IMG/VR virus record: IMGVR_UViG_3300028840_007197
Span: 1 to 64,000 of that record
DNA: 64,000 nucleotides
Reading direction: 5' to 3' (one strand)
From: a virus
The notes beneath the pieces are model-generated. The model ran no database searches. It was not told the origin of the DNA and worked only from the letters and a program-made list of their open reading frames with translations. Below are positions 1-64,000 of this stretch, in pieces. Every line of letters starts with the position of its first letter. Positions within the stretch are counted from its first letter, which is position 1. Position numbers and translations under genes: made by a program.

Positions 1-3000
1 GAAGGGAGTTGGCCCCTTACAGCAACACCGGCGCTATCAACATTTAATTGACCTAAAATACCTATACCAGATGATATATCACTAATTGCGGTTATTGCAG
101 GACTGTCATTTGTTAAAGCTCTGATCTTACCGTTTACATTTAAACTTAATCCAGCAGAATCTGCAGTACCTATACCAACAGTACTAATTTGAGAAAAGCC
201 ACTTATATAGGCATTACCTTGAACATGCAAATCTGATTGGGGGCTCGCCGTGCCGATACCTAAATACCCAGCAGTAGTTATTCTAACTCTCTCAGTGTTA
301 TCAGGGAGGAAAGCGATATACCCGCCGTTTGTTCCCCAAGTACCAGCAGTAACTGTTCTAATTCTAAAGCCTGCACCGCTTCCTGTTTGACGCTGCATAA
401 GAACATCGGTGCTTCCGATCTCCATATATCGGTCAAAATTAGAAGCTTCAGTAAGCCTTATGATGTCACTGGAAGCTGATGCTCCACCTGTAATTTCTAC
501 TATTCTAGATGGGGCTGATGTTTGGATCCCCAGACTACCGTTTTCTATAAGGACATTACCGGTAGACTTTATAGCCCTGAGAATGAATCCACCAGTAGAG
601 TTACGAACATACAAGCTTGAATTAAATAGATCTACGTCAGTAGATGGAACTGAAGTATTAACGCCTACTCTGTTAGAACTAGTGTTAACCACGAAAATCT
701 GACTATTAGTATCAGAAAATGCTCTTAAACCTCCGAAGACATCAAGACGGTTTGAAGAAGGTTGAGTACCAATACCGGCATAGCCACTTATATAGACAGA
801 ACCTGACTGGTCTACACTGAATACGGTAGAGCTCTCAGAGTTAAATCCTACGAAACAATTGCCCGCAGCATCGGTAACTTGTCCTACGACGGCAGAAGAA
901 TTGCTTTTACCGACTATGGCGGAGGCGGTACTCGTGTTAACTACGGTGAGCGTGGTAAACGGGGCGCTATGGCTAATAGACGCACGTCCATCATCTACGT
1001 AAAGTCTATAAGTAGAACTCGTTGCGCCGATTCCAATATAGCTAAATTCGCTATAACTCAAAGAATAGACAGCACCTTTTTCATTTACACTGAATACGGG
1101 AGAGCCCACAGAGTTAAATCCTACGAAACAGTCTTCCGCAACATCGGTAGCTTGTCCTACGATGTCTCCGAAAACGTGTAACGCGGCTTGAGGATTCGTA
1201 GTCCCGATGCCAAGGCTTCCGCCTGTGAAATAGCTCGAACTGTTCCCATGAATTCGAACTACAACTGAATTATTCCGATAGACGTCTAGAACGCCATCAT
1301 CACTAGAGGCGTAAGCACGAAAGATAACGTCTGCAGAAGCAGAATCTTTAATTTGGAAATTACCTTTAACTTCTAATTTTTCTCCCGGATTAGCTGTTCC
1401 GATACCAACATTATTTCCAATCGTATATGGATAAAGGGCACCTGCTGCCTGGCTCCAATACGTTGAGGAACCTATTGCATTATCCACATAAGTCTTTACT
1501 GACCTCTCCGTAGGTACTGCGCTATAAGAATTACCAGATAATGTATCATCAATAGAGAACTCATTAATTTGAGTACCGACGCCGAGTTTAGCATAGCCAT
1601 TTACCTGTAAATCATATTGAGGAACCGTTGTACCAATACCTAGTTTTTCATCAGTACTCAGGTCACCAGTAAAATGTCCTTTACCCTCTGCCCAGATCGC
1701 ATAGTCCACGTTGTTCTGGCTGTTGACATAGATGCCATACGTCGTGCCGTCAACAGTCCCATCGTAATCTTGGTTTATGTACAGCCCGTAGGCATTGCCA
1801 GCAATCTTCTCTGTGGAAGTTGCGGTCGTCTGGTCGATATTCAAATACAATCCATAGACGCTGCTGCCAACATCTCCATCAGGGTCCACATTGATATATT
1901 GACCGTAGATATTACCATTTATTACGTGGGGAGTCTCCTGGTCGATATTCAGATACGCGCCAACAGCATCGCCAGTGATGGTCCCGGCGTTAAGGTCGAG
2001 ATAACCGTAGAATGCACGGGCGTTCTGATTCTCTACTCCAGCCGTACCAACAGAACCATTGTTATGTGCAAATGTCGCATAGTTTACATTTACATATCCG
2101 ATATTCCCGCTAGACTGATTGTAGTCGAACTTGGCATAATTGATAATCACATCGTCATTTCGGTCGGTGGCACCGCCGGTCTTCTCAATGTCATACCAGA
2201 TGCCGTAGTGATGCGTGGTCCACTCTTGCCCTGTGCGATCAAGGTGGATGCCCTTGACATCGGAGTGAGGCGTTGTGCCGCCCAGGGTGATTTTGCCACC
2301 CAGTACAGCATTTTTCGCCACACTTAAACCGCCATCCGTCTGCAAAGAGCCGTTCGTGGTAGTCGTGGCATCGATGGTGTCCTTGACATTTATTTTTCCA
2401 GCAAAGGTCGCTAGACCGTCAACGTCTACGCGCAATTTTTCTGTGCTATCAGGCATCAGCGAGATATACCCACCACCGCTACCCCAACTTCCCGCGTTGG
2501 CGGTGCGCAGTCGCAGACCAACATTCGACGCATTCTGACGCTGTATAAGAACATCAGTGCTTCCGATCTCCATATATCGGTCAAAATTAGAAGCTTCAGT
2601 AAGCCTTATGATGTCACTGGAAGCTGATGCTCCACCTGTAATTTCTACTATTCTAGATGGGGCTGATGTTTTTATCCCGAGACTACCGTTTTGAATTATA
2701 ATATTTCCAACGGTGGCAACAAGAGCGGATCCACTCCCGGAATTATCAATACGAATCACAGGCTCCGTCGAACCACCTGTAAGCTGCTTAGCTATGAGTG
2801 CTGGCTGATTAGATATTTGATCTATCTGAACCTGATCAGTTGTGAGAAGCTCCGTATTAATAACGGTAAGAGTACCATTAACGGAAAGATTATTACTTAT
2901 GGTGGCATCATTCAGATAACTGTTACCTGATACGGAGAGACTACTAATTGTAGAATCTCCTACAAACTTGGAATTTCCCCAAACATTGAAAAGATGAGTC

Positions 3001-3419
3001 GGATCAGTAGTGTTTATGCCGATTCTATCATTGGCCTGATTATAGTAAATTTTATCGGCATAAGTTATAGTGTCAGTATCATTCCATACTGTTAAAAAAT
3101 TACTTACTCCGCTACCATCTACCCCTAAACCTGTTACACCTTGGATACCTGTATGACCACGGAGACCAGTAATACCTTGGATACCCATAACACCTGTATT
3201 ACCTTGAGCACCCGTAAAGCCCCGGATCCCGGTCTGACCCTGGATACCCGTTGCTCCAACGCCTGTTACACCCTGGACACCCGTCGCACCGGCTACTCCT
3301 TCAAGGATGGCTTGCTCTATGGTCTTTGATGACCCTAGACGATAGGGGATGTGTTCAGCGGTAAGAGAATCGGGATTGTTCGGGTCGAGCTGTATCCAAC
3401 GGCGTTTGGTCTTAGCCAT
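1..3419 (-). CDS. tail fibre protein, 3' end outside window
   Basis: This frame is open from an ATG at 3419 to the left window edge (about 1139 codons, no stop), so the C-terminus is missing. After a 40-residue head there is a collagen-like Gly-X-Y stretch (about residues 44-104). A long beta-rich shaft follows, with recurring GIGT-type turns followed by a short L-x-V-x-G strand, typical of trimeric phage fibres that often end in an S74-type chaperone (end not visible). Residues about 295-580 form a module with repeated Y-G-x-Y-[LIV]-N units. The start has a GGGGG ribosome site six bases upstream. Role: host recognition or side fibre at the virion surface. Near-identical internal repeats and a change in base composition suggest mosaic evolution. 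Being a fibre is well supported; its exact place on the virion is not. Confidence 0.85.
389..544 (-). repeat. direct repeat copy A inside the fibre gene
   Basis: This 156-base segment is nearly identical (about five mismatches by eye) to 2537-2692 in the same orientation and reading frame. It encodes a shaft unit containing the peptide [14 protein letters not shown]. The match stops abruptly at the end near 389. Confidence 0.9.
2537..2692 (-). repeat. direct repeat copy B inside the fibre gene
   Basis: Second copy of the 156-base repeat. Directly after it in translation order (below 2537) the protein stays similar to the sequence after copy A, but the DNA becomes much richer in G+C and diverges. 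This is what recombination at the repeat edge would leave. Confidence 0.9.
3108..3290 (-). repeat. collagen-like Gly-X-Y coding repeat
   Basis: About 20 near-continuous triplets of the form G-[IVAQ]-[QT], for example GIQGVTG, lie just behind the fibre N-terminus. In phage fibres such stretches form a trimeric neck. The codons are degenerate, so the repeat is clearer in protein than in DNA. Confidence 0.85.
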
Positions 3420-3561
3420 TAATGGCCCCCAGTTTTTTGTCGGGTATCGTCCCGAATATGTCCCACTGAGGAAAAGCGGAGATGTAGATAGATTGTATTT
3501 CTAGTCTTTATCCCGTTCCTGTGACAGCCACTCTCAGAAGAGAAAGACGGCTACCACCATA
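3420..3561 (-). promoter_or_regulatory. fibre gene leader with hairpin
   Basis: This 142-base gap between the DUF4031 gene and the fibre holds the fibre ribosome site (3426-3430) and a small hairpin with stem TCGGG/CCCGA at 3440-3455. The run of T beside the hairpin lies on the wrong side for a terminator of leftward transcription. No convincing promoter was found. Confidence 0.35.
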
Positions 3562-3846
3562 TTAAAGACGGGCCGGGGTCTTCTCCTTAAACCATGTCCT
3601 TAAAGAATATTCAACGGCCCCCATTTCAAGAGCCTTAGCCCTCCTTATAGGCACTAAATCATAATGGGGCAATCTTTTATGGTCCTGAAACCAGGACCTC
3701 TTCATTCCGATTTTATCGGCAAACTCATGCAGTTCCTCTAAGCTGTCTGCCCATAGATGGCACCAGTAATGCCCAAGACGATTACCTAGACTCGAATTAT
3801 GGGCCATAGGGTATTTTACAATATTATCGACATACACCATAGGCAA
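3562..3846 (-). CDS. DUF4031-family protein
   Basis: A 94-residue protein. It starts with a VYVDN strand, then has the pattern C-H-L-W-A-D-S, EELHEFADKIG, K-R-S-W-F-Q and H-Y-D-L, followed by R-R-A-K-A near the end. This order matches DUF4031 (PF13223), a small family of unknown function common in phages and actinobacteria. The conserved His, Asp and Tyr residues are suggestive but no activity is known. It is the first leftward gene from the AT-rich divergent control region and lies upstream of the fibre in the same direction. The ribosome site is weak. Confidence 0.7.
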   Translation of the reverse strand: MPMVYVDNIVKYPMAHNSSLGNRLGHYWCHLWADSLEELHEFADKIGMKRSWFQDHKRLPHYDLVPIRRAKALEMGAVEYSLRTWFKEKTPARL

Positions 3847-3868
3847 AAATTTCCCTATTTATAACTAA

Positions 3869-3897
3869 TTGAAAATAAATAAGTTATAATATATAAT
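3869..3897 (+). promoter_or_regulatory. sigma-70-like promoter for the rightward operon
   Basis: TTGAAA (3869-3874), a 17-base spacer and TATAAT (3892-3897) lie in an AT-rich divergent region. A second TATAAT (3930-3935) lies closer to the first gene but lacks a good -35. The predicted transcript starts near 3904 and would enter the operon beginning at 3951. Confidence 0.7.
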
Positions 3898-3950
3898 CAG
3901 AACTACTTTAGAAATGGCCCATTTTCCTGTATAATAGATAAGGAGGTGAC

Positions 3951-4328
3951 ATGCAGGTACTAGTCATAGATGAATTCAGCAAGGCCCGGATTGAACGCCT
4001 GAAACAATATGCTGAAAACAATCCCCTCACTCTTCAGGATGTCCTGGACACCTTAGAGGGCAAAAAGGAACCTATTGGTGATAACCAACACCATGTAATC
4101 TTCCTATTCAATGATTTTAGGGTCGTATACTCCATTGAACAACAACCCGAAGGAACATTCAGACACATAAGTGTCTCACTGACAGATACTGATAAACTTC
4201 CGAGCCTTCAAGCTTTCGAATTTATCCTTGAAGCCTTCGGAATGCCCGATACCGCCAACTGCGTTAATATGTGGATAGAGGGTCATAGCTCGATAAACGT
4301 CCTCGCGGAGTTAGATGGTGTATACTAA
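3951..4328 (+). CDS. hypothetical protein, first gene of rightward operon
   Basis: A 125-residue protein of no family I recognise. The start is certain: a perfect AGGAGGTGA (3941-3949) lies one base before ATG in the listed register, and a strong promoter lies just upstream. The sequence looks like a small alpha/beta fold with strand patterns HHVIFLF and FRVVYSI, and no signal peptide or membrane helix. Its 3' end overlaps the next start by 14 bases, implying coupled translation. Position directly behind the promoter suggests an early gene, which is inference. Confidence 0.75.
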   Translation: MQVLVIDEFSKARIERLKQYAENNPLTLQDVLDTLEGKKEPIGDNQHHVIFLFNDFRVVYSIEQQPEGTFRHISVSLTDTDKLPSLQAFEFILEAFGMPDTANCVNMWIEGHSSINVLAELDGVY

Positions 4329-4518
4329 GGAATCACTTATAGAAGCCTTGAGTAGCATTATTCCAAAAGACCACTGGGGAGATGAGATGCTCCCCAGAGT
4401 CGTATCCAGAGTCATTGAAAAGATATTTATAGAAAATTTGCCTACGAACACGAACATCGAAATCATTCGGCATGCAGCGAAGGACTTGTATATAGAGGGC
4501 TATTTCAAATTCTCTTAA
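4315..4518 (+). CDS. small hypothetical protein
   Basis: A 67-residue, probably helical protein. Its ATG lies inside the end of the preceding gene (14-base overlap) and its stop is only four bases before the next ATG, so it is a plausible link in the operon. No motif is recognised. The overlapping opposite-strand frame is rejected because it breaks the operon. Confidence 0.5.
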   Translation: MVYTKESLIEALSSIIPKDHWGDEMLPRVVSRVIEKIFIENLPTNTNIEIIRHAAKDLYIEGYFKFS

Positions 4519-4522
4519 TATT

Positions 4523-5173
4523 ATGAAAAAAAGACCATTAAACTCCAAGAAGATTATCGTTGATGCCTTGAAACATCACCATACGATGTCCAGAGCTGCA
4601 AGGCACCTGGGAGTCACTCGAATGGCCGTTTCCTATGCCGTGCAGCGCTTCAATATTCCTTATGATGCTGAAGCGGCACGACTGAAAGTTCTGTTCGATA
4701 AAAAACTGAATAAACAACGTGACGCGCTTATCCTCAAAAAAGCCCTACAAGGCAAGTCCGTAACTGATATCTCTTCTGAGGTCGCGTGCCCTTATCATGT
4801 CGTTTCAACGGTATTAAGAAGAGAGCGCCTATTCATCACCGACCGTAAAAACATGGCATATCTTAAAATATATCAGCTTTATCTTAAAGGATTAAAAATA
4901 AAAGACATATCGGATAGTATTGGGATGGAATTTACGAGTGTGCCTCGAATTATACGGATCCTTTTCTTTGGTGACGGACTCAGAAGAGGACAGCACCGCC
5001 GTTATCTCAATAAGGAAATGGTGCTAAAGTGTTCATGTAAAAAGAAGCTAACAGAGCCTCTCAGCGTTACAAGGACATACTATCTCAAGACAGGTAACGG
5101 TGGGCCTGATTGGATGGGAAGATACAGACGCCAAGACGGATATTTTACTCCCAGAGGTTTACCTGCGGGATAG
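4523..5173 (+). CDS. multi-helix-turn-helix DNA-binding protein
   Basis: A 216-residue basic protein. Residues about 18-40 (SRAARHLGVTRMAVSYAVQR) form a classic helix-turn-helix. Two more HTH-like segments follow, around VTDISSEVACPYHVVSTVL and IKDISDSIGMEFTSVPRIIR. The C-terminal 50 residues are basic and carry a C-S-C pair. Three consecutive HTH units resemble transposase- or Homeodomain-like DNA-binding arrays without any catalytic domain. Role: probable transcription or packaging-related DNA binder, inferred. It lies just upstream of the DNA methylase. Confidence 0.65.
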   Translation: MKKRPLNSKKIIVDALKHHHTMSRAARHLGVTRMAVSYAVQRFNIPYDAEAARLKVLFDKKLNKQRDALILKKALQGKSVTDISSEVACPYHVVSTVLRRERLFITDRKNMAYLKIYQLYLKGLKIKDISDSIGMEFTSVPRIIRILFFGDGLRRGQHRRYLNKEMVLKCSCKKKLTEPLSVTRTYYLKTGNGGPDWMGRYRRQDGYFTPRGLPAG

Positions 5174-5267
5174 TACTCCGGCATTCAAATAGAAAAAATC
5201 TAATGACGTGAGTCTGAACTGAGTTACCAAGATAGAGTGTACCGCATTCAATAAGAAAGAATTCTAC

Positions 5268-6071
5268 ATGACTTCACGTATTCGGTCTGTCCTGAAATGG
5301 CCCGGTGGAAAATTCCGGATGCTCGATGCTATCCTTGAAATGCTGCCGACAGGAAAGAGGCTCGTCGAACCTTTCGCCGGGGGTGGGGCTCTTTTCCTGA
5401 ACTCCCAATTCAAATCTTATCTCATAAACGACATCAACCAGGATCTGATTTCCTTCTATAATGCCGTCAAAACGGGCGGTACGGCGTTTATAGAAGCATG
5501 TAAGTCATGCTTCAGCGAAGAAAACAACAACAAGGATAAGTTTTTCCAGTTAAGAGACCTGTTCAATAAAGGAAATCCCAGGCCACCCGAACTATTTTTG
5601 TATCTCAATCGACATGGCTTCAACGGCTTATGCAGATACAACCAGAAGGAAGAATTCAATGTTCCCTTCGGAGATTATGAAAAGCCCTATTTCCCTGAGA
5701 TGGAGCTGAAGTATCTCTATAAGCTCAGTAAAAAGGTACGCTTCACCTGCAATGATTTCAGGATAACCTTTAAAAATCTCAGACCGGGTGATGTCGTGTA
5801 CTGCGATCCGCCTTTTCTTCCTCTTTCACCGACATCGAACTTCACGTCATTCTCGGCGGGAGGATTCACTATTGATGACCAGATAGACCTTGCACATAGG
5901 GCCGAAACGGCCCCTGTACCGGTACTTATTTCTAATCATGATGTACCTATGGCAAGAGACATATTCTCAAAGGCCACGGTCATCAATTCAGTTCCTTGTA
6001 GGCGCTCTATCGCTGCGAGTGGAAACTCCAGGGGTAAGGTCAATGAGCTCTTAGCCTTATATGCAAAGTAG
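5268..6071 (+). CDS. dam: Dam-like DNA adenine-N6 methyltransferase
   Basis: A 267-residue protein of the usual Dam length. The N-terminal KWPGGK motif and motif I EPFAGGGALF (residues 34-43) bind S-adenosylmethionine. NRHGFNGLCRYN (114-125) and the catalytic DPPF (180-183) follow; Dam enzymes usually have DPPY, and F is a known conservative variant in the wider family. It would transfer a methyl group to adenine N6, probably in a short palindrome such as GATC, to protect phage DNA from restriction or mark it for replication or packaging. No cognate nuclease gene is adjacent, so it is an orphan methylase. A 94-base gap precedes it with no strong ribosome site. Confidence 0.92.
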   Translation: MTSRIRSVLKWPGGKFRMLDAILEMLPTGKRLVEPFAGGGALFLNSQFKSYLINDINQDLISFYNAVKTGGTAFIEACKSCFSEENNNKDKFFQLRDLFNKGNPRPPELFLYLNRHGFNGLCRYNQKEEFNVPFGDYEKPYFPEMELKYLYKLSKKVRFTCNDFRITFKNLRPGDVVYCDPPFLPLSPTSNFTSFSAGGFTIDDQIDLAHRAETAPVPVLISNHDVPMARDIFSKATVINSVPCRRSIAASGNSRGKVNELLALYAK

Positions 6072-6122
6072 CGTCAGATGGACAATAAATGCGAAAAACT
6101 TACAACCTTAAGGAGTCTTTCA

Positions 6123-6275
6123 ATGGCGAAGAAGAAAGTGGACGTTAAGACAAAGGGATGCTCAAACTGTGCCCGTATGAAGTTTGTGAAAGAAGACGAT
6201 CGCTGTCCTAAGCTGCTCTCATGCGTCGTGCATGCAAAGCCTGGACAGGAGTTCAAGCACTATATACCTGCATAA
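6123..6275 (+). CDS. small cysteine-containing protein
   Basis: A 50-residue basic protein. The longer frame from 6078 is rejected because AGGAG (6111-6115) sits seven bases before the ATG at 6123. It has a K-K-K N-terminus and C-S-N-C, C-P and S-C residues that could bind one zinc ion. Function unknown. Its stop is eight bases before the next gene. Confidence 0.55.
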   Translation: MAKKKVDVKTKGCSNCARMKFVKEDDRCPKLLSCVVHAKPGQEFKHYIPA

Positions 6276-6283
6276 GGTTCACC

Positions 6284-6505
6284 ATGGTTAAGGTCGTTGA
6301 AGGAGTAGAGGGTTACTGGCACTATCATCTATCTGAGACAGGTATCTCGGGGCATCCGGCTCTATGTGGTAATAAAAGGGTCATGCATACCGAGATACCT
6401 CTCTCGACTTGGGGTAAAAAGAGCCATCTGAACGAAAAGTATTGTTTGGAGTGCGAGAAGAAAGCTGGTTCGAAGTGTCCTTCAAGTACCAGGTCCAACG
6501 GCTAA
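6284..6505 (+). CDS. small zinc-ribbon-like protein
   Basis: A 73-residue protein. The ATG at 6284 with AAGG upstream is preferred over a longer frame. It has H-Y-H near the start and C-L-E-C plus a later Cys at the end, and an A-L-C-G motif in the middle, giving a plausible treble-clef or zinc-ribbon arrangement. Function unknown. Its end overlaps the start region of the RNA ligase gene. Confidence 0.5.
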   Translation: MVKVVEGVEGYWHYHLSETGISGHPALCGNKRVMHTEIPLSTWGKKSHLNEKYCLECEKKAGSKCPSSTRSNG

Positions 6506-7824
6506 ACCCTCATGAGATGATCCTCGAAAGAGGAGTAAAGAAGCCTATAAGGGCCTTTATGAATGAGGCCTTATATGAGGCTTCTGAAGAGGAAATGTGG
6601 CGTCAGGCTGCCTGGGCCACAACCATACCCTCTGTCGAGTCCGTCGTCATAACTCCTGATGCCCATGCAGGAGCTGGGGTACCAATCGGTCTAGTGGTTG
6701 CTACCAAAGACTATGTCGCCCCTTGTGCAGCAGGGTACGATATATCCTGCGGCATGCTTTCTATGCGTACAAGCCTCATTGCTGAGAACATAAAGGATAA
6801 AATCATCAGGCGTTCCTGGATGCAGGAAGTGGAAAGCCGAGTGGCCTGCGGTTTAGGGGGTCATCGTGTAGACGGTCAGATCAGAATCAATGGTAATCTC
6901 TTTGAGGAGATACTTCAAAATGGTATACTGGCTCTTGATGCCCCCCAGAATATTCGAGGTCGCTTCGAACGAACACATCATATAGTGAAGAGATATGTTC
7001 GATTTAAGAAAGCGGCAGACCGTGGAATGCCCGAGCTGGCCAGTCTGGGGTCTGGAAACCATTTCCTTGAACTCCAACAGGACCAGAAAGGAACCGTATG
7101 GATTATGATCCACACGGGGTCTCGTGGATATGGGCACCAGGTAGCAACCGAATTCTTCAACAGAGGCTTTGAGTGGTGGAACCAAAGTCACCCCAACGAG
7201 ATACTCGGAAAAGGTCAGAAGGAACTCGTTTCCTTTCCAGTGGATTCTGAGATCGGTCAGGACTATCTCAATGCCATGAATCAGGCTGCTAACTACGCCA
7301 TAGTGAACAGATACCTCATCGCTAAAGCAGTAATAGAGGCCACGGAGAAGGTATTTAAGAGCACCCCGGAGATACTCTATGAAATAAGCCACAACCTCGT
7401 TCAATACGAGGGTGGCCTCTGGGTACATAGAAAGGGTGCCACAAGGGCCCTACCGGCCGGTCATGAGCTTCTTAAGGGATCTATTTTTGAGACCACCGGT
7501 CACCCTGTTCTGATTCCAGGCAGCATGGGTACTTCATCTGCTATTCTTACTCCAAAGGATAGCGAAAAATCCCTGCACAGCGTTAACCATGGCTGTGGAA
7601 GGGTAATGTCTCGCGGTCGGGCAAAACGGACTTTTGCCCAGGATGTCCTGAATAAAGAGATGGACGACATGGATATCCTCTATAACAGCAGGAATGTTCC
7701 TATTGATGAGTCCTTGCACTGTTATAAGGATATCGATGAGGTCCTCTCTACCGTTGAGGGAGCAGAACTTGCGATTACGGATATAAGGCTCTATCCAAGA
7801 GCCGTTATCAAGGGGGAGAGTTGA
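6442..7824 (+). CDS. rtcB: RtcB-family RNA ligase
   Basis: A 460-residue protein if translation starts at TTG 6442; ATG 6517 (435 residues) is the alternative, and neither has a good ribosome site. Family motifs occur in order: DAHAGAGVPIG (73-83), GYDISCGM with the manganese-binding Cys103, LGSGNHFLEL, HTGSRGYG, SHNL, the HRKGATRA segment containing the His that is guanylylated in RtcB, IPGSMGT and the final HGCGR. RtcB joins 2',3'-cyclic phosphate or 3'-phosphate RNA ends to 5'-OH ends using GTP and Mn2+. In a phage it most likely repairs tRNAs cut by host anticodon nucleases. The polynucleotide-kinase-like and macro-domain genes downstream support an RNA-repair role. Confidence 0.95.
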   Translation: MFGVREESWFEVSFKYQVQRLNPHEMILERGVKKPIRAFMNEALYEASEEEMWRQAAWATTIPSVESVVITPDAHAGAGVPIGLVVATKDYVAPCAAGYDISCGMLSMRTSLIAENIKDKIIRRSWMQEVESRVACGLGGHRVDGQIRINGNLFEEILQNGILALDAPQNIRGRFERTHHIVKRYVRFKKAADRGMPELASLGSGNHFLELQQDQKGTVWIMIHTGSRGYGHQVATEFFNRGFEWWNQSHPNEILGKGQKELVSFPVDSEIGQDYLNAMNQAANYAIVNRYLIAKAVIEATEKVFKSTPEILYEISHNLVQYEGGLWVHRKGATRALPAGHELLKGSIFETTGHPVLIPGSMGTSSAILTPKDSEKSLHSVNHGCGRVMSRGRAKRTFAQDVLNKEMDDMDILYNSRNVPIDESLHCYKDIDEVLSTVEGAELAITDIRLYPRAVIKGES

Positions 7825-8091
7825 TTGATATGTCTTCTGTGTTCCAGGGAATCAGCATTCAAGGAACACTTTGAAAAGCATCATCTGACTCCCAGATGTA
7901 AAAAGGGGAAGAGAACTATCGATGTCTGCATAGATTGCGGTAACCAGATACACAAACTTTTCACGATTAAAGAACTATGTGCCCTTAATACTTTGGATCT
8001 CTTATTGAATCATCCTAGGGTGAAAAAATGGTCCTTATGGGTTAAAAATAGACCCATAGGCATATGTATGAAGTCCAAAAAGAAACGCTAG
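7825..8091 (+). CDS. small HNH-type protein
   Basis: An 88-residue protein starting at TTG directly after the rtcB stop; AGGGGGAG (7811-7818) supports the start. It has CLLC, then E-K-H-H-L-T-P-R, then C-I-D-C-G-N-Q-I-H, which is the Cys4/His pattern of a compact HNH fold. The C-terminal half (N-H-P-R-V-K-K-W) matches the ending of a widespread small bacterial HNH protein. It may nick DNA or RNA using a divalent metal; homing activity is possible but there is no disrupted gene beside it. Operon position suggests it is co-expressed with the RNA ligase. Confidence 0.75.
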   Translation: MICLLCSRESAFKEHFEKHHLTPRCKKGKRTIDVCIDCGNQIHKLFTIKELCALNTLDLLLNHPRVKKWSLWVKNRPIGICMKSKKKR

Positions 8092-8100
8092 GGGAGAGGG

Positions 8101-8802
8101 ATGCTACCTCTTAAGGGAAGAGACATCATAGTTACGTCTGGGGGGACCCGAGAGTATATCGATGATGTCCGGGTAATGACCAACATCAGTACGGGTAAAC
8201 TCGGGGCCAACATAGCACAGTCTCTTCATGACCTGGGTGCTACGGTACATTATATCCACGGAGTGGGGGCTAAGATACCGAATATTGAGGGTATTCATCT
8301 TTATCAGGTTTCATCAGCCAATGACCTCTTAAACTCACTCAGGGGGGTCATCAATTCGTGTCGTAAATGGGGCAGCCCCGTTTTCAGCGTGATACATGCT
8401 ATGGCAGTATCGGATTTTTCGTTCAAGAGGGACAGTGCCGTCAAATGCAAATCCGATAGTGCTGAGGATTTTATCGAGTACATGCGTCGCACCATCACGA
8501 AAAACCCGAAGATAATCTCCTCCATCAAATCGTTGGAACCCAGTACAGTCCTCATAGGTTTCAAGTTTGAGGTGGGGGCTGATATATCTACTCTAGCAGA
8601 CCTTGCTCATAAATCTATTGAAAAGAACCATTGTGACCTCGTGGTAACCAACGATAAAGTAGAAATGGTCAAAAAGGGAGAACACATAGCCCATCTCTTT
8701 TTTTCCGACCATATGCACAACCTTGGATTCGTTGATTTCACGGTAAGTGGCAAAGATAGAATCGCGGACCACATTGCTGCAACTCTAGCTATGCTGAAAT
8801 GA
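8101..8802 (+). CDS. coaB: stand-alone CoaB-like (phosphopantothenoylcysteine synthetase) domain
   Basis: A 233-residue protein with AGGGGAGAGGG immediately before ATG. It begins with a Rossmann strand and TSGGTREYIDDVR followed by TNISTGKLG, the nucleotide-binding signature of the CoaB half of bacterial Dfp. LIGFKFE and K-N-H-C-D-L-V-V-T-N-D further on match the dimerisation and active-site segments. CoaB joins 4'-phosphopantothenate to cysteine with CTP for coenzyme A synthesis. The CoaC decarboxylase half is absent here; stand-alone CoaB exists in some bacteria and eukaryotes. Its use by a phage is unknown: boosting CoA or a related nucleotide-transfer reaction are both possible. Confidence 0.85.
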   Translation: MLPLKGRDIIVTSGGTREYIDDVRVMTNISTGKLGANIAQSLHDLGATVHYIHGVGAKIPNIEGIHLYQVSSANDLLNSLRGVINSCRKWGSPVFSVIHAMAVSDFSFKRDSAVKCKSDSAEDFIEYMRRTITKNPKIISSIKSLEPSTVLIGFKFEVGADISTLADLAHKSIEKNHCDLVVTNDKVEMVKKGEHIAHLFFSDHMHNLGFVDFTVSGKDRIADHIAATLAMLK

Positions 8803-8856
8803 GCGCACTTCTGCCACCATTAAATCCAGTGCCCCCAATCCCCCTTTGGAGTGAGA

Positions 8857-9276
8857 ATGATCAGAAATGATTTCATAAACGGGGGGTTTCCTATATGTTC
8901 AAGGAATCCCGTCATATGCGTAACCAATGAAGGTAAGGTATTCGTATCCTACGACCGCCTTACACTCATTAAAACACTCAGCCAGCCCGGAATCATAAAG
9001 TGTCTTGGTGTCTGGCCAGGAAAACAGAATACCGACCTCTTTCCCTTATCCCCGGAGGCATATTCTAAGATAGCCCCTCCCGAGGACAACAGGGATATAG
9101 ATGATTGTACGGACATTCAGATACACTGCAACAAAAACGGTGAGCTACTAGAAGTATCTTATCTTCCAGCGGGGTCCTCTACGAGGAAGACCTCAAAGAA
9201 ACCGTTAGCAGCGAACCTCGCTGACTATATTATTTCTTTAGGTCTGATCCATAAGGTTATCTACGATAAGGATTAA
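8857..9276 (+). CDS. hypothetical protein
   Basis: A 139-residue protein. GGAG at 8847-8850 supports the ATG at 8857, two codons inside a longer GTG-initiated frame. It has strands such as VICVTNEGKVFVSY and a polar middle; no known motif, signal or membrane segment. The end is three bases before the next gene, so it belongs to the same operon. Confidence 0.6.
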   Translation: MIRNDFINGGFPICSRNPVICVTNEGKVFVSYDRLTLIKTLSQPGIIKCLGVWPGKQNTDLFPLSPEAYSKIAPPEDNRDIDDCTDIQIHCNKNGELLEVSYLPAGSSTRKTSKKPLAANLADYIISLGLIHKVIYDKD

Positions 9277-9279
9277 AAA

Positions 9280-9498
9280 ATGTACTGTGAAGATAATGAG
9301 TGTGAGAAGAGGATTAAGGGTTACTGCCGAATCCCTACAAAGCCCCTGAAACCGGAAGATGAACCTTACAGTCTTACTTATAGATGTACCTGTAAGGGAT
9401 GCGACTGGAGTGAGTTTGAGGCTGGTAATGTGAAAGAGCCCTGTGAATTCATTGGGGACCCTTACAATATAGATGGAGACTGTCTGGCTTTAAAATGA
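9280..9498 (+). CDS. cysteine-rich small protein
   Basis: A 72-residue acidic protein with nine cysteines, in pairs such as Y-C-E-D-N-E-C-E and C-T-C-K-G-C. This suggests a double zinc site or disulphide-stabilised fold. There is no signal peptide, so metal binding in the cytoplasm is more likely. The stop overlaps the next ATG by four bases (ATGA), indicating coupled translation. Confidence 0.6.
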   Translation: MYCEDNECEKRIKGYCRIPTKPLKPEDEPYSLTYRCTCKGCDWSEFEAGNVKEPCEFIGDPYNIDGDCLALK

Positions 9499-10214
9499 AA
9501 TATCTCATTTCTATAATGAACGGTCTGAACAGGTTCTCGCAAGCGGACATGAGCCATATCTTTGACATGTCTGGTCTTGAAAATTATGATGTAGACTGGT
9601 CTCCGACTGTTTCGGAACAGGAACGTGAATCCTCAACCCTCTTCTATGAGGTCCTGAAAGCGAAACCGCCAAAGGGGTCCCAACTTCTTTTCAACAGGGG
9701 GACACTTCTTAATCTTTCAGAATCATACCTTGAGCATAAACTTCAAACCAGTCCCCTTTGGAAGGATGATAGTGCCTGTAAGATATTCATAGCCAAGAGT
9801 TATGGCGTCGTAGATACTTTAAGGTCTCTCAAGAGATTTAAAAAACTTCCTAAAATAGACCTTATGATTCTGATAGATGGCTATGCAACACCTCTACCAC
9901 TTCGGTCGGTAACTAAGAGAAAAAATGGTAATCGCCTTTGGTTTGAGGTTCCGGAACAGGTTCAGAGTTCTCACTGTATAGTACAGAGAAAAGATGATAT
10001 CCGAGGCCTTTTTGCCTTCAATAGTATCAATACTATAGTAACTCCAACGATGGTTAGGAACAGGGTCTACTCTGAGTATAAGGATGGCTATAAAAGAGCA
10101 CTTACAGTTTCCCACTACAATATGGAAGAGATAGTAAGTACCATCCCTTGTTTTAATTACAATGGTAGAGATTATAACCTTAGAGGTCTATTAAGTTATT
10201 GGTTCAACAAATAG
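9495..10214 (+). CDS. possible alpha/beta-hydrolase-like protein
   Basis: A 239-residue protein. The central pattern is hydrophobic strand, A-K-S-Y-G-V (Ser102) and a helix, then strand L-M-I-L-I-D-G (Asp128) and late V-S-H-Y (His207). This order of Ser, Asp and His with nucleophile-elbow-like spacing is what an alpha/beta hydrolase would show, although the elbow reads K-S-Y-G rather than G-x-S-x-G. No signal peptide is present. Substrate unknown. It may instead be a non-catalytic member of the fold. It is translationally coupled to the preceding gene. Confidence 0.45.
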   Translation: MKYLISIMNGLNRFSQADMSHIFDMSGLENYDVDWSPTVSEQERESSTLFYEVLKAKPPKGSQLLFNRGTLLNLSESYLEHKLQTSPLWKDDSACKIFIAKSYGVVDTLRSLKRFKKLPKIDLMILIDGYATPLPLRSVTKRKNGNRLWFEVPEQVQSSHCIVQRKDDIRGLFAFNSINTIVTPTMVRNRVYSEYKDGYKRALTVSHYNMEEIVSTIPCFNYNGRDYNLRGLLSYWFNK

Positions 10215-10223
10215 GGGGACATT

Positions 10224-10550
10224 ATGGCTCGGGCAGAAACGTACTTCTCCCGGAAGTACCGAAAACCTATTGTCACCAGTTATGACGATCCCGGTAAGTT
10301 CATAAAAGACTGGGTCCGCTACAGCAGGGTCTCCGTCAGAGAACTATCACGGAGGCTAAAATGTAGCAGCGGATACATGTCTTCCGTAATCAACGGACTT
10401 CAGCCCCTCTCGATCAGAATGACTAAGAAAATCAGCCATATCATGGAGCTTACTAAGCGGCAGGAAGAGTTTTTTATCATTCTGAGTGTCCTGTCGCATA
10501 ATATCGAGAAAAAATACCGGTCACTGATCTTGAGAAGGAGGACATTTTGA
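10224..10550 (+). CDS. TIGR02147-like HTH regulator
   Basis: A 108-residue protein with AGGGGGA before ATG. Residues about 30-85 contain FIKDWVRYSR, then S-V-R-E-L-S-R-R-L-K-C-S-S-G-Y (helix-turn-helix), V-I-N-G-L-Q-P-L-S and E-F-F-I-I-L. This spacing matches the N-terminal domain of the TIGR02147/DUF4423 family, regulators frequent in Fibrobacterota and Bdellovibrionota. The longer C-terminal domain of that family is missing. Probable transcription regulator. The next gene overlaps its stop by four bases. Confidence 0.6.
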   Translation: MARAETYFSRKYRKPIVTSYDDPGKFIKDWVRYSRVSVRELSRRLKCSSGYMSSVINGLQPLSIRMTKKISHIMELTKRQEEFFIILSVLSHNIEKKYRSLILRRRTF

Positions 10551-10777
10551 TTCCGCTTACCTGCAAAATAGGACTGCACTGGTTCATGCATGGCCATGAG
10601 CCAGACTTCACGGCATTCGGCAAGATTGTATATCTTGCTGAATGCCCCTGTGGACGCCGATGGCTCGTTGAGACAACGGGACCTTTCCCAATGTTCAAAG
10701 TGGAATCAAAGCGGGAACTAGGTGGCATAGAACGGGTCATTGAACATTATAATGAGGAGAATCAAAAGCGTGAGTAG
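10547..10777 (+). CDS. small conserved-type protein with CxC
   Basis: A 76-residue protein initiated at TTG 10547, with AAGGAGG at 10535-10541. It contains a C-P-C-G-R-R-W segment preceded by a single Cys and two His residues, suggestive of a zinc-ribbon. Similar short cytosolic phage proteins with E-C-x-C-G-x-R-W motifs exist, but no function is known. Confidence 0.6.
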   Translation: MIPLTCKIGLHWFMHGHEPDFTAFGKIVYLAECPCGRRWLVETTGPFPMFKVESKRELGGIERVIEHYNEENQKRE

Positions 10778-11285
10778 ATTACATTATCTTATTGGAGATG
10801 CCACTGAACCGGTCCACAAGCCAGCTATCATTTGCCACGTTAATAACGATTTAGGCGGGTGGGGAAGGGGTTTCGTCTTAGCCCTAAGTGCCAAATACCC
10901 GGAAGCTGAAAAGGCATATAGGCAATGGAAACTGTCCTATGATGCCAGGATCCCCAACACTACCCCTTTTACGCTCGGCAGTGTTCAGTTCGTTGCCACA
11001 GGGAATTCAATCCATATAGCCAACATGATTGCTCAGCATGATGTGGTCTGGATGAACAAGATTCCCCCTATAAGATATGGGGCTTTAGAGTCCTGTCTTA
11101 CTGAGGTGTACAGAAGGGCACCAGAAATGGGAGTCACCGTCCATATGCCCAGGATAGGAGCAGACCTTGCAGGCGGAGAATGGCCTAAAATAGAGGATAT
11201 TATAAAAAAGACAATGACTGTTGATTCTTACGTATATACTCTTAAAAATCAGAGGGACCGTTGGCCAACAGTATACGAGACCTGA
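10770..11285 (+). CDS. macro-domain protein (ADP-ribose / Appr-1''-p processing type)
   Basis: A 171-residue protein from GTG 10770; GAGGAGA upstream favours this over TTG 10740, and it gives the normal macro-domain beginning L-x-Y-L-I-G-D-A-T. Then come CHVNNDLGGWGRGF (the Asn and Gly loop binding the distal ribose), H-I-A-N-M-I-A-Q, and HMPRIGADLAGGEW, which matches the Poa1/TARG1-like subgroup that removes the phosphate from ADP-ribose-1''-phosphate or reverses ADP-ribosylation. In this phage it could undo host ADP-ribosylation defences, or process the by-product of tRNA repair. Convergent with the kinase gene. Confidence 0.88.
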   Translation: MSRLHYLIGDATEPVHKPAIICHVNNDLGGWGRGFVLALSAKYPEAEKAYRQWKLSYDARIPNTTPFTLGSVQFVATGNSIHIANMIAQHDVVWMNKIPPIRYGALESCLTEVYRRAPEMGVTVHMPRIGADLAGGEWPKIEDIIKKTMTVDSYVYTLKNQRDRWPTVYET

Positions 11286-11307
11286 TCAAAATACTCTAAA
11301 TTTTGAT
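11285..11307. terminator. shared hairpin between convergent genes
   Basis: An 8-base perfect inverted repeat, ATCAAAAT / ATTTTGAT with a 7-base loop, begins at the stop codon of the macro-domain gene and covers that of the kinase gene. Position between convergent genes suggests a bidirectional terminator, but there is no GC stem or long T run. Confidence 0.4.
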
Positions 11308-11802
11308 GATTCTTTCGATAGAGAGCTTATCAAAGCCCTCTTCAAGGCTGGGCAGCTGAAACGAGGCTGCCATGCCCTTAATAACGCCTTCCCAATATTC
11401 CTTAGTAAATCCCCTTAAATCATTGGACCTTCTTTCGAGGTTTTTCTCAGACTCAGTACACCACACATATCTGATTCTGGGAATGATTGAATAAGCCCCT
11501 TGACATGCCTCCCAGATATCCTGTAGCGTCTTCTTACGGGCATCAACGTTGATATGACACTCATCTATGATTAGATTGTAGTTGAGGCTCAAAGCTGATT
11601 TTATACAGGCTCTCTTCATATGCCTTACAAGATTTTCATTCTGCTTCTCATACTCATATGAACCCTTGGTCATCAGACGAAGGGCATCCCTGCATATAAT
11701 ACAGGTCGGGTAAAGAAGATTCTTATGCACCTGTTTGCGGGCCCACGTGCTCTTACCCGATCCAACCAGCCCAATCATTACCCAGATAAAAGGGCGTTTC
11801 AT
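11296..11802 (-). CDS. polynucleotide 5'-kinase-like P-loop protein
   Basis: A 168-residue protein. Walker A is G-L-V-G-S-G-K-S-T-W-A (residues 11-21). It then has C-R-D-A-L-R with the Arg-Asp pair, a helix with E-N-L-V-R-H-M, L-I-I-D-E-C-H-I-N and a K-K-T-L-Q-D-I-W helix, and a lid region with L-E-R-R. The order and even the GSGKSTWA wording match the kinase domain of T4 polynucleotide kinase; the 3'-phosphatase domain is absent. It probably phosphorylates 5'-OH nucleic acid ends with ATP. Its stop abuts the macro-domain gene and its start overlaps the upstream glycosyltransferase by four bases. Confidence 0.75.
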   Translation of the reverse strand: MKRPFIWVMIGLVGSGKSTWARKQVHKNLLYPTCIICRDALRLMTKGSYEYEKQNENLVRHMKRACIKSALSLNYNLIIDECHINVDARKKTLQDIWEACQGAYSIIPRIRYVWCTESEKNLERRSNDLRGFTKEYWEGVIKGMAASFQLPSLEEGFDKLSIERIIKI

Positions 11803-12458
11803 ACGAAGACCACCTTCTTCTCATGCCCTAAACGGATAGTCGGGTCAACAAATATCTTGAAACCTTTCTCCCTGGCTAACCAACAGAAGGAAACGTCTTC
11901 AGAAGAGAAGTCCTTAGCCTGACCTATTGTATGAAAAACAGGCCTGAACCATGGATATCCTACAGCTTCAAAAACGCCATACTTTATCATCATAAACCCG
12001 AAACCGGTATACACGACCTCAAAAAGCTTATTTGAGTTCTTAATATCTAGCTCAGTCATGAATTTGAACGTACCGTGCTTTTTGAAATACTCTTCATCCC
12101 ATTTTTTAACGATGGGAAACGTTTTGTTATCTGCAGTCTTGTAAGCCCCCGCAACAATATCCAGGTCATAATCAAGAAGCTTCTGAAACTGCTCAGGAGC
12201 AAAAACCATATCTGAATCTATCCACATTAGATGACTATATGAAACTTTACCATCAAATGGTAGCTGTTTCTCACCCCTGAGAACGTTACCACCGAGGCAT
12301 TTGCTTCGAACATAATAAACTACGGAATCGGTCGCCTGGCTGACAGCAAACGGAATCCCTTTCCTCATACAATAGATGATGAGGTTGGTCCAGCTTTCCA
12401 GGAACTTGTTGCTGAAATTTGATCCGGGGAGACAAAAAATTATTCTTTTTTCTTCCAT
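11799..12458 (-). CDS. GT-A fold glycosyltransferase
   Basis: A 219-residue protein. It has an N-terminal nucleotide-sugar-binding strand pattern, the metal-binding W-I-D-S-D-M-V (about residues 78-84), a D-I-V-A-G-A-Y segment, G-F-G-F-M-M and the late S-S-E-D-V-S-F-C acidic motif of family-2-like enzymes. It would transfer a sugar from a nucleotide-sugar to phage DNA, a virion protein or a host glycan. It forms an operon with two further transferases; ATGA overlap with the kinase gene. Confidence 0.75.
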   Translation of the reverse strand: MEEKRIIFCLPGSNFSNKFLESWTNLIIYCMRKGIPFAVSQATDSVVYYVRSKCLGGNVLRGEKQLPFDGKVSYSHLMWIDSDMVFAPEQFQKLLDYDLDIVAGAYKTADNKTFPIVKKWDEEYFKKHGTFKFMTELDIKNSNKLFEVVYTGFGFMMIKYGVFEAVGYPWFRPVFHTIGQAKDFSSEDVSFCWLAREKGFKIFVDPTIRLGHEKKVVFV

Positions 12459-13189
12459 ATAACACCTGGATGCCTATCATATTGGTGGATAACGTTTACT
12501 GGATTACCTGCATGGTCAGCCAGAAGATCGTCTTCTGTTTTATTCCAGCTCTTCATATACCCCATGGTCAGAACAGGGCCAAAGCCATTGGTGTATATAT
12601 GAGTATCCGTTAGAAGTCCCTTATAGAGAAGATAATTATGCACTCCCTGGTCATATCCGATTATCTGTTTAGGGGGCAGTAAATACTTACGCATTATTGA
12701 AAGATAATCTATAATACTCAAGGAGGAACCAATAGTAATGCCAGAACATGAAACCTGACAATCCTTCATGCTTGCAGCTGTATCCATATTATATAGAGTG
12801 GCTATCCATGAAGAATTATAAGGACAGGCACCTATCGTAATATCCTCAAGGAAAACGCAGAGTCCGCTCATATCAAAATCGAAGGGATTTTTTTGGAAAT
12901 AAACATCCCTTAAGTCTGACAGCATTATCTTATCATAAGCCGTCTGTTTATTCTTCAGATATTCATCATAAAGAAAATATCTTAGAGCGTGTATGGGCAT
13001 ATATTCGAAGAGCTTATCCTCGAACGTCTGTGTAATAACATAATTAGACAACTTCTCTGATAGCTCTCGTTCAGATTCAGGAAGGAATATAACAACTTCG
13101 CCATTATACCCCGTTATTGCCAAAGACTGCAAAAAGGGAGCTAGATCACTCTCTTTAAGTCCAACACTGGCTCCCATAATCAGATTCAT
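12440..13189 (-). CDS. glycosyltransferase-like protein
   Basis: A 249-residue protein. It lacks a classical family-2 beginning but has I-M-L-S-D-L-R-D-V-Y-F-Q-K-N-P-F, a DxxD-type segment with flanking strand seen in eukaryote-like and viral GT-A enzymes, and Y-D-Q-G-V-H-N-Y-L downstream. Both are typical of nucleotide-sugar transferases that modify already glycosylated acceptors. Acceptor unknown. It overlaps the next gene by 19 bases and lies 12 bases after the two-domain enzyme. Confidence 0.6.
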   Translation of the reverse strand: MNLIMGASVGLKESDLAPFLQSLAITGYNGEVVIFLPESERELSEKLSNYVITQTFEDKLFEYMPIHALRYFLYDEYLKNKQTAYDKIMLSDLRDVYFQKNPFDFDMSGLCVFLEDITIGACPYNSSWIATLYNMDTAASMKDCQVSCSGITIGSSLSIIDYLSIMRKYLLPPKQIIGYDQGVHNYLLYKGLLTDTHIYTNGFGPVLTMGYMKSWNKTEDDLLADHAGNPVNVIHQYDRHPGVIWKKKE

Positions 13190-13201
13190 AGATATTCCTC
13201 T

Positions 13202-14752
13202 TTATCGGATTAAACCGGATTTCTCAGCCATCTTCGTATTCGAATAGAAGTTTATGTGCTCAGAATAACCCAAAAGAATACCAAAAAATTTATTGTAATA
13301 TTTGTTCTCTTGGAGACTTTGCTCTTTAATACTATCTAGACCATTTAACTTATATACAGAATGAGCCTTATGGTATACGAGGCTTTTAGCAGATATATAA
13401 ATGCGGTATCCTGCAATTTTAGCTCTCATGCAGTAATCGTTATCTTCGTATCCACCTGGGCTATACAGCTCATCAAAGATCCCTATTTTTTCTATGAGTT
13501 CTCTGAGTATCAAAATACAAAAACCGTGCAGATTTGGCACATTGGTGTCCCTGGATACATACCCGGCCCTCTGATACCCGCTTGCACACTCATTACCGAG
13601 AGGACCTGATAGGCCACAATAATCCTGCTCTATCATCGTATCATAGAGGTTCTCCAGCCACCCATCTTGTACCTGTGTATCGACATTCAGAATGCAGATA
13701 TCGGATTTAGGGTCAGCTGCCTTGATACCCTGATTGATAGCAATGGGAAAACCAAGATTAACTGGATTTAGAATATACTTGACTCCAGACGTCCCTAAAT
13801 ATTCCGGTGACCCGTCTTTCGAGCCATTATCAATCACTATAATCTCACAGGGCCTTTTGGTGTTCTGCCTGATATAGAAAAGACATTCCTTTAATAAATC
13901 CAAAGAGTTCCAGTTGGGAATTATGATGGAGCACTTCCTAGAAGGAAGACGCTCTTTTTTGATAAACCTTTGAAGCTGTTTTGGAAAAGTGGAAAAATCT
14001 TCAGGCACGGCTCGGTCATACTGCTGAGGAGTGACCGGATGAAGATGCCTCATCTGAGGCACCCAGTTCTTCCATACGCGGTCGTACCAATCCGGTATGA
14101 ATTCCTTAGCGTGGGAATTTATCTCCAACTTTCGCTTCATGTATGCGTCGTCCCTCGCATAAGACATATGATAGCATATAGCTACATCCGAGGGTATAAG
14201 GACACCATTATATTTATCTGCCCTGTTAATGAGTACAGCTGGGCCGGTCCGCATGGCTTCCGTAGTACCTATTCTGATACCATTGAAAAGAAAATTGGCC
14301 GTTTTCACGGCTATTAGCGGTCTGAAATACTCTCTAGGGGTTATGCAGTAGTAATCCTTCTTCCAATACGTGTTCCATTCCAAATGAAAGGAAACGTAGG
14401 ATGGATTAGAAGAGATATACCGTTTAATGTTCCGTACATGATAATCGTGATAGACCTCATCATTATCCACGATAAACGTGTAAGTATAGTGCTCCAGATA
14501 TAGAACAGAAAGACCATAATTTCTCTGGTCCCACTCATTGGTCCAATGACCCTGAATAAGCTGACACTTCGGATACTTTATGCATAGGTTACGGACATAC
14601 TCTATAGCTGCACTGTTATCACAGACTTGACCATTCCATGGAACGTCACTGATAAGGAAAAGAACCTTATCAGTTTCTTCAAGAAACGGCTCAAGAGACG
14701 GCCATAGATACTCAACGTCATCATATAAGCAGTACATCGTTGCAAACTTCAT
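13202..14752 (-). CDS. two-domain glycosyltransferase
   Basis: A 516-residue fusion. The N-terminal half (to about residue 260) has F-I-V-D-N-D-E-V-Y (a DxD site) in a GT-A-like domain. The C-terminal half begins S-I-I-I-P-N-W-N, I-I-V-I-D-N-G-S-K-D-G-S, N-L-G-F and C-I-L-N-V-D-T, a classic GT2 domain of the rhamnosyltransferase type, with G-Y-E-D-N-D-Y as catalytic acidic motif. Two active sites would allow two sugars to be added in turn. Likely targets are phage structural proteins or host surface polysaccharide. Confidence 0.85.
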   Translation of the reverse strand: MKFATMYCLYDDVEYLWPSLEPFLEETDKVLFLISDVPWNGQVCDNSAAIEYVRNLCIKYPKCQLIQGHWTNEWDQRNYGLSVLYLEHYTYTFIVDNDEVYHDYHVRNIKRYISSNPSYVSFHLEWNTYWKKDYYCITPREYFRPLIAVKTANFLFNGIRIGTTEAMRTGPAVLINRADKYNGVLIPSDVAICYHMSYARDDAYMKRKLEINSHAKEFIPDWYDRVWKNWVPQMRHLHPVTPQQYDRAVPEDFSTFPKQLQRFIKKERLPSRKCSIIIPNWNSLDLLKECLFYIRQNTKRPCEIIVIDNGSKDGSPEYLGTSGVKYILNPVNLGFPIAINQGIKAADPKSDICILNVDTQVQDGWLENLYDTMIEQDYCGLSGPLGNECASGYQRAGYVSRDTNVPNLHGFCILILRELIEKIGIFDELYSPGGYEDNDYCMRAKIAGYRIYISAKSLVYHKAHSVYKLNGLDSIKEQSLQENKYYNKFFGILLGYSEHINFYSNTKMAEKSGLIR

Positions 14753-14754
14753 AT

Positions 14755-15399
14755 TTATCCTTGGTATCTGCTGCCGAGTAGATTAAGTTCCCATATGATA
14801 TTGGCTCGGGCTATTCCCTCATACATATGAAAAAAGTAGTCCGTCCTGAATATATCCTTTTTCATGACCTCTTGTAGAAAGTGTATCCTGCCTCTTGGAT
14901 AGAATTCAGTACCACTAAGCTCCTGCTGCACGCCTTTAAAATAACATTCATAAACTTCAAGATTTTGACCTAAGATGCAATAATCAATATCATGAAGAAT
15001 ATCTTCATCTATATCAGGTCTTATAATGCTTTTTATAGACCGATGCTTTCTTGTTGAAAGTATGAGCTTCTGCACCTTTTTTAAAAACTTCTCATTCAAA
15101 CACAGGTCTTGTCCGGAAAAAAGTGCTAAGTTACAACTATCCTGCTCATTTGATTTGCTGCCGGGATTATAATGGCAGTCATGATACCATAGAGCAAATT
15201 CTATAGCATCCCTATTTTTAACCATTCCTGAAACTATATCCAGCTGAGAAAGACAGAAAAAGACGTGACTCAGATTATGATATGGGCGGTCATTATAGAG
15301 AAAGAACAGCTGCTCAAAGAGCCAGTCAATCTGTCCCTTCGAAGAGAAGGGAGCTATTTTCGAGATAAACCTGAAGAATCGATCATGATACTTATTCAT
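14755..15399 (-). CDS. HD-superfamily phosphohydrolase, COG4339 type
   Basis: A 214-residue protein. It has R-P-Y-H-N-L-S-H (His41, His45), W-Y-H-D-C-H-Y (His73-Asp74), N-E-Q-D-S and D-I-D-Y-C-I-L-G. These match the metal ligands and length of COG4339, predicted metal-dependent HD hydrolases of unknown substrate. Nucleotides or small phosphoesters are probable substrates. It lies two bases upstream of the two-domain glycosyltransferase and its start overlaps the preceding gene's end. Confidence 0.8.
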   Translation of the reverse strand: MNKYHDRFFRFISKIAPFSSKGQIDWLFEQLFFLYNDRPYHNLSHVFFCLSQLDIVSGMVKNRDAIEFALWYHDCHYNPGSKSNEQDSCNLALFSGQDLCLNEKFLKKVQKLILSTRKHRSIKSIIRPDIDEDILHDIDYCILGQNLEVYECYFKGVQQELSGTEFYPRGRIHFLQEVMKKDIFRTDYFFHMYEGIARANIIWELNLLGSRYQG

Positions 15400-15721
15400 T
15401 TTTTAGATGGTCGTATCGATTTAGCTTCGTGTTATTCTTATCTTTTACTACCTGAATCAACTTATTGATTTTATCTCTTATAATTTCAAGGTCTCTAAGG
15501 TCATAAGCAGTCACCGACATTTTACCCCTCGTTATAGCTAATAGCTCTCCTTTACCAGCCTTAAACTTTGGGGATAACTCTGTTATAATTGAAAACACAT
15601 CGTCTCTCTCAACATCTGAGCTAAGAACCATAACATAAATTTTATCCGGGTCCAGTTCAAGAAAACTGACGGGGCGCTCTATGGTTAAATCTAACCCCGT
15701 TTCTCCTATATGGGGATTCAC
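15392..15721 (-). CDS. hypothetical protein
   Basis: A 109-residue protein with a GTG start at 15721 that overlaps the stop of the small lipoprotein gene (GTGA). The strand pattern Y-V-M-V-L-S-S-D-V and a helix-strand arrangement suggest a small alpha/beta protein; no motif is recognised. The end overlaps the HD-domain gene by eight bases. Confidence 0.6.
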   Translation of the reverse strand: MNPHIGETGLDLTIERPVSFLELDPDKIYVMVLSSDVERDDVFSIITELSPKFKAGKGELLAITRGKMSVTAYDLRDLEIIRDKINKLIQVVKDKNNTKLNRYDHLKNE

Positions 15722-15897
15722 TTATAAGTCCTGTATTTTATGCACTTACACCCTTCCCAGAGGGTGTCTGATTCTATACTTTTATAACGGTTTTTATCGA
15801 GCTCGATATGTTCGGGAACACATACAGTAGAACTGCACCCGAAGACGAGGAGAATTAAAACTAGTATCAGGCCAAGAAAAGCTTTTCGATTTTGCAA
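15718..15897 (-). CDS. small lipoprotein
   Basis: A 59-residue protein from TTG 15897. It has a basic N-terminus (N-R-K), a hydrophobic helix and the lipobox L-V-F-G-C-S-S with Cys21 as the predicted lipidated residue. The mature part is only about 39 residues with three more cysteines. Its start overlaps the end of the upstream gene, GAAGAG lies five bases before the TTG, and its stop overlaps the next GTG, so it fits the operon exactly. Role unknown: superinfection immunity or a lysis-related outer-membrane lipoprotein are possibilities. Confidence 0.65.
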   Translation of the reverse strand: MQNRKAFLGLILVLILLVFGCSSTVCVPEHIELDKNRYKSIESDTLWEGCKCIKYRTYK

Positions 15898-16067
15898 CAG
15901 GTCTCTTCCATTTTCTTATTTGCTTCTTCAACCATTTTATCTATCTTCTCGAAATCACCTTTATTGTAATCTATCTCCGAATTTGTGTTCAAGACCTCAA
16001 CCACCAAACATCTTACCAACGCCCTGAGCTCACTGGAGCGCGGATCTGAATTTGAAGAGGGATTCAT
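15867..16067 (-). CDS. small helical protein
   Basis: A 66-residue protein with GGGAG eight bases before its ATG, inside the end of the HPr-like gene (38-base overlap). It is predicted helical with charged repeats in the second half and a C-C pair near the end. No family recognised. Confidence 0.5.
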   Translation of the reverse strand: MNPSSNSDPRSSELRALVRCLVVEVLNTNSEIDYNKGDFEKIDKMVEEANKKMEETCCKIEKLFLA

Positions 16068-16335
16068 CAGTTAACTCCCGATCTCCTAGCATAGCCTCTA
16101 TTGCATCGATAGCTTTTAATGCCACGGTATCATCAACGCCACTGATTGATACCGTAATGTCTGACCCGTAAGGGCGGGCCAACATAAGCATTTCCAGAAC
16201 ATTACATGCGTTTACATCCAGGTCCCTTGTTCTTATCCTGAACTGGCCCCCGATATGCCGAGCCAGGTCACAAATAAGGCTACAAGGACGCGCATGCATG
16301 CCCTCTTTAAGCTTTATTTTTATAATGCGTTCCAC
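16030..16335 (-). CDS. HPr-like phosphocarrier protein
   Basis: A 101-residue protein. Residues 11-18, E-G-M-H-A-R-P-C, match the phosphorylation site of PTS HPr, with His14 equivalent to catalytic His15. Then comes V-N-A-C-N where HPr has V-N-A-K-S, so the regulatory Ser46 is Asn45, and the I-T-V-S-I-S-G-V-D strand followed by the final A-L-K-A-I-D-A helix. The fold and active His are intact, while serine-phosphorylation control is lost and a 13-residue tail is added. It would accept phosphate from EI and pass it to EIIA or regulators in the host cytoplasm. No other PTS gene is present. Confidence 0.88.
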   Translation of the reverse strand: MERIIKIKLKEGMHARPCSLICDLARHIGGQFRIRTRDLDVNACNVLEMLMLARPYGSDITVSISGVDDTVALKAIDAIEAMLGDRELTDESLFKFRSALQ

Positions 16336-16390
16336 TTATTAATAATAGCCGATTATCAGCACTAATTAAAGTTATATAACTCATTGAATA

Positions 16391-16984
16391 TCAAAGAGTT
16401 CTATATTTAAACCATTCATAATACCTTTTAGTGGCCTCTTTGATGAAAGCCCCATCATCCATATAAGGTCGTATTCTTGCAATGATATGGTCTACTGTGG
16501 CTTTAATGCTACCACAACCCTTCACCTCAATAACTGGGGTAGAGGAGAAAGCCCCAGATGTTTGAAAGAACGCATCCTTGAGTCTTTCGATCATATCGAT
16601 GGACTGGGCCCTCCCCCTTGAAACGCAAACCTCAGCCGGGGTGTTCACGAAGACATGTATATCGGGCTTCCTGAAAAATTTATGGCCATAAAAAGCCTTA
16701 ATGAACTCCAGATTAGAGGGATTGAAAACATTGCAGTAGGCGAACCCTGACCATATATACCGGTCACAAACCAGGTCCATAAGGCCGAGTTCTTTATGAA
16801 AAACACGGTCCATAGCAAACTCAACTTCGCGGTGAGAGGTATCCATAGATTTGAGATTGAGCTCATCCGCTTTTTCCGATGAGAAAGTAGGTTCCTTAGT
16901 CCACGGGAAATCCAACTTTCCAGCTACTAACTTGGAAAGTGTGGTCTTACCAGAACCATCGGTGCCTTCGAATACAATAAACAT
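16391..16984 (-). CDS. tmk: thymidylate kinase
   Basis: A 197-residue protein of normal Tmk length. It has F-E-G-T-D-G-S-G-K-T-T (P-loop, residues 5-15), C-D-R-Y (74-76 with the dTMP-contacting Asp-Arg pair) and S-R-G-R-A in the lid. It phosphorylates dTMP to dTDP with ATP. Together with ThyX, encoded upstream in the same direction, it supplies dTTP for phage DNA synthesis. GAGGTCCC precedes the ATG. Confidence 0.92.
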   Translation of the reverse strand: MFIVFEGTDGSGKTTLSKLVAGKLDFPWTKEPTFSSEKADELNLKSMDTSHREVEFAMDRVFHKELGLMDLVCDRYIWSGFAYCNVFNPSNLEFIKAFYGHKFFRKPDIHVFVNTPAEVCVSRGRAQSIDMIERLKDAFFQTSGAFSSTPVIEVKGCGSIKATVDHIIARIRPYMDDGAFIKEATKRYYEWFKYRTL

Positions 16985-16998
16985 GGGACCTCATAAAT

Positions 16999-17021
16999 AT
17001 GGGGGAGTTATCCCCTCCCCC
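16999..17021 (-). terminator. GC-rich hairpin after the large vWA gene
   Basis: Stem TGGGGGAG / CTCCCCCA (8 pairs, 7-base loop) lies 17 bases past the stop of the vWA gene and before tmk. Downstream is TATTTAT rather than a pure T run, so it may be a partial terminator that sets the ratio of the two genes. Confidence 0.5.
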
Positions 17022-17037
17022 ACATCATAAACAGTGA

Positions 17038-19227
17038 TTAAATTTCGACCGCTACCTCAGAGAGCTCGAACGAGTACTTCACCCCATCGACTTCAAGGGT
17101 GTTCTCATCCCTGCTCTTAAACTCATCGAACCACTTCTTACCGAGTATAACAGAGAATTTCGTCTCCTGAATCGAAGACCGAACAGACTTGAGTGATGCA
17201 TTAAGCTTAGCAATTTCATCCGTTAGCCACTGCACCTTCTTAGCCTCATCCAGCTTCGAAGCACCCTTTTCGAAGAGATTGATACCCTCTTCAATCAGAG
17301 CCTCAACAGGAGTCCTGCTCTTCTTCGATGCAATCTTCTCCGCCACCTTTTTGACCGTGGGAAGGCTATTCAGACCAGCCATCTTAATCTCAAAGGACTT
17401 CGCCATGTACTGGTCCTGGGCCTCCTCCTTGTCCCTTGGGGGATTGTAAGACCAATCCCTATCAATCATCACACCATTCTGCTTCAAGAATTCAACCTGT
17501 TCATCCGTATACTGGGATGATACTGCACTCTGGTCCTGAGAAAGCTCTTTCTTATACCACTTCAGAGTCTTTATAGTGGCTTCGATCTTCTTCTCAATCA
17601 TGGCATTCTTACAGAGCTCGGTAGCCGAAGTCCTACCAGTAGCAATCTTCCTGTTCACGGCCGGAATCTTGCTGATATCGACTCCATAGATGCCATCAGA
17701 ACTGAAGGTGTCATCATACACCAGACCGAGGTTCTTAAGGAACTTATAGGTCCCCTGAGAAGAGCTCAGATAGAACCTCTTCATATGTACGCGGCCATCT
17801 TTGATGAACGTGTAATTCCTATGAACATAGGTCGGTAACGTCTCATCAAGGCCAAAGTCACTGGCTGTCTTACCATCCCTCTCCTGGAGCTCGATAATAC
17901 CGTTTACCGTGGTCTTCACGCTGAGATTGAGGCGGCTGTCATGCCAGGTAAGATTCTCAAAGAAGCACCGAGACATCTTATCAGCATGGAATGATGAATA
18001 CCCCTCACGGGTCTTTGAAGCCACCCCAATACGCTCATATGAAACCTTCTCGTGGTAGGGGTAGAAACAGGCTTCCTGGTCAGCCATGAGCATCTTAAGA
18101 AGGTCGAAGACACAGAAGGCATCTACGGGGGGAAGATAGTTCGGGTCCCTACCCGTCTGGAAACGTATTGAAACATTATCAATACTTTTGTTTATTGTAT
18201 CTTCGACTGCCCCGTACTCCTCGATGGTGAAAGCATTGGTCAGGCCATCAACAATGTGCTTATCCCCAATCTTACCAATGATTTCCATGGCCACATCGGT
18301 CTTAGTCTGCTGAGTAAGAACCAGGGCCGCTCCATAGAGGCTCTTACCAAGAACATCCTCTTCATCAGAGAAGAGAATATCCTTAATCTCGACTTTATCC
18401 CAGCTTTTCTTATTGGGCTTTTCGGAGCTGATATAATAGACCAGCGTGCTCTTACCATCCTGAGGACTGACATAGAGCTTACCGTCATCATCGATGGAAT
18501 GGAGCACCACGCCCTGATCGGTTACGGTATAGATGGCCAGGGGATCTTTGACAATGGGGTCGATCTCCTCCTTAGGCTCAGACTTACTGGAGAGATCCAC
18601 GAGCTTGGTAATGCTATTGGAGTACTCCGGAATAAGGGAGCTGTGAATAAGAAGAGACCCCAACCTCTCGGCCATCTTCTGGAGGAGCTCCTTATTATAG
18701 TAGGCACCATAACCAACAAACATGCTGGCATGAACCTTACCCTTAATGGCCTTGATGGCCTTATAAATGGACTCTATCTCATGGCTGTAGTTAGAGACCA
18801 CCGGATACCCATCCGTGAAAAAGTGCATCGAGAAGACCTTCGAGAATACCGAAAGGTCCTTTATCACGGTATCCGTATCGGCCAGGATTTCCGAGAAGCA
18901 GGTGGTGTTGCGTGAGGATGAATTTGCCTTGATGGCCTTTTCCAGTACCTTGTAGTCACTGTCATCGGATATCTTGAAGCCCTTGAAGACCCAGTTATAG
19001 TCCCCCTGACCCGAGAACCATCCAAGACTCAGTGTATCGTTCTTGGGGAGGCCTTTAGAAAGCACAATGAGTTCTTTGGTCAGTTCAGGAAGTGCCCAGG
19101 TCATGGACCCGGACCGGTCATAAATCCAAATATGGTTCACTGGCCCTTTTTTGGTAGTGACCTTTTTGACCTTTACTTCCTGTTCCACGACGGAGAGCTC
19201 TGAGGTAACCGGTACGTACCGAGGCAT
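17038..19227 (-). CDS. large von Willebrand A-domain protein
   Basis: A 729-residue protein. A vWA domain lies at about residues 32-210 with a complete-looking MIDAS start D-R-S-G-S-M (37-42), a later conserved Thr region (N-T-T) and F-F-T-D-G. The remaining 500 residues have no recognised domain; a lysine-rich coiled-coil-like stretch lies at about 560-690. No signal peptide or membrane helix. vWA proteins bind protein partners through a metal ion and often team with AAA+ ATPases. Its strong AAAAGGAG ribosome site can pair with an upstream segment, so translation may be controlled. Function unknown. Confidence 0.8.
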   Translation of the reverse strand: MPRYVPVTSELSVVEQEVKVKKVTTKKGPVNHIWIYDRSGSMTWALPELTKELIVLSKGLPKNDTLSLGWFSGQGDYNWVFKGFKISDDSDYKVLEKAIKANSSSRNTTCFSEILADTDTVIKDLSVFSKVFSMHFFTDGYPVVSNYSHEIESIYKAIKAIKGKVHASMFVGYGAYYNKELLQKMAERLGSLLIHSSLIPEYSNSITKLVDLSSKSEPKEEIDPIVKDPLAIYTVTDQGVVLHSIDDDGKLYVSPQDGKSTLVYYISSEKPNKKSWDKVEIKDILFSDEEDVLGKSLYGAALVLTQQTKTDVAMEIIGKIGDKHIVDGLTNAFTIEEYGAVEDTINKSIDNVSIRFQTGRDPNYLPPVDAFCVFDLLKMLMADQEACFYPYHEKVSYERIGVASKTREGYSSFHADKMSRCFFENLTWHDSRLNLSVKTTVNGIIELQERDGKTASDFGLDETLPTYVHRNYTFIKDGRVHMKRFYLSSSQGTYKFLKNLGLVYDDTFSSDGIYGVDISKIPAVNRKIATGRTSATELCKNAMIEKKIEATIKTLKWYKKELSQDQSAVSSQYTDEQVEFLKQNGVMIDRDWSYNPPRDKEEAQDQYMAKSFEIKMAGLNSLPTVKKVAEKIASKKSRTPVEALIEEGINLFEKGASKLDEAKKVQWLTDEIAKLNASLKSVRSSIQETKFSVILGKKWFDEFKSRDENTLEVDGVKYSFELSEVAVEI

Positions 19228-19233
19228 GAGAGG

Positions 19234-19315
19234 GGCTCCTTTTGTAAGGTATTGGAAACTTTTTACTTAATTTTTTGAAAAGTTCCAGATACTATATGAT
19301 AGCAGAAAAGGAGCC
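19234..19315 (-). promoter_or_regulatory. nested inverted repeat covering a ribosome binding site
   Basis: Outer arms are GGCTCCTTTT (complement of 19306-19315) and AAAAGGAGCC (19234-19243). The second arm includes the ribosome site of the vWA gene. Between them a smaller GGAACTTTT / AAAAAGTTTCC pair would bring the arms together. TATCAT and TATAGT near 19290-19300 are possible -10 boxes without a clear -35. Confidence 0.5.
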
Positions 19316-19329
19316 GACTTTAAAGATTA

Positions 19330-19842
19330 TTAATTTTTCTTAAAAGGTATCATGTCCTTATTAATGAAAAATTCAACAGATACAGATGCCGTTTTATAAA
19401 AACAGGATACCATTGTGGGACATGACTCCATGTGATCATCCATGAAAACATTTATATAAGGCCATACAGAATCACCATATGGTCCCTTCGGATCTCTTTT
19501 TATCCAGAGAAGGTCTCTTCTATAAAAGAGGATGGCATCAAAGAGTTCATCCAGGCATCCCATTAGTTTTTCTTCTTCCTCATGTTTCATAAATGAGACG
19601 GCCGGTAGACATATGGGGCTATCGTACTGAGATGATTCAATAAGCCAGTAACTGTTTTGCCAGTCCATGCCATCCTGCCAAATCTCAGCATAATAGAGGT
19701 CCTTAGGAAAACCGAACCTCTTATCAGTAGGGTGAGGCCAGTTCTCAGAGGGGACCTTAAATACGTTTCGGGCCTCATGAATAAGCTCAACAGCCCTTAA
19801 AAAATGGGTGGGATTCAAAGATGTTGTATTACAGTCCATCAC
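19330..19842 (-). CDS. hypothetical protein
   Basis: A 170-residue acidic, aromatic-rich cytosolic protein (many Trp and Tyr, e.g. near D-W-Q-N-S-Y-W). No motif, signal or membrane segment is recognised. ATGA overlap with the preceding membrane-protein gene suggests coupled expression. Confidence 0.6.
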   Translation of the reverse strand: MMDCNTTSLNPTHFLRAVELIHEARNVFKVPSENWPHPTDKRFGFPKDLYYAEIWQDGMDWQNSYWLIESSQYDSPICLPAVSFMKHEEEEKLMGCLDELFDAILFYRRDLLWIKRDPKGPYGDSVWPYINVFMDDHMESCPTMVSCFYKTASVSVEFFINKDMIPFKKN

Positions 19843-20363
19843 TCTTCCATAATAATTCCTATTACTTTTTTCTGGAAAGATTCTAGCTCCTTATAGATAC
19901 CTTCGAGATACTCCTTTGAACTGTCAGGTCCTATGGTGCAGAGAACATTATATGTACCTTCCATCTCTGTCTTGATAACCTTTAGTTTTTCAGCTTTCAC
20001 GGGGTCTTCAGTAGCCTCAATCATTTCGTCCAGTTTCTTGAAAACTTCAACATTGAAATCCCTGAAACCATCCAGCATAAGCTCGTTAAAAAGGTCTTTC
20101 GTAAGAATTTTATCCTCGGGCATATTTATGAACCTATCAAAGACCAGAAGATACGTGCCTCCATTTCTGAGAAGCATAATAAGGTCTTTCATTCTTCTTA
20201 GTTGAAGAGCTAATTGGAGGTGTAACTGGGATAGCTTCTCTACAGTGTTTAATATTTTTAAATTTTGTTCTTCCTCCTGTTTATGCATTCGTTGAAGTTG
20301 TATTGGAATAAAAACAAACACCAGACAAAGGACGATTGGAAGGATATCCCACATGTACCACAT
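19839..20363 (-). CDS. single-pass membrane protein with coiled coil
   Basis: A 174-residue protein. Residues about 5-24 form one hydrophobic helix (L-P-I-V-L-C-L-V-F-V), followed by a Glu/Lys/Gln-rich helical region (25-65) and a helical C-terminal domain, so most of it should face the cytoplasm or periplasm as a helical rod. Unknown role; an envelope-associated function is inferred. It lies nine bases after thyX. Confidence 0.65.
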   Translation of the reverse strand: MWYMWDILPIVLCLVFVFIPIQLQRMHKQEEEQNLKILNTVEKLSQLHLQLALQLRRMKDLIMLLRNGGTYLLVFDRFINMPEDKILTKDLFNELMLDGFRDFNVEVFKKLDEMIEATEDPVKAEKLKVIKTEMEGTYNVLCTIGPDSSKEYLEGIYKELESFQKKVIGIIMEE

Positions 20364-20372
20364 AATAATTTC

Positions 20373-21368
20373 CTAATCGTAGATAAAGTGCTCAGTCGGA
20401 CCGTTATATTTTATATCATCCCCTTCTACTGAGAAATATTTGAATACATCAGGATATCTCTCTTTGAAAATTTTCAAGTCTCTCACCATCGCCGGTCTAA
20501 TCTCCCAGTGAGCGGCCGGGTCAGTCCTTTTCCTATATATCCAAATGCGCTCTTCAAGATTCGTGCTCATTACTACCTGAGAAACTATCCCAATAGGGAG
20601 GAACTGTCTGGCATCCTCCCTTCTCCACTTATTGTTTTTTATAAGGTCACTATAGAACTTCTGATAAGTTTCCATCATCTTTAAGGGTGTAATGCCGCTT
20701 TCTTCACTCTCCACGTCTCGATGTGGAGGAAGAACAACAACTAATTCTGACTCATCGACATACCGGGTCGATTCCTGACTATATACTGCAACCCGGTGAC
20801 GAACAAACTCATGTGTAAAACCCCTGCTGAAGCCACTATAACGGACGGTATGAGCTATGTGAACAGCTTTATCCTTCACCCCCAGAAGCTGATCCTCCCG
20901 AGATATCGGTACGATTTCAGAATTGAACATGGATATTTTAGGTTGTGGGCCTGATCTGAAAAAAGCAGGACAGAACTTTTCGAGGTCATCCCGAATCTCC
21001 GGATCGAGCTTGTTGGCAACGTATAGTTTTCTCCATGTCTCAAGATTTGCAGAGATAATAAGAGAGTTGTCATTAAAAGTCAAAAACATGAACTTCAAAT
21101 AAGGCCAGTATATTTTCATCAGAAGAATAAGGTCGCTATCCCTGAAGGGGTAAATGTTATAGCCTCTCCACCCGTGTTCGAGTACAGAAAAGTGACCCCT
21201 TTTCAGTATGCGCTCACAAAACCCTTGAGCAGTCTCGGGGGTAATAGGTCCTTTCTCCGACTGATAGCAGGTTCTCCCGGCCTTCTCAAGGACCATCTGG
21301 GCGAATTCATTAGTCTCCGGTGAGGGCCATGTAGCAAGAACATCAATAGAAGAAGCAGATAGTCTCAT
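20373..21368 (-). CDS. thyX: flavin-dependent thymidylate synthase
   Basis: A 331-residue protein, long for ThyX because of a C-terminal extension. The signature R-H-R-x7-S is present as RHRVAVYSQES (residues 190-200), with R-x-C-Y-x-S near the start and H-F-S-V-L-E-H (59-65). ThyX makes dTMP from dUMP using methylene-tetrahydrofolate, NADPH and FAD. It acts together with Tmk. The start codon follows a GGGTGA site. Confidence 0.95.
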   Translation of the reverse strand: MRLSASSIDVLATWPSPETNEFAQMVLEKAGRTCYQSEKGPITPETAQGFCERILKRGHFSVLEHGWRGYNIYPFRDSDLILLMKIYWPYLKFMFLTFNDNSLIISANLETWRKLYVANKLDPEIRDDLEKFCPAFFRSGPQPKISMFNSEIVPISREDQLLGVKDKAVHIAHTVRYSGFSRGFTHEFVRHRVAVYSQESTRYVDESELVVVLPPHRDVESEESGITPLKMMETYQKFYSDLIKNNKWRREDARQFLPIGIVSQVVMSTNLEERIWIYRKRTDPAAHWEIRPAMVRDLKIFKERYPDVFKYFSVEGDDIKYNGPTEHFIYD

Positions 21369-21474
21369 TTATCTCACCCTATTTTGAGTTTAAAAGCTGC
21401 GGAGCCTTAAGATATGGGAGGCTATCGTCTCTGGGGACTCCATTATAGGGATGTTCAGCGGGCCTCATAGCGGA

Positions 21475-21699
21475 TCAAACAGTGCTATCAGTTCTGGCTT
21501 TTCCGGAATCAAGAGGACTACCTTTCCGTTCCTTTATCCTTTTACCATGCTGGATAATTCGTCTCCTCCAGTACATGAGCTCTTTAACCTTATCCCTATA
21601 ATCACTGGACTGGGGAGCTCTACCGGATTGTACGGCTTTCACTTCCTCTTGGAGGACTCTAATACGCTCCTTAATGAAATCCAAGACTTTGTCCGCCAT
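21475..21699 (-). CDS. small helical basic protein
   Basis: A 74-residue protein with AAAGGAG before its ATG. It is helical and rich in Lys and Arg (E-R-I-R-V-L-Q-E-E-V; Y-W-R-R-R-I-I). No family recognised; nucleic-acid binding is possible. The 106 bases between it and thyX show no other convincing gene. Confidence 0.55.
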   Translation of the reverse strand: MADKVLDFIKERIRVLQEEVKAVQSGRAPQSSDYRDKVKELMYWRRRIIQHGKRIKERKGSPLDSGKARTDSTV

Positions 21700-21735
21700 A
21701 CAACCGTTCTCCTTTAATGATAGTAGCTTGTTTAT

Positions 21736-21897
21736 TCAAATTAAAGGTTCGGGAGGCCAGAGCTCATCCAAGGCCTCATTTATTTCATCCAGGGGCCACT
21801 TCCTTTTCTTAAGAATCTTTCTCATTTTCGTCTTTTCAAGAGGTTCTTTAATCTTTTTCACCTGTTTTTTTACCGCTTTCTTTCTCGGCATATGCAT
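21736..21897 (-). CDS. very basic small protein
   Basis: A 53-residue protein from ATG 21897, overlapping the stop of the glycosidase (TAATG), with AAGGA just upstream; an internal ATG at 21891 is the alternative start. The first 32 residues carry about fifteen Lys/Arg, the end is acidic and proline-rich (W-P-P-E-P). It may bind nucleic acid. Function unknown. Confidence 0.55.
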   Translation of the reverse strand: MHMPRKKAVKKQVKKIKEPLEKTKMRKILKKRKWPLDEINEALDELWPPEPLI

Positions 21898-23249
21898 TAA
21901 TCCTTCCATGTAATAGTTATTGTTTGAGTGCTGTCATTCTCATTCACATGTTCATAAAGGGTCCTGATGCCAGTAAGTCTAGACCAGTTAGACCCTCTCC
22001 ACCAGAACTTTGGATGGCCATTTACCGATATCTGCACTGAATCCAATCTCTCCGGTATGAATATCACTGTTGGAGCCTTCAAGTTCAGGGGCTTATAGGT
22101 AAGGTTAAAGACATTATCCCGAATACTATAGAGGGGGTCCTTACCGGCAATACGTTGCGGATATACCCTTACAAGTTTATTGACTACTGGTGTCTCTTCT
22201 CCACCATTTCCTATAAGACCATAATTATCATTATAGGATATGTAATCATAAGACCAATAAGTCCAACCCGCACAGAACTCATCGGTGATGTCCAGAAAGT
22301 CAGTTATATATGACATATAACCATCGACTTTAGACGATATCCCGAACTCGCCAAATATAAGAGGACACCTAAACTGTTGGGCCTCATGCACTTTGATGAG
22401 TACCCCCGCTTTTAATATTTGAGTATTAATCTCTGTATAAGATGTATTCAAAGAACGAAGCGGGTCATAATAGTGGGGGCTATAGACGGCATTTATAGGT
22501 TTAAATCTAAGATGTGTAGGAAGACCGGTGCTCGTTTCAATACGAGGCTCAAAGAACATTTTTGTCTTGTATCTATTTGAGACCATGTCCCTGACATCTT
22601 CGTAGAAAGGACTCAGATAATCTCTCTCAAAGTTTAAAAGCATTCCAGAATAGGGCTCATTGATTATATCTATTCCGATCACGTTTTTAAGGGTATCAAC
22701 ATGCCCGAGGACATACAAAAGAGCATCGATATAGGACCTTTGCAGTTCCTCACTACTCCAGAAGTACCGAAATGAGTTAATAACAGCCGGTTCCAGGTAA
22801 TTAAGGTGCCAGGGTTCTCTTTTATTGAAAGCTACTCCACAGTCATTTACAGACCATCTTGGGAATCCGTTTCCACCGAATTTTTTAGAATAGAGGTCCT
22901 GGTGGAAATCCACGACCACATCCACGCCAATCTGCTGGAGATACTTTATTCTCCCAACAATCCTCTTCATATAATATTCGTTATAAACGCCCTTATTTGG
23001 CTCTAGGGCCTCCCAGAAGACCAGGAAGCGAACCAGGTTGAACCCCCAGTCATTCAGGCGTCTGAGCTCCTCCTTAGACTGCCAGGGCATATAATCCATA
23101 CTGCTTTTTTGAAAATTAGAGATGTTCACGCCATGATAGATTACTATTCGGCCATCAGAATCACGAATATACTGAATCGATTCTTTTTTAGGCGAGATAT
23201 GAATGCAGGAAAGAGAAAGAAGAAAAACAGCTATTAGTACCGAACGCAT
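21897..23249 (-). CDS. GH5 endoglycoceramidase-like glycosidase, predicted lipoprotein
   Basis: A 450-residue protein. Its N-terminus is a signal with lipobox L-S-L-S-C (Cys15), so it should be secreted and lipid-anchored. The (beta/alpha)8 domain shows the GH5 sequence V-V-V-D-F-H-Q-D-L-Y-S-x-K-F-G-G-N-G-x-P, wording close to endoglycoceramidases. The acid/base is Glu198 in D-I-I-N-E-P and the nucleophile Glu301 in F-G-E-F-G. A beta-rich tail (about 380-450) resembles the C-terminal domain of that group. It would cleave beta-glycosidic bonds in a glycolipid or polysaccharide. A strong GGGGAGGTGA precedes the ATG. Very unusual for a phage. Confidence 0.85.
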   Translation of the reverse strand: MRSVLIAVFLLSLSCIHISPKKESIQYIRDSDGRIVIYHGVNISNFQKSSMDYMPWQSKEELRRLNDWGFNLVRFLVFWEALEPNKGVYNEYYMKRIVGRIKYLQQIGVDVVVDFHQDLYSKKFGGNGFPRWSVNDCGVAFNKREPWHLNYLEPAVINSFRYFWSSEELQRSYIDALLYVLGHVDTLKNVIGIDIINEPYSGMLLNFERDYLSPFYEDVRDMVSNRYKTKMFFEPRIETSTGLPTHLRFKPINAVYSPHYYDPLRSLNTSYTEINTQILKAGVLIKVHEAQQFRCPLIFGEFGISSKVDGYMSYITDFLDITDEFCAGWTYWSYDYISYNDNYGLIGNGGEETPVVNKLVRVYPQRIAGKDPLYSIRDNVFNLTYKPLNLKAPTVIFIPERLDSVQISVNGHPKFWWRGSNWSRLTGIRTLYEHVNENDSTQTITITWKD

Positions 23250-23310
23250 ATCTTCACCTCCCCTTTTAAGAACATATAAGGAGAGATAAAGATTAGAAGA
23301 TTATAACAGG

Positions 23311-23967
23311 TTATTTCTCAGGGACATAGGATTCTACATGGTCCTCTATAATCTTCTTAGCGCAGAAGCCACATATGGCCCTTTTCCCATATTCATCAAG
23401 GTTTGGCCTTTTAATACGGCAAACTTCACAGGTATTTACTCTTTTATCTATTTCGATTATTCTCGGAAGGAAGCTCTTGAGGAAGAGTATTTCTTCCCCT
23501 ATTTTAACCTTGTTCTTATATGATCCGTCGATAGTCTTTATAAGGGCATAGTCATCAGACCCGTCATAGCATTGTGGAGTTAGGGTCCAGCTTTCACCTA
23601 TTTCCCTGTGAACAGCTTCTGCAAGACGTTCCGAATTCAAAGTAACATCTAAATTAACGCTGATAGGATTATCGTGATAAAAATAGGTATGGATACTGAT
23701 AGAGTCATACTCTGATATTTTGAAATGGTAACCAAAATGAGAAGCGCCCTCACCTAATAACTCATCCACAAAGGAATCAAAATCAACCAGCCAGCAATGC
23801 TTATCATCGATCCAGCAATTGCAACGGTCCTTTATACAGATACTATCGTTTTTAGGGCACTTCTCCGTATGGGGAAAATACCGCTTAAAAATTTCTCTTT
23901 TTGGCATAATTTTAAAAAAGGGGTGACCGTTAAGACTGAAAACATCCAAAATTATCCGGGTAGTCAT
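23311..23967 (-). CDS. hypothetical protein with C-terminal zinc ribbon
   Basis: A 218-residue protein. Cysteine groups lie near residues 37-60 (K-C-P, C-I-K-D-R-C-N-C) and at 180-205 (T-C-E-V-C and I-C-G-F-C), the latter a standard four-Cys zinc ribbon. The middle is an alpha/beta domain without known motif. The start overlaps the end of the preceding small gene. Confidence 0.55.
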   Translation of the reverse strand: MTTRIILDVFSLNGHPFFKIMPKREIFKRYFPHTEKCPKNDSICIKDRCNCWIDDKHCWLVDFDSFVDELLGEGASHFGYHFKISEYDSISIHTYFYHDNPISVNLDVTLNSERLAEAVHREIGESWTLTPQCYDGSDDYALIKTIDGSYKNKVKIGEEILFLKSFLPRIIEIDKRVNTCEVCRIKRPNLDEYGKRAICGFCAKKIIEDHVESYVPEK

Positions 23968-24067
23968 TTTCTTCGATTGTTGAGAGGCATTCCGTCATTC
24001 TCTCCTTCAAAACCTTCAGCTCACCTCCCATGCGGGATACCTTCTTCATCGCCGCTGCAATTTTCAT
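23930..24067 (-). CDS. small coiled-coil protein
   Basis: A 45-residue protein with AAGGGG seven bases before ATG 24067. It reads as one amphipathic helix (A-A-A-M-K-K-V-S-R-M, K-V-L-K-E-R-M) and resembles the first helix of DIP1984-type proteins. It overlaps the following gene by 38 bases in a different frame. Weakly supported because of its size. Confidence 0.45.
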   Translation of the reverse strand: MKIAAAMKKVSRMGGELKVLKERMTECLSTIEENDYPDNFGCFQS

Positions 24068-24078
24068 CGAAGCCCCTT

Positions 24079-24528
24079 TCACTGAGACGCTGCTTTTTTC
24101 TTACGCAGTGTTATCAATCCGCCACCGGCTAAAAGTGTGACAAGAGCTATCAAGAGCTCAAGAGTCTTGGTAATAACGTTCATGGTTTGGGAATGAGACT
24201 CAGAATTAACCTGAAGATTATCCAGTATGAGAGAGACCTTTGCCAGGTCTTTTTCCAGGGATATCAGCTTCTCATCTATCTGTCTAATGTCCTGATAATG
24301 GTCCCGGACGGTTATGTATGTCCCCGTATGATTCGATTGGGGCGTAATGGGCTCGATTTCTTCTATTGAAGGAGCCTGATATATATCTTGAAGAGGAGCT
24401 TGCTGATATACGAACCCTTTCACGCCTTTATTTCTCAAGTCATAGCTCTTATCGAGGATCTTATCTAAGTCAGCTACTATGCAGAATGCGGGTACGAAAG
24501 AGATGAGGATAAACACAAAAAATTTCAT
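24079..24528 (-). CDS. exported coiled-coil protein with C-terminal membrane helix
   Basis: A 149-residue protein. It has a Sec-type signal (residues 1-16, F-V-F-I-L-I-S-F), a proline/glutamine-rich linker, a helical heptad region (about 80-115) and a C-terminal hydrophobic helix (L-L-I-A-L-V-T-L-L-A-G-G-G) followed by R-K-K-K. This topology would place a coiled coil in the periplasm with its end anchored in the inner membrane, as in some spanin- or holin-like lysis proteins, but no family match is claimed. It is the last gene before the tRNA cluster in transcription order. Confidence 0.6.
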   Translation of the reverse strand: MKFFVFILISFVPAFCIVADLDKILDKSYDLRNKGVKGFVYQQAPLQDIYQAPSIEEIEPITPQSNHTGTYITVRDHYQDIRQIDEKLISLEKDLAKVSLILDNLQVNSESHSQTMNVITKTLELLIALVTLLAGGGLITLRKKKAASQ

Positions 24529-24548
24529 ATTCTACCTACCTCTAAAAA

Positions 24549-24624
24549 TGGCTGGGGTGTGAGGGTTCGAACCTCAAACCATTCGGTCCAGAGCCGAATG
24601 CTCTACCAATTGAGCTACACCCCA
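24549..24624 (-). tRNA. tRNA-Gln (anticodon CTG)
   Basis: Full cloverleaf: acceptor TGGGGTG/CACCCCA, D arm GCTC...GAGC, anticodon stem TTCGG/CCGAA with loop CTCTGGA (anticodon CTG), T loop TTCGAAC, discriminator G and an encoded CCA end. It reads CAG codons. Confidence 0.95.
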
Positions 24625-24633
24625 ATATAAAAA

Positions 24634-24914
24634 GGGTGGTCGACCGGAGTCGAACCGGCAAGGCATGATTAGGTCTCCTTATTATCGGCACAGGACTTCC
24701 TGCCGCTGTTTACAAACCCTCCTGGACCGTTACCGGATTCCAGGCAGCGTATCAGTGTCTTCCGCAAGCCGTAGAGGCCACTCCACAATCGCTACCCGCC
24801 CGCTTCCCTTTGTTTCGTTCCACAGACTTCCACGACCACGGGGTTCATGCCGGGTGATAAGCCCTCTCCCAATCCTGTTTGTCGGGCGCTCTCGCCAATT
24901 GAGCTACGACCACC
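24634..24914 (-). tRNA. tRNA-like gene interrupted by a structured insert of about 200 bases
   Basis: The 5' part (24914-24888) has acceptor strand GGTGGTC and a normal D arm GCTC/GAGC; the 3' part (24636-24658) has a T arm with TTCGACT and acceptor strand GACCACC, perfectly complementary to the 5' end. Between them no normal anticodon arm can be drawn. Instead, GGCATGA and TCATGCC (24845-24851 with 24662-24668) form a 7-pair helix that closes a 176-base insert. The insert contains a hairpin with GTAA tetraloop (24721-24744), a hairpin at 24771-24786 and one near 24686-24705. No CCA end is encoded. Best reading: a tRNA carrying a self-folding insert, perhaps an intron; anticodon cannot be assigned. 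It has no tmRNA tag frame. Confidence 0.55.
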
Positions 24915-24951
24915 ATAATACATGATATCAGTATTTCAAAGAACATTAAAG

Positions 24952-25024
24952 TTGGGGTATGTGGGCTTGAACCACAAACACGCGGCTTCAAAGGCCGTTG
25001 CTCTGCCCATTGAGCTATACCCCA
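24952..25024 (-). tRNA. tRNA-Gln (anticodon TTG)
   Basis: Acceptor TGGGGTA/TACCCCA, D arm GCTC...GAGC, anticodon stem ACGGC/GCCGC with loop CTTTGAA (anticodon TTG), T loop TTCAAGC, discriminator A. CCA is not encoded. It reads CAA (and CAG by wobble). Confidence 0.95.
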
Positions 25025-25090
25025 GTATATTTCATGCTTACTAAAAAGGCCCCTTTTACTACCATGAACAAATATTCAAAAGATTCAATA

Positions 25091-25225
25091 CTATTGAACC
25101 TCTTTTGTACGCTCTATATCATCAGAACTCACTAAGAGGGGAATCTGTTTATCATCCTGCCCTCTTGATAGCCTCGGGAAGAAGAAATTACCCCATGGGA
25201 CTTGCTCATAATTTAATGTTGTCAT
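25091..25225 (-). CDS. possible small protein between tRNAs
   Basis: A 44-residue open frame from ATG 25225 with weak AAGAG upstream. It contains W-G-N-F-F-F-P-R and an acidic end. It lies wholly in the 200-base gap between tRNA-Gln and tRNA-Pro and is followed by an imperfect inverted repeat (AAAAGATTCAAT / ATTGAACCTCTTTT, 25078-25105). No family recognised. Confidence 0.4.
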   Translation of the reverse strand: MTTLNYEQVPWGNFFFPRLSRGQDDKQIPLLVSSDDIERTKEVQ

Positions 25226-25237
25226 AACTCTTATCCA

Positions 25238-25315
25238 TGGTCGGAGTGACCGGATTTGAACCGATGACTTCCACGTCCCGAACGTGGCGCTCTAGCCAGA
25301 CTGAGCTACACTCCG
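25238..25315 (-). tRNA. tRNA-Pro (anticodon CGG)
   Basis: Acceptor CGGAGTG/CACTCCG, D arm GCTC...GAGC, anticodon stem CCACG/CGTGG with loop TTCGGGA (anticodon CGG), T loop TTCAAAT, discriminator A and encoded CCA. It reads CCG. Confidence 0.95.
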
Positions 25316-25325
25316 TCAACAAAAA

Positions 25326-25404
25326 TGGTCGGGGCGATAGGATTTGAACCTACGACCCTCTGGTCCCAAACCAGATGCGCTAAACCAGACTGCGCTACGC
25401 CCCG
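25326..25404 (-). tRNA. tRNA-Pro (anticodon TGG)
   Basis: Acceptor CGGGGCG/CGCCCCG, D arm GCGC...GCGC, anticodon stem TCTGG/CCAGA with loop TTTGGGA (anticodon TGG), T loop TTCAAAT, discriminator A and encoded CCA. It reads CCA and other proline codons. Confidence 0.95.
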
Positions 25405-25411
25405 ATAAAAC

Positions 25412-25511
25412 TGGTCGGAGTGGGGGGGATTCCCAAAGCCCCATTCCGGTGCCCTAGCCAAGATTAATTCAATCCCCACGTTCGTGTGGAAGGAATCCTG
25501 GCCCACATCCG
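25412..25511 (-). pseudogene. degenerate tRNA-Pro-like remnant
   Basis: The 3' end CACTCCGACCA is identical to that of tRNA-Pro(CGG), and TTGGCTAGGGC resembles its D loop (CTGGCTAGAGC). The 5' end CGGATGTG would pair with the acceptor strand except for one extra T. The left D-stem strand, a proper anticodon arm and the TTCAAAT T loop are missing. It looks like a decayed duplicate of the neighbouring tRNA-Pro gene. Confidence 0.5.
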
Positions 25512-25521
25512 ATATAATCAT

Positions 25522-25550
25522 AAAAAAAGCCCCCGATTTTCACCGGGGGC
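25522..25550 (-). terminator. intrinsic terminator
   Basis: On the minus strand GCCCCCG (8-base loop) CGGGGGC is followed by seven T residues (25522-25528). A classic rho-independent terminator that stops leftward transcription before the tRNA cluster. Confidence 0.88.
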
Positions 25551-25647
25551 TCGTGCTTTCATTCTCAGTAATAGCTCCGCTATACGCACGTCCCCCGTGT
25601 GTTATATCCTGGCTGCGGTTGGGGCTGTCGAATAGTGAGCTTCATAC
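25522..25647 (-). ncRNA. candidate small RNA with its own promoter and terminator
   Basis: A transcript from the promoter at 25653-25681 to the terminator at 25522-25550 would be about 125 bases. It holds only a 21-codon frame that begins at ATG 25645, within a few bases of the predicted 5' end and without ribosome site. It may be a regulatory RNA, a leader that attenuates tRNA transcription, or a leaderless peptide mRNA. Confidence 0.5.
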
Positions 25648-25652
25648 TGTTA

Positions 25653-25681
25653 AATATATGCTAAAAAAGGCCGAGAGTCAA
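25653..25681 (-). promoter_or_regulatory. sigma-70-like promoter upstream of the tRNA cluster
   Basis: On the minus strand TTGACT (25681-25676), a 17-base spacer and TATATT (25658-25653). Predicted start near 25648. The hexamers overlap the very end of the 123-codon gene region's downstream gap, not a coding motif. Confidence 0.75.
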
Positions 25682-25690
25682 GAACTTTTT

Positions 25691-26053
25691 TCATTCGATT
25701 ACAAGGAGCGCCTTCAAGCCTCTCGGAACGGGTACTCTATAGGCAATAACCCAAACAGTCTTTTCTGGATAATCGCCTATCGTATAGATACTTTCATATG
25801 AGTTGGCGATAGACATTATTCTGGCTTTCTCATATGACCAGACAATGATAGGGCAGCTTCTATCCTTACTAAGGCGAATAGCTGCCCCATCCACGAGGGC
25901 CTCTCTAATCCTCTTAGGCCTGAATATTGCGTTTTCAGCAACACAATATTTCATGTACTCGTGAACTATAATGATATTCCTAGTGGGGGGAAAGACATAA
26001 GCCTTCCTCCCACCGGAGGTCTCATCCTCCTGTGCTATCTTGTACCGACTCAT
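25691..26053 (-). CDS. hypothetical protein
   Basis: A 120-residue protein from ATG 26053; a TTG at 26062 is possible. It overlaps the end of the vWA gene by 32 bases, so the two are translated together. Alpha/beta pattern with N-I-I-I-V-H, P-I-I-V-W-S and W-V-I-A-Y-R strands. No motif recognised. It could be a partner of the vWA protein; this rests only on coupling. Confidence 0.55.
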   Translation of the reverse strand: MSRYKIAQEDETSGGRKAYVFPPTRNIIIVHEYMKYCVAENAIFRPKRIREALVDGAAIRLSKDRSCPIIVWSYEKARIMSIANSYESIYTIGDYPEKTVWVIAYRVPVPRGLKALLVIE

Positions 26054-27401
26054 GAACCCCAAACGATCGCATCATACTCTCTTGAGCACTGGAATTATAG
26101 GACAAGTTCATACCACAGACAGATGATGCCCGAGACTTTGCCATGGTATAGCCATATGAACCAGCAAGTTTAGCGCCGGAAGTATAATATACTGCTGCAT
26201 TGCCACTGTTTTCTATCATGGTCTGGAAACTACCCTTAAGTGCCGTCGAGTTCTCAAACCAGGCGTTATTTTCTGCAAGGAGGAGACCGGCGGTATAGAC
26301 TTCACGGGCATCATCATACTGCCCTTTATCCGCCAGCTTTTTGGCATCTTTGTGGATCTTCTGGGCCTCGATAAGCAGCAGTTGAGCCTTCACGTCTTTG
26401 TTCGCCTCAGTACTAGCATCATCTGGTTTCACGTACCTGATTTTTGCCTTTGCTTCAAGAACAGACCGCTCCTTGGTCTCGACATCAAGATAATCGACTC
26501 TTATGTCACAGACTTTAGTGGCCCTAGCTGTAACAGCCTGAGATGCGCTTGGCAGTTTAAGCTTGAAGAGAACATGCTTACTCTCACCATAGAACACGTC
26601 TTCAAGAGTAAATAGTACCTTACCGTCCGTTATACCCCGATAACCGGCCGACTCCTCATAGGAAATTTTACTGAGAAAGTCCACCAGCTCAACATTCCCT
26701 GAGGGGGTGACTTCCACTTTAAGGTCTTGAACGGCCATGGAAAGTAGACCACCAAGCTCCATAGCGAAGGCTCTCTTGCAATCATCCTCATTCTGAATAT
26801 AGAAATGATTTCCCCGGCCCCTGTTAGACATTGAAAGAAGGAGCTCAGGGTCGTAATCATGCCCAAACCCGAACGTGGAGAGACTCACATCGGGCCTTAA
26901 CTGGCTGACAATGTTAACCAGGTCCTCACGACCTGTCAGACCAGAAGTAGGAAGGCCGTCAGTAAGGAAGACGATTCTGACTATTTTTTTCTTATCAGAG
27001 GATGCAGCGCGTTCAAGTGCCCATTCTAGGGCCTCACTCATATTGGTCATGCTATGGGTGTAAGTATTATTTATAGAACTCTTAGCGTTAGCCTTCCCCG
27101 ATGAATCCATTACGGTTACCGGTATGATTTCCCAGCAGTTATCGCTAAAACCGATAACAGTCATGGTATCGTTCTCAGTAAGATTATCAATGAGCTTGTT
27201 GACCGTATCCTTCATGGAATCAACTTTTTTGCCAGCCATAGAACCCGAATAGTCAAGAGCAAGGACCATATGGAGGGGCGTTCGCTTGGAATCGGCCTTC
27301 TCGGGGACGTGAAAAACGACATCCATATGGACTTCGTTTTCCTTGTTGAAGGCAACCTTTTCGTGATCGAAGACAGCACGGACATTGAGCTTGGAGGACA
27401 T
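26022..27401 (-). CDS. von Willebrand A-domain protein, YfbK-like
   Basis: A 459-residue protein. The vWA domain (about 42-225) has MIDAS D-Y-S-G-S-M (residues 50-55), a T-N-M-S segment and F-L-T-D-G-L. A beta-rich region (230-335) and a helical repeat-like region (about 340-395, resembling a TPR pair) follow, as in bacterial YfbK-type proteins. No signal peptide. It has AGGAG six bases before the ATG and its own strong promoter 150 bases upstream. Probable metal-dependent protein-binding scaffold; partner could be the Ycf46-like AAA+ protein encoded nearby (inference). Confidence 0.85.
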   Translation of the reverse strand: MSSKLNVRAVFDHEKVAFNKENEVHMDVVFHVPEKADSKRTPLHMVLALDYSGSMAGKKVDSMKDTVNKLIDNLTENDTMTVIGFSDNCWEIIPVTVMDSSGKANAKSSINNTYTHSMTNMSEALEWALERAASSDKKKIVRIVFLTDGLPTSGLTGREDLVNIVSQLRPDVSLSTFGFGHDYDPELLLSMSNRGRGNHFYIQNEDDCKRAFAMELGGLLSMAVQDLKVEVTPSGNVELVDFLSKISYEESAGYRGITDGKVLFTLEDVFYGESKHVLFKLKLPSASQAVTARATKVCDIRVDYLDVETKERSVLEAKAKIRYVKPDDASTEANKDVKAQLLLIEAQKIHKDAKKLADKGQYDDAREVYTAGLLLAENNAWFENSTALKGSFQTMIENSGNAAVYYTSGAKLAGSYGYTMAKSRASSVCGMNLSYNSSAQESMMRSFGVHESVQDSTGG

Positions 27402-27550
27402 TTGAAGCTCCTAGGGTCTGGCTCGATTTCTTATCAGGGCTGGGAATGCTGGCGGGTAAACCCACAACCTGAGAAAGAAACTTTTGCCTGGATTGATTGG
27501 CCAGCTGTCGCTGCCCGGCACCCCAGTGGCTCGGGCACAAGACATATTAT
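27402..27550 (-). promoter_or_regulatory. long structured leader of the vWA gene
   Basis: About 147 bases separate the predicted transcription start (near 27548) from the vWA ATG. The leader contains a hairpin GTGGG-TTTA-CCCGC and several G/C-rich complementary tracts. No known riboswitch motif was recognised. An overlapping minus frame (27253-27540) is judged spurious. Confidence 0.4.
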
Positions 27551-27554
27551 TCTG

Positions 27555-27583
27555 AGTATATATTAATTATCTCTGAATGTCAA
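27555..27583 (-). promoter_or_regulatory. sigma-70-like promoter of the vWA gene
   Basis: On the minus strand a consensus TTGACA (27583-27578), 17-base spacer and TATACT (27560-27555). It is the best promoter in the window. The rest of the 320-base gap 27402-27722 holds its leader and, near 27640-27700, a doubtful 29-codon frame behind AAAGGAG. Confidence 0.82.
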
Positions 27584-27722
27584 CATCTCACAGATTTTGT
27601 CCGAATTTGCATTCTTCTAGAGAAGTTCGAGGACTCCGTGGCCGTCACGATACTTTGCCAGACCAACCCCAATATGTTTGGGCTTTATCATCCCAAAAAT
27701 TATCACTATGCCCAGTCTCCTT

Positions 27723-28646
27723 TTATAGAGTCTTATGAATAACGTAGAAAGGGTCGCCCTGTTTTGATTTCGAGATTCTTCTCTTCAAACGAGGCAGATT
27801 CTCTTCTTCTTCTAGCTGAGCGAACTCAATCCAGATCTTCGGAGACATTTTCGCGAGCTCGTCGATTTTCTTCTCGATTAGCTGAGTTAGAAGTACGAAG
27901 CCGCGCTGAACGATCAGACGAATAAACGAATATTTGCGGCGATTCGCTTCGAAATTCTCCCACACCTGTTCACACTCTTCACAATAACCTTCGACTAACA
28001 AGACATCCGCATGAACAGGACATTCGTAGAATAGATCCGCAGGAAATTCGCCAATCGCGTATAGAATTTGAAGTTCGCTCTCAACGATAAACGTTTTTGG
28101 CGTTTCTTGACGACGAGCCATCTTAATCATCGATAGCGACGTTTCTACGTCAATCGTTCCATCTTTTCGAAACACGATACAAGGTCGACGATTAGTACGC
28201 TTCTGAAGCTGTTCTTCAATCTCAACAGGACAATCTCTACCGTACTTCTCAAGAAGATCTTCATCTCACCATTGACCTATCGGCCGAATTTGTTTAACGA
28301 CTTCCGCAATCGTAGTAGCGCTTTGGGCGGATTGCTCCGTCGTAAAGGGATCGAGACCTCTTAGAACGTTCCACGCAGCACGAACACGAGGAGAGGGAAA
28401 ATAGAAGCCTAACCCTCGTAAGACGTGTTCAAAGTCGCCCACAGAGACAGATCCTGATTCGAGCATTTGAAAGCCGAATTCAGAATCATCGACGCCTGAT
28501 TTTTCAAGTGAGACTTTTAGAATGGCGGAGGCGGCTTCATCCGGGTCATCAGGATACGACTTTCGATAACCTTCGGGAACGTCTTTGAGGTAAGGCTTAA
28601 GAATAGCAGAGGCTTGCTCAATACGAGCGGAGAGTTTAGAAGACAT
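27723..28646 (-). pseudogene. foreign-looking gene split by an in-frame TGA
   Basis: Two frames, 28646-28266 and 28265-27723, are in the same phase and separated only by a TGA at 28268-28266. The second keeps coding-like sequence (D-E-D-L-L-E-K-Y-G-R-D-C-P) for 31 codons before its first possible start (GTG 28175), so both belonged to one protein of about 307 residues. The true start is ATG 28646 with GGAGG seven bases upstream. Codon use is different from neighbours (many TCG, CGA and CGT). No catalytic motif is recognised; C-P and C-E-E-C residues near 210-230 could bind zinc. Other genes here end in TGA, so general recoding is unlikely. Confidence 0.7.
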
Positions 28647-28778
28647 ACGTCGACCTCCACCATTACGATACGTCTTAACGCTTTCTAAGTTCCAATCTCT
28701 GGCGGCATATACAGCTCGTCTCAAGAATCTGTCTAGCTAATTCCGAATAAATATTTATGAGCTTATCGAAGAGCTATG

Positions 28779-30380
28779 TCATATCTGCTCATCAACGCCG
28801 CCCTGAACGTCATTTATCAGCTTATCAATCTGGTCCCGTATACGGCTCACATCAGAACTTTCGGTCTTACTTGCGAAACGAGCTCTAAGACCATCCTGCT
28901 TATCATCATCCCAACCTACCCACTTCAACAGGTAATTAAGCTGCTCAGCCATGGTGGTGACGAGATTAGTCTTATTCCTCAATACCCGAAGTACTGTTTC
29001 AGTATCGAGCTCTTTCCCGGCATGGAACGCGTCATACATGGACTCTTTCAGTACTTGTTCTATTTCCCTTCCAGAAAGGTCCTCGCTGGAAGAAGCCAAC
29101 TGATCCAGGAAGAACTTTGAGGTGTCTTTTTTGAGCTTTCTAAGATGGATGGAGAAAATATCCTTTCGTTCCTGAAATTGAGGAAGACCAACAAAGAAGG
29201 TCTCGTCAAACCTTGATATGAGCTCTGGCGGTAGATTCTCGATATTATTAGACGTTGCAACCGTAAACACCGAATGGTTACAGTCCTGCAACCAGATAAG
29301 GAATGAACCTATCACACGTGCTGTAACTCCACCATCACTGTATGTGCTACTATGGATACCGGCAAAGCCCTTTTCAATCTCATCGATCATAAGAACACAG
29401 GGGGAAATGTTCTCAACTATTTTAAGCATTCTTCGTAGATTGGCCTCAGACTCTCCTACTCGTATTGAAAAGAGCCTTCCGAGGTCCAGCTGAATTACCG
29501 GGAGCCCCCATTGATTACCAATCGCTTTACATATCATGGATTTTCCACAGCCCGAAAGCCCCACGAGAAGCAGACCCTTAAGCAGTGGCAGACCAAAGGC
29601 CCTGCCCTCAACGGTCCATCCTCCGGCACTCTTCTCTATCCATGCCTTAAGCTGTGGCATACCCCCAATATCATTAAAAGTTAGGTCTGTTTCGAGCAGG
29701 GTCAAGAGGTCGGTTTTGGCTATAGAAGCCTTCTTAAAATCTCTGATGAAACCAAGTTCTATCCCCTTATACATGAAAAAAGATTGAAGATAGGCCTGCT
29801 CCACCTCAAAACGGGTCAGACCTTTAAGATTGTTCACCACCTCTTCACTGGGAGCCTTTCCAATCTTACTCAATTCCAGTTTGGACGATATATGGTCACT
29901 ATGTTCTTTAAGCTCATTTTCATCGGGAAGGTCAAAGAATACGATCTCTGACAATCTATCGAGGTCTGGAGGTATACACAGAGTCTGAGAAATAAAAACC
30001 ATATTACAGGTGAAGTTCTCATCAAGTTGATATCTCGATAAAATATCTTTAATCTTACGTATATTCTGTGGGTCTCTTATATAGTTTTGGCAGTCTAAGA
30101 AAACATACGTCTTAAAGGTATGTTGCCTCTTTGAATCAAAGGTCTGTTTTAATATGGAATCGAGAACCTGTATAGTCGTCTGAGCAGCGCCTTTAGAGGC
30201 TGAAGAGAAGGATTCATCTAGAAGGGTCGTTAATTCATACACACCTGAAAAGGTGGTGCTATAGACATGATAAGAGCCCTTTTTATACTTATCTCTCAGA
30301 TATAATAGAACTTCAAGGTCACTCTCAGCTACAACAAAAATCAGGGGCCTATTAGCCCCTAGGCACTGATGGAGTTTCAT
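28779..30380 (-). CDS. Ycf46-like AAA+ ATPase
   Basis: A 533-residue protein. The N-terminal 230 residues form a degenerate ATPase-like domain without Walker A. The C-terminal AAA+ domain has F-N-D-I-G-G, G-L-S-G-C-G-K-S (274-281), Walker B C-V-L-M-I-D-E-I-E-K (328-337), A-T-S-N-N and I-S-R-F-D-E. The phrase A-F-G-L-P-x-x-K-G and R-V-G-E-S-E match the chloroplast/cyanobacterial Ycf46 family. The DUF1257 and DUF2997 genes upstream are its usual neighbours. It should remodel a protein or complex using ATP; the substrate is unknown. Confidence 0.9.
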   Translation of the reverse strand: MKLHQCLGANRPLIFVVAESDLEVLLYLRDKYKKGSYHVYSTTFSGVYELTTLLDESFSSASKGAAQTTIQVLDSILKQTFDSKRQHTFKTYVFLDCQNYIRDPQNIRKIKDILSRYQLDENFTCNMVFISQTLCIPPDLDRLSEIVFFDLPDENELKEHSDHISSKLELSKIGKAPSEEVVNNLKGLTRFEVEQAYLQSFFMYKGIELGFIRDFKKASIAKTDLLTLLETDLTFNDIGGMPQLKAWIEKSAGGWTVEGRAFGLPLLKGLLLVGLSGCGKSMICKAIGNQWGLPVIQLDLGRLFSIRVGESEANLRRMLKIVENISPCVLMIDEIEKGFAGIHSSTYSDGGVTARVIGSFLIWLQDCNHSVFTVATSNNIENLPPELISRFDETFFVGLPQFQERKDIFSIHLRKLKKDTSKFFLDQLASSSEDLSGREIEQVLKESMYDAFHAGKELDTETVLRVLRNKTNLVTTMAEQLNYLLKWVGWDDDKQDGLRARFASKTESSDVSRIRDQIDKLINDVQGGVDEQI

Positions 30381-30390
30381 TGATTATACT

Positions 30391-30615
30391 CTAACCACAG
30401 AAAATTTTATTAGATCCGTATTTAGTATAGTTTGCCCGTTCTTCTGCGGACATTACATATTTGATGATAAAATCGCTGAATTCGGTATTAACCCATTCGA
30501 TATAGGTGCTACCGTCGGGAAGGATCTGAATCTCCTGAACCTTGTTAGGGTCTAATGATTTGGAGAGTGATGATTCCCTGATCGTTGACGGACTGTCTGA
30601 TTTCGTTTCCTTCAC
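30391..30615 (-). CDS. small hypothetical protein, possibly DUF2997-like
   Basis: A 74-residue frame with GTG start, overlapping the DUF1257 gene by 71 bases. The core I-Q-I-L-P-D-G-S-T resembles the first hairpin of DUF2997 proteins. There is no start codon nearer the DUF1257 stop, so the exact start is doubtful. It lies ten bases upstream of the Ycf46-like gene. Confidence 0.5.
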   Translation of the reverse strand: MKETKSDSPSTIRESSLSKSLDPNKVQEIQILPDGSTYIEWVNTEFSDFIIKYVMSAEERANYTKYGSNKIFCG

Positions 30616-30859
30616 GAATGGCCTGGTCCCTATAAAAGTTCACGGTATAGTTCTGTTTGATTTTATCGACCTTCGTCTGATGAACAGAGTCATACTTGAT
30701 CTTACCGGCATTTCCATCGATGGTAATGCCGCCATACGTTCCGGAAACCGTTACCATTTCGTTAGAATTCTTGTTGTAGGAATACTTCAACTCATCAAGA
30801 GTCTGAAGCATGATATCCATATTCTGGACCTGGAACTCAACCGTAATACTCCTGGACAT
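30545..30859 (-). CDS. DUF1257 (Ycf35-like) protein
   Basis: A 104-residue protein from ATG 30859, preferred over a longer frame because AAGGGATGA precedes it. It begins M-S-R-S-I-T-V-E-F and contains M-x-x-L-D-E-L, Y-D-S-V-H-Q-T-K-V-D-K-I-K-Q-N-Y, and ends I-I-T-L-Q-I-I-R. This order matches DUF1257, the Ycf35 family, of unknown function. It is encoded with Ycf46 and DUF2997 in cyanobacteria and here. Confidence 0.75.
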   Translation of the reverse strand: MSRSITVEFQVQNMDIMLQTLDELKYSYNKNSNEMVTVSGTYGGITIDGNAGKIKYDSVHQTKVDKIKQNYTVNFYRDQAIREGNEIRQSVNDQGIITLQIIRP

Positions 30860-30863
30860 GATG

Positions 30864-31040
30864 TCATCCCTTTCTCTGCACAGACTGGAAAGCTGGCTGA
30901 TGGTCCTCATCCTTCTCCGACGTTACCTTACCGGCACTATGGCCAAGGTCTGAAAGCTTGTGGCACTGTTCGCTATGCTCCAAACCTACTATTTTCGAGT
31001 CCCCATTCGGATAGATGGTAATCTCTGAATTTGGCAACAT
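30864..31040 (-). CDS. DUF2997-like small protein
   Basis: A 58-residue protein from ATG 31040, ending four bases before the DUF1257 start. It has the family beginning E-I-T-I-Y-P-N-G-D, a single central Cys (E-Q-C) and then an L-G-x-x-x-G-K-V segment. DUF2997 proteins are small partners of DUF1257. Length is normal. Confidence 0.65.
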   Translation of the reverse strand: MLPNSEITIYPNGDSKIVGLEHSEQCHKLSDLGHSAGKVTSEKDEDHQPAFQSVQRKG

Positions 31041-31052
31041 CGAAGCCCCCTT

Positions 31053-31769
31053 TTATGGATGGATATTCAGTTTTTGAAAGAGTCGATGCGAGGTAAACTG
31101 ACCATTCTGCTCTAGAGATATGCCCCATTTATCCATGAACGCCTGCATATCCTTCTGATGCCACTCAGATACATTCTTTGAGGCGTTCAATCGATGGAGA
31201 ACCTTCGATTCAGGCTCATACCATACTTCCCAGCCTCGATATCTAGCCCAGAAGCAGTAATCGGAGTCCGAATAGACGAGATACATGTTCTCATCTAGGA
31301 CCCCGATACGCTTAACCATCTCTCGGCGCAGCATCACACTGGCAAAGTTGACCCAGATAGACTTTTCCGGTATCCTGCAATGACCCATAGAGACTCTGCC
31401 ACCCTTATGGACTCCTGATGGAAAAGCTCTCATGGTTCCGCCATGCCGGATAAGGTCCCTATCCTCGGGATCTAACTGCATGGACCCAGCAATTCCAACT
31501 TTCTCATGAGACTCTATCCTTCTTATAAGGGCATCCTGAGCTCCAGGGAGGACCACAGCGTCCTGATTTAGAAGCCAGATATAGGGGGAAGAGCTAGATA
31601 GTATGCCCTCATTGACGGCCTTTGTGAATCCCCTATTCGTTTCATTATTATCAATAATAATGAGATTGTAGCTAGACTCCTCACAGTGGTCCTTGATTGA
31701 GCCTATGAGACGGTGCATGTCCCCAGGATCGCCATAGAGGACCACAATGATATCGGTGGTAATAGGCAT
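31053..31769 (-). CDS. family 2 glycosyltransferase
   Basis: A 238-residue protein from ATG 31769 (GAGG six bases upstream). It has I-I-I-D-N-N-E-T-N-R-G-F, W-L-L-N-Q-D-A (DxD-like), and Y-S-D-S-D-Y-C-F-W near 170. Typical soluble GT2 enzyme. It is separate from the three-gene transferase cluster at 11.8-14.8 kb and sits between the sigma-like gene and the DUF2997 gene. Confidence 0.85.
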   Translation of the reverse strand: MPITTDIIVVLYGDPGDMHRLIGSIKDHCEESSYNLIIIDNNETNRGFTKAVNEGILSSSSPYIWLLNQDAVVLPGAQDALIRRIESHEKVGIAGSMQLDPEDRDLIRHGGTMRAFPSGVHKGGRVSMGHCRIPEKSIWVNFASVMLRREMVKRIGVLDENMYLVYSDSDYCFWARYRGWEVWYEPESKVLHRLNASKNVSEWHQKDMQAFMDKWGISLEQNGQFTSHRLFQKLNIHP

Positions 31770-31843
31770 TAAATACCTCAAGAGAATGAGCCGGAATCGA
31801 ATTATCCCGGCCTTACAAAATGATACCGAATCTGGAAGATATA

Positions 31844-32536
31844 TTAAAGTTTGCGGCGGATACGCTTTTTTCTTGGCTTCCTGGGAAAATCGAAGCCATA
31901 CTCACGAAGAGCCTGTTCTATCTCCTTTTTAAGGAGACATATGAACATATCCGTGACACCGTACATCTTTGCTATCTCGCTGTTCTTGTATCCCTCTTTA
32001 ATGTAGCAGTAGACATCATAGCGGGTGCAACGTTTGACCTGAACGTCCTTGAAGGACCGTTTCTTGAGAGGGATACGTTTAGATCCATACCCCTTCACGA
32101 ATTTTCTCTCGAAGTCGCTCAGCTCAAGAGGAAGGCCCTCTGGGTCATCAGAAACTGCGTTTCGCCTGAGCATATCACGATACTCGTTGGCGATACGGTT
32201 GTAGCGTAGTATGAAATCGATATCTTCACTCGATTCCTGTCCTGAGAGGGCTTGAAAGGAAACAGTCTGCTTGTTTCTCCAGGTGCGGTTTTCCCTGGAG
32301 AAGACCTGATTGCAGATCATGTTTCTTACGATGCGGAAAAGATACGTCGAGACCTTAGAGCGTTGAGGATCGTAATGATCCTCCATAAGTCTACCGGAAA
32401 TAATTCGCACACATAAATCATTGGTGACATCTCCTGCCGTATCGACCCCAAAAGCATGGCAGAGGGATGTTACCATGTGGCGAATCTCCTCATGATTCTG
32501 TCGAACGAACTCCTTTGAATTGTTGATGTACACCAT
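31844..32536 (-). CDS. sigma-70-family (ECF-like) sigma factor
   Basis: A 230-residue protein with GAGGGGG seven bases before ATG. Region 2 (about 20-85) contains Y-D-P-Q-R-S-K-V-S-T-Y-L-F-R-I-V-R-N, which is the core-binding and -10 recognition pattern of ECF sigma factors. A C-terminal HTH (about 178-212; Y-K-N-S-E-I-A-K-M-Y-G-V) acts as region 4, followed by a very basic tail. It would redirect host RNA polymerase to phage promoters, probably late ones. Confidence 0.75.
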   Translation of the reverse strand: MVYINNSKEFVRQNHEEIRHMVTSLCHAFGVDTAGDVTNDLCVRIISGRLMEDHYDPQRSKVSTYLFRIVRNMICNQVFSRENRTWRNKQTVSFQALSGQESSEDIDFILRYNRIANEYRDMLRRNAVSDDPEGLPLELSDFERKFVKGYGSKRIPLKKRSFKDVQVKRCTRYDVYCYIKEGYKNSEIAKMYGVTDMFICLLKKEIEQALREYGFDFPRKPRKKRIRRKL

Positions 32537-32806
32537 TCAAGGGCCCCCTCGGAAACGTGGTATGATTGTTGCTGCTGATACTTTGTGTGTTTTTCTTCAT
32601 TTTAGAACCCCATTGATAAATGGGGTGGTATTTATGTATTGTATCATGGACTTATCAAAAGGAGCTACAGTAAAGAGAAAGGTTAGACTATCTTATGCCT
32701 TAAAAGACAAAGGATAATCTAATGACGGCTATGACCGGAGCTCGATTTGATTTCATAAGTAAAGGGGATACAAAGAGTTATACGACCAAAAACCGCCTGA
32801 AATAAG
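32537..32806 (-). promoter_or_regulatory. long leader of the sigma-like gene with attenuator-like hairpin
   Basis: No convincing gene lies in the 372-base gap 32537-32908. The transcript from the promoter at 32807-32835 has a leader of about 265 bases. A hairpin ACCCCAT/ATGGGGT at 32607-32626 is followed by TTCTAAAATG; this ATG opens a 36-codon frame that overlaps the sigma start and could act as a leader peptide. Confidence 0.4.
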
Positions 32807-32835
32807 AATATAAACCATAACCAAATGTAAGTCAA
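32807..32835 (-). promoter_or_regulatory. sigma-70-like promoter of the sigma-like gene
   Basis: On the minus strand TTGACT (32835-32830), a 17-base spacer and TATATT (32812-32807). The same hexamers occur in the promoter at 25653-25681. Confidence 0.75.
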
Positions 32836-32908
32836 GGCGAAAAAACTAACTATAACACTAATAAATTCAAGTGGTTATAAATATGCAGAAAAATAAAAAG
32901 TCTGGTGG

Positions 32909-33112
32909 TCATACGGGTCCCTTCAAAACATAATTCTTATGTATTAAGGCATCCATCCTTATAACCTTCTTACCCATTGCCACTAGTAACCGGGCCTGCT
33001 CCTCCATCTGTTCTTTATACCCCTCCAACTTCTGAACTTTTCTTCTCAAAATTGTGACCTGCTTCTTCAGGTCATCTATTTCCTTCTCCAGGTCTCTCTG
33101 CTGCTTGTTCAT
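32909..33112 (-). CDS. small coiled-coil protein
   Basis: A 67-residue protein made almost wholly of heptads (L-E-K-E-I-D-D-L-K-K-Q-V). No other motif. It follows the polymerase gene by eight bases and is the last gene of the replication block before the promoter gap. Possible oligomeric partner of a replication protein, inferred only from position. Confidence 0.6.
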   Translation of the reverse strand: MNKQQRDLEKEIDDLKKQVTILRRKVQKLEGYKEQMEEQARLLVAMGKKVIRMDALIHKNYVLKGPV

Positions 33113-33120
33113 TACCTCTC

Positions 33121-35592
33121 CTAAAGGCCGAAAAAGCGTGCTAGAGCCAAAAAGCCATCTCTACTAACCTTCAAATCTGATACCATAAGATGATTACCCT
33201 TATTGTCCTTGATTCGAAGGACAGCCTTTTTACCGTTATAGACAGGCTTTTTCTGATCCTCAACTAGAAACGGTATGATTGTATTCAACATCCTCAAGGA
33301 ACTCATATTGGTTCGCTTTATCGTATAGACGAGTTCCTCCTCTAAATTGGTATTTGTTTCACCCGAATTCAAGGAGAAATCGCTTTCAGGATTATTTTCA
33401 GCAGGAGACTCAGGAAGTTGAACTTCCTCTTTTTTAAGAATTTCAGGGGCGATATTCTCAGGAACGATTTCCGAAATCTTTAAATCATTCTCTTTATTTT
33501 GAGAATCCGATTCTCGCTCTTGAGAGTTTTCAGCCGGGTTTTCAGTGCGGCCTTTACTCTCATCTACTACATCTGCAGCCTTATGAAAAGTCAGCGTTTC
33601 TATGTTTTCTAACTCAGGATGCTCCTCAAAGAAATTACTCGTAGCATACCATGAGTCACCGTACTTAGCCTCAATTACAAGAGGGACTGGCCACTTAAGG
33701 ATACCCTGCAAAATATCCCTGAGCTTCATAATCTCGTTTAGCTTTGGAACATATTCCAACAGTTTCTCAGTCTTTATCTCGAAGACGAGCTCGTCATGCA
33801 TCGTTATCAAAACCCTGATCTCGTCCTGGAGATTATTGGACCGGATCCAGTTACTAACCCTTACCATGGCAGTCTTCATGATATCCGCTGACGTACCCTG
33901 AACAAGGGTGTTAACCGAACAGCGGTCTCCACGAGCCTGCATGACTCTATTATCAGAGTCATAGAAGATATTCAGGGGACGTACACGACCCATTGCCGTT
34001 TTTACGTGCTTTAGTTTCCTGGCTTTAGCTTTCTCAACCTCCATCCATCTCTTGAGTCTAGGCAGAGAAGCAAAAAAGGATACCAGTATCCTGCGAGCCT
34101 CCGGCTCGGATATTTTAGCCTGTTGTGCTATACCTACAGAACCAGCCCCGTACAGAGATTGGAAATTAACGGTTTTCCCCACTTGACGCTCGGCCTTCGA
34201 TATCTCCTGCCTATTGAAGATAGACTGACCGGTCTGACGGTGAAGATCAGCTCCGTTAAGAAAAGCATTGACCCATTTGGGCTCCTGTGACAGATTAGCA
34301 GCTACCCGCAACTCCTCTCCGGAATAATCCATAGCCACCATGGTATAACCAGGGCGAGCTACTAGAGCCTTTCTGAGGTTCGGGTCATCTGGGGAATAGT
34401 TTTTAGGGAGACTCTGGATATTCATACCACAGTAGCCGTCTATATCTATTCCCTTACCACCTGGGGATGAAAAGCGGCCGGTATCCGTGCCCGACTGATT
34501 GAACTGGAGTTTTATACATCCGTCTTCATCTTTATTCTTGAGAAGATTCACTATATACGTAGAAAGGCATTTCTCAAGGCCCCTGTACTGGACTATCTTC
34601 TTAATGACTGGATACTCATCCTGAATTTTTTCAAGGGTAGCATTATCTGTGGAGTATTGACCGGAGGCCAGTCTCTCCTTTTCAGGATAGCGATACTTCA
34701 AGAAATCAAACAGTATCCGACCTAATTGCTGGGGACTCCCGAGATTGAACTTAGTACCGACCAGACCATAAATATCATCCTCTATGGACTTGATTTTCTG
34801 TTCTATTTCAATCTTTAAATTTTCAAGGTATTCTACATCTATCTTAACGAGATTGGCCTCCATATCCATCACAACACTCGTGACACGCTTCTCAAGATTA
34901 TAAATGGCCATCTGCTGTTTAATAATATCCTGGCTCATAAAAAAGTTATAGAGGTCCAGGGTACAGACAGCGTCCGATCCACCATAAATGTAGTTTATCT
35001 TCGGAGACGTTAGGTCGAAGCGCTTATTCTTCGAGACATCGTCAAACTCCAGCATGGGCTGGTTCAAGAGTTTATTAGAGAGTACTTTTAATCCTATCTC
35101 CTTACTCCCTGCATCATATAATCTGGCTAGAATAAGGGTATCCTCAAACCGGTCATATTCCCGTATATCTAAGCCATAGTTCTTCAGAATAGCCCGGTCA
35201 TATTTAGAATTATGATAGATAGTAACACAATGAGTGCAGAGCCTTTTTATCTCAGAAAAAACCTCATCCTCAGGGAGATTATACTCAGCTCCTTCTATAT
35301 GTTTTACCGGGACATAGATACCTACTTTAGGGTTATAGGAGAGACAGAAACCAACCAGCTTGGAAGCTGATTCTGTCTTATCTCCCACTCTCTTCGATCG
35401 TGTGTTTAAGCCGGTAGTTTCTAAGTCTAGGGCGCATTTCCCAAATTCTATCGCTTCATCAATAAACTGTCGAAGTTCATCAACAGATGAAATCAGCCGG
35501 AACTCCCTGTCCTTCATCCATGGCATCTTGGATGTGAGCTCTTTTACACTATCCTCAAGAAACTCCGAGAATGTAGCCCCGACTATTTTCAT
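33121..35592 (-). CDS. polA: family A DNA polymerase with extra C-terminal domain
   Basis: An 823-residue protein. The 3'-5' exonuclease is complete: D-L-E-T-T-G (Asp56, Glu58), H-N-S-K-Y-D (127-132) and Y-G-G-S-D (203-207). Polymerase motif A is D-Y-S-G-E-E-L-R (422-429), motif B runs from R469 through N-F and Y481, and motif C is H-D-E (599-601). There is no 5'-3' nuclease domain. After residue 660 a charged linker (670-750) leads to a small domain (755-823) absent from ordinary Pol I, somewhat like the end of DnaE. Replicative polymerase of the phage. Its ATG overlaps the primase gene end. Confidence 0.95.
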   Translation of the reverse strand: MKIVGATFSEFLEDSVKELTSKMPWMKDREFRLISSVDELRQFIDEAIEFGKCALDLETTGLNTRSKRVGDKTESASKLVGFCLSYNPKVGIYVPVKHIEGAEYNLPEDEVFSEIKRLCTHCVTIYHNSKYDRAILKNYGLDIREYDRFEDTLILARLYDAGSKEIGLKVLSNKLLNQPMLEFDDVSKNKRFDLTSPKINYIYGGSDAVCTLDLYNFFMSQDIIKQQMAIYNLEKRVTSVVMDMEANLVKIDVEYLENLKIEIEQKIKSIEDDIYGLVGTKFNLGSPQQLGRILFDFLKYRYPEKERLASGQYSTDNATLEKIQDEYPVIKKIVQYRGLEKCLSTYIVNLLKNKDEDGCIKLQFNQSGTDTGRFSSPGGKGIDIDGYCGMNIQSLPKNYSPDDPNLRKALVARPGYTMVAMDYSGEELRVAANLSQEPKWVNAFLNGADLHRQTGQSIFNRQEISKAERQVGKTVNFQSLYGAGSVGIAQQAKISEPEARRILVSFFASLPRLKRWMEVEKAKARKLKHVKTAMGRVRPLNIFYDSDNRVMQARGDRCSVNTLVQGTSADIMKTAMVRVSNWIRSNNLQDEIRVLITMHDELVFEIKTEKLLEYVPKLNEIMKLRDILQGILKWPVPLVIEAKYGDSWYATSNFFEEHPELENIETLTFHKAADVVDESKGRTENPAENSQERESDSQNKENDLKISEIVPENIAPEILKKEEVQLPESPAENNPESDFSLNSGETNTNLEEELVYTIKRTNMSSLRMLNTIIPFLVEDQKKPVYNGKKAVLRIKDNKGNHLMVSDLKVSRDGFLALARFFGL

Positions 35593-36125
35593 ATAGCTAT
35601 CTCCGACAGCTTAGCTTTCATTGCATCGATATTCTTGCCCACATCATCACCCTTTGAATGTGAAAAAAGAGTCATGTAGTAGGCAGTACACAAGGCAGCA
35701 TACTTATTGAGGGGGAGTTTACCCCTGAAGTCCAAAATCTTGTTTCTGATAATTTTAAGATCCATCTCAGTAAAATCGACGGTCTGCTTTTTTATTGTGA
35801 AATCAGGACCATCAGGAACGCTTGAGACATCGACTTTATATTTATTTACGATAAAATTTATAGCTCTGACATATCCGAGCTTTTCTTTATCCATGATGAA
35901 ATCTGTGACATCCCACCTCTTCTTACAAACCCAGCAATAGCAGGAGTTAGTGCCACGATAGAAACGGGAGCTCGGTTTGTTGTCTGCTCCATGGAATGGG
36001 CACCGATATTGAACCTCATCAGCCAGCAATGGATCGAACGTGAACTGGACTCCATAATCCAGCATCACCTTAGCCAGGTCTATTTTTTCCTCTATTACTT
36101 CTCTGACCTTATTTGGGTCTTTCAT
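35589..36125 (-). CDS. CHC2 zinc-finger primase subunit without catalytic domain
   Basis: A 178-residue protein. The zinc site C-P-F-H (42, 45) and C-Y-C-W-V-C (62-67) with the following W-D-V-T-D-F-I belongs to DnaG/gp4-type primases. The protein ends soon after, with no TOPRIM or RNA-polymerase domain. It may recognise priming sites while a separate subunit does catalysis. It is coupled to the helicase gene (ATGA) and the polymerase gene. Confidence 0.85.
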   Translation of the reverse strand: MKDPNKVREVIEEKIDLAKVMLDYGVQFTFDPLLADEVQYRCPFHGADNKPSSRFYRGTNSCYCWVCKKRWDVTDFIMDKEKLGYVRAINFIVNKYKVDVSSVPDGPDFTIKKQTVDFTEMDLKIIRNKILDFRGKLPLNKYAALCTAYYMTLFSHSKGDDVGKNIDAMKAKLSEIAI

Positions 36126-37606
36126 GCATCAAGGGGTATTTCACTGATCAGGTTATCGTCATCCTGTGGCTTCTCAATGATATTACGCCAGTGCCTCGAA
36201 ATAAAATCCAGACGGGACTCAAATGCCTGGAAGCCCCCGCCACGACGATGTTTCAAGCATCCTATTTTCACGGTCCCGTTCCGCTTCATCTCATCGTTGA
36301 AATAAATGGTAAACACAAGGTCTGATGTTCGCTCTGCCTCATTAGCACTAGAAAGAGCGGTCAGCTTGTAGATGCCATCATTCTTTTCGGCCTCTCGCCA
36401 GCCATCACGGTTTACCTGAAACGGTGTAATGGTAATAAGTCTTCTACCGCCATCGAATGTCATGGCAGTATTCTTAAGCCTCTTAATAATGTTATTCAGA
36501 TCTACATTGAAATCCCCGTACTTATCATCCTTATCAGCTACCATAAGGCCTATGTAATCGACCACCACGAAATCGAGATTAAGACCGAGACTATCCTGAA
36601 GGGTAGAATTGTACTCTTCAAGCTTAGTATCAAGTGCAGAGGGAGTCAGCTTTTCATCTGGCTGCCATACGTAGAGATGACCATAATCAGGATTATTACA
36701 GAAATCATGAGCAGCAGCCTTAAAAAACTCCTCTTCTATTTCCGAAAGCTCCCCATAAAGGATCTTCTCGAAAGAGATCTTTCCAACAAGATTCTTGAAC
36801 TTCGGGTGAGAGAGCCACATCGGATTAGACGTATGAAGACAGTAAAAGATATTGGTCATGTCCTCATAGTTCATCTCCATGGCCACAAAAACACCGTTAA
36901 GCCCCTGCATAATCCCGTTGTACGCCAGATTCGAGCTTAAAGTCGTTTTTCCCTGCCCAACAAATCCCGCTACCATCACGAGGTCACCGGGTTTGAAACC
37001 TCTTACTGAGTCATCAATTTTATCTATGAACGTATATAGGCCCTTAGTCGTGGATGGGTCCCTTTTAACCTTATCATAAGCCTCTGTGACCTCCATGCCG
37101 ACTTCCGTGGACCGGATATCAGCCTCAGTTTTTGTCATAGATGCCCTGAACCTGAATTTCCTGGACTCAGATAGAAAGAAATCTATTGCTGAGGTCATTC
37201 CCTGAATAGTCTTCTTTTTGACCTTTAACCCGGAGGAGACGACCTGCCACGTCTTAGTAAGAAGTGATTGAAATTTATCGCGGTTCTGCTCCTCGAACTT
37301 CTCCTTTATTATTGCCTGATAGTCAGAACCTATATAAGGAGTTTCTATGGCTATCTCTTTAAGAGAAGCCATTACATTTTCATCACCGTTTTTCTGGGCC
37401 CTCTCAAAGAGGAGCTCTATTGACGGTATCTCTTCATAGTCCCTGTAGTGGGCTTCTATCCACTGATAGATTTTTATGTGGGATGGATCTTCGGGTTCTA
37501 TTTTACTGGTCAGGAAAGACCGATAATTCTTCTTTAACTCGGAAGCCTCGATTGTGGGCGTTCCACTCTTACGAACATTTATGATAGACCTGAATACGCG
37601 TTTCAT
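36122..37606 (-). CDS. dnaB: DnaB-like replicative helicase
   Basis: A 494-residue protein. The N-terminal 170 residues are helical. Then the RecA-like core has G-F-V-G-Q-G-K-T-T (214-222), F-V-A-M-E-M, V-V-V-D-Y-I-G-L (Walker B) and T-P-F-Q-V-N-R-D-G, with S-S-A-N-E-A-E-R-T and K-H-R-R-G later, as in DnaB. It would unwind DNA at the fork as a hexamer. It lies between the loader-like gene and the primase gene. Confidence 0.93.
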   Translation of the reverse strand: MKRVFRSIINVRKSGTPTIEASELKKNYRSFLTSKIEPEDPSHIKIYQWIEAHYRDYEEIPSIELLFERAQKNGDENVMASLKEIAIETPYIGSDYQAIIKEKFEEQNRDKFQSLLTKTWQVVSSGLKVKKKTIQGMTSAIDFFLSESRKFRFRASMTKTEADIRSTEVGMEVTEAYDKVKRDPSTTKGLYTFIDKIDDSVRGFKPGDLVMVAGFVGQGKTTLSSNLAYNGIMQGLNGVFVAMEMNYEDMTNIFYCLHTSNPMWLSHPKFKNLVGKISFEKILYGELSEIEEEFFKAAAHDFCNNPDYGHLYVWQPDEKLTPSALDTKLEEYNSTLQDSLGLNLDFVVVDYIGLMVADKDDKYGDFNVDLNNIIKRLKNTAMTFDGGRRLITITPFQVNRDGWREAEKNDGIYKLTALSSANEAERTSDLVFTIYFNDEMKRNGTVKIGCLKHRRGGGFQAFESRLDFISRHWRNIIEKPQDDDNLISEIPLDA

Positions 37607-38281
37607 TTATGGTCTCCCGAAATTAGCCGAATCCATCTGCTGCTTATTCGGGCCTTTTTCTCCGGAATTCTTATAACCCACATTTATCTGTGTGTAATGT
37701 TTTGAGATAAGGTCTTCAAGCTCCGGGGAATAATCATAACGGCACTCGGACAGGTTTGCCTCAGGCAGGTAAATCCACGTGGGCCTGTAATTCTTACGAA
37801 TATTTACCACCTGAGCTATGCACGTCTTCAGAACGTCATTCTTCTCTTTGGTATCCAGTGTGAACACCAATAGGTCATATTTTTGTGTCTCTGAAAGATT
37901 AGGTGTATGCCCATCGGGTTGTTTCACATAGAACTTCTGGAGCAGATCTATGGCCCTACAGCAATGAAACGATAGTGAAGGATACTCATACCTATAGAGC
38001 ATAATAGTGGATTTAACGTTTAACAGAAAATCCCTTTCCGACCCTCTTATAAGTATGTTTGGGCTTCGCTCTAGATTATCGGGGTCGAACTTCAGGCCAT
38101 CATAAATTTTATCAAAGGGCAGATACTGGTCACCTAATTGTCGTAGAAGGTCGAAGCTCCTTGATATGAACTCGGATTTCTTACACAGGCAGTATTCACT
38201 GACAATGACCCTTTGGCCCGTATACTTGTGCGTCCTTATATAAAGGCGCTCCCCCAGGCCATTACAAAGAGGGCAGGTCAT
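37607..38281 (-). CDS. helicase-loader-like protein with zinc finger
   Basis: A 224-residue protein. N-terminal C-P-L-C-N-G and Y-C-L-C-K form a zinc finger as in DnaC/DnaI-like loaders. The rest has alpha/beta order (L-V-F-T-L-D-T as Walker-B-like strand) but no Walker A motif, so it probably does not hydrolyse ATP. Its place, one base before dnaB and overlapping the SNF2 gene, supports a loader role. Function inferred. Confidence 0.55.
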   Translation of the reverse strand: MTCPLCNGLGERLYIRTHKYTGQRVIVSEYCLCKKSEFISRSFDLLRQLGDQYLPFDKIYDGLKFDPDNLERSPNILIRGSERDFLLNVKSTIMLYRYEYPSLSFHCCRAIDLLQKFYVKQPDGHTPNLSETQKYDLLVFTLDTKEKNDVLKTCIAQVVNIRKNYRPTWIYLPEANLSECRYDYSPELEDLISKHYTQINVGYKNSGEKGPNKQQMDSANFGRP

Positions 38282-39954
38282 TCTATATTCTCCGCGTCTT
38301 CCATGAGCTGAGTGAACAGGTCATCTATGACCCCGCTCTCCTGAGCCGTGAAGTCCAAGGCTCCTTCAGCTGTATCTCCAATAACTTCATCACTTAGTTC
38401 TTTCTTTCCTGAAACTTTATTAATGACCCTCACATCTATCGTGCCCTTATTTATCATGTGCAAAACGAGAATGTGCTCTTTAAGGCTACCAATTCGCTGG
38501 GCCCGGCCTATAGTCTGCACAAGGTCTCCGTAGCTCCAGGGTGTGTCATAAAAAATTATTACGCCAGCCGATTGAAGATTCAAAGAAGCCGAACCTGCGG
38601 TGGTAATGAAAATAACCTTACACGTGGGGTCATTCTGGAACTTAAGACGGGCACTCTGGCGTTCCGAATCATTGAGGTCACCCGTTATTTTCGTGTAACT
38701 GATATGATTACGCTCACAGGCTATTTCAAGAGCAGGTATACCCGTTTTAAAACGAGTGAAGAGAATTACTTTCTCTTCAACGAGTTCCTCGGTCATAAGA
38801 CGAATAAACTCGTTTTCCTTACTCGACTCACCGGACTGACCTATTAAAGAGGGGCCATTGCTGATCATCTGACAGTAAGTCAGAGCCGCAAGCTTACCGC
38901 GCTTACGGCCGTCCTCTGTCATGAATTTCTCGTATTTATCCTTACGCTCTTCATATAATTTCAGAAGCTTTTCATCACTGGCCCCATTACGTACCTTATC
39001 AGATATCTCATAGTATTCTCTTTTTATCTTCTCCTCATACATGATACCGGAAAGAGCCTCTTTATATAGGCGCTTCTGATCCGGTTCCATCTCAAGGATG
39101 ACCTTACGAGAAATGAGTTTTGGAAGCTCCGATGCGACTTCCTCTTTTCGGCGGATTAGGAAATATGGATCTATGGCCTGTTTAAACTGCTGCAGGTTTT
39201 TATACCCGACTGTCTTAGGTATCCTGCGCTCTTTACCACCAATGCGGAGTTTCATGAGCTCTTGTTTGCAGTAATTTTTCCTGAACCTTGTTATGTTACC
39301 AAAGAGGCCAGGAACTACAACGGAATAGATGCAGTATACCTCTTCAAGACTGTTTTTTATAATGGTTGCTGATAGACCATATACCCGGTCAGCCATCTCT
39401 GAAATTAAGGTACACGCTAGATGTACCCTCGTTTTTCTATTCTTAAAGGTCTGGCACTCATCATAGATGACCATATAGTTGGGGCTCAAGGCCTGCCTAA
39501 TAAACTCATACTCCTCTATCAGGGGGGCATAGTTTATGACCATTACGTGTTCTTTGAAACCGCTGTATTGCATTTTCCGTGCTTGTATTCCGGTAAAGCC
39601 CTGATATTCGTTAGTGATGACTCTCACATCGATACCGGTAGTGAATTTATCAAACTCCTCAGCCCATTGGTACATGGCACTCTTTGGGCATACTACGAGC
39701 AGTTTAAGGTTAGGGTTATTTATAAGACTCCATGTATAAGCTGCGATAGTCTCAACGGTTTTTCCAAGGCCGGTCCCATCTCCCAGAACCATTCTCTGCA
39801 GCAGCATCATATGAAGAGCACCAACAACCTGATAATACCGCAATACGGTGCTCTCTTTGAGATACTTATTAGGTTTGAAAGCCGCTGTAGTCGATTTCCT
39901 TAACTCTAAAAGTTTTGGATAAATCGAGGGTATTTCCACAAATTTCTGTGGCAT
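38278..39954 (-). CDS. SNF2-family (superfamily 2) helicase
   Basis: A 558-residue protein; ATG 39954 is preferred because AAGGAG sits eight bases before it. Motif I is G-D-G-T-G-L-G-K-T, motif II Y-D-E-C-Q, motif III L-S-A-T, and the C-terminal half has T-A-G-S-A-S-L-N-L-Q and Q-T-I-G-R-A-Q-R-I-G. A lysine-rich insertion lies between the two lobes. SNF2-like phage proteins (as in SPP1 or T4 UvsW-like roles) remodel forks or remove bound proteins. First gene of the replication block. Confidence 0.93.
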   Translation of the reverse strand: MPQKFVEIPSIYPKLLELRKSTTAAFKPNKYLKESTVLRYYQVVGALHMMLLQRMVLGDGTGLGKTVETIAAYTWSLINNPNLKLLVVCPKSAMYQWAEEFDKFTTGIDVRVITNEYQGFTGIQARKMQYSGFKEHVMVINYAPLIEEYEFIRQALSPNYMVIYDECQTFKNRKTRVHLACTLISEMADRVYGLSATIIKNSLEEVYCIYSVVVPGLFGNITRFRKNYCKQELMKLRIGGKERRIPKTVGYKNLQQFKQAIDPYFLIRRKEEVASELPKLISRKVILEMEPDQKRLYKEALSGIMYEEKIKREYYEISDKVRNGASDEKLLKLYEERKDKYEKFMTEDGRKRGKLAALTYCQMISNGPSLIGQSGESSKENEFIRLMTEELVEEKVILFTRFKTGIPALEIACERNHISYTKITGDLNDSERQSARLKFQNDPTCKVIFITTAGSASLNLQSAGVIIFYDTPWSYGDLVQTIGRAQRIGSLKEHILVLHMINKGTIDVRVINKVSGKKELSDEVIGDTAEGALDFTAQESGVIDDLFTQLMEDAENIE

Positions 39955-40034
39955 GCACATAGCTCCTTATGAAATGATAGCGAATTGAGGCGCAGACTTA
40001 AAGAAGGCTGCGTATATGGCGGGAATCAAAAGAT

Positions 40035-40946
40035 TTAGCCCTTGAAATGGGGCTTAAACCTCACCTGCATGGCATCAAAACCGTCAGATTCGGAGGAGGG
40101 CTGACCTTTTTGCCATCTTTGGAGAATATTAAAACCGCCGCTGTATCCCGTGTCTGATTTATGGCCCGTCTGAGATTCCTGAAACTTCTTCATTATATCG
40201 AAACCACCAGAAAAGGGCTCAGAGAGGCTTCGTTCCTTAGCCATACGGACTATCTGTCGGTAGCGGAAAACACTATCATCCATAGCCCATTGATGCCCGT
40301 TAGAGCATATCATACCATAATAAACACTCGACCACTTTGAGGCTATCTTCGATTTATCACAGCCACAGACAGGGCATCGTGTATCCGGAAGGGGTTCCCC
40401 TGCTATAGAGGCGTACATCGTTCGACCCTGTTTTTCAGTCTCTTCAGCGGGAACACCTTTTTTTCCGACCATCTTTCCAAAAGGATTTTTCATCTGGCCC
40501 TTTTTCGAGACCACGACATAGAAATCTTTATCGAATATCTGCTTGAACTTCTCACTGGAATATGTGTTCCCTAGGTCAGATTTATAGGTGTTCCGATAGA
40601 TTGTGGGTGCCTTGTGGCCAGGTGTAAGGTCAGGACGGTCACCGGTCTTAAACAGTTTTGGGAGGAACCTGTGGACGTCCTCAGGTATAATATCGATGTC
40701 TTTATCCTTGTACAGAACCCCCTCAGAATCTGATACCACCACCATCTCGGGTTCCTGTATCAAGCCATCAGAGCTCAAGTGGGCATTATAGGCGTAATAC
40801 TCTTCTTCCCCCTTTTTTTTGAAGAGGATACCATACTCTACCCACTGAAAATTACCCTGACCTAACTCCTCGGTATTCAGTGTCTTATGGTCAGGATTGG
40901 CCCAGAAAGATATGGATACCTTAACGGGATCGTATTTCTCAGCCAC
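40035..40946 (-). CDS. zinc-ribbon protein at the end of the tail operon
   Basis: A 303-residue protein. A treble zinc ribbon R-C-P-V-C-G-C and I-C-S-N-G-H lies at about 192-220. The C-terminal part has three G-G-F-[DN]-[IL]-[ML] type repeats. No family recognised. Its ATG overlaps the stop of the tail protein gene by one base. Could be a virion component or late regulator. Confidence 0.6.
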   Translation of the reverse strand: MAEKYDPVKVSISFWANPDHKTLNTEELGQGNFQWVEYGILFKKKGEEEYYAYNAHLSSDGLIQEPEMVVVSDSEGVLYKDKDIDIIPEDVHRFLPKLFKTGDRPDLTPGHKAPTIYRNTYKSDLGNTYSSEKFKQIFDKDFYVVVSKKGQMKNPFGKMVGKKGVPAEETEKQGRTMYASIAGEPLPDTRCPVCGCDKSKIASKWSSVYYGMICSNGHQWAMDDSVFRYRQIVRMAKERSLSEPFSGGFDIMKKFQESQTGHKSDTGYSGGFNILQRWQKGQPSSESDGFDAMQVRFKPHFKG

Positions 40947-43900
40947 TAGGACAGTCTCCTCATAGTTATAGGAATTCCAGGGAGCTCGAAAATATCTACA
41001 ACATCGTTATTAGACCTGTGATCAAAATAATTGTGGAGAGAGGTGTTATCCACCTCGCTACCGGCAACCATCAGATACAGGCGTCCATCATTGTCCTTAT
41101 CCAGAATATACGATTGGAACGTCTTCTGATACTGGCCAGAGGAGTCAAGCTTCTCATATTTCAGGCCGAGGTTACCGCGACCCAGAGGTGCATCAGGAAT
41201 ATGAATAGTAGACCGACCCCGGTCTGCAACATTCTGTCCAAGGATAACCGTATTCGCCGTCGTATCAGAAATATCCTGGACTCTATTCACGATGCGGGTC
41301 TCCAGAACAGGATACTTGTCGGTAACAGCCGTAGATATTTCTTCATTCATCCCACTGGCATCAGCGGCGCTGTTGAGTGCCGGAAGCCTATCCAGAATAT
41401 TAGCGGGTGAGAAGAACGGCTGGTCCTTAGCAACGATAGTATAAGCTGCATAAACAGTGGAATCTTTAGGTTTTTGCGAGAGAAACAGGGTACTATCATC
41501 ATATACTTCACTGATAACATATTCAGTCTCAGAATCCGAATTAAGCTTAATCAGATACCCACTCTTAACATTAGAAGCCCACTCAGTGTTTTGACCAAGG
41601 ACTGAAGTGGTATCCTCGTCGAAAAGAGCCAGACCCTGAGCATAGGTATAATCGGTGATAGTACCGCTACCAGACGTGGTTACCAGAGCCGGTCCTATGG
41701 CCTCTATACGACCGGTAACTGTAGAATCGAGCCAGCCCTGATAGGGCGTAGTCTCATAGAAGCAGGTATATCCTTCAGAATCACTTATAGCGCTTTTTCT
41801 TAATACAGGGACTGATATGGCATTCCCTGCTGATGGCGCTGATGAGAACTCTATGACGAGCTCTGTTTTATGTGATGCATCAGAAAGTTTAAGATTATTG
41901 GTAACGAGGGGTTCTCTTGCTGACCCATTATAAGCGTAGCATGTACCATTCTCATTACTGTAGCTCGCTATTGCAATGAATCGCCCCGTGGTATCAACTT
42001 TAAACACAGTACGGCCACTACCAGCGGGCTCACGGGGTGTCAGCTCAATCATCTCGTAAGTTTCAGTAATTGCTCTGCCCTGTTTATTTGTTTCAAAGAA
42101 CTTAGTTCCGAGATACAAATCGAATTCAACATGCTGACTTGAGGAAGCTGTCGTATCAAGGGCCACGTTATACTGACTCGCAGTTCTGGTAATAGTACCA
42201 AGACTCCTTGTTGTTGAGTCTATCTTGGCGTCAGCTATCCCGAGCACACTATAGTCCTCAATGGACCGAGGAATGATATAGTTAGTAGACCCTGACCCCG
42301 GTACATGATAAGTCATCCTATGGCCAAAATCATACAGCTCATCAAATCTTGCTCCTCTGTTCGAGAGCGTATTGAAATGAGTTGTATCACCAATAATAAC
42401 GGGGGCAGCCGTTCTTACACGGATGTCACTATCCACAGAAGCTATAGGAGTTGTAGAGTCCTCTTTTCTGAACTCTAGAATCCTATTCGGAACATGAGTC
42501 AGCCCGTTTGGCCCTGCAGGCATACTAATCGTATACTCAACAGTAATGGGCAACGATGTTCCAATAATTGTTCCTGAGTTTATTGTAAATATGACGTCAT
42601 CTGCGGGTAGTGCAGTATAAGAAATATTACCGGTCAGGCTCCCATGACTTGAGGTATATATAGCATCAACAGACGTTACCTGAGAACCTTCAGGGTAAGA
42701 GTCGGAGGGTAAATCTATCTCGAACTGATTCGTAGCAGCCCAGGCTGCTCCAGGAGTTCCCGTAATCTTGTCATTGACTGTTTTAGCTATAAGAGAGTCG
42801 GGCTGTGTGATTTCTGCATTGGAGAATATTCTGCGGACTCCATCACCCTCAGCAATCTTAGTTGACCCGACTTTATCTACGTTGCTCACTGCATCCGCTT
42901 GAACAAGGACCTTTCCATAATGGTCCTCACCAAGGGTAGACTTACCCATTTTTGTCTGAAGCTTACCGCTGATGAGCTTTTTAAACCCATCCTCACACAG
43001 CTCCTTATAGTTATCCTGAACGGATACCCTACGACGAAGATCCAGAATGTCACTGGCCACAATCCAGTCATTATAGAGATTATCAGGCCTATCTGAAGCG
43101 TATCCTTCCAAATAATTCGCCAGGGTCTTTGCGGATCCGTTAGAACGGGTTTCAGGATTATAAATGCCCGTATTACGACGATGAATAGCAAACATAGGTA
43201 TGGCATAGGTATATCCATCTGCCGTCCCCAAGGTTTCCTGAGCAGCTGCATCACCGGAACCGGCTCTCCACAGACCAATATCTCCAGGAACTGGAGAGAA
43301 ATAAGCCTGGACGCAGGTACTGAGAGGAGAGCTGAGGGGCCCTTGAACAAAAACCCTATTCGGATCAAAGCCGTCGGGGTAAGTTTCCAGGTCCGTATAA
43401 GCGACTCGAATCCTATACTGTATCTGTACTCTTAAAGAGGTCTCAATATTGATAGCTGGGTCGATAAGGTCATTGGACGGATTGATACCACCATAGAGAA
43501 TATTGCCGTACTTATATACGGTATCTGAGGGCTCTAGTACCTTTTTCCATACCTCAAGGAATACGAAATCTATTCTTGAACCGATAGTAGGAGGTTCATC
43601 GAGAATAATAACGTTATTCTCATCTGTTGAATTTGTCCCCTGAACTAGAATTCTCCAGCCGTTAACCCATGCCACAAGGGCCTGTGTCTCGACACCCTTA
43701 TCGAGGGCTATGAGCTTGAATGTATTATGAACATACCCTGATGAAGAGAGTGTATCGCCAGCCCGGCATTGAGACTCTGTTACGCCCCCCTTTATCGAGC
43801 CGACAAGAGACCAGCCGCTCGGATTCAAGAAACGACTCATCAATCGGTCGTTCTCAGCAGAGACCATCCCGGTTAGATTGAGCTCTGAGGAGAGGGGCGG

Positions 43901-43987
43901 TTTTCTCTTCTGATAAACCACCTGCTCAAAACCACGGTTTGTCGGGTCCAGAACTCTGGTCTGGTTGGGACCTAGATAATCTGACAT
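40946..43987 (-). CDS. baseplate/tail protein, paralogue of the 54.2-50.2 kb protein
   Basis: A 1013-residue protein from ATG 43987 (GGAG seven bases upstream). The N-terminal half shares with the 1337-residue protein at 50172-54185 the motifs K-P-P-L-x-S-E-L-N-L, F-L-E-V-W, V-Q-x-Q-Y-R-I-R-V, G-L-W-R-A, Y-A-I-P-M-F and R-R-N-[ST]-G-I-Y-N. The C-terminal half is beta-rich. It is part of the tail operon and very probably a structural baseplate or fibre-connecting protein. The two genes came from one duplication; this copy lacks the propeller. Confidence 0.8.
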   Translation of the reverse strand: MSDYLGPNQTRVLDPTNRGFEQVVYQKRKPPLSSELNLTGMVSAENDRLMSRFLNPSGWSLVGSIKGGVTESQCRAGDTLSSSGYVHNTFKLIALDKGVETQALVAWVNGWRILVQGTNSTDENNVIILDEPPTIGSRIDFVFLEVWKKVLEPSDTVYKYGNILYGGINPSNDLIDPAINIETSLRVQIQYRIRVAYTDLETYPDGFDPNRVFVQGPLSSPLSTCVQAYFSPVPGDIGLWRAGSGDAAAQETLGTADGYTYAIPMFAIHRRNTGIYNPETRSNGSAKTLANYLEGYASDRPDNLYNDWIVASDILDLRRRVSVQDNYKELCEDGFKKLISGKLQTKMGKSTLGEDHYGKVLVQADAVSNVDKVGSTKIAEGDGVRRIFSNAEITQPDSLIAKTVNDKITGTPGAAWAATNQFEIDLPSDSYPEGSQVTSVDAIYTSSHGSLTGNISYTALPADDVIFTINSGTIIGTSLPITVEYTISMPAGPNGLTHVPNRILEFRKEDSTTPIASVDSDIRVRTAAPVIIGDTTHFNTLSNRGARFDELYDFGHRMTYHVPGSGSTNYIIPRSIEDYSVLGIADAKIDSTTRSLGTITRTASQYNVALDTTASSSQHVEFDLYLGTKFFETNKQGRAITETYEMIELTPREPAGSGRTVFKVDTTGRFIAIASYSNENGTCYAYNGSAREPLVTNNLKLSDASHKTELVIEFSSAPSAGNAISVPVLRKSAISDSEGYTCFYETTPYQGWLDSTVTGRIEAIGPALVTTSGSGTITDYTYAQGLALFDEDTTSVLGQNTEWASNVKSGYLIKLNSDSETEYVISEVYDDSTLFLSQKPKDSTVYAAYTIVAKDQPFFSPANILDRLPALNSAADASGMNEEISTAVTDKYPVLETRIVNRVQDISDTTANTVILGQNVADRGRSTIHIPDAPLGRGNLGLKYEKLDSSGQYQKTFQSYILDKDNDGRLYLMVAGSEVDNTSLHNYFDHRSNNDVVDIFELPGIPITMRRLS

Positions 43988-44949
43988 TTCGGATCTCCTA
44001 TTGTTCTCACTTTCCACACAATCAGCGGCTCAATAACGTGCGGCTCAATGCGCGAACAGAGCATCAAATTTTTTATCAGTGTCTCGTAAGCATAGGTAAA
44101 ATCGTAAAAAACGCTCGAATTAAAAAACCACGTTGTTGGGAAACCCGTACACTTCCTGAACATCCTGTCTATATCATAAAGTGGGTAAAGTTTAACAGAA
44201 AGGTCAGATAGTGCTGTTTTAATTTTATTATAGTCTTTAATGAATTCAGTAGGAACAGAGGAAGCTACTTCCTCAGGAAATATCTTAGGGTCCTTAATGA
44301 TCTTTGCAATATGTCTGACCTTCTGAGGGACCCGCTCTAAAGACCCCTCCATATCTTCGATCGTATCAGCTGACCGGTCTAGGTCCGCTATTATTGATGA
44401 TAGTATAGACTTTATAGTCTTACTTCCACACATGGTATCAGGAAACACAGTTCTCAAGAGGCTACTCGACAGCGAACAAACTTCGTCCGTATTAGCTGAA
44501 AACGACCTCATCAATTTATCATAATCGCTAAGGGTCGTCATGAATTCAGACTTCTTAGACCCGTTTACCTCTCTAGGAGTGTTCTCAGTCTGCTCGTCGG
44601 GCTTCAATTCCAGCATCAATATTTCGACATCTTTATGGTTATCCCTGATAACCTTAAGAATTTCATCTACGGCACTATCTGAAGCTAGATGAGCATTAAC
44701 CCCTTTGTTCTTCTTGGTCAGATTCCCTAGAATATGACTTATTACTGGCACTGCCCTGATGTATTCCTTATTGGTCATTGGACCGGCCAAAATTATTCCA
44801 TTGAGAGAAGCAAATAGATATCTTCCCTCTTTCGTGACCGACAAAGAGTTCTTACCTACCTTAAAATCAGCGAGGAGCTTACCTTTTTTAGCAAACATCC
44901 CGGCCATTTTTATATCATTCTTCGGATATTCCTTTGACACGCTCGTCAT
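43972..44949 (-). CDS. hypothetical protein of tail operon
   Basis: A 325-residue protein. Alpha/beta N-terminal part (L-S-V-T-K-E-G-R-Y), then a polar linker, then a helical region. No recognised motif, signal or membrane helix. It overlaps the genes on both sides, so it is translated with the tail proteins. Virion part or tail-assembly factor. Confidence 0.6.
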   Translation of the reverse strand: MTSVSKEYPKNDIKMAGMFAKKGKLLADFKVGKNSLSVTKEGRYLFASLNGIILAGPMTNKEYIRAVPVISHILGNLTKKNKGVNAHLASDSAVDEILKVIRDNHKDVEILMLELKPDEQTENTPREVNGSKKSEFMTTLSDYDKLMRSFSANTDEVCSLSSSLLRTVFPDTMCGSKTIKSILSSIIADLDRSADTIEDMEGSLERVPQKVRHIAKIIKDPKIFPEEVASSVPTEFIKDYNKIKTALSDLSVKLYPLYDIDRMFRKCTGFPTTWFFNSSVFYDFTYAYETLIKNLMLCSRIEPHVIEPLIVWKVRTIGDPKCQII

Positions 44950-45268
44950 GTTTCTCTCTTAATCTATCTATATATTTACTTATGTGGACAATAAAAACAT
45001 CAACACTCTCTGCATCAGAAACTATTACGGTATTACCCGACCCCTTAAATTCGAGATCTGAAACGGATGTGCCACGAATCGACAGAGTAAATATTTCATT
45101 TCCTAGAGATATCAGCACAGAATGATTGTTTAAAAAATCGTTTTTACCCCACGTTTTTACATCAAATCCCGACTCGGATAGATAACTACGCAACTCTTTC
45201 CATAATCTCTTATCGAGATTACGCAACGAGGATTTTCTGTGAGGATCATTGTGATAGTGGACCATCAC
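44915..45268 (-). CDS. hypothetical protein of tail operon
   Basis: A 117-residue protein with alternating strands (V-L-I-S-L-G-N-E-I-F-T-L-S-I) and a charged helical end. It overlaps both neighbours (ATGA with the upstream gene). No family recognised. Confidence 0.55.
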   Translation of the reverse strand: MMVHYHNDPHRKSSLRNLDKRLWKELRSYLSESGFDVKTWGKNDFLNNHSVLISLGNEIFTLSIRGTSVSDLEFKGSGNTVIVSDAESVDVFIVHISKYIDRLREKHDERVKGISEE

Positions 45269-45585
45269 AATTTCTCTAAGAAAATCCTCTTTTTCAATAC
45301 ATCTATATAATTTTTACCTACTGAACAGATTCTATTATATATGTCATCAGCTACCTCTTTATAAATTTCCTGATTGTATTTAAGAAAGGTAGCCATATTG
45401 AAACACCAGTCTCCAACATCTTTTGACGCTTTTTCAAACTCTTCCGGTTCTTCCGGAAACATCTCAAAGGGTCCATATGAGTGATTAGACTTCCTCCAAA
45501 CCCCCATCAACTCATTAGCGGCTTTTACCCTATTAGAAAAAGCATTGAGTCGCCTATTAAATCCAATCCATGAATCGTGAACCAT
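45265..45585 (-). CDS. hypothetical helical protein of tail operon
   Basis: A 106-residue, Trp- and Asn-rich helical protein. One-base overlap with the upstream tail protein gene. No motif recognised; possibly an assembly helper. Confidence 0.5.
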   Translation of the reverse strand: MVHDSWIGFNRRLNAFSNRVKAANELMGVWRKSNHSYGPFEMFPEEPEEFEKASKDVGDWCFNMATFLKYNQEIYKEVADDIYNRICSVGKNYIDVLKKRIFLEKL

Positions 45586-46172
45586 TAAGCTGTAATTCTA
45601 AATATTATACTCATAGTCATGGAATTAGTCTTGTTAATAACAGGAAAAGTCCTGAAATTAACCATGGTCCCACTATCAGCAAGATCCGTAGCGTCTCCCC
45701 CGAACATACCCATCTCAACCAGGGGTCCTACCGCCTCGGTTTCAGCGAACGTAGCCGTAAAATCTACCACGTTTGTGGGTACAGTCGTTGGGTCACCCGT
45801 ATCGGGGTCAATGAAACTTACATCATTCGTTGTATAAGCCTTACGGGCAATTTCATTATTGAGCTCAGTCTGAGTAGCTACGGGCTGTGGAGGGTTCTGT
45901 AGGTTCCATCCAGATGCACCAGTCCCAACAGCCAAATATGAGATTCCTGCATCAGGCTCATGATTATCCTTGAGGAGTCGGGCAATAAGAATGGAAGCAG
46001 TATTTACGATCAGGTTGTGATTATGGCGCTCTTCAATAATCTCACCCGTTGCCGAGTCTCTCAGAATAATCCAGTACTGACCATGAAGGGGCCGGGTCTT
46101 CTCCTCATACTTTGCGCGGTATCCACCCATAAAGCCTTCATAGGCCCTCTTCAGATTCTCAATGAAGATCAT
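45585..46172 (-). CDS. tail-associated structural protein
   Basis: A 195-residue protein. The region H-N-L-I-V-N and Y-L-A-V-G-T-G-A-S, followed by beta strands and M-G-M-F-G-G, resembles short tail-fibre or baseplate-hub attachment proteins of phages, which carry the same iAVGTG turn. A ribosome site (GGAGC) precedes it. The 89-base gap before it has no clear promoter. Confidence 0.65.
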   Translation of the reverse strand: MIFIENLKRAYEGFMGGYRAKYEEKTRPLHGQYWIILRDSATGEIIEERHNHNLIVNTASILIARLLKDNHEPDAGISYLAVGTGASGWNLQNPPQPVATQTELNNEIARKAYTTNDVSFIDPDTGDPTTVPTNVVDFTATFAETEAVGPLVEMGMFGGDATDLADSGTMVNFRTFPVINKTNSMTMSIIFRITA

Positions 46173-46261
46173 AAAAAAGCTCCATATTGAATAAGTACAA
46201 TACCCTTAAATGTCATTTGTATTAAGAGATTATCGATGCTTATGAATCAACGACTTACGCA

Positions 46262-49200
46262 CTATAAAGGCATCATTTCCGTGACCTTTAGGACACGGTA
46301 ACTCCTATCCGGGAGCAACTCCTTAAATGTCTTTTTCCGGTAACGAACTACTTCATCATTCATGAATGAGTAATCTACCATGTACTTCAGAGGGTCCTTA
46401 GAATGAGAAGAGTTTAGAACCTTTACCAGAGCATTAGGGAACGTATCAGGTGAACTCAATTCATCTTGAGATGCTTCATAAGTCTCGAAAACAGGGCCAG
46501 AGAATATATGCTCCTCAATCTGATAAGTCGTCTTATTGAAATAGACTATCTTTGTTCCCAACCCATAATCATCAAGATTATTCACGTACTCATTATACTG
46601 AGCATCGATTCTAATCTTAATTGGGTCCGGACAAGCAGATGCAAAGACATAGTCATCGTCCAATATTCTTGAATAATAAGGGTCTATCAGTTCTATTGTG
46701 GTGGTATTAATGACTTTATAACTAAAAGTTACAGGGGGACTAATCTCATATATGAGCTCTATCTCATCCCCGGCATTAAGAAGTCCGTTTAGACTACTAC
46801 CTCTCCAGATTAATTCGTTTCCATACACATAGAAATCATAACCATCCTGCTGAGAGGTTCCATTCACAATATTAAGAACTACATTTGTTTTCCTTCTCAG
46901 GTAATTTGAGAGGAAAACACCCCCGTTATCAGCCTGCTCCTGAGTCAGTATTATATGCTCAAAAACCAGATAAGATGGCATGTTCAACTGAATGACACCA
47001 TTTACGGGATCAATCGATGAAATAATGCCCTCTAAGACCGTACCGCCTATTTTTACCACCACATCACCGGCATCTGCATAGGTGGTCTCATTTTTCATGA
47101 GCGGAAGAGTCGGAAAATCAATTATCCCCTGGTCTGAGGACATTTTCATAGTAGCTGGCAGATAATATGTCGGAGTATCCGTCTCAAGTTCAGATGCAGC
47201 CTCATAGGAAATGAGAGCCAGACCAGTACTCTCTGTTTCTCTTAGGATGAAATTATCCCTGAGCTTCTTTGAGGGCACTCTAAGATTAGGCGATCCAATT
47301 AATGAACCTGGAATGGATGCGGTTACCTCATCATATTTAACAGTATCTGTAACTAGCCACGGGTCGCATTCTTTGAGCTTGGGAATATCTTCCTGATATC
47401 TAAACTGGAAAATCGGTGTCGCTGAATCACATAGGGAACTTAAATGGACACTCTCTCCATTATCCCTGAATTCCTTCAGAAGCAGGTCCGAATAGAGAAG
47501 AGGATGACGATGCTGCCTGATATCCTGAAGTTTTCTCTGATATACGAGTCCCGGTTGATACGCGAAAGTCTTCTGGAATGGAGGCGTACCTTCTCTTAGC
47601 TTCAGGACAGGATCCAGGCCATTATCCAGGTATTGGTCATCCAGAACGATGTTAGAACTAGTATCGTACAGAAACTCTGGGCTGAAGAAAAGATTAAGAT
47701 GATTAAGAGAATCCTGTTGATTCGCTATAGAAGCCCTTGTAGCAGGCTTCTGATAATTATTGAGCCTGAGAGTATCGGGAGAGTTCAGAACGGACGTATG
47801 ATGCAGGAGATATGTCCTGAACCGATATCCTATCTCAACCGGATTAGCTCTTGGTATGGACGCTGTACCTGAGGAATCATTTAGGGCATCATCAAGTAGG
47901 AAATTCTCGTAATCAAGATACCTTTCAATATCATCGAGAAGTGCAGGATACTGATAGTTCAAACCGGCATAATAACCAAATTCGAGACTATCACCTATGG
48001 CAGGAACTCTACCCAGTTCGGAATCTACCCAGAATTGAGTAGTGTCATAAAGGGTTATATGACCAAAGAGGGGCCTTATTGACCTTACCGCATCTATGAC
48101 CTGAGTACCATCGACATAGATGCTTACATCAGATGTTCCTGCGAGAGTTCCGGACCCATCACCCGTGACCAAAGGCGTATGGGACATCTGCCAATGGGCT
48201 AATCCGAAGAGCAAATCTGTTGAAGAGCTATAGACCGTACCATCGGATAAATAGTTATAATCGAATCCAATTTCATCACAGATAGCGGGAGAATGACCTA
48301 CTGTTGAGTCCCAGTATGTTGTGCTATCAGTCAGAGTAACGTTAGCATTACTAGCATCTACAGAAATAACGGAGTCACTAAGAGAGGTACCGTCAAAATT
48401 AACGAGTACATCAGAGATTGTTGCAGGATTACCAGAACTATCCGTAAGGGGAGCATGCGGCAGAGTTAATACATAACTATCCCCGTACCAGAAGGAGTCA
48501 AAGACTTCATCTCTTCCCCATGGAAGGCTTAACCTAGGTGAATCTAATCTCTGACCTATTTGGAAGGAAGTAGATGTAGTCTTTTCGCTGGTAGCATCAC
48601 AATCCTTACGAAGGTCCTCATAATAAGGCTGTAAAAGGTCCTGCACCCATCTATCACAGATGGTAGTAGGGGTAGTTTTTATTTGAAGGGGGAATCGCCC
48701 ATTCGGGTCCATCACCTTCTTCACGAACTCCTGGAAGGCCGGTTTCCTTATAGTATCGAGATAGAACCTGGAAACCGATGAAGGCAGGACCCCAGGAGGC
48801 ATATACCAGAACTGAAAATCGCCAGGAATCTGAATCCAGGATATCCTAACCCACTGACCAATCCTGAGTTGATCGAACCTTATTCTTTTTCCGAGGGAAT
48901 TAAATATTACAGTCCCATTTACACCTGGCTCTGTAATGACCCTCGTCCCATCAGTGAGAAACAGGGTCAGATAGTCATTATGGAGAGAATCAATCCTCCC
49001 CGTGGCCCCCTGTGAAGTAGTAAGTACTGATATTTGTCTTGCCAGATATGTTGGTTCACCTAAAGGGCTGTAATCGTATACAGGTACACATCCACCACCA
49101 GTATCACCATAAATGAGGTCGTGTATTTTATTAACATCTATCTGCTCGGTCCAAATAAGCCTGGTATCATAAAGGACGTGAGCAGGCCTGATTAGATTTA

Positions 49201-49789
49201 TAAAGAAATCAAGATTAGTAAGGATATCATTGATATTCTTACCTGAATTAAGGAGGTCGTCGACAAAAACGTCAACGACCATTTTATTAGTATCTATCAC
49301 TGAATAAGCACTATTAGGCTTTCGTGCCTCAAGATAAAGCTCACGTATATTTATATCAATACCCGTGAACTTTTCAGCAGTGCTTTCGATATTATCTTTT
49401 TTACTTCCAATGAGATAGGCGTCTTTCAGAGATATCAGATAATCCCTGAAAGACTCATCATTGTAGTTTTGTGGTGCGATCTGTTCTTTAAGAAATAGAC
49501 GGTCACCAAGTATCTGCTGGAGATATTCTATACGAGTCTGGGTATAAACCTTATCATTATTTATTGCATCATTGCTATAATGCATCCTTGCAAATTCACG
49601 GGCAAGGACATTAAAAAGTATGGATACATTAGTATTGGTATCTTTCGGATAGTTACTTGGAAGGAGACCTATAAGCGCGGTTAGGATCTCAGAAGCCCGA
49701 CCATAGAGGTCTGCCCTGTAAGACTGATTGTCCGGAAAGCGCTTTCTGCCCAGTTCTTCCGGATCAGGAATATAGGGTCCTATAGCCAC
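46262..49789 (-). CDS. large baseplate/tail protein
   Basis: A 1175-residue protein. The first 180 residues (L-L-P-S-N-Y-P-K-D-T, then L-A-R-E-F-A-R-M) resemble the start of baseplate 'tail protein I'-like proteins. Further on are at least three copies of a beta module with the pattern V-x-V-x-x-x-G-T-x-[LV] (near residues 460, 555 and 910). Cytosolic, virion-assembled. It sits between a small structural gene and the last small gene of the tail operon. Confidence 0.75.
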   Translation of the reverse strand: MAIGPYIPDPEELGRKRFPDNQSYRADLYGRASEILTALIGLLPSNYPKDTNTNVSILFNVLAREFARMHYSNDAINNDKVYTQTRIEYLQQILGDRLFLKEQIAPQNYNDESFRDYLISLKDAYLIGSKKDNIESTAEKFTGIDINIRELYLEARKPNSAYSVIDTNKMVVDVFVDDLLNSGKNINDILTNLDFFINLIRPAHVLYDTRLIWTEQIDVNKIHDLIYGDTGGGCVPVYDYSPLGEPTYLARQISVLTTSQGATGRIDSLHNDYLTLFLTDGTRVITEPGVNGTVIFNSLGKRIRFDQLRIGQWVRISWIQIPGDFQFWYMPPGVLPSSVSRFYLDTIRKPAFQEFVKKVMDPNGRFPLQIKTTPTTICDRWVQDLLQPYYEDLRKDCDATSEKTTSTSFQIGQRLDSPRLSLPWGRDEVFDSFWYGDSYVLTLPHAPLTDSSGNPATISDVLVNFDGTSLSDSVISVDASNANVTLTDSTTYWDSTVGHSPAICDEIGFDYNYLSDGTVYSSSTDLLFGLAHWQMSHTPLVTGDGSGTLAGTSDVSIYVDGTQVIDAVRSIRPLFGHITLYDTTQFWVDSELGRVPAIGDSLEFGYYAGLNYQYPALLDDIERYLDYENFLLDDALNDSSGTASIPRANPVEIGYRFRTYLLHHTSVLNSPDTLRLNNYQKPATRASIANQQDSLNHLNLFFSPEFLYDTSSNIVLDDQYLDNGLDPVLKLREGTPPFQKTFAYQPGLVYQRKLQDIRQHRHPLLYSDLLLKEFRDNGESVHLSSLCDSATPIFQFRYQEDIPKLKECDPWLVTDTVKYDEVTASIPGSLIGSPNLRVPSKKLRDNFILRETESTGLALISYEAASELETDTPTYYLPATMKMSSDQGIIDFPTLPLMKNETTYADAGDVVVKIGGTVLEGIISSIDPVNGVIQLNMPSYLVFEHIILTQEQADNGGVFLSNYLRRKTNVVLNIVNGTSQQDGYDFYVYGNELIWRGSSLNGLLNAGDEIELIYEISPPVTFSYKVINTTTIELIDPYYSRILDDDYVFASACPDPIKIRIDAQYNEYVNNLDDYGLGTKIVYFNKTTYQIEEHIFSGPVFETYEASQDELSSPDTFPNALVKVLNSSHSKDPLKYMVDYSFMNDEVVRYRKKTFKELLPDRSYRVLKVTEMMPL

Positions 49790-49797
49790 GGGCTCTC

Positions 49798-50178
49798 CTA
49801 TTTAGAAGGGCTCATTGAGATCAGGTTTATTCCAGTTGCGTCTGGCGTATAGAACGTGAACAATCCTAGTTCATGCACGGGAGAGTAAGGATTTGTTGAA
49901 TCAGTTGGAAACGTCGGATAATCAAGCTCTCTTACCGAACTTGCCGTAGCTGATGTTACGGCGGTTGCATCAGCAGCTCCATTGAAATTCTGCAGAAACA
50001 ACATAGAGTACTGATATTTGCTGGAGTCTCCAGAAAAATCAGTCATCTGGGAGAACTGTATCTGACCGCCATTATACGGTATAAGCGTATTACCCAACCG
50101 CGCCAGACCAGGCATGATGGATACAGTAGAATCAGATACTTCAAGCTGAAACTGTATATGATCTGATGTGGTCAGCAT
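49798..50178 (-). CDS. small tail/baseplate protein
   Basis: A 126-residue beta-rich protein without Cys-based or catalytic motif (G-Q-I-Q-F-S-Q-M; E-L-G-L-F-T-F-Y). It overlaps the end of the 1337-residue protein gene by seven bases. A structural role is inferred from operon position. Confidence 0.6.
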   Translation of the reverse strand: MLTTSDHIQFQLEVSDSTVSIMPGLARLGNTLIPYNGGQIQFSQMTDFSGDSSKYQYSMLFLQNFNGAADATAVTSATASSVRELDYPTFPTDSTNPYSPVHELGLFTFYTPDATGINLISMSPSK

Positions 50179-53100
50179 AGTGTAATCCTGCTTAAGGGTT
50201 TATTCTGAATACGATACACCGCTAGGGCATCGGTCGAGCCCACTTGATACCCTACGGAATTATTCTTTTCAGTGATATATGTACGTGAGAAAATAACCAT
50301 TAGATATTCGCCGTTTTTGAAGATGTTATTGTTCTCATCACAGACTCTGGCAAGGACGGGCATATAAACTTTCCTAGGAACAGACAGCCCCATGCCCTCA
50401 GTAGAGAACTCGAATTCCCTTGAACAGATGCTATAGAATGTTCTTCCTAGGCTATCTACTGAGGGAGCCGAAAGAGTAAAAGATTCTCCAAAACTTCCGG
50501 GCACATACACGGGGAGAGAGACCATGCCCGTATCCACCGAGAGGTTATTAAAGCGTAGGGACTCATTGTTATATAGAAGATTTTCTTCCAACAAAATATC
50601 ATTGATAGGAATCTGCTCTATTGGTGTCGTGTAGGGTTGACCAGCCACCCCACCTGTAGAGCCATTGTTCGATACGTATATCCTGTCCCCACCATCAACA
50701 GTTGTGAGGGTAACAGTCGTAGGAAGAGATTGGACAGTTTGATAGGGAAGGAAATTATATGCTATCAGAAGAGCATCATTATTTGAATCGATCGGATAGG
50801 GTAGGATAAGGTCTTGAACAAGAACCTGTATCCAGACTGTTCCGGGTGATGTCGCCGGATAAGTAACCGTGATGGTATCAGTACCAAAACCAGTTACGGT
50901 ACATTGGGTCATTACGGCGTTACTTATATCTGACCCTATCCAGCAAACAGGACTATTCAAGGACTGCGTTGTTTCAACACTCGAAATTCCAAGAATAACC
51001 TTGTTAGGCATGTTTATTTGTGCTGATGTAGTAGAAACAGTAGTATCATCTTTAAAGATAGAACTGCAGAAAGTATTTATGCCCTTTGTGGAGGCAACAA
51101 AATTTACCGATGCTCCGTTTCTGACGTTTATAACTATATCCTTGGTTACATAAGTAATTATTTCTATAGACTGGCCCTCAAGGAAAGAGAACCCGGTAGC
51201 CGGTGTTATCTTTATACCTGTCACATCAGAGCCGGATGTCGTAAACGATACTGAGCTTATTTTGTATGAGAACGATGAAATAACATTATTAATCTTAGAC
51301 ACAGTTAGGATATTGTATTTGGTGTCATCAGTATAGGGGCCTATTTCAGGGCTTAGAACAAGAGCAGTCCCATCCAAATCAGAGCTTGTTATTTTCATGA
51401 AATAATGAAGCTCTACATTAGACGCTCTCGACTGCTGAGCTGTATCAGTATAAGCTTTTGCTGGATACACCAAAGCATAGTTGTTATACCCTGAAACTTC
51501 AGAGGCCCAGGACTCTATGACTCTCGATGTCTCTGAGCTCAGGACACCCTGATAGTAATAGGGAGCAGACCCTGACCCACTCACATTTTTTACCAGTTTC
51601 GGTGAAGACGGTATGTAACTCAGAGACACCGAACTCCCCGCCACATATTTTCCAGATAACAGATATCCGTTTACCGGTGAATCCGTTTTCACATCACTAT
51701 CAAAAACAAATGTAACCGTATCTGTTCCAAGACCTTCCCAGTATCCCGGAACAGGTTTCCCACTATATGAGGCATCCCCACTTACATAAGTGGCAGAATA
51801 ATGGACGGGATTGGTAGAGAAAATACCTGTAACAGGACCTAAAGACTGCTGAGTAGGTACCGGACTCGTTGAAAGAGATATTGACGATGTATTGAAAGAT
51901 GCCTCGGAAGTAATAAGACCTGAAACGGCCCCCGTGAGGTCCGTATTTAACTCAGTACCACCCTCAGAACCAGAACCCGAAACTCTGTCTATATGCAGCA
52001 ATTCGGTTCCATACCGGTCGCCACCATCAGATAGGCGTCCCATAACCGTTTTGAGTTCATTTTTCGACATCTTGTCGAAGGTTGAACTCAGGAGCTCTTT
52101 TGTAGAAGGAATAGTTATTATTCTTCTAACATCGAGGATATCCGAATCGACGACCTCTGTAGCAGTGAGAAGGTCGGGCCTGATAAAAGAAGTGTTCCTT
52201 TGGTTAGAGCCATTAGGATTAGTTGAGGCGTTATAGATCCCTGAATTTCTTCTGGCTACAAAAAACATGGGTATAGCATAACAGTACCCATCAACAGTAT
52301 TTTCGCATTTAGCTCTCCAGAGTCCGTAGTCACCATTTATCGGACCCATATTCTCGTAGGAGAATTTTGCCGTCGTATTCGGGCCCAAACCATATACCGT
52401 TGAGGATAATCCCGCCTCAGGATTAAAATTGGGATCTGCCCCGCTTATTACTCTAATTCTGTACTGAACCTGTACCCTTTTTGTGGTCTCAATACGAGCA
52501 TCAGGATGTATAGAATTATCTTCTAGGAATACATCACTCTCGACATTCCCCTCGTAAAAAACCCTTTGAACCTGACGGATGAAGGTTTCAGTTTGCTGTT
52601 CCTCCCATGTGATACCACTATCTTCGGTGTTCCGTATTACTGAATTAGCACCAACAAGCCAACCTTTATACTGGTCGAAGAAAGAAATGCCATATATGTC
52701 ATATGCTGTTTGTGGGTCCTGAGGAACCCATTTAGCCCCTATATCATCGGTATAAAGTACTCGGCCTGAATCACCAACCGCCCATGCTTTTCCATTGAAG
52801 ACGGCGCAGTCTCTCTTATACCAGTATGAAATTTTAACCGTATCATTTACCTTCGGAGCTAATGCAAGTACCACCGCTCCCGTTGTACCATTAATGCTAT
52901 CAACAGCCACCTGGACATTATTTACCGTAACCGTTACCATACTCGGGTCATTGGTAACAGTTCCCCTTCCGTCTCCAACAGTTATAGGGGTATTCGCAAC
53001 CGTGAAATTCTTATTAGTTCCATCAAGCTGTGAGCTGACTTCCTCATTTAATACATGGGCATCAAGAGTAGGAGCCATTGAGACGGATCTGAGATTATCA

Positions 53101-54185
53101 GTAATGGAAGTATAAGTCGAATTTATGTATACATTACCGGACTGTGACACCCATGAAGCGCCACCATCTGAGGTCCTCAGAATAGTTCCATTATCTCCAA
53201 CAGCAAACCCATAACTGAGGTCATACATATGGATGCCATTGAGATTCTGGGTCGTATTACTAACCTGTGCAACCCAATGGTCACCACCATCAGTGGTCCT
53301 TATAATTGTCCCTGAGTCTCCAACAGCCCACCCAACCTGATTATCATAAAAAAAGACCTTATTGAGATTAGCAGTAACCCCGCTAGTCTTCTCTACCCAT
53401 GATACGCCGTTGCTGGTTTTTACGATAGTACCGGCATTACCAACGGCCCATGCCAGAAGCTGGCTGTAGGCGCATATTGAATTAAGATCTTCAGACACAA
53501 CACTTGTAAGAGTGGTCCATTTCTGACCTCCAGAAGAGGACCGTGCAATGAAACCATCCTCCCCGACAACCCACCCTATGGATGCAGTAATAAAGTATAT
53601 GCCTTTAAGTACTTTAGTAGTATCGATGAGCTGCGTTGACCATACCTGACCAGCATTCTCCGTTTTTAAAACGAGCCCGTTCTGACCACAAACCCACCCT
53701 ATTGAGTCACTGTACATGTAGATGTCATAGAGCGAATCAATCACCGTGGCCGGATCAGGTTTGTTTGTACTCGTATCAGGATCAAGAAGAGCTCTCCAAA
53801 CTTCAAGGAACACCCCATTAAGAATATTACCGCTCGATGGAGGAGTTTTGAGATCGATAAGATTAAGATTAGTGGCAGTCGTACCGGTATTGGTAACATG
53901 AACCACCATCCCATTAACGTTGGCTATTTCAGGCTTTGGGTTAGTTGTACTCTGGGTATAGAATTTATTGGCCAAGGACCTATCCGTGTGGATAGGATAC
54001 ATTGATATCCACCCGGAGGGAAGAAATGATGCCTGTCTCCTATTGATGATTCCTTGAAGCTGTTGAACAAGATTCAGCTCGGAATCAAGAGGGGGCTTGC
54101 CCTTCTGGAAGACCACCGTATCATAGTTGTAGCCCTGGTCCTCATAAACGTAGGAGACATCAGGTCCCAAATTATCATGAGACAT
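50172..54185 (-). CDS. baseplate/tail protein with inserted seven-bladed beta-propeller
   Basis: A 1337-residue protein. The N-terminus (K-P-P-L-D-S-E-L-N-L, F-L-E-V-W at 127-131) and residues 566-650 (V-Q-V-Q-Y-R-I-R-V, G-L-W-R-A, A-I-P-M-F-F, R-R-N-S-G-I-Y-N) match its paralogue at 40946-43987. Between them residues about 148-535 contain seven BNR/Ycf48-like repeats of type W-A-V-G-D-S-G-T-I-[IL]-R-T-[ST]-D-G-G-x-x-W. Residues 375-458 are a further insert between blades five and six. The rest is beta-rich. Probable receptor- or glycan-binding baseplate component. Confidence 0.85.
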   Translation of the reverse strand: MSHDNLGPDVSYVYEDQGYNYDTVVFQKGKPPLDSELNLVQQLQGIINRRQASFLPSGWISMYPIHTDRSLANKFYTQSTTNPKPEIANVNGMVVHVTNTGTTATNLNLIDLKTPPSSGNILNGVFLEVWRALLDPDTSTNKPDPATVIDSLYDIYMYSDSIGWVCGQNGLVLKTENAGQVWSTQLIDTTKVLKGIYFITASIGWVVGEDGFIARSSSGGQKWTTLTSVVSEDLNSICAYSQLLAWAVGNAGTIVKTSNGVSWVEKTSGVTANLNKVFFYDNQVGWAVGDSGTIIRTTDGGDHWVAQVSNTTQNLNGIHMYDLSYGFAVGDNGTILRTSDGGASWVSQSGNVYINSTYTSITDNLRSVSMAPTLDAHVLNEEVSSQLDGTNKNFTVANTPITVGDGRGTVTNDPSMVTVTVNNVQVAVDSINGTTGAVVLALAPKVNDTVKISYWYKRDCAVFNGKAWAVGDSGRVLYTDDIGAKWVPQDPQTAYDIYGISFFDQYKGWLVGANSVIRNTEDSGITWEEQQTETFIRQVQRVFYEGNVESDVFLEDNSIHPDARIETTKRVQVQYRIRVISGADPNFNPEAGLSSTVYGLGPNTTAKFSYENMGPINGDYGLWRAKCENTVDGYCYAIPMFFVARRNSGIYNASTNPNGSNQRNTSFIRPDLLTATEVVDSDILDVRRIITIPSTKELLSSTFDKMSKNELKTVMGRLSDGGDRYGTELLHIDRVSGSGSEGGTELNTDLTGAVSGLITSEASFNTSSISLSTSPVPTQQSLGPVTGIFSTNPVHYSATYVSGDASYSGKPVPGYWEGLGTDTVTFVFDSDVKTDSPVNGYLLSGKYVAGSSVSLSYIPSSPKLVKNVSGSGSAPYYYQGVLSSETSRVIESWASEVSGYNNYALVYPAKAYTDTAQQSRASNVELHYFMKITSSDLDGTALVLSPEIGPYTDDTKYNILTVSKINNVISSFSYKISSVSFTTSGSDVTGIKITPATGFSFLEGQSIEIITYVTKDIVINVRNGASVNFVASTKGINTFCSSIFKDDTTVSTTSAQINMPNKVILGISSVETTQSLNSPVCWIGSDISNAVMTQCTVTGFGTDTITVTYPATSPGTVWIQVLVQDLILPYPIDSNNDALLIAYNFLPYQTVQSLPTTVTLTTVDGGDRIYVSNNGSTGGVAGQPYTTPIEQIPINDILLEENLLYNNESLRFNNLSVDTGMVSLPVYVPGSFGESFTLSAPSVDSLGRTFYSICSREFEFSTEGMGLSVPRKVYMPVLARVCDENNNIFKNGEYLMVIFSRTYITEKNNSVGYQVGSTDALAVYRIQNKPLSRITLC
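52580..53744 (-). repeat. BNR/Ycf48-type repeat array coding a beta-propeller
   Basis: Seven repeats of about 45-50 residues with conserved W-[AV]-V-G, T-x-D-G-G and terminal W. The fifth and sixth are separated by an 84-residue module (52812-53063) containing V-x-V-N-N-V-Q-V and G-A-V-V-L. It is best explained as a complete propeller placed inside an older tail protein. Confidence 0.85.
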
Positions 54186-54195
54186 CTATCACTCC

Positions 54196-57100
54196 TTAGA
54201 ATGCTTGTCTGCTAAGGTCTCTCGGAGTATCATAGCTTATCGAGAAGGACCCGACATTGAGATACTCTATGGAATTAACGTTGATGTCGTTGGATCCGGT
54301 CTCTCCATACACGTAGTATGCTACTGAGTATTCCTTTTTCTCCGGTATATCACCGTCTTTGGTACTCACTATGATTTTACCATCTGACTGTATATAAGCA
54401 CGTCCGGGCCCGTCTGATACTTCAAGGGGATCATCCTGAAGGACCAGAGGAAGATTATCTTCGAATACTCCCCTAAACATGTTCTCAGGACCGCCCTTAT
54501 CAACGGTCTTATAGCTAAGGACGGAAACAGTAGATATATATGCCGTACTTGATCCTTCATTATAGATATCGAACTGTGTTTTTCCTACATCATCCCGTAT
54601 TATCATCGACCCATCTGCCTTGGTCATTCTCAAGAACGGAAGAACCACATAATCAACATCATCTATTCCCTTTATCACATGGTCTATATCACTCTGCGTA
54701 AGGGACACGCCTATTCCTAGCTGAGTGACAAAATTAGAGACTGCCGTTCGGATTTTAGAAGTAAGAAGGTTATAATTCGTCACCCCTGATTTAGGAACGA
54801 CCGTTATCACGAAGTCTACATCATTCTCGATAGCCTGTTTCACAATAGTATCAGCACAGGCATGCTTCATCTTATCTACTTGTTCTTGAACCGTTGAGAG
54901 CAGATAATTGGTTGTATAAACCACAGCGAAGTTCTCTATGGCCGTATAGCTAATAAGTACGGTCTGACCATTCAGTATACTACCGCTCTCGATTAACCTA
55001 ATATTTGTAGCCGATGTATCGGTTCCGGCAATGACCTGATAATCGACATTCTCTATAAATGTGACTGTCTTGGTACTATTCTTTATGACTATCGAAGTCG
55101 TATCTACCCCATAATATGCGAGGGGTTCATCAGTCCCTATTATCATAACGTGGGACTCGTCAGTTATTTCCTGGAACTCGGTTAAGGGTAGATTATTAGC
55201 GAACTTAATCCTTATCCCATCCTGAGCTATAGTAGAGTTCCCATCTTCAAGAGGATCCTGTAACCTGACCAATTCATAGTTATCGGTTGTCAGAGGACCA
55301 GAAAGCTGACCTGTTACGGATACGATCTCCAGAACGGGCTGATTACTCAGTATGAATACATCTGAGCTCCTGTATTTATAATCGACTGTAATAATATCAT
55401 TGGTGGCCAAACCTATTGAAACATTCACGGGTCTGGTTTCATCAAGGTCTATAACCTTTCCGTCACCAATTATCTGCAGATTCGTGAGGTCATAATCCGC
55501 CAACCGGGTAGCATTATGAACCTTTGATACCTCGAAAATTGGCGTATGCGCTGTCACTCTGGTATTCTGGGTCTGAAATTGGAATGATACTGCGTTTATG
55601 ACCGTAAATCTCTCATCCTGCTGTGTGCCGCCATTGGCCTGAACGCTCTCAAAAGAAAAAGCTATCTGGTCGGTAATCTGTTTACTCCTGCTTCCCTCAA
55701 CATATACATCCACTTTTCCACCAACATGAGTCAGACGAAGGGGGTCCCAATCCCGCCTCATTAAAGGATCACCAGCCTTCTCTATTCTGACATTTCTGAC
55801 GCCAGATACGCCTATAGACGTTTTCGCATAGCCGCCTTCGGTACCAGTATCGGTGAAAAACGCCAGCTGTATTCTGCTGGCCATGTCATGGTTGGATTCT
55901 TCATCTGACCCAAAACTGATCGGATTACCGTTTTCAACAGAAAAATCTGAGTCTGCACCGCTTACTATGGTCCTAATAGTTTGAGAATCAGTATTACCAC
56001 TTTCACCCGCATCTTCAGATTCTACATCTAGTATCAACTCATATCTTTGAAGAGCTGCGTTATAGTAGATATCCCGATTAGAAAACTCAAGGATCCTGGA
56101 TGTTGTTGTTCTATATGACTGTGCCGGGATTCCAGAATCCAGGTCACCTATAGTAGAGACAATACATCCTTCATAAACGTACATATCCCGGATAGGAGGA
56201 GTCTCAACATAGAACGTAACCTGACCCGTAGCCCTCTCTGCATCTCTCCTGACTATGTTTACGTTAGATCCAAGTTTATCGAACTGTTCATCAATAAGGG
56301 TCTGTACATCGTTAGGGTCACTAATATTCAGAGCTACTTGAAGGGCCCTCTTCTGTGTAGAAGATGTAACAGGGTCACTGATACCATCTCCGTCGGCGTC
56401 ATCAAAATCGAGCAGGGAGGTAACACCAAGAGACCGAGACATGAAATCCTGGATAACGTAGACCCTCGCTTGTTCTTCGGATATTGGGTCTAGTATGTCC
56501 CTCAACGCCGTTCCGGGCTTGGTGTCTGCCCCAGCATTCCCGGTAAGGATTTCCCTTGAATAGGTCAGAATGATGTCAGTTTGAGTTCTGGAAGGAAGGT
56601 CCCTTATTCCCGTTGTGATGGTAATAGGCGACCCCTCAAGCTCTGCGGAATACGAGCTCTCGGTCTGAACCCCCAATACCGAATCATATACAATGGCAGT
56701 AGCTACGAAAAAGAAACTGTTGTCTTCGGTAAAAGGGACATTCTCGATAAGTCCCTCGGACACCAGTCGGTTATACGCTGTTTCATCAAAAAAAGTAGAA
56801 TAGTAATCTGTTACATTAACTTCCTCTATGGTTGTCGTAGTCCTTATATTTCCAACGGTATCAACACTTGTGCTTAACTGCCTTGTGTTTTCTTCTTGAG
56901 AGCTAGGTTCAGTCACGAGCTCAGTATTAATTTTTGCATAGGTTCTATTTATGCCGCCACTTTGTGTAGATACATAGAAGTTGTAACCAATAACCTGTTG
57001 TTCAGTACTACCTGAACAGAGTATCTCGACTTTATCCTGGTATTGTTTTAGTTTAATACCGGTGGGCTGAGAAACAGTAGTAGATACCTGTGAATCTATA

Positions 57101-57366
57101 AGAGTTACGACTATTATAGCGGGATTACTCGCTAAACCTGTCGTTTTATCGATAGCAGTAACCTGTAAGATATTCTGGCCAACTGTAAGAGTTCCAGTCC
57201 AAGCCCAGGCAATCTCCCCGGAAGTATAAGATACTCCAGATACAGACCCGTTCACCTTTATCTGGGCCGTGTCAGCAGAGGTGGTCCCTGAAATAGTCTG
57301 GACCTCTGTATCGGTCGTATAATCTACTCCACCCGAAGGCAGAAGTATAACGGGTGCTGGTATCAC
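54196..57366 (-). CDS. baseplate J (gp6-like) wedge protein
   Basis: A 1056-residue protein. The first 100 residues form an Ig-like beta domain and FN3-like stretch. The middle has K-P-G-T-A-L-R-D-I-L-D-P, then a segment of wedge order (F-S-N-R-D-I-Y-Y; E-G-G-Y-A-K-T-S-I-G-V-S-G-V-R-N-V-R), a hallmark of the Baseplate_J family (T4 gp6/P2 gpJ). The end has a helical D-F-V-I-T-V-V-P-K-S-G domain typical of gpJ C-termini. It joins wedges around the hub and shows that the tail is contractile. N-terminal Ig domain may bind host surface glycans. Confidence 0.9.
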   Translation of the reverse strand: MIPAPVILLPSGGVDYTTDTEVQTISGTTSADTAQIKVNGSVSGVSYTSGEIAWAWTGTLTVGQNILQVTAIDKTTGLASNPAIIVVTLIDSQVSTTVSQPTGIKLKQYQDKVEILCSGSTEQQVIGYNFYVSTQSGGINRTYAKINTELVTEPSSQEENTRQLSTSVDTVGNIRTTTTIEEVNVTDYYSTFFDETAYNRLVSEGLIENVPFTEDNSFFFVATAIVYDSVLGVQTESSYSAELEGSPITITTGIRDLPSRTQTDIILTYSREILTGNAGADTKPGTALRDILDPISEEQARVYVIQDFMSRSLGVTSLLDFDDADGDGISDPVTSSTQKRALQVALNISDPNDVQTLIDEQFDKLGSNVNIVRRDAERATGQVTFYVETPPIRDMYVYEGCIVSTIGDLDSGIPAQSYRTTTSRILEFSNRDIYYNAALQRYELILDVESEDAGESGNTDSQTIRTIVSGADSDFSVENGNPISFGSDEESNHDMASRIQLAFFTDTGTEGGYAKTSIGVSGVRNVRIEKAGDPLMRRDWDPLRLTHVGGKVDVYVEGSRSKQITDQIAFSFESVQANGGTQQDERFTVINAVSFQFQTQNTRVTAHTPIFEVSKVHNATRLADYDLTNLQIIGDGKVIDLDETRPVNVSIGLATNDIITVDYKYRSSDVFILSNQPVLEIVSVTGQLSGPLTTDNYELVRLQDPLEDGNSTIAQDGIRIKFANNLPLTEFQEITDESHVMIIGTDEPLAYYGVDTTSIVIKNSTKTVTFIENVDYQVIAGTDTSATNIRLIESGSILNGQTVLISYTAIENFAVVYTTNYLLSTVQEQVDKMKHACADTIVKQAIENDVDFVITVVPKSGVTNYNLLTSKIRTAVSNFVTQLGIGVSLTQSDIDHVIKGIDDVDYVVLPFLRMTKADGSMIIRDDVGKTQFDIYNEGSSTAYISTVSVLSYKTVDKGGPENMFRGVFEDNLPLVLQDDPLEVSDGPGRAYIQSDGKIIVSTKDGDIPEKKEYSVAYYVYGETGSNDINVNSIEYLNVGSFSISYDTPRDLSRQAF

Positions 57367-57369
57367 TGA

Positions 57370-58098
57370 CTAGGCCTCCGGTGTTTTCAAATACTGTTCG
57401 TACACTATGGACTTACCCGACTTTGCCGTACATGAGACGGTACATCTTAAAATCGTCGGATCAGTCTCATCAGGCAGCACTTCGATGTTATCTACCGATG
57501 CCAGTATCTCACCGTTAGTAAGAGCTCTTCCTGACTGCCTATGCTGGTCTTGCATGTCGGAGAATTTAGTAAGAGCACTACTGATTTCTTGTGTTATTTT
57601 AGTAGTCAGATAATCTAAATCAGCTATCTTTTCACCTAGAAGAGATACCAGTGATGTCCCTACAAATTGATGGAACACATTACTGAGAATCTCAGTAACC
57701 GTCCATTTTTCAAGATTCTGAAGCAGAAGCTTCTCATCTCGTGCCAATACCAACTGACCCTTTATGTTATAGCTGTAATCATCTAAGACTTCCAATCCCA
57801 CACACTTAGGGCAGAAACTCCTTAGGGTCACGTAGCTAATCTGGAAAAAATCCCTTGGTTGTTTCCATCTCTTATTGAGATAAACCATCCTCGGCTGATT
57901 CACATTCAACGTATTAGGGTCATAAATGACCGAATACATAGTCTTCGGTACAAGGTCGTCAGATGCGTATACCTGTATATCAACAGATGAGGCAAGAGGC
58001 TGCGCCATTCTCAAGGATCTTAAGTCGCTCCCGATGGAGACTAACTCCTTGAAAATCTTATGATTACATACAGTAGGGAGACTGACGTCATAGGACAT
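57370..58098 (-). CDS. probable gp25-like baseplate wedge protein
   Basis: A 242-residue protein. A N-terminal beta region has C-P-K-C. In the C-terminal half, L-L-L-Q-N-L-E-K-W, F-H-Q-F-V-G-T-S-L, repeated helices and N-G-E-I-L-A-S-V-D-N-I-E-V-L-P-D-E, with a final beta hairpin, follow the pattern of gp25/W-type wedge proteins. Placed next to gpJ, as usual for contractile phages. No lysozyme motif. Confidence 0.6.
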   Translation of the reverse strand: MSYDVSLPTVCNHKIFKELVSIGSDLRSLRMAQPLASSVDIQVYASDDLVPKTMYSVIYDPNTLNVNQPRMVYLNKRWKQPRDFFQISYVTLRSFCPKCVGLEVLDDYSYNIKGQLVLARDEKLLLQNLEKWTVTEILSNVFHQFVGTSLVSLLGEKIADLDYLTTKITQEISSALTKFSDMQDQHRQSGRALTNGEILASVDNIEVLPDETDPTILRCTVSCTAKSGKSIVYEQYLKTPEA

Positions 58099-58150
58099 AT
58101 AAAGGGTCAGCCATTAGAAGATTATTATTCCATTAAAATTAATGGAGTTA

Positions 58151-59653
58151 TCACAATCTATTTGACCAAACCTCATAATCTGTGATAATTTGGGAGGTGT
58201 AATCATCATATTCTTGCTGATTAATTGAGCTTTGAAATAGGAGGATCAGCAGATAGCCAACATATTCATTAATGACAGATAGTATCTCATACGACTGACT
58301 ATTCTTGAAACCAGATAGAGTCTTCAGCTCAGTAGACCCCTGGAGACTGCTATCAATTTTGACGCTGAAAACATATTCCTGAGCCGCAGGATCATACTGA
58401 AGTTGTAAAACGCTATCAGGAACAGCATATAGTTTTTTAAGAGTCTCGTCGTAAGTTGCTATTCTATCAGTAGGAGAGGTAGCAACAGCCTCAGAGGCCT
58501 TTCTCTGAAACTCTTCCTGAGCCTTTGCTTCTGCCGCCTTCTGCTGATTTATTGCAGCTTCACGAGCTTGTTCTTCATCTGTCTTAGAAGGATTATTACA
58601 ATAGCTCTTATTCCCGTTAAGGAATGATATTTGTTTTTTAAACCATCTATTCTCGGCTTCTGCCGCTGATTTAAGAGCATTTGTCGTCCACCAGTTCGCC
58701 GCATTTCTGGTTCTATCCAAAAAACGAGATAAGGAACTTGTAGATCTTGCTGCGGAATCCTCTAACGATGGCTCGTCCTTTGGAGTCTTCTTCGAGCTTA
58801 ATCTTAGTGATATATAGGGGTCGTTGATGTTCTTACTCATTTCCTCAACATACTTGGTTATAGAGGCTGGAAGCTTCGTATTGACCCCAAGGGACCTCAG
58901 ACCTGACATGAAACTCAGAAGAGCTGTAGAGTTAGTATCTGAACCGGGATTAGTCAGGTCCAGCACCAGGTCACCGTTAACCACATAGGGATTTCTCTCA
59001 GCAAAAGCAGTAAACTTAACGCTCAGCTTACTGAGCATATTAACTATTTTTGCATCTTCAGTATAAGCCTCATTTCCGCGCAAATCCCTAGAATTAGCCT
59101 TATAGAGACTGTGTAGTTCCCACAGCATATAGATATCAGCTACTTGTCTTTTTACTATGTTGTCTCTCTCAAGGTCTGCCTGCTCAGGGGCCCCCTTCTC
59201 TTGAAGCTGATTATTTATTTTATCTAGCTCATTTGAGTATGAAGTAATCCTACTTTGAACATCCTTTATCTGATATGCTATTTTGTTCTGCTCTTTTATA
59301 AGCTCTATGGCATTAGGTGAAAGAAAAAGCAGCTTATTCTTGGTATACGTTACTCTTTCATGAGGGTCTGGAGTCCCAGAATCATAATAAGAATAGGACT
59401 GTATCGGATTTATCTTCTTGAAATGGTCAGCACTGTATTTTGCCTCTATCTCTGCCATCTCAAGGTCTCTATAAATACGCTGATTCAAAGCAGCTTCAGA
59501 TGCCTTTAATTTCATCAAACGGCGTTCTAAGCTCATCAGAGCCTGTGTATAATACTCTTTTACAGAACGAAGACCATCAAGGGTGTTTTGAGTGACGATC
59601 TTCTCTATGGATTTAAGGTCTTCTTTTCTAGTCTCGGTAGGATTAAGATTCAT
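58151..59653 (-). CDS. coiled-coil tail protein
   Basis: A 500-residue protein. Heptad-rich helices at about 10-75, 125-175 and 360-400 (A-A-E-A-K-A-Q-E-E-F) flank polar linkers. No enzymatic motif. Overlaps the upstream gene by four bases. Probably a structural or chaperone-like component of the tail. Confidence 0.6.
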   Translation of the reverse strand: MNLNPTETRKEDLKSIEKIVTQNTLDGLRSVKEYYTQALMSLERRLMKLKASEAALNQRIYRDLEMAEIEAKYSADHFKKINPIQSYSYYDSGTPDPHERVTYTKNKLLFLSPNAIELIKEQNKIAYQIKDVQSRITSYSNELDKINNQLQEKGAPEQADLERDNIVKRQVADIYMLWELHSLYKANSRDLRGNEAYTEDAKIVNMLSKLSVKFTAFAERNPYVVNGDLVLDLTNPGSDTNSTALLSFMSGLRSLGVNTKLPASITKYVEEMSKNINDPYISLRLSSKKTPKDEPSLEDSAARSTSSLSRFLDRTRNAANWWTTNALKSAAEAENRWFKKQISFLNGNKSYCNNPSKTDEEQAREAAINQQKAAEAKAQEEFQRKASEAVATSPTDRIATYDETLKKLYAVPDSVLQLQYDPAAQEYVFSVKIDSSLQGSTELKTLSGFKNSQSYEILSVINEYVGYLLILLFQSSINQQEYDDYTSQIITDYEVWSNRL

Positions 59654-61374
59654 GAGCTTCCTCCAGTAAGGAGCGATACCAGGGTGCTGAACGCCTTACT
59701 GATTGCCTTTGACTGCTCAGCTATGGCCTTCTCATCAGTGTTTCCAAATGTGTCGAACCTTACCGCACCGTAGATAAAGACCAAGCCTCCCGTCATACCA
59801 TTCTGACCACTGAAACCGTCATCGGGTACTTTTGCCGATCGGACTCTCTGCATAAATCCGCTGATACCACCCTTTTCAGGAGGAACAACAAGAAAAGCTG
59901 CCGAAGGGCCCAGAATCATCTTCTGGACCTGTTCAACTATTGAAGTAAGCAAATCTATCATAAAGATATAGGTGTCTATCTTATCTTTTATACCCTTGAT
60001 AAAGTCACTGAAAGAGTCGCTATTGTTTTTCACCATACCCTTAAGCGTATCTAGAACCTTATTCATCTGCTCTATCAATAAGGGCATGAACGGAATGAGA
60101 AACTTCGTCTGGATAGATGACCACTGCCCGAGACCACCCCACCCAGCCGATATATACTCCTTATACCCCTTTGCATGCGTTACCACCGCCACCGAGTCCG
60201 GATCGACACACTTTTTTTGAACGGTGACAGAAATCTCTCTAGAAGGAGGACCCCACAACCCTGGGAACCCGGACTCAACGGTATAATAGAATTGGTCGAA
60301 CAGGGGTTCACCTGCTTCTAAGGGTATATCACGGTCCAGATATGATCCACTACCGTTTACTACATTGGCCTTTACGATGTGAGGCCCATTAAAGGTGGGG
60401 TCATCATAGGCATAAACTGTCTTCGTAGGCCATGAACCTGCCGGACTTTTACCAGCTCTCTTATCTGAGAAATAAGTACTAAGCCGAGTTTTTATGGCAC
60501 GAATAAACCCATCCTTACCGCCAAGTTTGGTAGGTATATCATTTACTTCTTTTGGTATACCGCCCGGTACCACACTTCTGGATATACGATAGAATCCATT
60601 AGTGAAGGGTATTCCTGGGGCGTCCCATTTTAAATGTATCCCATAGCCATCCTCATCAGTATATACCGGATAACTTCTTATCGTTTTGGGTGGAGGAGGG
60701 CTAAGATTTATAGGAACTAAATTAAGAATATCGAACAGGTTAGCCAGCTGGTTAAGTGTAGAGAAAAAGTCATCAGCACTTTCAGAATCTACCATTATAA
60801 TAAGGCCCCCAACCTGTGCATCTCTACTGAAGCGGGGCCTATGATCATCAGCAGTGTTTCTAAGTGATACATCCAAGCGGCTTAAAAAGCCATCGAAACC
60901 TCCTGTCGATAGCTTCTGCCAGTTATTATTGTTTATCATGTTCTTATTCAGAGCTGGCGGGAATAACGGATTAAAGAAAATTCCCGCTCCAGCCAGGTCC
61001 TCAGACCACTCATTCACTTCCTTCTGGACCCTGTCCAACAAAGACCCTATAAGGCTGGAAAAAGAATTGAATGAGCTCAAGAAAAACTCTAAAAAATTCA
61101 ATATAGGAGTGAGGGCGTCAGTAACCTTTCCAAGAGTAGTTATAGCCTTATCAAACTTCTCTATGATATCTTCTGGGATCATTGAGGTATCGGGGCCGAA
61201 AACCTTCCATTTACCGGCATTAGCAGAGAGATTTTGTTGTGCTTCTTGAGCGGCCTCCTCTGACCTCTGGGCCTCTTCCTGTGCAGCCACAGCAGCAGCT
61301 TCGCCGGGAGGAGCGTAGGGTTCCGAAGACGAGACAGCAACGATTTTAGCTTTGATATCTATTGAATTAGACAT
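59650..61374 (-). CDS. tail protein with fibronectin-III-like domain
   Basis: A 574-residue protein. Residues 20-55 are Ala/Glu/Gln-rich and helical. Around 240-275 a segment I-H-L-K-W-D-A-P and F-Y-R-I-S-R resembles an FN3 strand pair, as found in tail and baseplate proteins that contact cell-surface carbohydrate. The remaining part is helical. Overlaps its neighbours on both sides. Confidence 0.6.
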   Translation of the reverse strand: MSNSIDIKAKIVAVSSSEPYAPPGEAAAVAAQEEAQRSEEAAQEAQQNLSANAGKWKVFGPDTSMIPEDIIEKFDKAITTLGKVTDALTPILNFLEFFLSSFNSFSSLIGSLLDRVQKEVNEWSEDLAGAGIFFNPLFPPALNKNMINNNNWQKLSTGGFDGFLSRLDVSLRNTADDHRPRFSRDAQVGGLIIMVDSESADDFFSTLNQLANLFDILNLVPINLSPPPPKTIRSYPVYTDEDGYGIHLKWDAPGIPFTNGFYRISRSVVPGGIPKEVNDIPTKLGGKDGFIRAIKTRLSTYFSDKRAGKSPAGSWPTKTVYAYDDPTFNGPHIVKANVVNGSGSYLDRDIPLEAGEPLFDQFYYTVESGFPGLWGPPSREISVTVQKKCVDPDSVAVVTHAKGYKEYISAGWGGLGQWSSIQTKFLIPFMPLLIEQMNKVLDTLKGMVKNNSDSFSDFIKGIKDKIDTYIFMIDLLTSIVEQVQKMILGPSAAFLVVPPEKGGISGFMQRVRSAKVPDDGFSGQNGMTGGLVFIYGAVRFDTFGNTDEKAIAEQSKAISKAFSTLVSLLTGGSS

Positions 61375-61597
61375 TTCGTATCTTCTTTGCTTCGATTACC
61401 TGCTTCTGGATATTCTTTATGTCTTTTCTTATAATCCCGGCAGTCAAAGACACCATACGCTCAAGATTCTTTATTACAGCCGGATTAGGACTGGCCCGTC
61501 TCCATTCAAGCTGAGTTACAACAGCCTCTTGTTTATCTTCAGATTTTCCTGTTTTAGGGCTATTTGCTTCTCTATCTGAGCCAGTCTCGCTTCGCAT
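61367..61597 (-). CDS. small helical protein of tail operon
   Basis: A 76-residue protein. AGGAG sits six bases before ATG 61597 inside the upstream gene (82-base overlap), which supports a genuine start. It has a polar N-terminus and a helical, basic C-terminus. No family recognised; maybe a small assembly chaperone. Confidence 0.6.
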   Translation of the reverse strand: MRSETGSDREANSPKTGKSEDKQEAVVTQLEWRRASPNPAVIKNLERMVSLTAGIIRKDIKNIQKQVIEAKKIRNV

Positions 61598-64000
61598 CCT
61601 ATACTCCTGTTGAATCTGTTATCTGCCCAATTATACAGATTTCCGTCCGCTCCATCACTGGATCGTAGCAGTTCCTCAGATTTTATATGCTGTATAATCT
61701 GCTCGTCACGTGTCCCATCAAGATACAGATACCTGTCATTGACCTCAGAGCTCCTATCAGACACAAACGCAGTTCTGTCTGAAAGGATTTGGTCCGATAT
61801 AGTCTGATATGAGACATAATTAGACCGCAATCCAGGATAAACAGTAGCGTCAGGTACGATAGAACCAGATGCCAGCTTAAAGGAACATTTTGATGAATCA
61901 TACAAGGAACTGCCGATAACTGCCAACTTCGGAACGGCATCTATGGCCGTCTTCATAGTACCTATAGTCGTGTAGGTACTATAGGGCAAATAAACGTTCT
62001 GTGTGGTGGTTCCATCATTATACTCTATGCTCAGTGCAGTCCCATCAATAGAATATTGATAGGTAAGGTTATATGGAGTAGAGTCCTGATATATTGAGAA
62101 ATATGGCGTAGCGTCATTAAGATAAAACTGAATGATATTAGTCGAGCTATATTGGTCGGAAACAGAACCAAGCCACCCAGTCCATGACCCGTCAACAAGG
62201 GAGTTATCGTCCTCGTTTCTAACTATTGGAGTCCTAAACGTTCCATCTACTGATGAAGTGTTCAATAACCTTGTATCATAACCGCCGTCATCCCTCATCT
62301 TGAAAGTGGTGAGCCCATTTATAGCCGTTATTCCGACTCCAGATGACGAAGGTACGCCGACTCCCGTGGAATCCACACCTCTGATATATTGAGTGTGACT
62401 CTCATAGTCGAGCACCCATTTTGTGGCATCTCCCTTACCCTGCCAGTTAGTCAGGATAGAATTACTGTAGGCAAGAGCAGTCTGTGTCTCTATACGATAG
62501 TCGGTTGCGTCACCATAAGCTATTAGGGTTTGGTTATAAGAAGGGAGTTCTGGTTCCTGAAGAATATCAGCCATGGCTGATATCTCGTCATCCAGCTTCT
62601 CAATCTCACCAGTCTGGTCTGCTGCCTGCTGTGTTATTTCATCATAAGCCAGATAAGCGTTGGTAATATTTGCAGGGCTGATTCTATTGAGCTTATTAGA
62701 GATACCGGCCGTTATGAGCGTAGATAGGTATCCGTACTCTAATCCAAGGTGATATCCCTCATCGATATCATAGTAGATTTCGGCACTTGAATCTGACCTA
62801 TCAAGATTTCCAATGGCACTATCTCCTGGGGTGAATCCGAGTTTTGTAACGGCACTCCCCGACCCAAGGATCATGGAATTATAGGTTTCATCTGTCCTGA
62901 GCACTAGAACGTCTTTAAACCCATATGATGCACTGCTGTCAAATGCCCATTCAGATGTTACATTCAAGCCCTCTATCTCTGAGGTGAGTATTCTTGCAAT
63001 ATCATCCCTGGTAAATCTGCTGACTCTAAACATCAGGTAAATAATCAGCGGTATAGGAGCTGGATCTTCGAAAGTATAAGACGAATAACTTCCGTCTATA
63101 TAAATATCGAATACGTCCCCGTCCTCAAGGTCAAAATTACCGCTTTTTGTCCCAACAATCTTAGCACCCATATGCCCGTCATCATCATACGGGGGGTACG
63201 ACGAAGTTATAATGAATTCTTCTCCGGATGTTGGCGAGTCTGGGCCACCAAAAACTTGAGATAGAATAACCGTAGAATCGCTAACCACTGATGAAATCAT
63301 ATAATCATCAGTACTGTCTGAAGGTCGAATATAATCACCTATAAGTAACTGTTGTGACCATATGGTACCACTGATGCCGGTTACGGTCTTATCTCCATTC
63401 TCGAATATGGCCGATCCGGGCCCCCTTGTCTGACCAGTCAGGGGAGTTATATGGTATGGCTCCAGATTAGTATAATCTGCATAGGGCCACATCCTATTAA
63501 AAGATTTAGTAGCCATGCTCTCGTCGTATTTTGAAAGCAGGCCATCATTATTGCATATTTTGACCCCCAGAGCAGCATATCTTTCATCCGCGAATGATTG
63601 AAGACGGTTATTGAAGAAATCAAAAATATTCTCAAAAATACGACACTCTATCTCGGTATCTTTCCTAGTATATTCATCATCTACGAGTCCGCCCTCTGAG
63701 TTACCTTGGGCGTCATCCCCCTGTATCTCTCCGCCCTGACCGACATTACCGGAATTTTGACGAGCCTCTTCAGCCATTCTGGGTTCAGTAACATTCTCAA
63801 GGAAATATCTCTGGCTCATTACCTGGAGATAGAACTGATCCAGATTATCGTATTCAAATGATGCGGAAATCTTCGATTTTGCCGGTAAATCTGTGAAATA
63901 ACTTACTGAGTATTCGACCTGTTGTTCAGGAATGAATCTACGACCCTGATAATTAAGGACATACCTCTGCCCCTCTACTAGACCGCTATCTAGAGTTATA
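61516..64000 (-). CDS. large tail protein, 5' end outside window
   Basis: The frame is open from the right edge (64000) to the stop at 61516, at least 827 codons, so the ATG at 63819 is probably internal. Beta-rich segments alternate with polar linkers, and two pieces (about 200 and 260 residues after 63819) carry paired D-x-Y-x-x-S strands. The end is a coiled coil (A-R-L-A-Q-I-E-K-Q-I-A-L). No catalytic motif. Large size and position at the head of the tail operon make it a probable baseplate or tail-spike protein. Confidence 0.65.
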   Translation of the reverse strand, partial: ITLDSGLVEGQRYVLNYQGRRFIPEQQVEYSVSYFTDLPAKSKISASFEYDNLDQFYLQVMSQRYFLENVTEPRMAEEARQNSGNVGQGGEIQGDDAQGNSEGGLVDDEYTRKDTEIECRIFENIFDFFNNRLQSFADERYAALGVKICNNDGLLSKYDESMATKSFNRMWPYADYTNLEPYHITPLTGQTRGPGSAIFENGDKTVTGISGTIWSQQLLIGDYIRPSDSTDDYMISSVVSDSTVILSQVFGGPDSPTSGEEFIITSSYPPYDDDGHMGAKIVGTKSGNFDLEDGDVFDIYIDGSYSSYTFEDPAPIPLIIYLMFRVSRFTRDDIARILTSEIEGLNVTSEWAFDSSASYGFKDVLVLRTDETYNSMILGSGSAVTKLGFTPGDSAIGNLDRSDSSAEIYYDIDEGYHLGLEYGYLSTLITAGISNKLNRISPANITNAYLAYDEITQQAADQTGEIEKLDDEISAMADILQEPELPSYNQTLIAYGDATDYRIETQTALAYSNSILTNWQGKGDATKWVLDYESHTQYIRGVDSTGVGVPSSSGVGITAINGLTTFKMRDDGGYDTRLLNTSSVDGTFRTPIVRNEDDNSLVDGSWTGWLGSVSDQYSSTNIIQFYLNDATPYFSIYQDSTPYNLTYQYSIDGTALSIEYNDGTTTQNVYLPYSTYTTIGTMKTAIDAVPKLAVIGSSLYDSSKCSFKLASGSIVPDATVYPGLRSNYVSYQTISDQILSDRTAFVSDRSSEVNDRYLYLDGTRDEQIIQHIKSEELLRSSDGADGNLYNWADNRFNRSIGCEARLAQIEKQIALKQENLKINKRLL

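What the first reader, a model, noticed from the sequence alone, without database searches (positions are those of the whole stretch)
24634..24914. tRNA gene interrupted by a structured insert closed by a long-range helix
Acceptor and T/D arms are intact and complementary, but the anticodon arm is replaced by about 200 bases that fold into several hairpins, one with a GNRA (GTAA) tetraloop, and are closed by GGCATGA/TCATGCC. A further ACAAAC/GTTTGT pairing (24877-24882 with 24712-24717) would cross it. This is not a tmRNA (no tag frame, no G-U acceptor identity, normal D arm). It may be a novel intron-like or riboregulatory insert.
Basis: partly seen in the sequence, partly recalled or inferred. 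Interest (0 to 1): 0.75.

Follow-up and report, generated by a model that had tools for sequence, protein, structure and literature searches.

The report
tRNA-His-like phage RNA lacking anticodon arm
In a phage tRNA cluster one gene keeps the ends and both side arms of a histidine tRNA but carries a unique 200-base sequence where the codon-reading arm should be; it cannot be an ordinary intron-containing tRNA and is either a non-decoding tRNA-shaped RNA or a recently wrecked tRNA gene.

Summary
In detail: on the minus strand, 24914→24635, an intact tRNA body (8-bp acceptor, D arm, T arm) has its anticodon arm replaced by about 200 nt. The 8-bp acceptor with G-1:C73 and an 89% match over its first 27 nt to tRNA-His of a related phage identify it as tRNA-His-derived. 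No Rfam family matches the insert (no group I, tmRNA or RNase P, even at E≤10). No single excision restores a 5-bp/7-nt anticodon arm, so a simple intron is excluded. Weak signals favour a real structured RNA: insert GC 56% in a 43.6% window, a closing helix flush with the T arm (1.6% of shuffles), and compatibility with the tRNA arms (4%). No relative of the insert was found in three related phage records, viral contigs, phages, plasmids or GTDB genomes (the largest sets by short exact patterns only), so covariation cannot be tested. Best reading: a non-decoding tRNA-shaped RNA working like the Y RNA YrlA or a tRNA scaffold; a broken tRNA gene is almost as likely. Relatives carry a Ro60/Y-RNA locus and two circularly permuted tRNA genes.

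The parts
24635..24914 (-). whole element: tRNA-His-like RNA, 280 nt, anticodon arm replaced
   Evidence: not called by ARAGORN or Rfam tRNA
24907..24914 (-). acceptor stem 5' strand GGTGGTCG (G-1 first)
   Evidence: pairs perfectly with 24635-24642; pair probability 0.98
24635..24642 (-). acceptor stem 3' strand CGACCACC (C73 last; no encoded CCA)
24888..24904 (-). D arm GCTC-AATTGGCGA-GAGC
   Evidence: RNA positions 8-27 match G001 tRNA-His at 19 of 20 nt
24643..24659 (-). T arm GCCGG-TTCGACT-CCGGT
24868..24886 (-). anticodon-like stem CCCGA/TTGGG at the correct tRNA spacing, but with a 9-nt loop and no U33
   Evidence: probability 0.83 given the tRNA arms; a stem at this exact place in 4% of shuffles
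24852..24864 (-). small hairpin GGG-CTTATCA-CCC
   Evidence: constrained MFE
24845..24851 (-). closing helix 5' strand GGCATGA
   Evidence: probability 0.96 given the tRNA arms
24662..24668 (-). closing helix 3' strand TCATGCC
24721..24744 (-). hairpin CCTGGA..CCG-GTAA-CGG..TCCAGG with GNRA loop
   Evidence: pair probability 0.84-0.95
24686..24705 (-). hairpin CGGCAGG..CCTGTGCCG
   Evidence: pair probability about 0.5, in constrained MFE
24877..24882 (-).
   Evidence: chance-level number of 6-bp pairs
24712..24717 (-). GTTTGT, 3' half of the crossing pair; competes with helix 24719-24714/24676-24671

Best explanation
The gene makes a tRNA-shaped, non-decoding RNA. It is transcribed with its neighbours in the tRNA cluster; its tRNA-His body is processed, given CCA and kept stable like a tRNA (inferred), while a domain of about 200 nt sits where the anticodon arm was. 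Lacking an anticodon, it cannot read codons. It most likely works as a tRNA mimic: the body recruits or occupies tRNA-binding proteins (HisRS through G-1:C73, processing and modifying enzymes, perhaps a host anticodon nuclease that cannot cut it), and the grafted domain binds a partner or merely fills the place. Shown: the anatomy, the His-type acceptor, no possible single-intron tRNA. Inferred: expression, stability, partner and function.
For: All tRNA arms outside the anticodon are intact, with 8 of 8 acceptor pairs Watson-Crick. His identity: 89% over the first 27 nt to G001 tRNA-His (that tRNA-His is called normal). Insert is GC-rich like the tRNAs (56% vs tRNAs 55-59%, window 43.6%). Insert permits the tRNA fold better than 96% of shuffles. 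Closing helix flush with the T arm, 1.6% of shuffles. No single excision yields a cloverleaf. The phage encodes RtcB, and the relative G005 has a Ro60 gene beside four Y-RNA-like units, one with a permuted tRNA-like domain, so tRNA mimics occur in this phage group.
Against: Folding energy equals shuffles (z -0.05). No relative of the insert anywhere searched. The supporting statistics are weak and post hoc. No Ro60 in the 94.9-kb record and no Y-stem motif of G005 in the element. No expression data.
Confidence: 0.4

Rival explanations
1. Broken tRNA gene: a tRNA-His gene lost its anticodon arm in a recent recombination that put about 200 nt of foreign sequence in its place; the RNA has no function.
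For: Insert absent from three relatives; one (G001) has a normal tRNA-His. MFE equals shuffles. G005 carries a truncated tRNA 5' half, so tRNA decay occurs in this group (L037:6078-6040). A recent event would leave the other arms intact.
Against: Insert permits the tRNA fold better than 96% of shuffles; closing helix abuts the T arm. It is not a simple insertion: the anticodon arm itself is gone.
Confidence: 0.36
2. Intron-containing tRNA-His: the insert is a group I or other intron that is removed to give a functional tRNA.
For: Location near the anticodon, size, a GNRA hairpin, and a partial hand-made fit to P7/P8/J8-7 of group I on the sequence.
Against: No excision of one stretch gives a 5-bp stem with 7-nt loop at tRNA spacing, even without requiring U33 or purine 37. 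No Rfam intron match at E<=10. No P3 partner found by hand.
Confidence: 0.08
3. Assembly chimera: unrelated sequence joined inside a tRNA-His gene.
For: Single metagenome contig, no second record, tRNA repeats invite misjoins, GC differs from the contig.
Against: Both halves fit one tRNA with 8 perfect acceptor pairs, and the insert is only about 200 nt, so two independent misjoins would be needed.
Confidence: 0.07
4. tmRNA-like RNA, charged with histidine instead of alanine.
For: tRNA-like ends, closing helix in the P2 position, an 18-codon ATG frame inside (MNPVVVEVCGTKQREAGG, frame 0).
Against: No Rfam tmRNA match, no G3:U70, full D arm, no tag-like hydrophobic end.
Confidence: 0.04

Closest known systems
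YrlA (bacterial Y RNA with tRNA-like domain, Rfam RF02553)
   Same: tRNA-like acceptor/D/T body in which another stem takes the anticodon arm's place; linked to Ro60 and RtcB; a role of its tRNA-like domain as competitive inhibitor of an anticodon nuclease has been proposed (PMC7790460).
   Different: In YrlA the tRNA part is circularly permuted and the 5' and 3' ends form the Ro60-binding stem; here the ends are the acceptor stem and the other stem is closed by a large domain. The only YrlA match (24600-24661, E 0.0065, below cut-off) joins this T arm to the next tRNA's D arm and is spurious.
Engineered tRNA scaffold
   Same: RNA domain grafted in place of the anticodon arm of a tRNA so that the tRNA body carries it (concept from general knowledge; the method is used in PMC3753655).
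   Different: That is a laboratory construct; here the sequence is natural and its insert unknown.
tmRNA
   Same: tRNA-like ends with the anticodon arm replaced by a long domain.
   Different: No G3:U70, intact D arm, no tag frame of the usual kind, no Rfam match.
tRNA genes with group I introns
   Same: Structured insert of about 200 nt near the anticodon.
   Different: Exons do not rejoin to a cloverleaf; no Rfam intron match.

Membership tests
functional tRNA-His | G-1:C73 extended acceptor, D and T arms | tested here: met
   8-bp acceptor, D and T arms
functional tRNA-His | anticodon arm with GUG in a 7-nt loop, U33 | tested here: not met
   no such arm before or after any single excision; tRNA models do not match
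group I intron | conserved catalytic core recognised by RF00028 | tested here: not met
   no match at E<=10 with permissive filters
group I intron | exons that join to a functional RNA | tested here: not met
group I intron | self-splicing | not testable with these tools
   needs in vitro transcription
tmRNA | alanine identity G3:U70 | tested here: not met
   all eight acceptor pairs are Watson-Crick
tmRNA | match to tmRNA covariance models or ARAGORN | tested here: not met
YrlA / bacterial Y RNA | permuted tRNA-like domain (T arm before D arm) | tested here: not met
   order here is D arm then T arm; no permuted tRNA in the window
YrlA / bacterial Y RNA | Ro60 gene nearby | tested here: inconclusive
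   none in the 94.9-kb record, which is a fragment; present in relative G005
YrlA / bacterial Y RNA | Ro60-binding end-stem motif shared with the Y-like units of the relative | tested here: not met
   motif of the G005 units is absent from the element
YrlA / bacterial Y RNA | binds Ro60 | not testable with these tools
   needs a binding assay

The most novel reading that the evidence does not exclude
A phage has turned a tRNA-His gene into a natural tRNA scaffold: a histidine-acceptor tRNA body that carries a new 200-nt RNA domain in place of the anticodon arm, used as a tRNA mimic against host tRNA-targeting enzymes or as a carrier of a regulatory RNA.
Probability: 0.2. Interest if true: 0.75.

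Novelty: new variant of a known kind. Interest (0 to 1): 0.4.

Why it matters
If the RNA is made and stable, it would be a natural counterpart of the engineered tRNA scaffold and a second topology, beside YrlA, for replacing a tRNA's anticodon arm by another RNA domain. It would also add a tRNA mimic to the RNA-repair equipment (RtcB, and in relatives Ro60, Y RNAs, Thg1, CCA enzyme) of this phage group. If it is a broken gene, it is ordinary decay of a phage tRNA.

Tried and rejected
Group I core fitted by hand (P7 AGGGUUU/AGACCU with bulge, P8 hairpin, J8/7 AUAAUAAGG): no P3 partner and no Rfam support. Archaeal-type bulge-helix-bulge intron: looked for by hand at the closing helix, not found. 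ARAGORN on all single excisions is too permissive: shuffled inserts gave as many calls, so it was replaced by strict geometry. Copy of the acceptor strand inside the insert (GUGGUCGU, RNA 76-83): could pair with the 3' acceptor strand, but a 7-mer match in this length is not rare; left as a curiosity. Origin of the insert within the phage: no match beyond 13 nt. Relatives: scans with two helicases and a virion protein gave G001, G002, G005; the vWA-protein scan gave none. Pattern scans for the 5' junction, for a His-type tRNA with a 223-253-nt gap, and for two insert stretches gave nothing. A covariance model of the insert finds only itself; being built from one sequence it has little reach. 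The PolA insertion in G001 is an intein, not an intron.

Full report
What is there. The window is bases 1-64000 of a 94,906-base viral record. Five tRNA-like genes lie together on the minus strand at 24549-25404; ARAGORN and Rfam call four of them: Gln(CTG), Gln(TTG), Pro(CGG) and Pro(TGG). The fifth, 24914 to 24635, is the finding. It has an acceptor stem of 8 perfect pairs (GGTGGTCG/CGACCACC), a normal D arm and a normal T arm. Read with standard tRNA numbering, the outermost pair is G-1:C73, the mark of tRNA-His (established knowledge), and the first 27 nt match tRNA-His of a related phage at 89%. Between D and T arms lie 228 nt instead of about 23.

Is the structure more than chance? Three weak signals point the other way. 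The 7-bp helix lies flush with the T arm (1.6% of shuffles). A 5-bp stem starts exactly where an anticodon stem should (4%), though with a 9-nt loop and no U33. The insert lets the tRNA arms form at a cost of 0.83 kcal/mol against 4.2+-2.3 with shuffled inserts (4%). These tests were chosen after seeing the sequence. Insert GC is 56%, like the tRNAs and unlike the window at 43.6%.

What it is not. A permissive Rfam search of the region gives no group I, tmRNA or RNase P match. For every way of cutting out one stretch, with variable loops of 3 to 24 nt, no product has a 5-bp stem and 7-nt loop at tRNA spacing, even with the U33 and purine-37 rules dropped. A single-intron tRNA is therefore excluded as far as sequence can do so. 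tmRNA fails on G3:U70, the intact D arm and the family models.

Relatives. Conserved phage proteins led to three related records. G001 (IMGVR_UViG_3300037088_000882; DnaB-like helicase 52% identical) has about 20 tRNAs including a normal tRNA-His next to a Thg1 gene and a CCA-adding enzyme. G002 (IMGVR_UViG_3300037851_001309) has no tRNA in its 75.8 kb. G005 (IMGVR_UViG_3300038499_000012; 76% identical virion protein) has Pro and Gln tRNAs and a truncated tRNA half. None holds the insert, by BLAST or by a covariance model made from it. Nor do phages and plasmids by BLAST, or viral contigs and GTDB genomes by exact patterns. Exact patterns would miss a diverged relative, so absence from the big collections is not proven.

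Context that bears on function. The window encodes RtcB. G005 encodes a Ro60-type protein (TROVE over cut-off; ORF) directly beside four RNA units that share the motif GGCGT...TGTTCC in a bulged end stem; one of them contains a permuted tRNA-like domain and matches YrlA at E 1.2e-6, below Rfam's cut-off. G001 has two circularly permuted tRNA genes (T arm, acceptor closed by 4 or 6 nt, D arm, anticodon arm), both enclosed in a 12-bp outer stem, a 5x5 internal loop (UUAC[CA]/AACU[CU]) and an 8-9-bp stem. So RNAs that reuse a tRNA body recur in this group, but the element itself shares neither the Y-stem motif nor the permuted order.

Most likely explanation. A non-decoding tRNA-shaped RNA (0.40): the tRNA-His body is processed and bound by tRNA enzymes, the anticodon arm has given way to another domain, and the RNA serves as a mimic or carrier. 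YrlA is the nearest working model; a competitive-inhibitor role against an anticodon nuclease has been proposed for it (PMC7790460), and TROVE proteins with a tRNA-like partner are noted for jumbo phages (PMC7824862). A broken tRNA gene (0.36) is nearly as likely, because the insert is unique and no more stable than shuffled sequence. Intron 0.08, chimera 0.07, tmRNA-like 0.04.

Verdict.

Noticed in passing
L025:~1872-1722 (-) and ~1626-1456 (-), record IMGVR_UViG_3300037088_000882: Two circularly permuted tRNA genes in a related phage: T arm, then acceptor hairpin closed by 6 or 4 nt, D arm and anticodon arm, inside a 12-bp outer stem with a 5x5 internal loop UUAC[CA]/AACU[CU]; the flanks can also be drawn as a bulge-helix-bulge. 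No YrlA match at E<=1. No report of permuted tRNAs in phages was found in the held papers.
   Followed up: partly
L037:~590-1055 (-) and L038:877-2406 (-), record IMGVR_UViG_3300038499_000012: Ro60 (TROVE plus vWA-like) gene next to four Y-RNA-like units with a shared end-stem motif GGCGT...TGTTCC; the longest holds a permuted tRNA-like domain (YrlA E 1.2e-6, below cut-off).
   Followed up: partly
L025:8079-8768 (-), 7995-8071 (-), 6352-7662 (-): Phage-encoded Thg1 (tRNA-His guanylyltransferase, Pfam 1.9e-22) directly before tRNA-His, followed by a CCA-adding enzyme.
   Followed up: yes
L004:~14069-14460: PolA gene of the related phage carries a mini-intein.
   Followed up: partly
window 6442-7824 (+): RtcB RNA ligase (Pfam 1.2e-99).
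   Followed up: partly
window 17038-19227 (-) and 26022-27401 (-): Two proteins with a vWA-type DxSxS motif; the first has no Pfam match and belongs to PHROG 2426 of unknown function.
   Followed up: no
L003:14035-14808 (-): Protein with a Fibrobacter succinogenes major domain at the edge of the record, a hint of a Bacteroidota/Fibrobacterota-type host.
   Followed up: no
L025:~9790-9738 (-): tRNA-Trp-like gene with a very short D arm (13 bits with RF00005).
   Followed up: no
L037:~6078-6040 (-): Truncated tRNA 5' half ending in a run of T.
   Followed up: no

Follow-up and report, generated by a model that had tools for sequence, protein, structure and literature searches.

A diverged DUF2997-DUF1257-Ycf46-like operon with an added small gene in a phage: a possible p97-like protein-remodelling machine

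The window analyzed here (positions 1–64,000 of a linear IMG/VR phage record of 94,906 bp) carries an operon of four genes on the minus strand. In order of transcription these encode a 58 aa protein that is probably DUF2997-like, a DUF1257 (Ycf35-family) protein, a third small protein of 74 aa and a 533 aa AAA+ ATPase of the Ycf46 family. The ATPase is confidently modelled as a p97-like tandem AAA protein in which one ring lacks an ATP site and the second displays intact motifs. There is about an even chance that the operon specifies a protein-remodelling machine of the p97/Cdc48 type, i.e. an unfoldase of two rings served by its own adaptor proteins. The set is not the first of its kind in phages, as the trio is already present in GenBank in Rhizobium phage RHph_I4; the window set is a diverged variant with an added component.

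The DUF2997-like ORF is found at positions 30864–31040, the DUF1257 gene at 30545–30859, the third small gene at 30391–30615 and the ATPase gene at 28779–30380, and the genes overlap or almost abut. The open reading frames of the earlier note were recovered at the same positions and in the same order, on the minus strand; the ORF between DUF1257 and the ATPase was absent from its list. Shine-Dalgarno-like stretches are present 5′ of the first two genes, AAAAGGGGGCTTCG-ATG for the 58 aa ORF and GAGAAAGGGATGACATC-ATG for DUF1257. Comparison with the most closely related phage locus, L020, shows that nucleotide differences pile up at codon position 3 in all four genes. For the small ORFs the values are 0.71–0.74 at position 3 vs. 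0.28–0.46 at positions 1 and 2, and because of this excess these ORFs look coding. The operon is confirmed as real.

Directly upstream is a family-2 glycosyltransferase gene (31053–31781, minus strand; Pfam Glycos_transf_2; phmmer match to L020 with E = 5e-109). It has an equivalent position in L020 only, and it is probably outside of the ATPase system. Farther upstream on the same strand are a Sigma-70 region-2 protein (31844–32536; Pfam Sigma70_r2, E = 1.7e-5; a counterpart is present in L020) and then a replication block with DNA polymerase A (33121–35592; Pfam DNA_pol_A), a primase-like protein and a DnaB-like helicase. The replication block with DNA polymerase A is common to the window clade, and in L020, L021, L023 and L026 the cluster is likewise preceded by a polymerase homologue.

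Several other loci in the window were recorded. A VWA-domain protein is encoded at 26022–27401, a few genes downstream of the ATPase, and related phages have no counterpart. This gene and a second VWA gene at 17038 were considered as partners of the system and rejected; they are absent from related loci, except that the gene at 26022 is represented in one cyanobacterial locus. Two tRNA-Gln and two tRNA-Pro genes are found within less than 1 kb at 24549–25404. The window also has phage-borne genes for an RtcB RNA ligase (6442–7824) and a DFP (CoaB-like) domain protein (8101–8802), together with genes for a PTS HPr-like protein (16030–16335), a ThyX thymidylate synthase (20373–21368) and a GH5 cellulase (21897–23249).

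The AAA domain of the ATPase (Pfam AAA, E = 7e-25; phrog_8638, E = 1e-93) is the only domain of the operon recognized by Pfam, which recognizes neither small protein. The C-terminal module, D2, spans residues about 226–488 and contains Walker A (GLSGCGKS), Walker B (MIDEIE), sensor 1 (N378) and an arginine (R390); in an alignment of 85 ATPase proteins these elements are invariant or nearly so. The N-terminal region, D1 (residues about 1–222, nt positions 29715–30380, minus strand), has no Walker A, and the same alignment displays no P-loop in D1. A nearly invariant ExxR motif (E20, R23) occupies the site in D1 where the P-loop would be. Both halves agree with the Ycf46 family, i.e. a C-terminal AAA module with Walker A, Walker B and sensor 1, and an N-terminal half without a P-loop that is homologous to and alignable with cyanobacterial Ycf46.

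The AlphaFold2 model of the ATPase (mean pLDDT 92) predicts that the N-terminal half repeats the order of elements in the C-terminal AAA module, with a beta-alpha core followed by a four-helix lid, so that D1 appears as a degenerate AAA-like region. The nearest solved structures by Foldseek are the D1-D2 modules of p97/Cdc48 (E = 4e-21), with alignments near whole length, and a profile search gives Cdc48/VAT with E = 4e-92. Members of the window clade are also two residues short around the Arg finger (ELI--SRFDE, residues about 387–393), where nearly all other aligned Ycf46-like proteins have both. This deletion could weaken ATPase activity in the clade.

The most likely start of the DUF1257 gene is the ATG at 30859, rather than 30910, and this gives a protein of 104 aa (MSRSITVEF...). 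The protein falls below the gathering cut-off of PF06868 and gives no match there. A DUF1257 profile developed from phage loci was remade after removal of the window and its two nearest relatives, L020 and L022; when run against all ORFs of at least 30 aa from the fetched loci, it detects the window ORF over nearly its full length with E = 2.1e-7. Canonical members of the same profile, in cultured phages and in bacteria, pass the PF06868 cut-off. The family assignment made in the earlier note thus holds despite the sub-threshold Pfam score. The AlphaFold2 model (pLDDT 88.7) has no significant match in the PDB or viral fold libraries, and an adaptor role therefore cannot be read from the structure. 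Weak resemblances to the spermine synthase N domain, BamC and KA1-like domains are not significant and were set aside. Searches of PDB sequences with DUF1257 and DUF2997 gave no match.

The assignment of the 58 aa protein is less direct. It is not matched at the gathering cut-off of PF11211, and as a single sequence it scores weakly with the DUF2997 profile (E = 4.6), although this is the best score in the window and is at the expected position. In five further phages, the gene just ahead of DUF1257 encodes a counterpart. All six proteins conserve a hairpin motif, IxIxxDG, and a Cys that follows it and is invariant. When the six-phage alignment is compared by hhalign with the profile of 40 DUF2997 proteins, P = 4.8e-5 and the probability is 68%. 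The DUF2997 identity proposed earlier is thus supported at the level of profiles and by the invariant Cys, but not by Pfam or by the single sequence, and the protein is probably DUF2997-like.

One Cys is invariant among the 40 aligned DUF2997 proteins, an alignment from which the variants of a few phages, lacking the Cys and having a His-rich tail, were left out. The phage DUF2997 proteins of L037, L067, L074 and L076 appear to have lost the Cys. Five loci that have a DUF3150-like gene (L032, L037, L067, L074 and L076) display a DUF2997-like protein with a His-rich tail, and by simple count four of the five have no Cys in the usual stretch.

The third small gene has an uncertain GTG start (at 30615); its conserved core is at 30394–30555 and ends in ...IFCG. 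The protein displays an IxILPDGSTxI hairpin and a C-terminal -[FY]CG, and its N-terminal part resembles the DUF2997 hairpin. L020 and L060 have counterparts, as do two Omnitrophota loci (L101 and L102), where the gene is immediately 5′ of Ycf46. The possibility that a C-terminal -CG is a general feature of the system was rejected, as a coherent family is present only in the window, L020, L060 and the two Omnitrophota.

The earlier note had proposed a search for the trio in other large phages, and the trio does occur in many other phages. The comparison covered 86 phage loci selected through the ATPase alone: 79 viral loci from an ATPase-only scan and seven cultured phages, with a few near-duplicates among them. 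Both DUF1257 and DUF2997 are present in 42 of these, DUF1257 alone in six and DUF2997 alone in two; neither is detectable in 36, where, as most of the phage records are fragments, absence may mean that a gene is off the contig or too diverged. Because the family profiles were iterated, there is some danger of drift among their weak members; the window was tested with profiles that exclude it. Every significant DUF1257 or DUF2997 match is on the same strand as the ATPase. Gene order varies, with ATPase-DUF1257-DUF2997 in 33 loci, DUF1257-DUF2997-ATPase in seven, DUF1257-ATPase in five and other orders, including ATPase-DUF2997-DUF1257, in the rest; thus the association outlasts rearrangement. 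The linkage of the small families to the ATPase is not due to chance. Seventeen cultured-phage records obtained with a DUF1257 query overlap the ATPase list, and in each record compared the ATPase is on the same strand and within about 3 kb. When a single DUF1257 protein was used as the query in a reverse scan of viral sequences, it retrieved only itself.

In one phage (L031, positions 9335–9904), DUF1257 and DUF2997 are naturally fused into a single ORF, which speaks for a complex of the two, be it physical or functional. That the trio is one unit, as had been suggested, is supported by its joint travel, the common strand and this fusion, but not by the 36 loci where the ATPase has no detectable DUF1257 or DUF2997. 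The ATPase may also work without these proteins, or with others such as DUF3150. The DUF3150 family is confirmed by Pfam in eight neighbors, and a DUF3150-like protein is near the ATPase in 24 loci by iterated search. It may be a further or alternative partner of the ATPase, and the partners may be interchangeable.

The genes that neighbor the set in phages are diverse. Chaperone genes adjoin it in two loci only, i.e. a ClpX-type AAA and DnaJ in L024 and a GroES-like gene in L071, and a thioredoxin gene is just upstream in L022. No ferredoxin, radical-SAM (by CxxxCxxC motif), thioredoxin, chaperone or DUF3150 gene is beside the operon of the window. In Rhizobium and Pseudomonas phages and in the window clade, the set adjoins replication genes and not tail genes.

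Two phage sets are the closest points of comparison. In the cultured Rhizobium phage RHph_I4 (EVC24_084-087), the same three families are annotated as ATPase, hypothetical, DUF1257 and DUF2997, and these adjoin replication genes. The order ATPase-x-DUF1257-DUF2997 differs from that of the window, DUF2997-DUF1257-third gene-ATPase, and the small proteins of the window are far more diverged. A related 469-kb jumbo phage (G001; IMG/VR contig 3300028840_006907, loci L001/L020) has two complete sets. One has its genes in the same order as the window, with both the extra small gene and the glycosyltransferase farther 5′, and its ATPase is 60% identical to that of the window. The other is a canonical set, DUF1257-TM protein-DUF2997-ATPase, whereas neither a second set nor a second ATPase copy was found elsewhere in the 94.9-kb record of the window. 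This canonical set (L194, G001:C1:3000-18000, at about 3423–7135) comprises DUF1257, a membrane protein, DUF2997, a small helix-turn-helix (UPF0122-like) protein and a Ycf46-like ATPase. No paper on the phage trio was found in the literature searched.

With the window-clade ATPase as the query, 80 bacterial and archaeal loci were fetched. Outside of the cyanobacteria the trio is commonly contiguous or close, as in Omnitrophota, Myxococcota, Planctomycetota, spirochaetes and others, and in one Hodarchaeota MAG. Two related spirochaete MAGs (Spirochaetales and Treponema; loci L192, L193, L103 and L105) carry Ycf46, DUF2997 and DUF1257 within clusters for a contractile injection system, which also have genes for a sheath, a gp19-like tube protein, CIS_tube and a radical-SAM protein.

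The ycf35 and ycf46 genes are retained in many algal plastids and cyanobacteria. The earlier note had described the trio as a conserved cluster of cyanobacteria, but this is not the arrangement found. All three families are present in each of the 16 genomes tested, with at least two DUF1257 genes, and they are split over two loci in all 16. One DUF1257 paralogue is directly after ycf46, where there is no DUF2997; another is beside DUF2997 in a different part of the genome, at a distance of about 3.1 Mb in G009 and 1.6 Mb in G019. In the three loci inspected a 4Fe-4S ferredoxin gene (fed7) follows the DUF2997-ycf35 pair, and this arrangement has been reported in Synechocystis as cluster g (PMC4284462). 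Some cyanobacteria have extra complete DUF1257-DUF2997-Ycf46 sets in addition to the split loci (L188; L189, in the genome of L159, Anabaena azotica; L191, in the genome of L149, Chroococcus), and these are possibly mobile or prophage-borne. In a tree of the ATPases, the window and five other phages form a separate clade outside of the cyanobacteria with a support of 0.998, and a recent capture of the phage gene from cyanobacteria is thereby rejected. Functional work on ycf35 and ycf46 is almost absent from the literature searched, and DUF1257 is rarely mentioned. A Synechocystis ycf46 mutant reportedly has lower activity of the carbonic anhydrase EcaB, as cited in PMC7496141.

The p97/Cdc48/VAT proteins are the nearest solved relatives of the window ATPase and have the tandem AAA fold in common with it. 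They differ in that the window protein has no p97 N domain, its D1 is without an ATP site, and its partners are small bacterial or phage proteins instead of ubiquitin adaptors. As modelled, the likeness is one of fold and probably also of mode of action. A second point of comparison is Pvc15 of contractile injection systems, a tandem AAA protein in which D2 is the sole active ATPase and which helps load cargo (PMC11495950). Pvc15/Afp15 thus resembles the window ATPase in its single active module, D2, while it has an extra N domain; the two are likened by description and not by sequence. Taken together, the p97-like tandem fold, the Pvc15 design and the injection-system setting in spirochaetes suggest a remodeller that pulls its client through a pore, with a docking ring and with DUF1257 and DUF2997 as adaptors. 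The same-strand linkage, the natural fusion, the two sets of G001 and the chaperone genes of L024 and L071 are in keeping with this reading.

In this model the Ycf46-like protein would most likely assemble as a two-ring hexamer. The first AAA ring, having lost its ATP site, would have a docking or structural role, and the second would hydrolyze ATP and draw the client protein through the pore, presumably unfolding it. DUF1257, DUF2997 and, in the window variant, the third small protein would be dedicated adaptors or regulators. The conserved Cys of DUF2997 is likely a working residue, for redox sensing, Fe-S contact or client contact. The machine is probably made together with the replication genes and would remodel one particular phage or host protein. 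The radical-SAM, ferredoxin and chaperone neighbors hint at a client that is redox- or Fe-S-linked.

The radical-SAM and ferredoxin neighbors bear on a different reading, namely that the system is a redox or Fe-S maturation machine whose ATPase acts on an Fe-S or radical enzyme, to remodel it or restore its activity, while the single-Cys DUF2997 is redox-active or modified and is served by a ferredoxin or radical-SAM enzyme. This is judged unlikely. It agrees with the invariance of the DUF2997 Cys in the 40-protein alignment and its retention in the window clade, with the cyanobacterial ferredoxin operon and with the thioredoxin gene of L022. A radical-SAM gene of the Fer4_12 type immediately precedes Ycf46 in five bacterial loci (L103, L105, L119, L160 and L178), and such genes are in the neighborhood of five phage loci (L025, L027, L029, L033 and L034). 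Radical-SAM-like genes are present in 12 of 44 phage loci with DUF1257 or DUF2997 vs. one of 34 without (Fisher P = 0.005), a comparison which is post hoc and uncorrected, with genes hand-picked from CxxxCxxC motif matches and only partly Pfam-confirmed. However, the window itself has no radical-SAM gene by the CxxxCxxC motif, and the Cys is lost in the four phage proteins given above.

Somewhat less probable is a chaperone for virion assembly or cargo loading, where the ATPase would hold a phage protein, structural or ejected, in the unfolded state or deliver it to the particle, like Pvc15. The spirochaete clusters, the one-active-ring logic common with Pvc15 and the GroES-like and ClpX/DnaJ neighbors in two phages are consistent with this. 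Yet the injection-system setting is confined to two related spirochaetes, the phage sets adjoin replication genes in the groups noted above, and the set is present in 16 of 16 tested cyanobacteria, mostly without adjoining particle genes. It is more improbable still that the ATPase works alone and that the small genes are passengers retained through shared transcription. The 36 loci without detectable partners would fit, as would the separation of DUF2997 from ycf46 in cyanobacteria, but the genes remain linked on one strand in 50 of the 86 divergent phage loci, and also in unrelated bacteria, even though their order has changed, DUF1257 directly follows ycf46 in cyanobacteria, and the DUF1257-DUF2997 fusion occurs naturally.

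The remodelling machine may have a wider reach, although this extension is quite doubtful: a p97-like unfoldase class shared by phages, many bacteria and, in a split form, cyanobacteria, in which the dead first ring would dock a DUF1257/DUF2997 adaptor and DUF2997 would be a redox-active or radical-SAM-modified Cys protein that picks out or tags the client. The presence of a compact set in dozens of phages, with a dead and a live ring and with partners that can be fused, gives a defined biochemical question, i.e. what the client is and what role DUF1257 and DUF2997 have. Phages thus offer a route to finding what Ycf46, DUF1257 and DUF2997 do.
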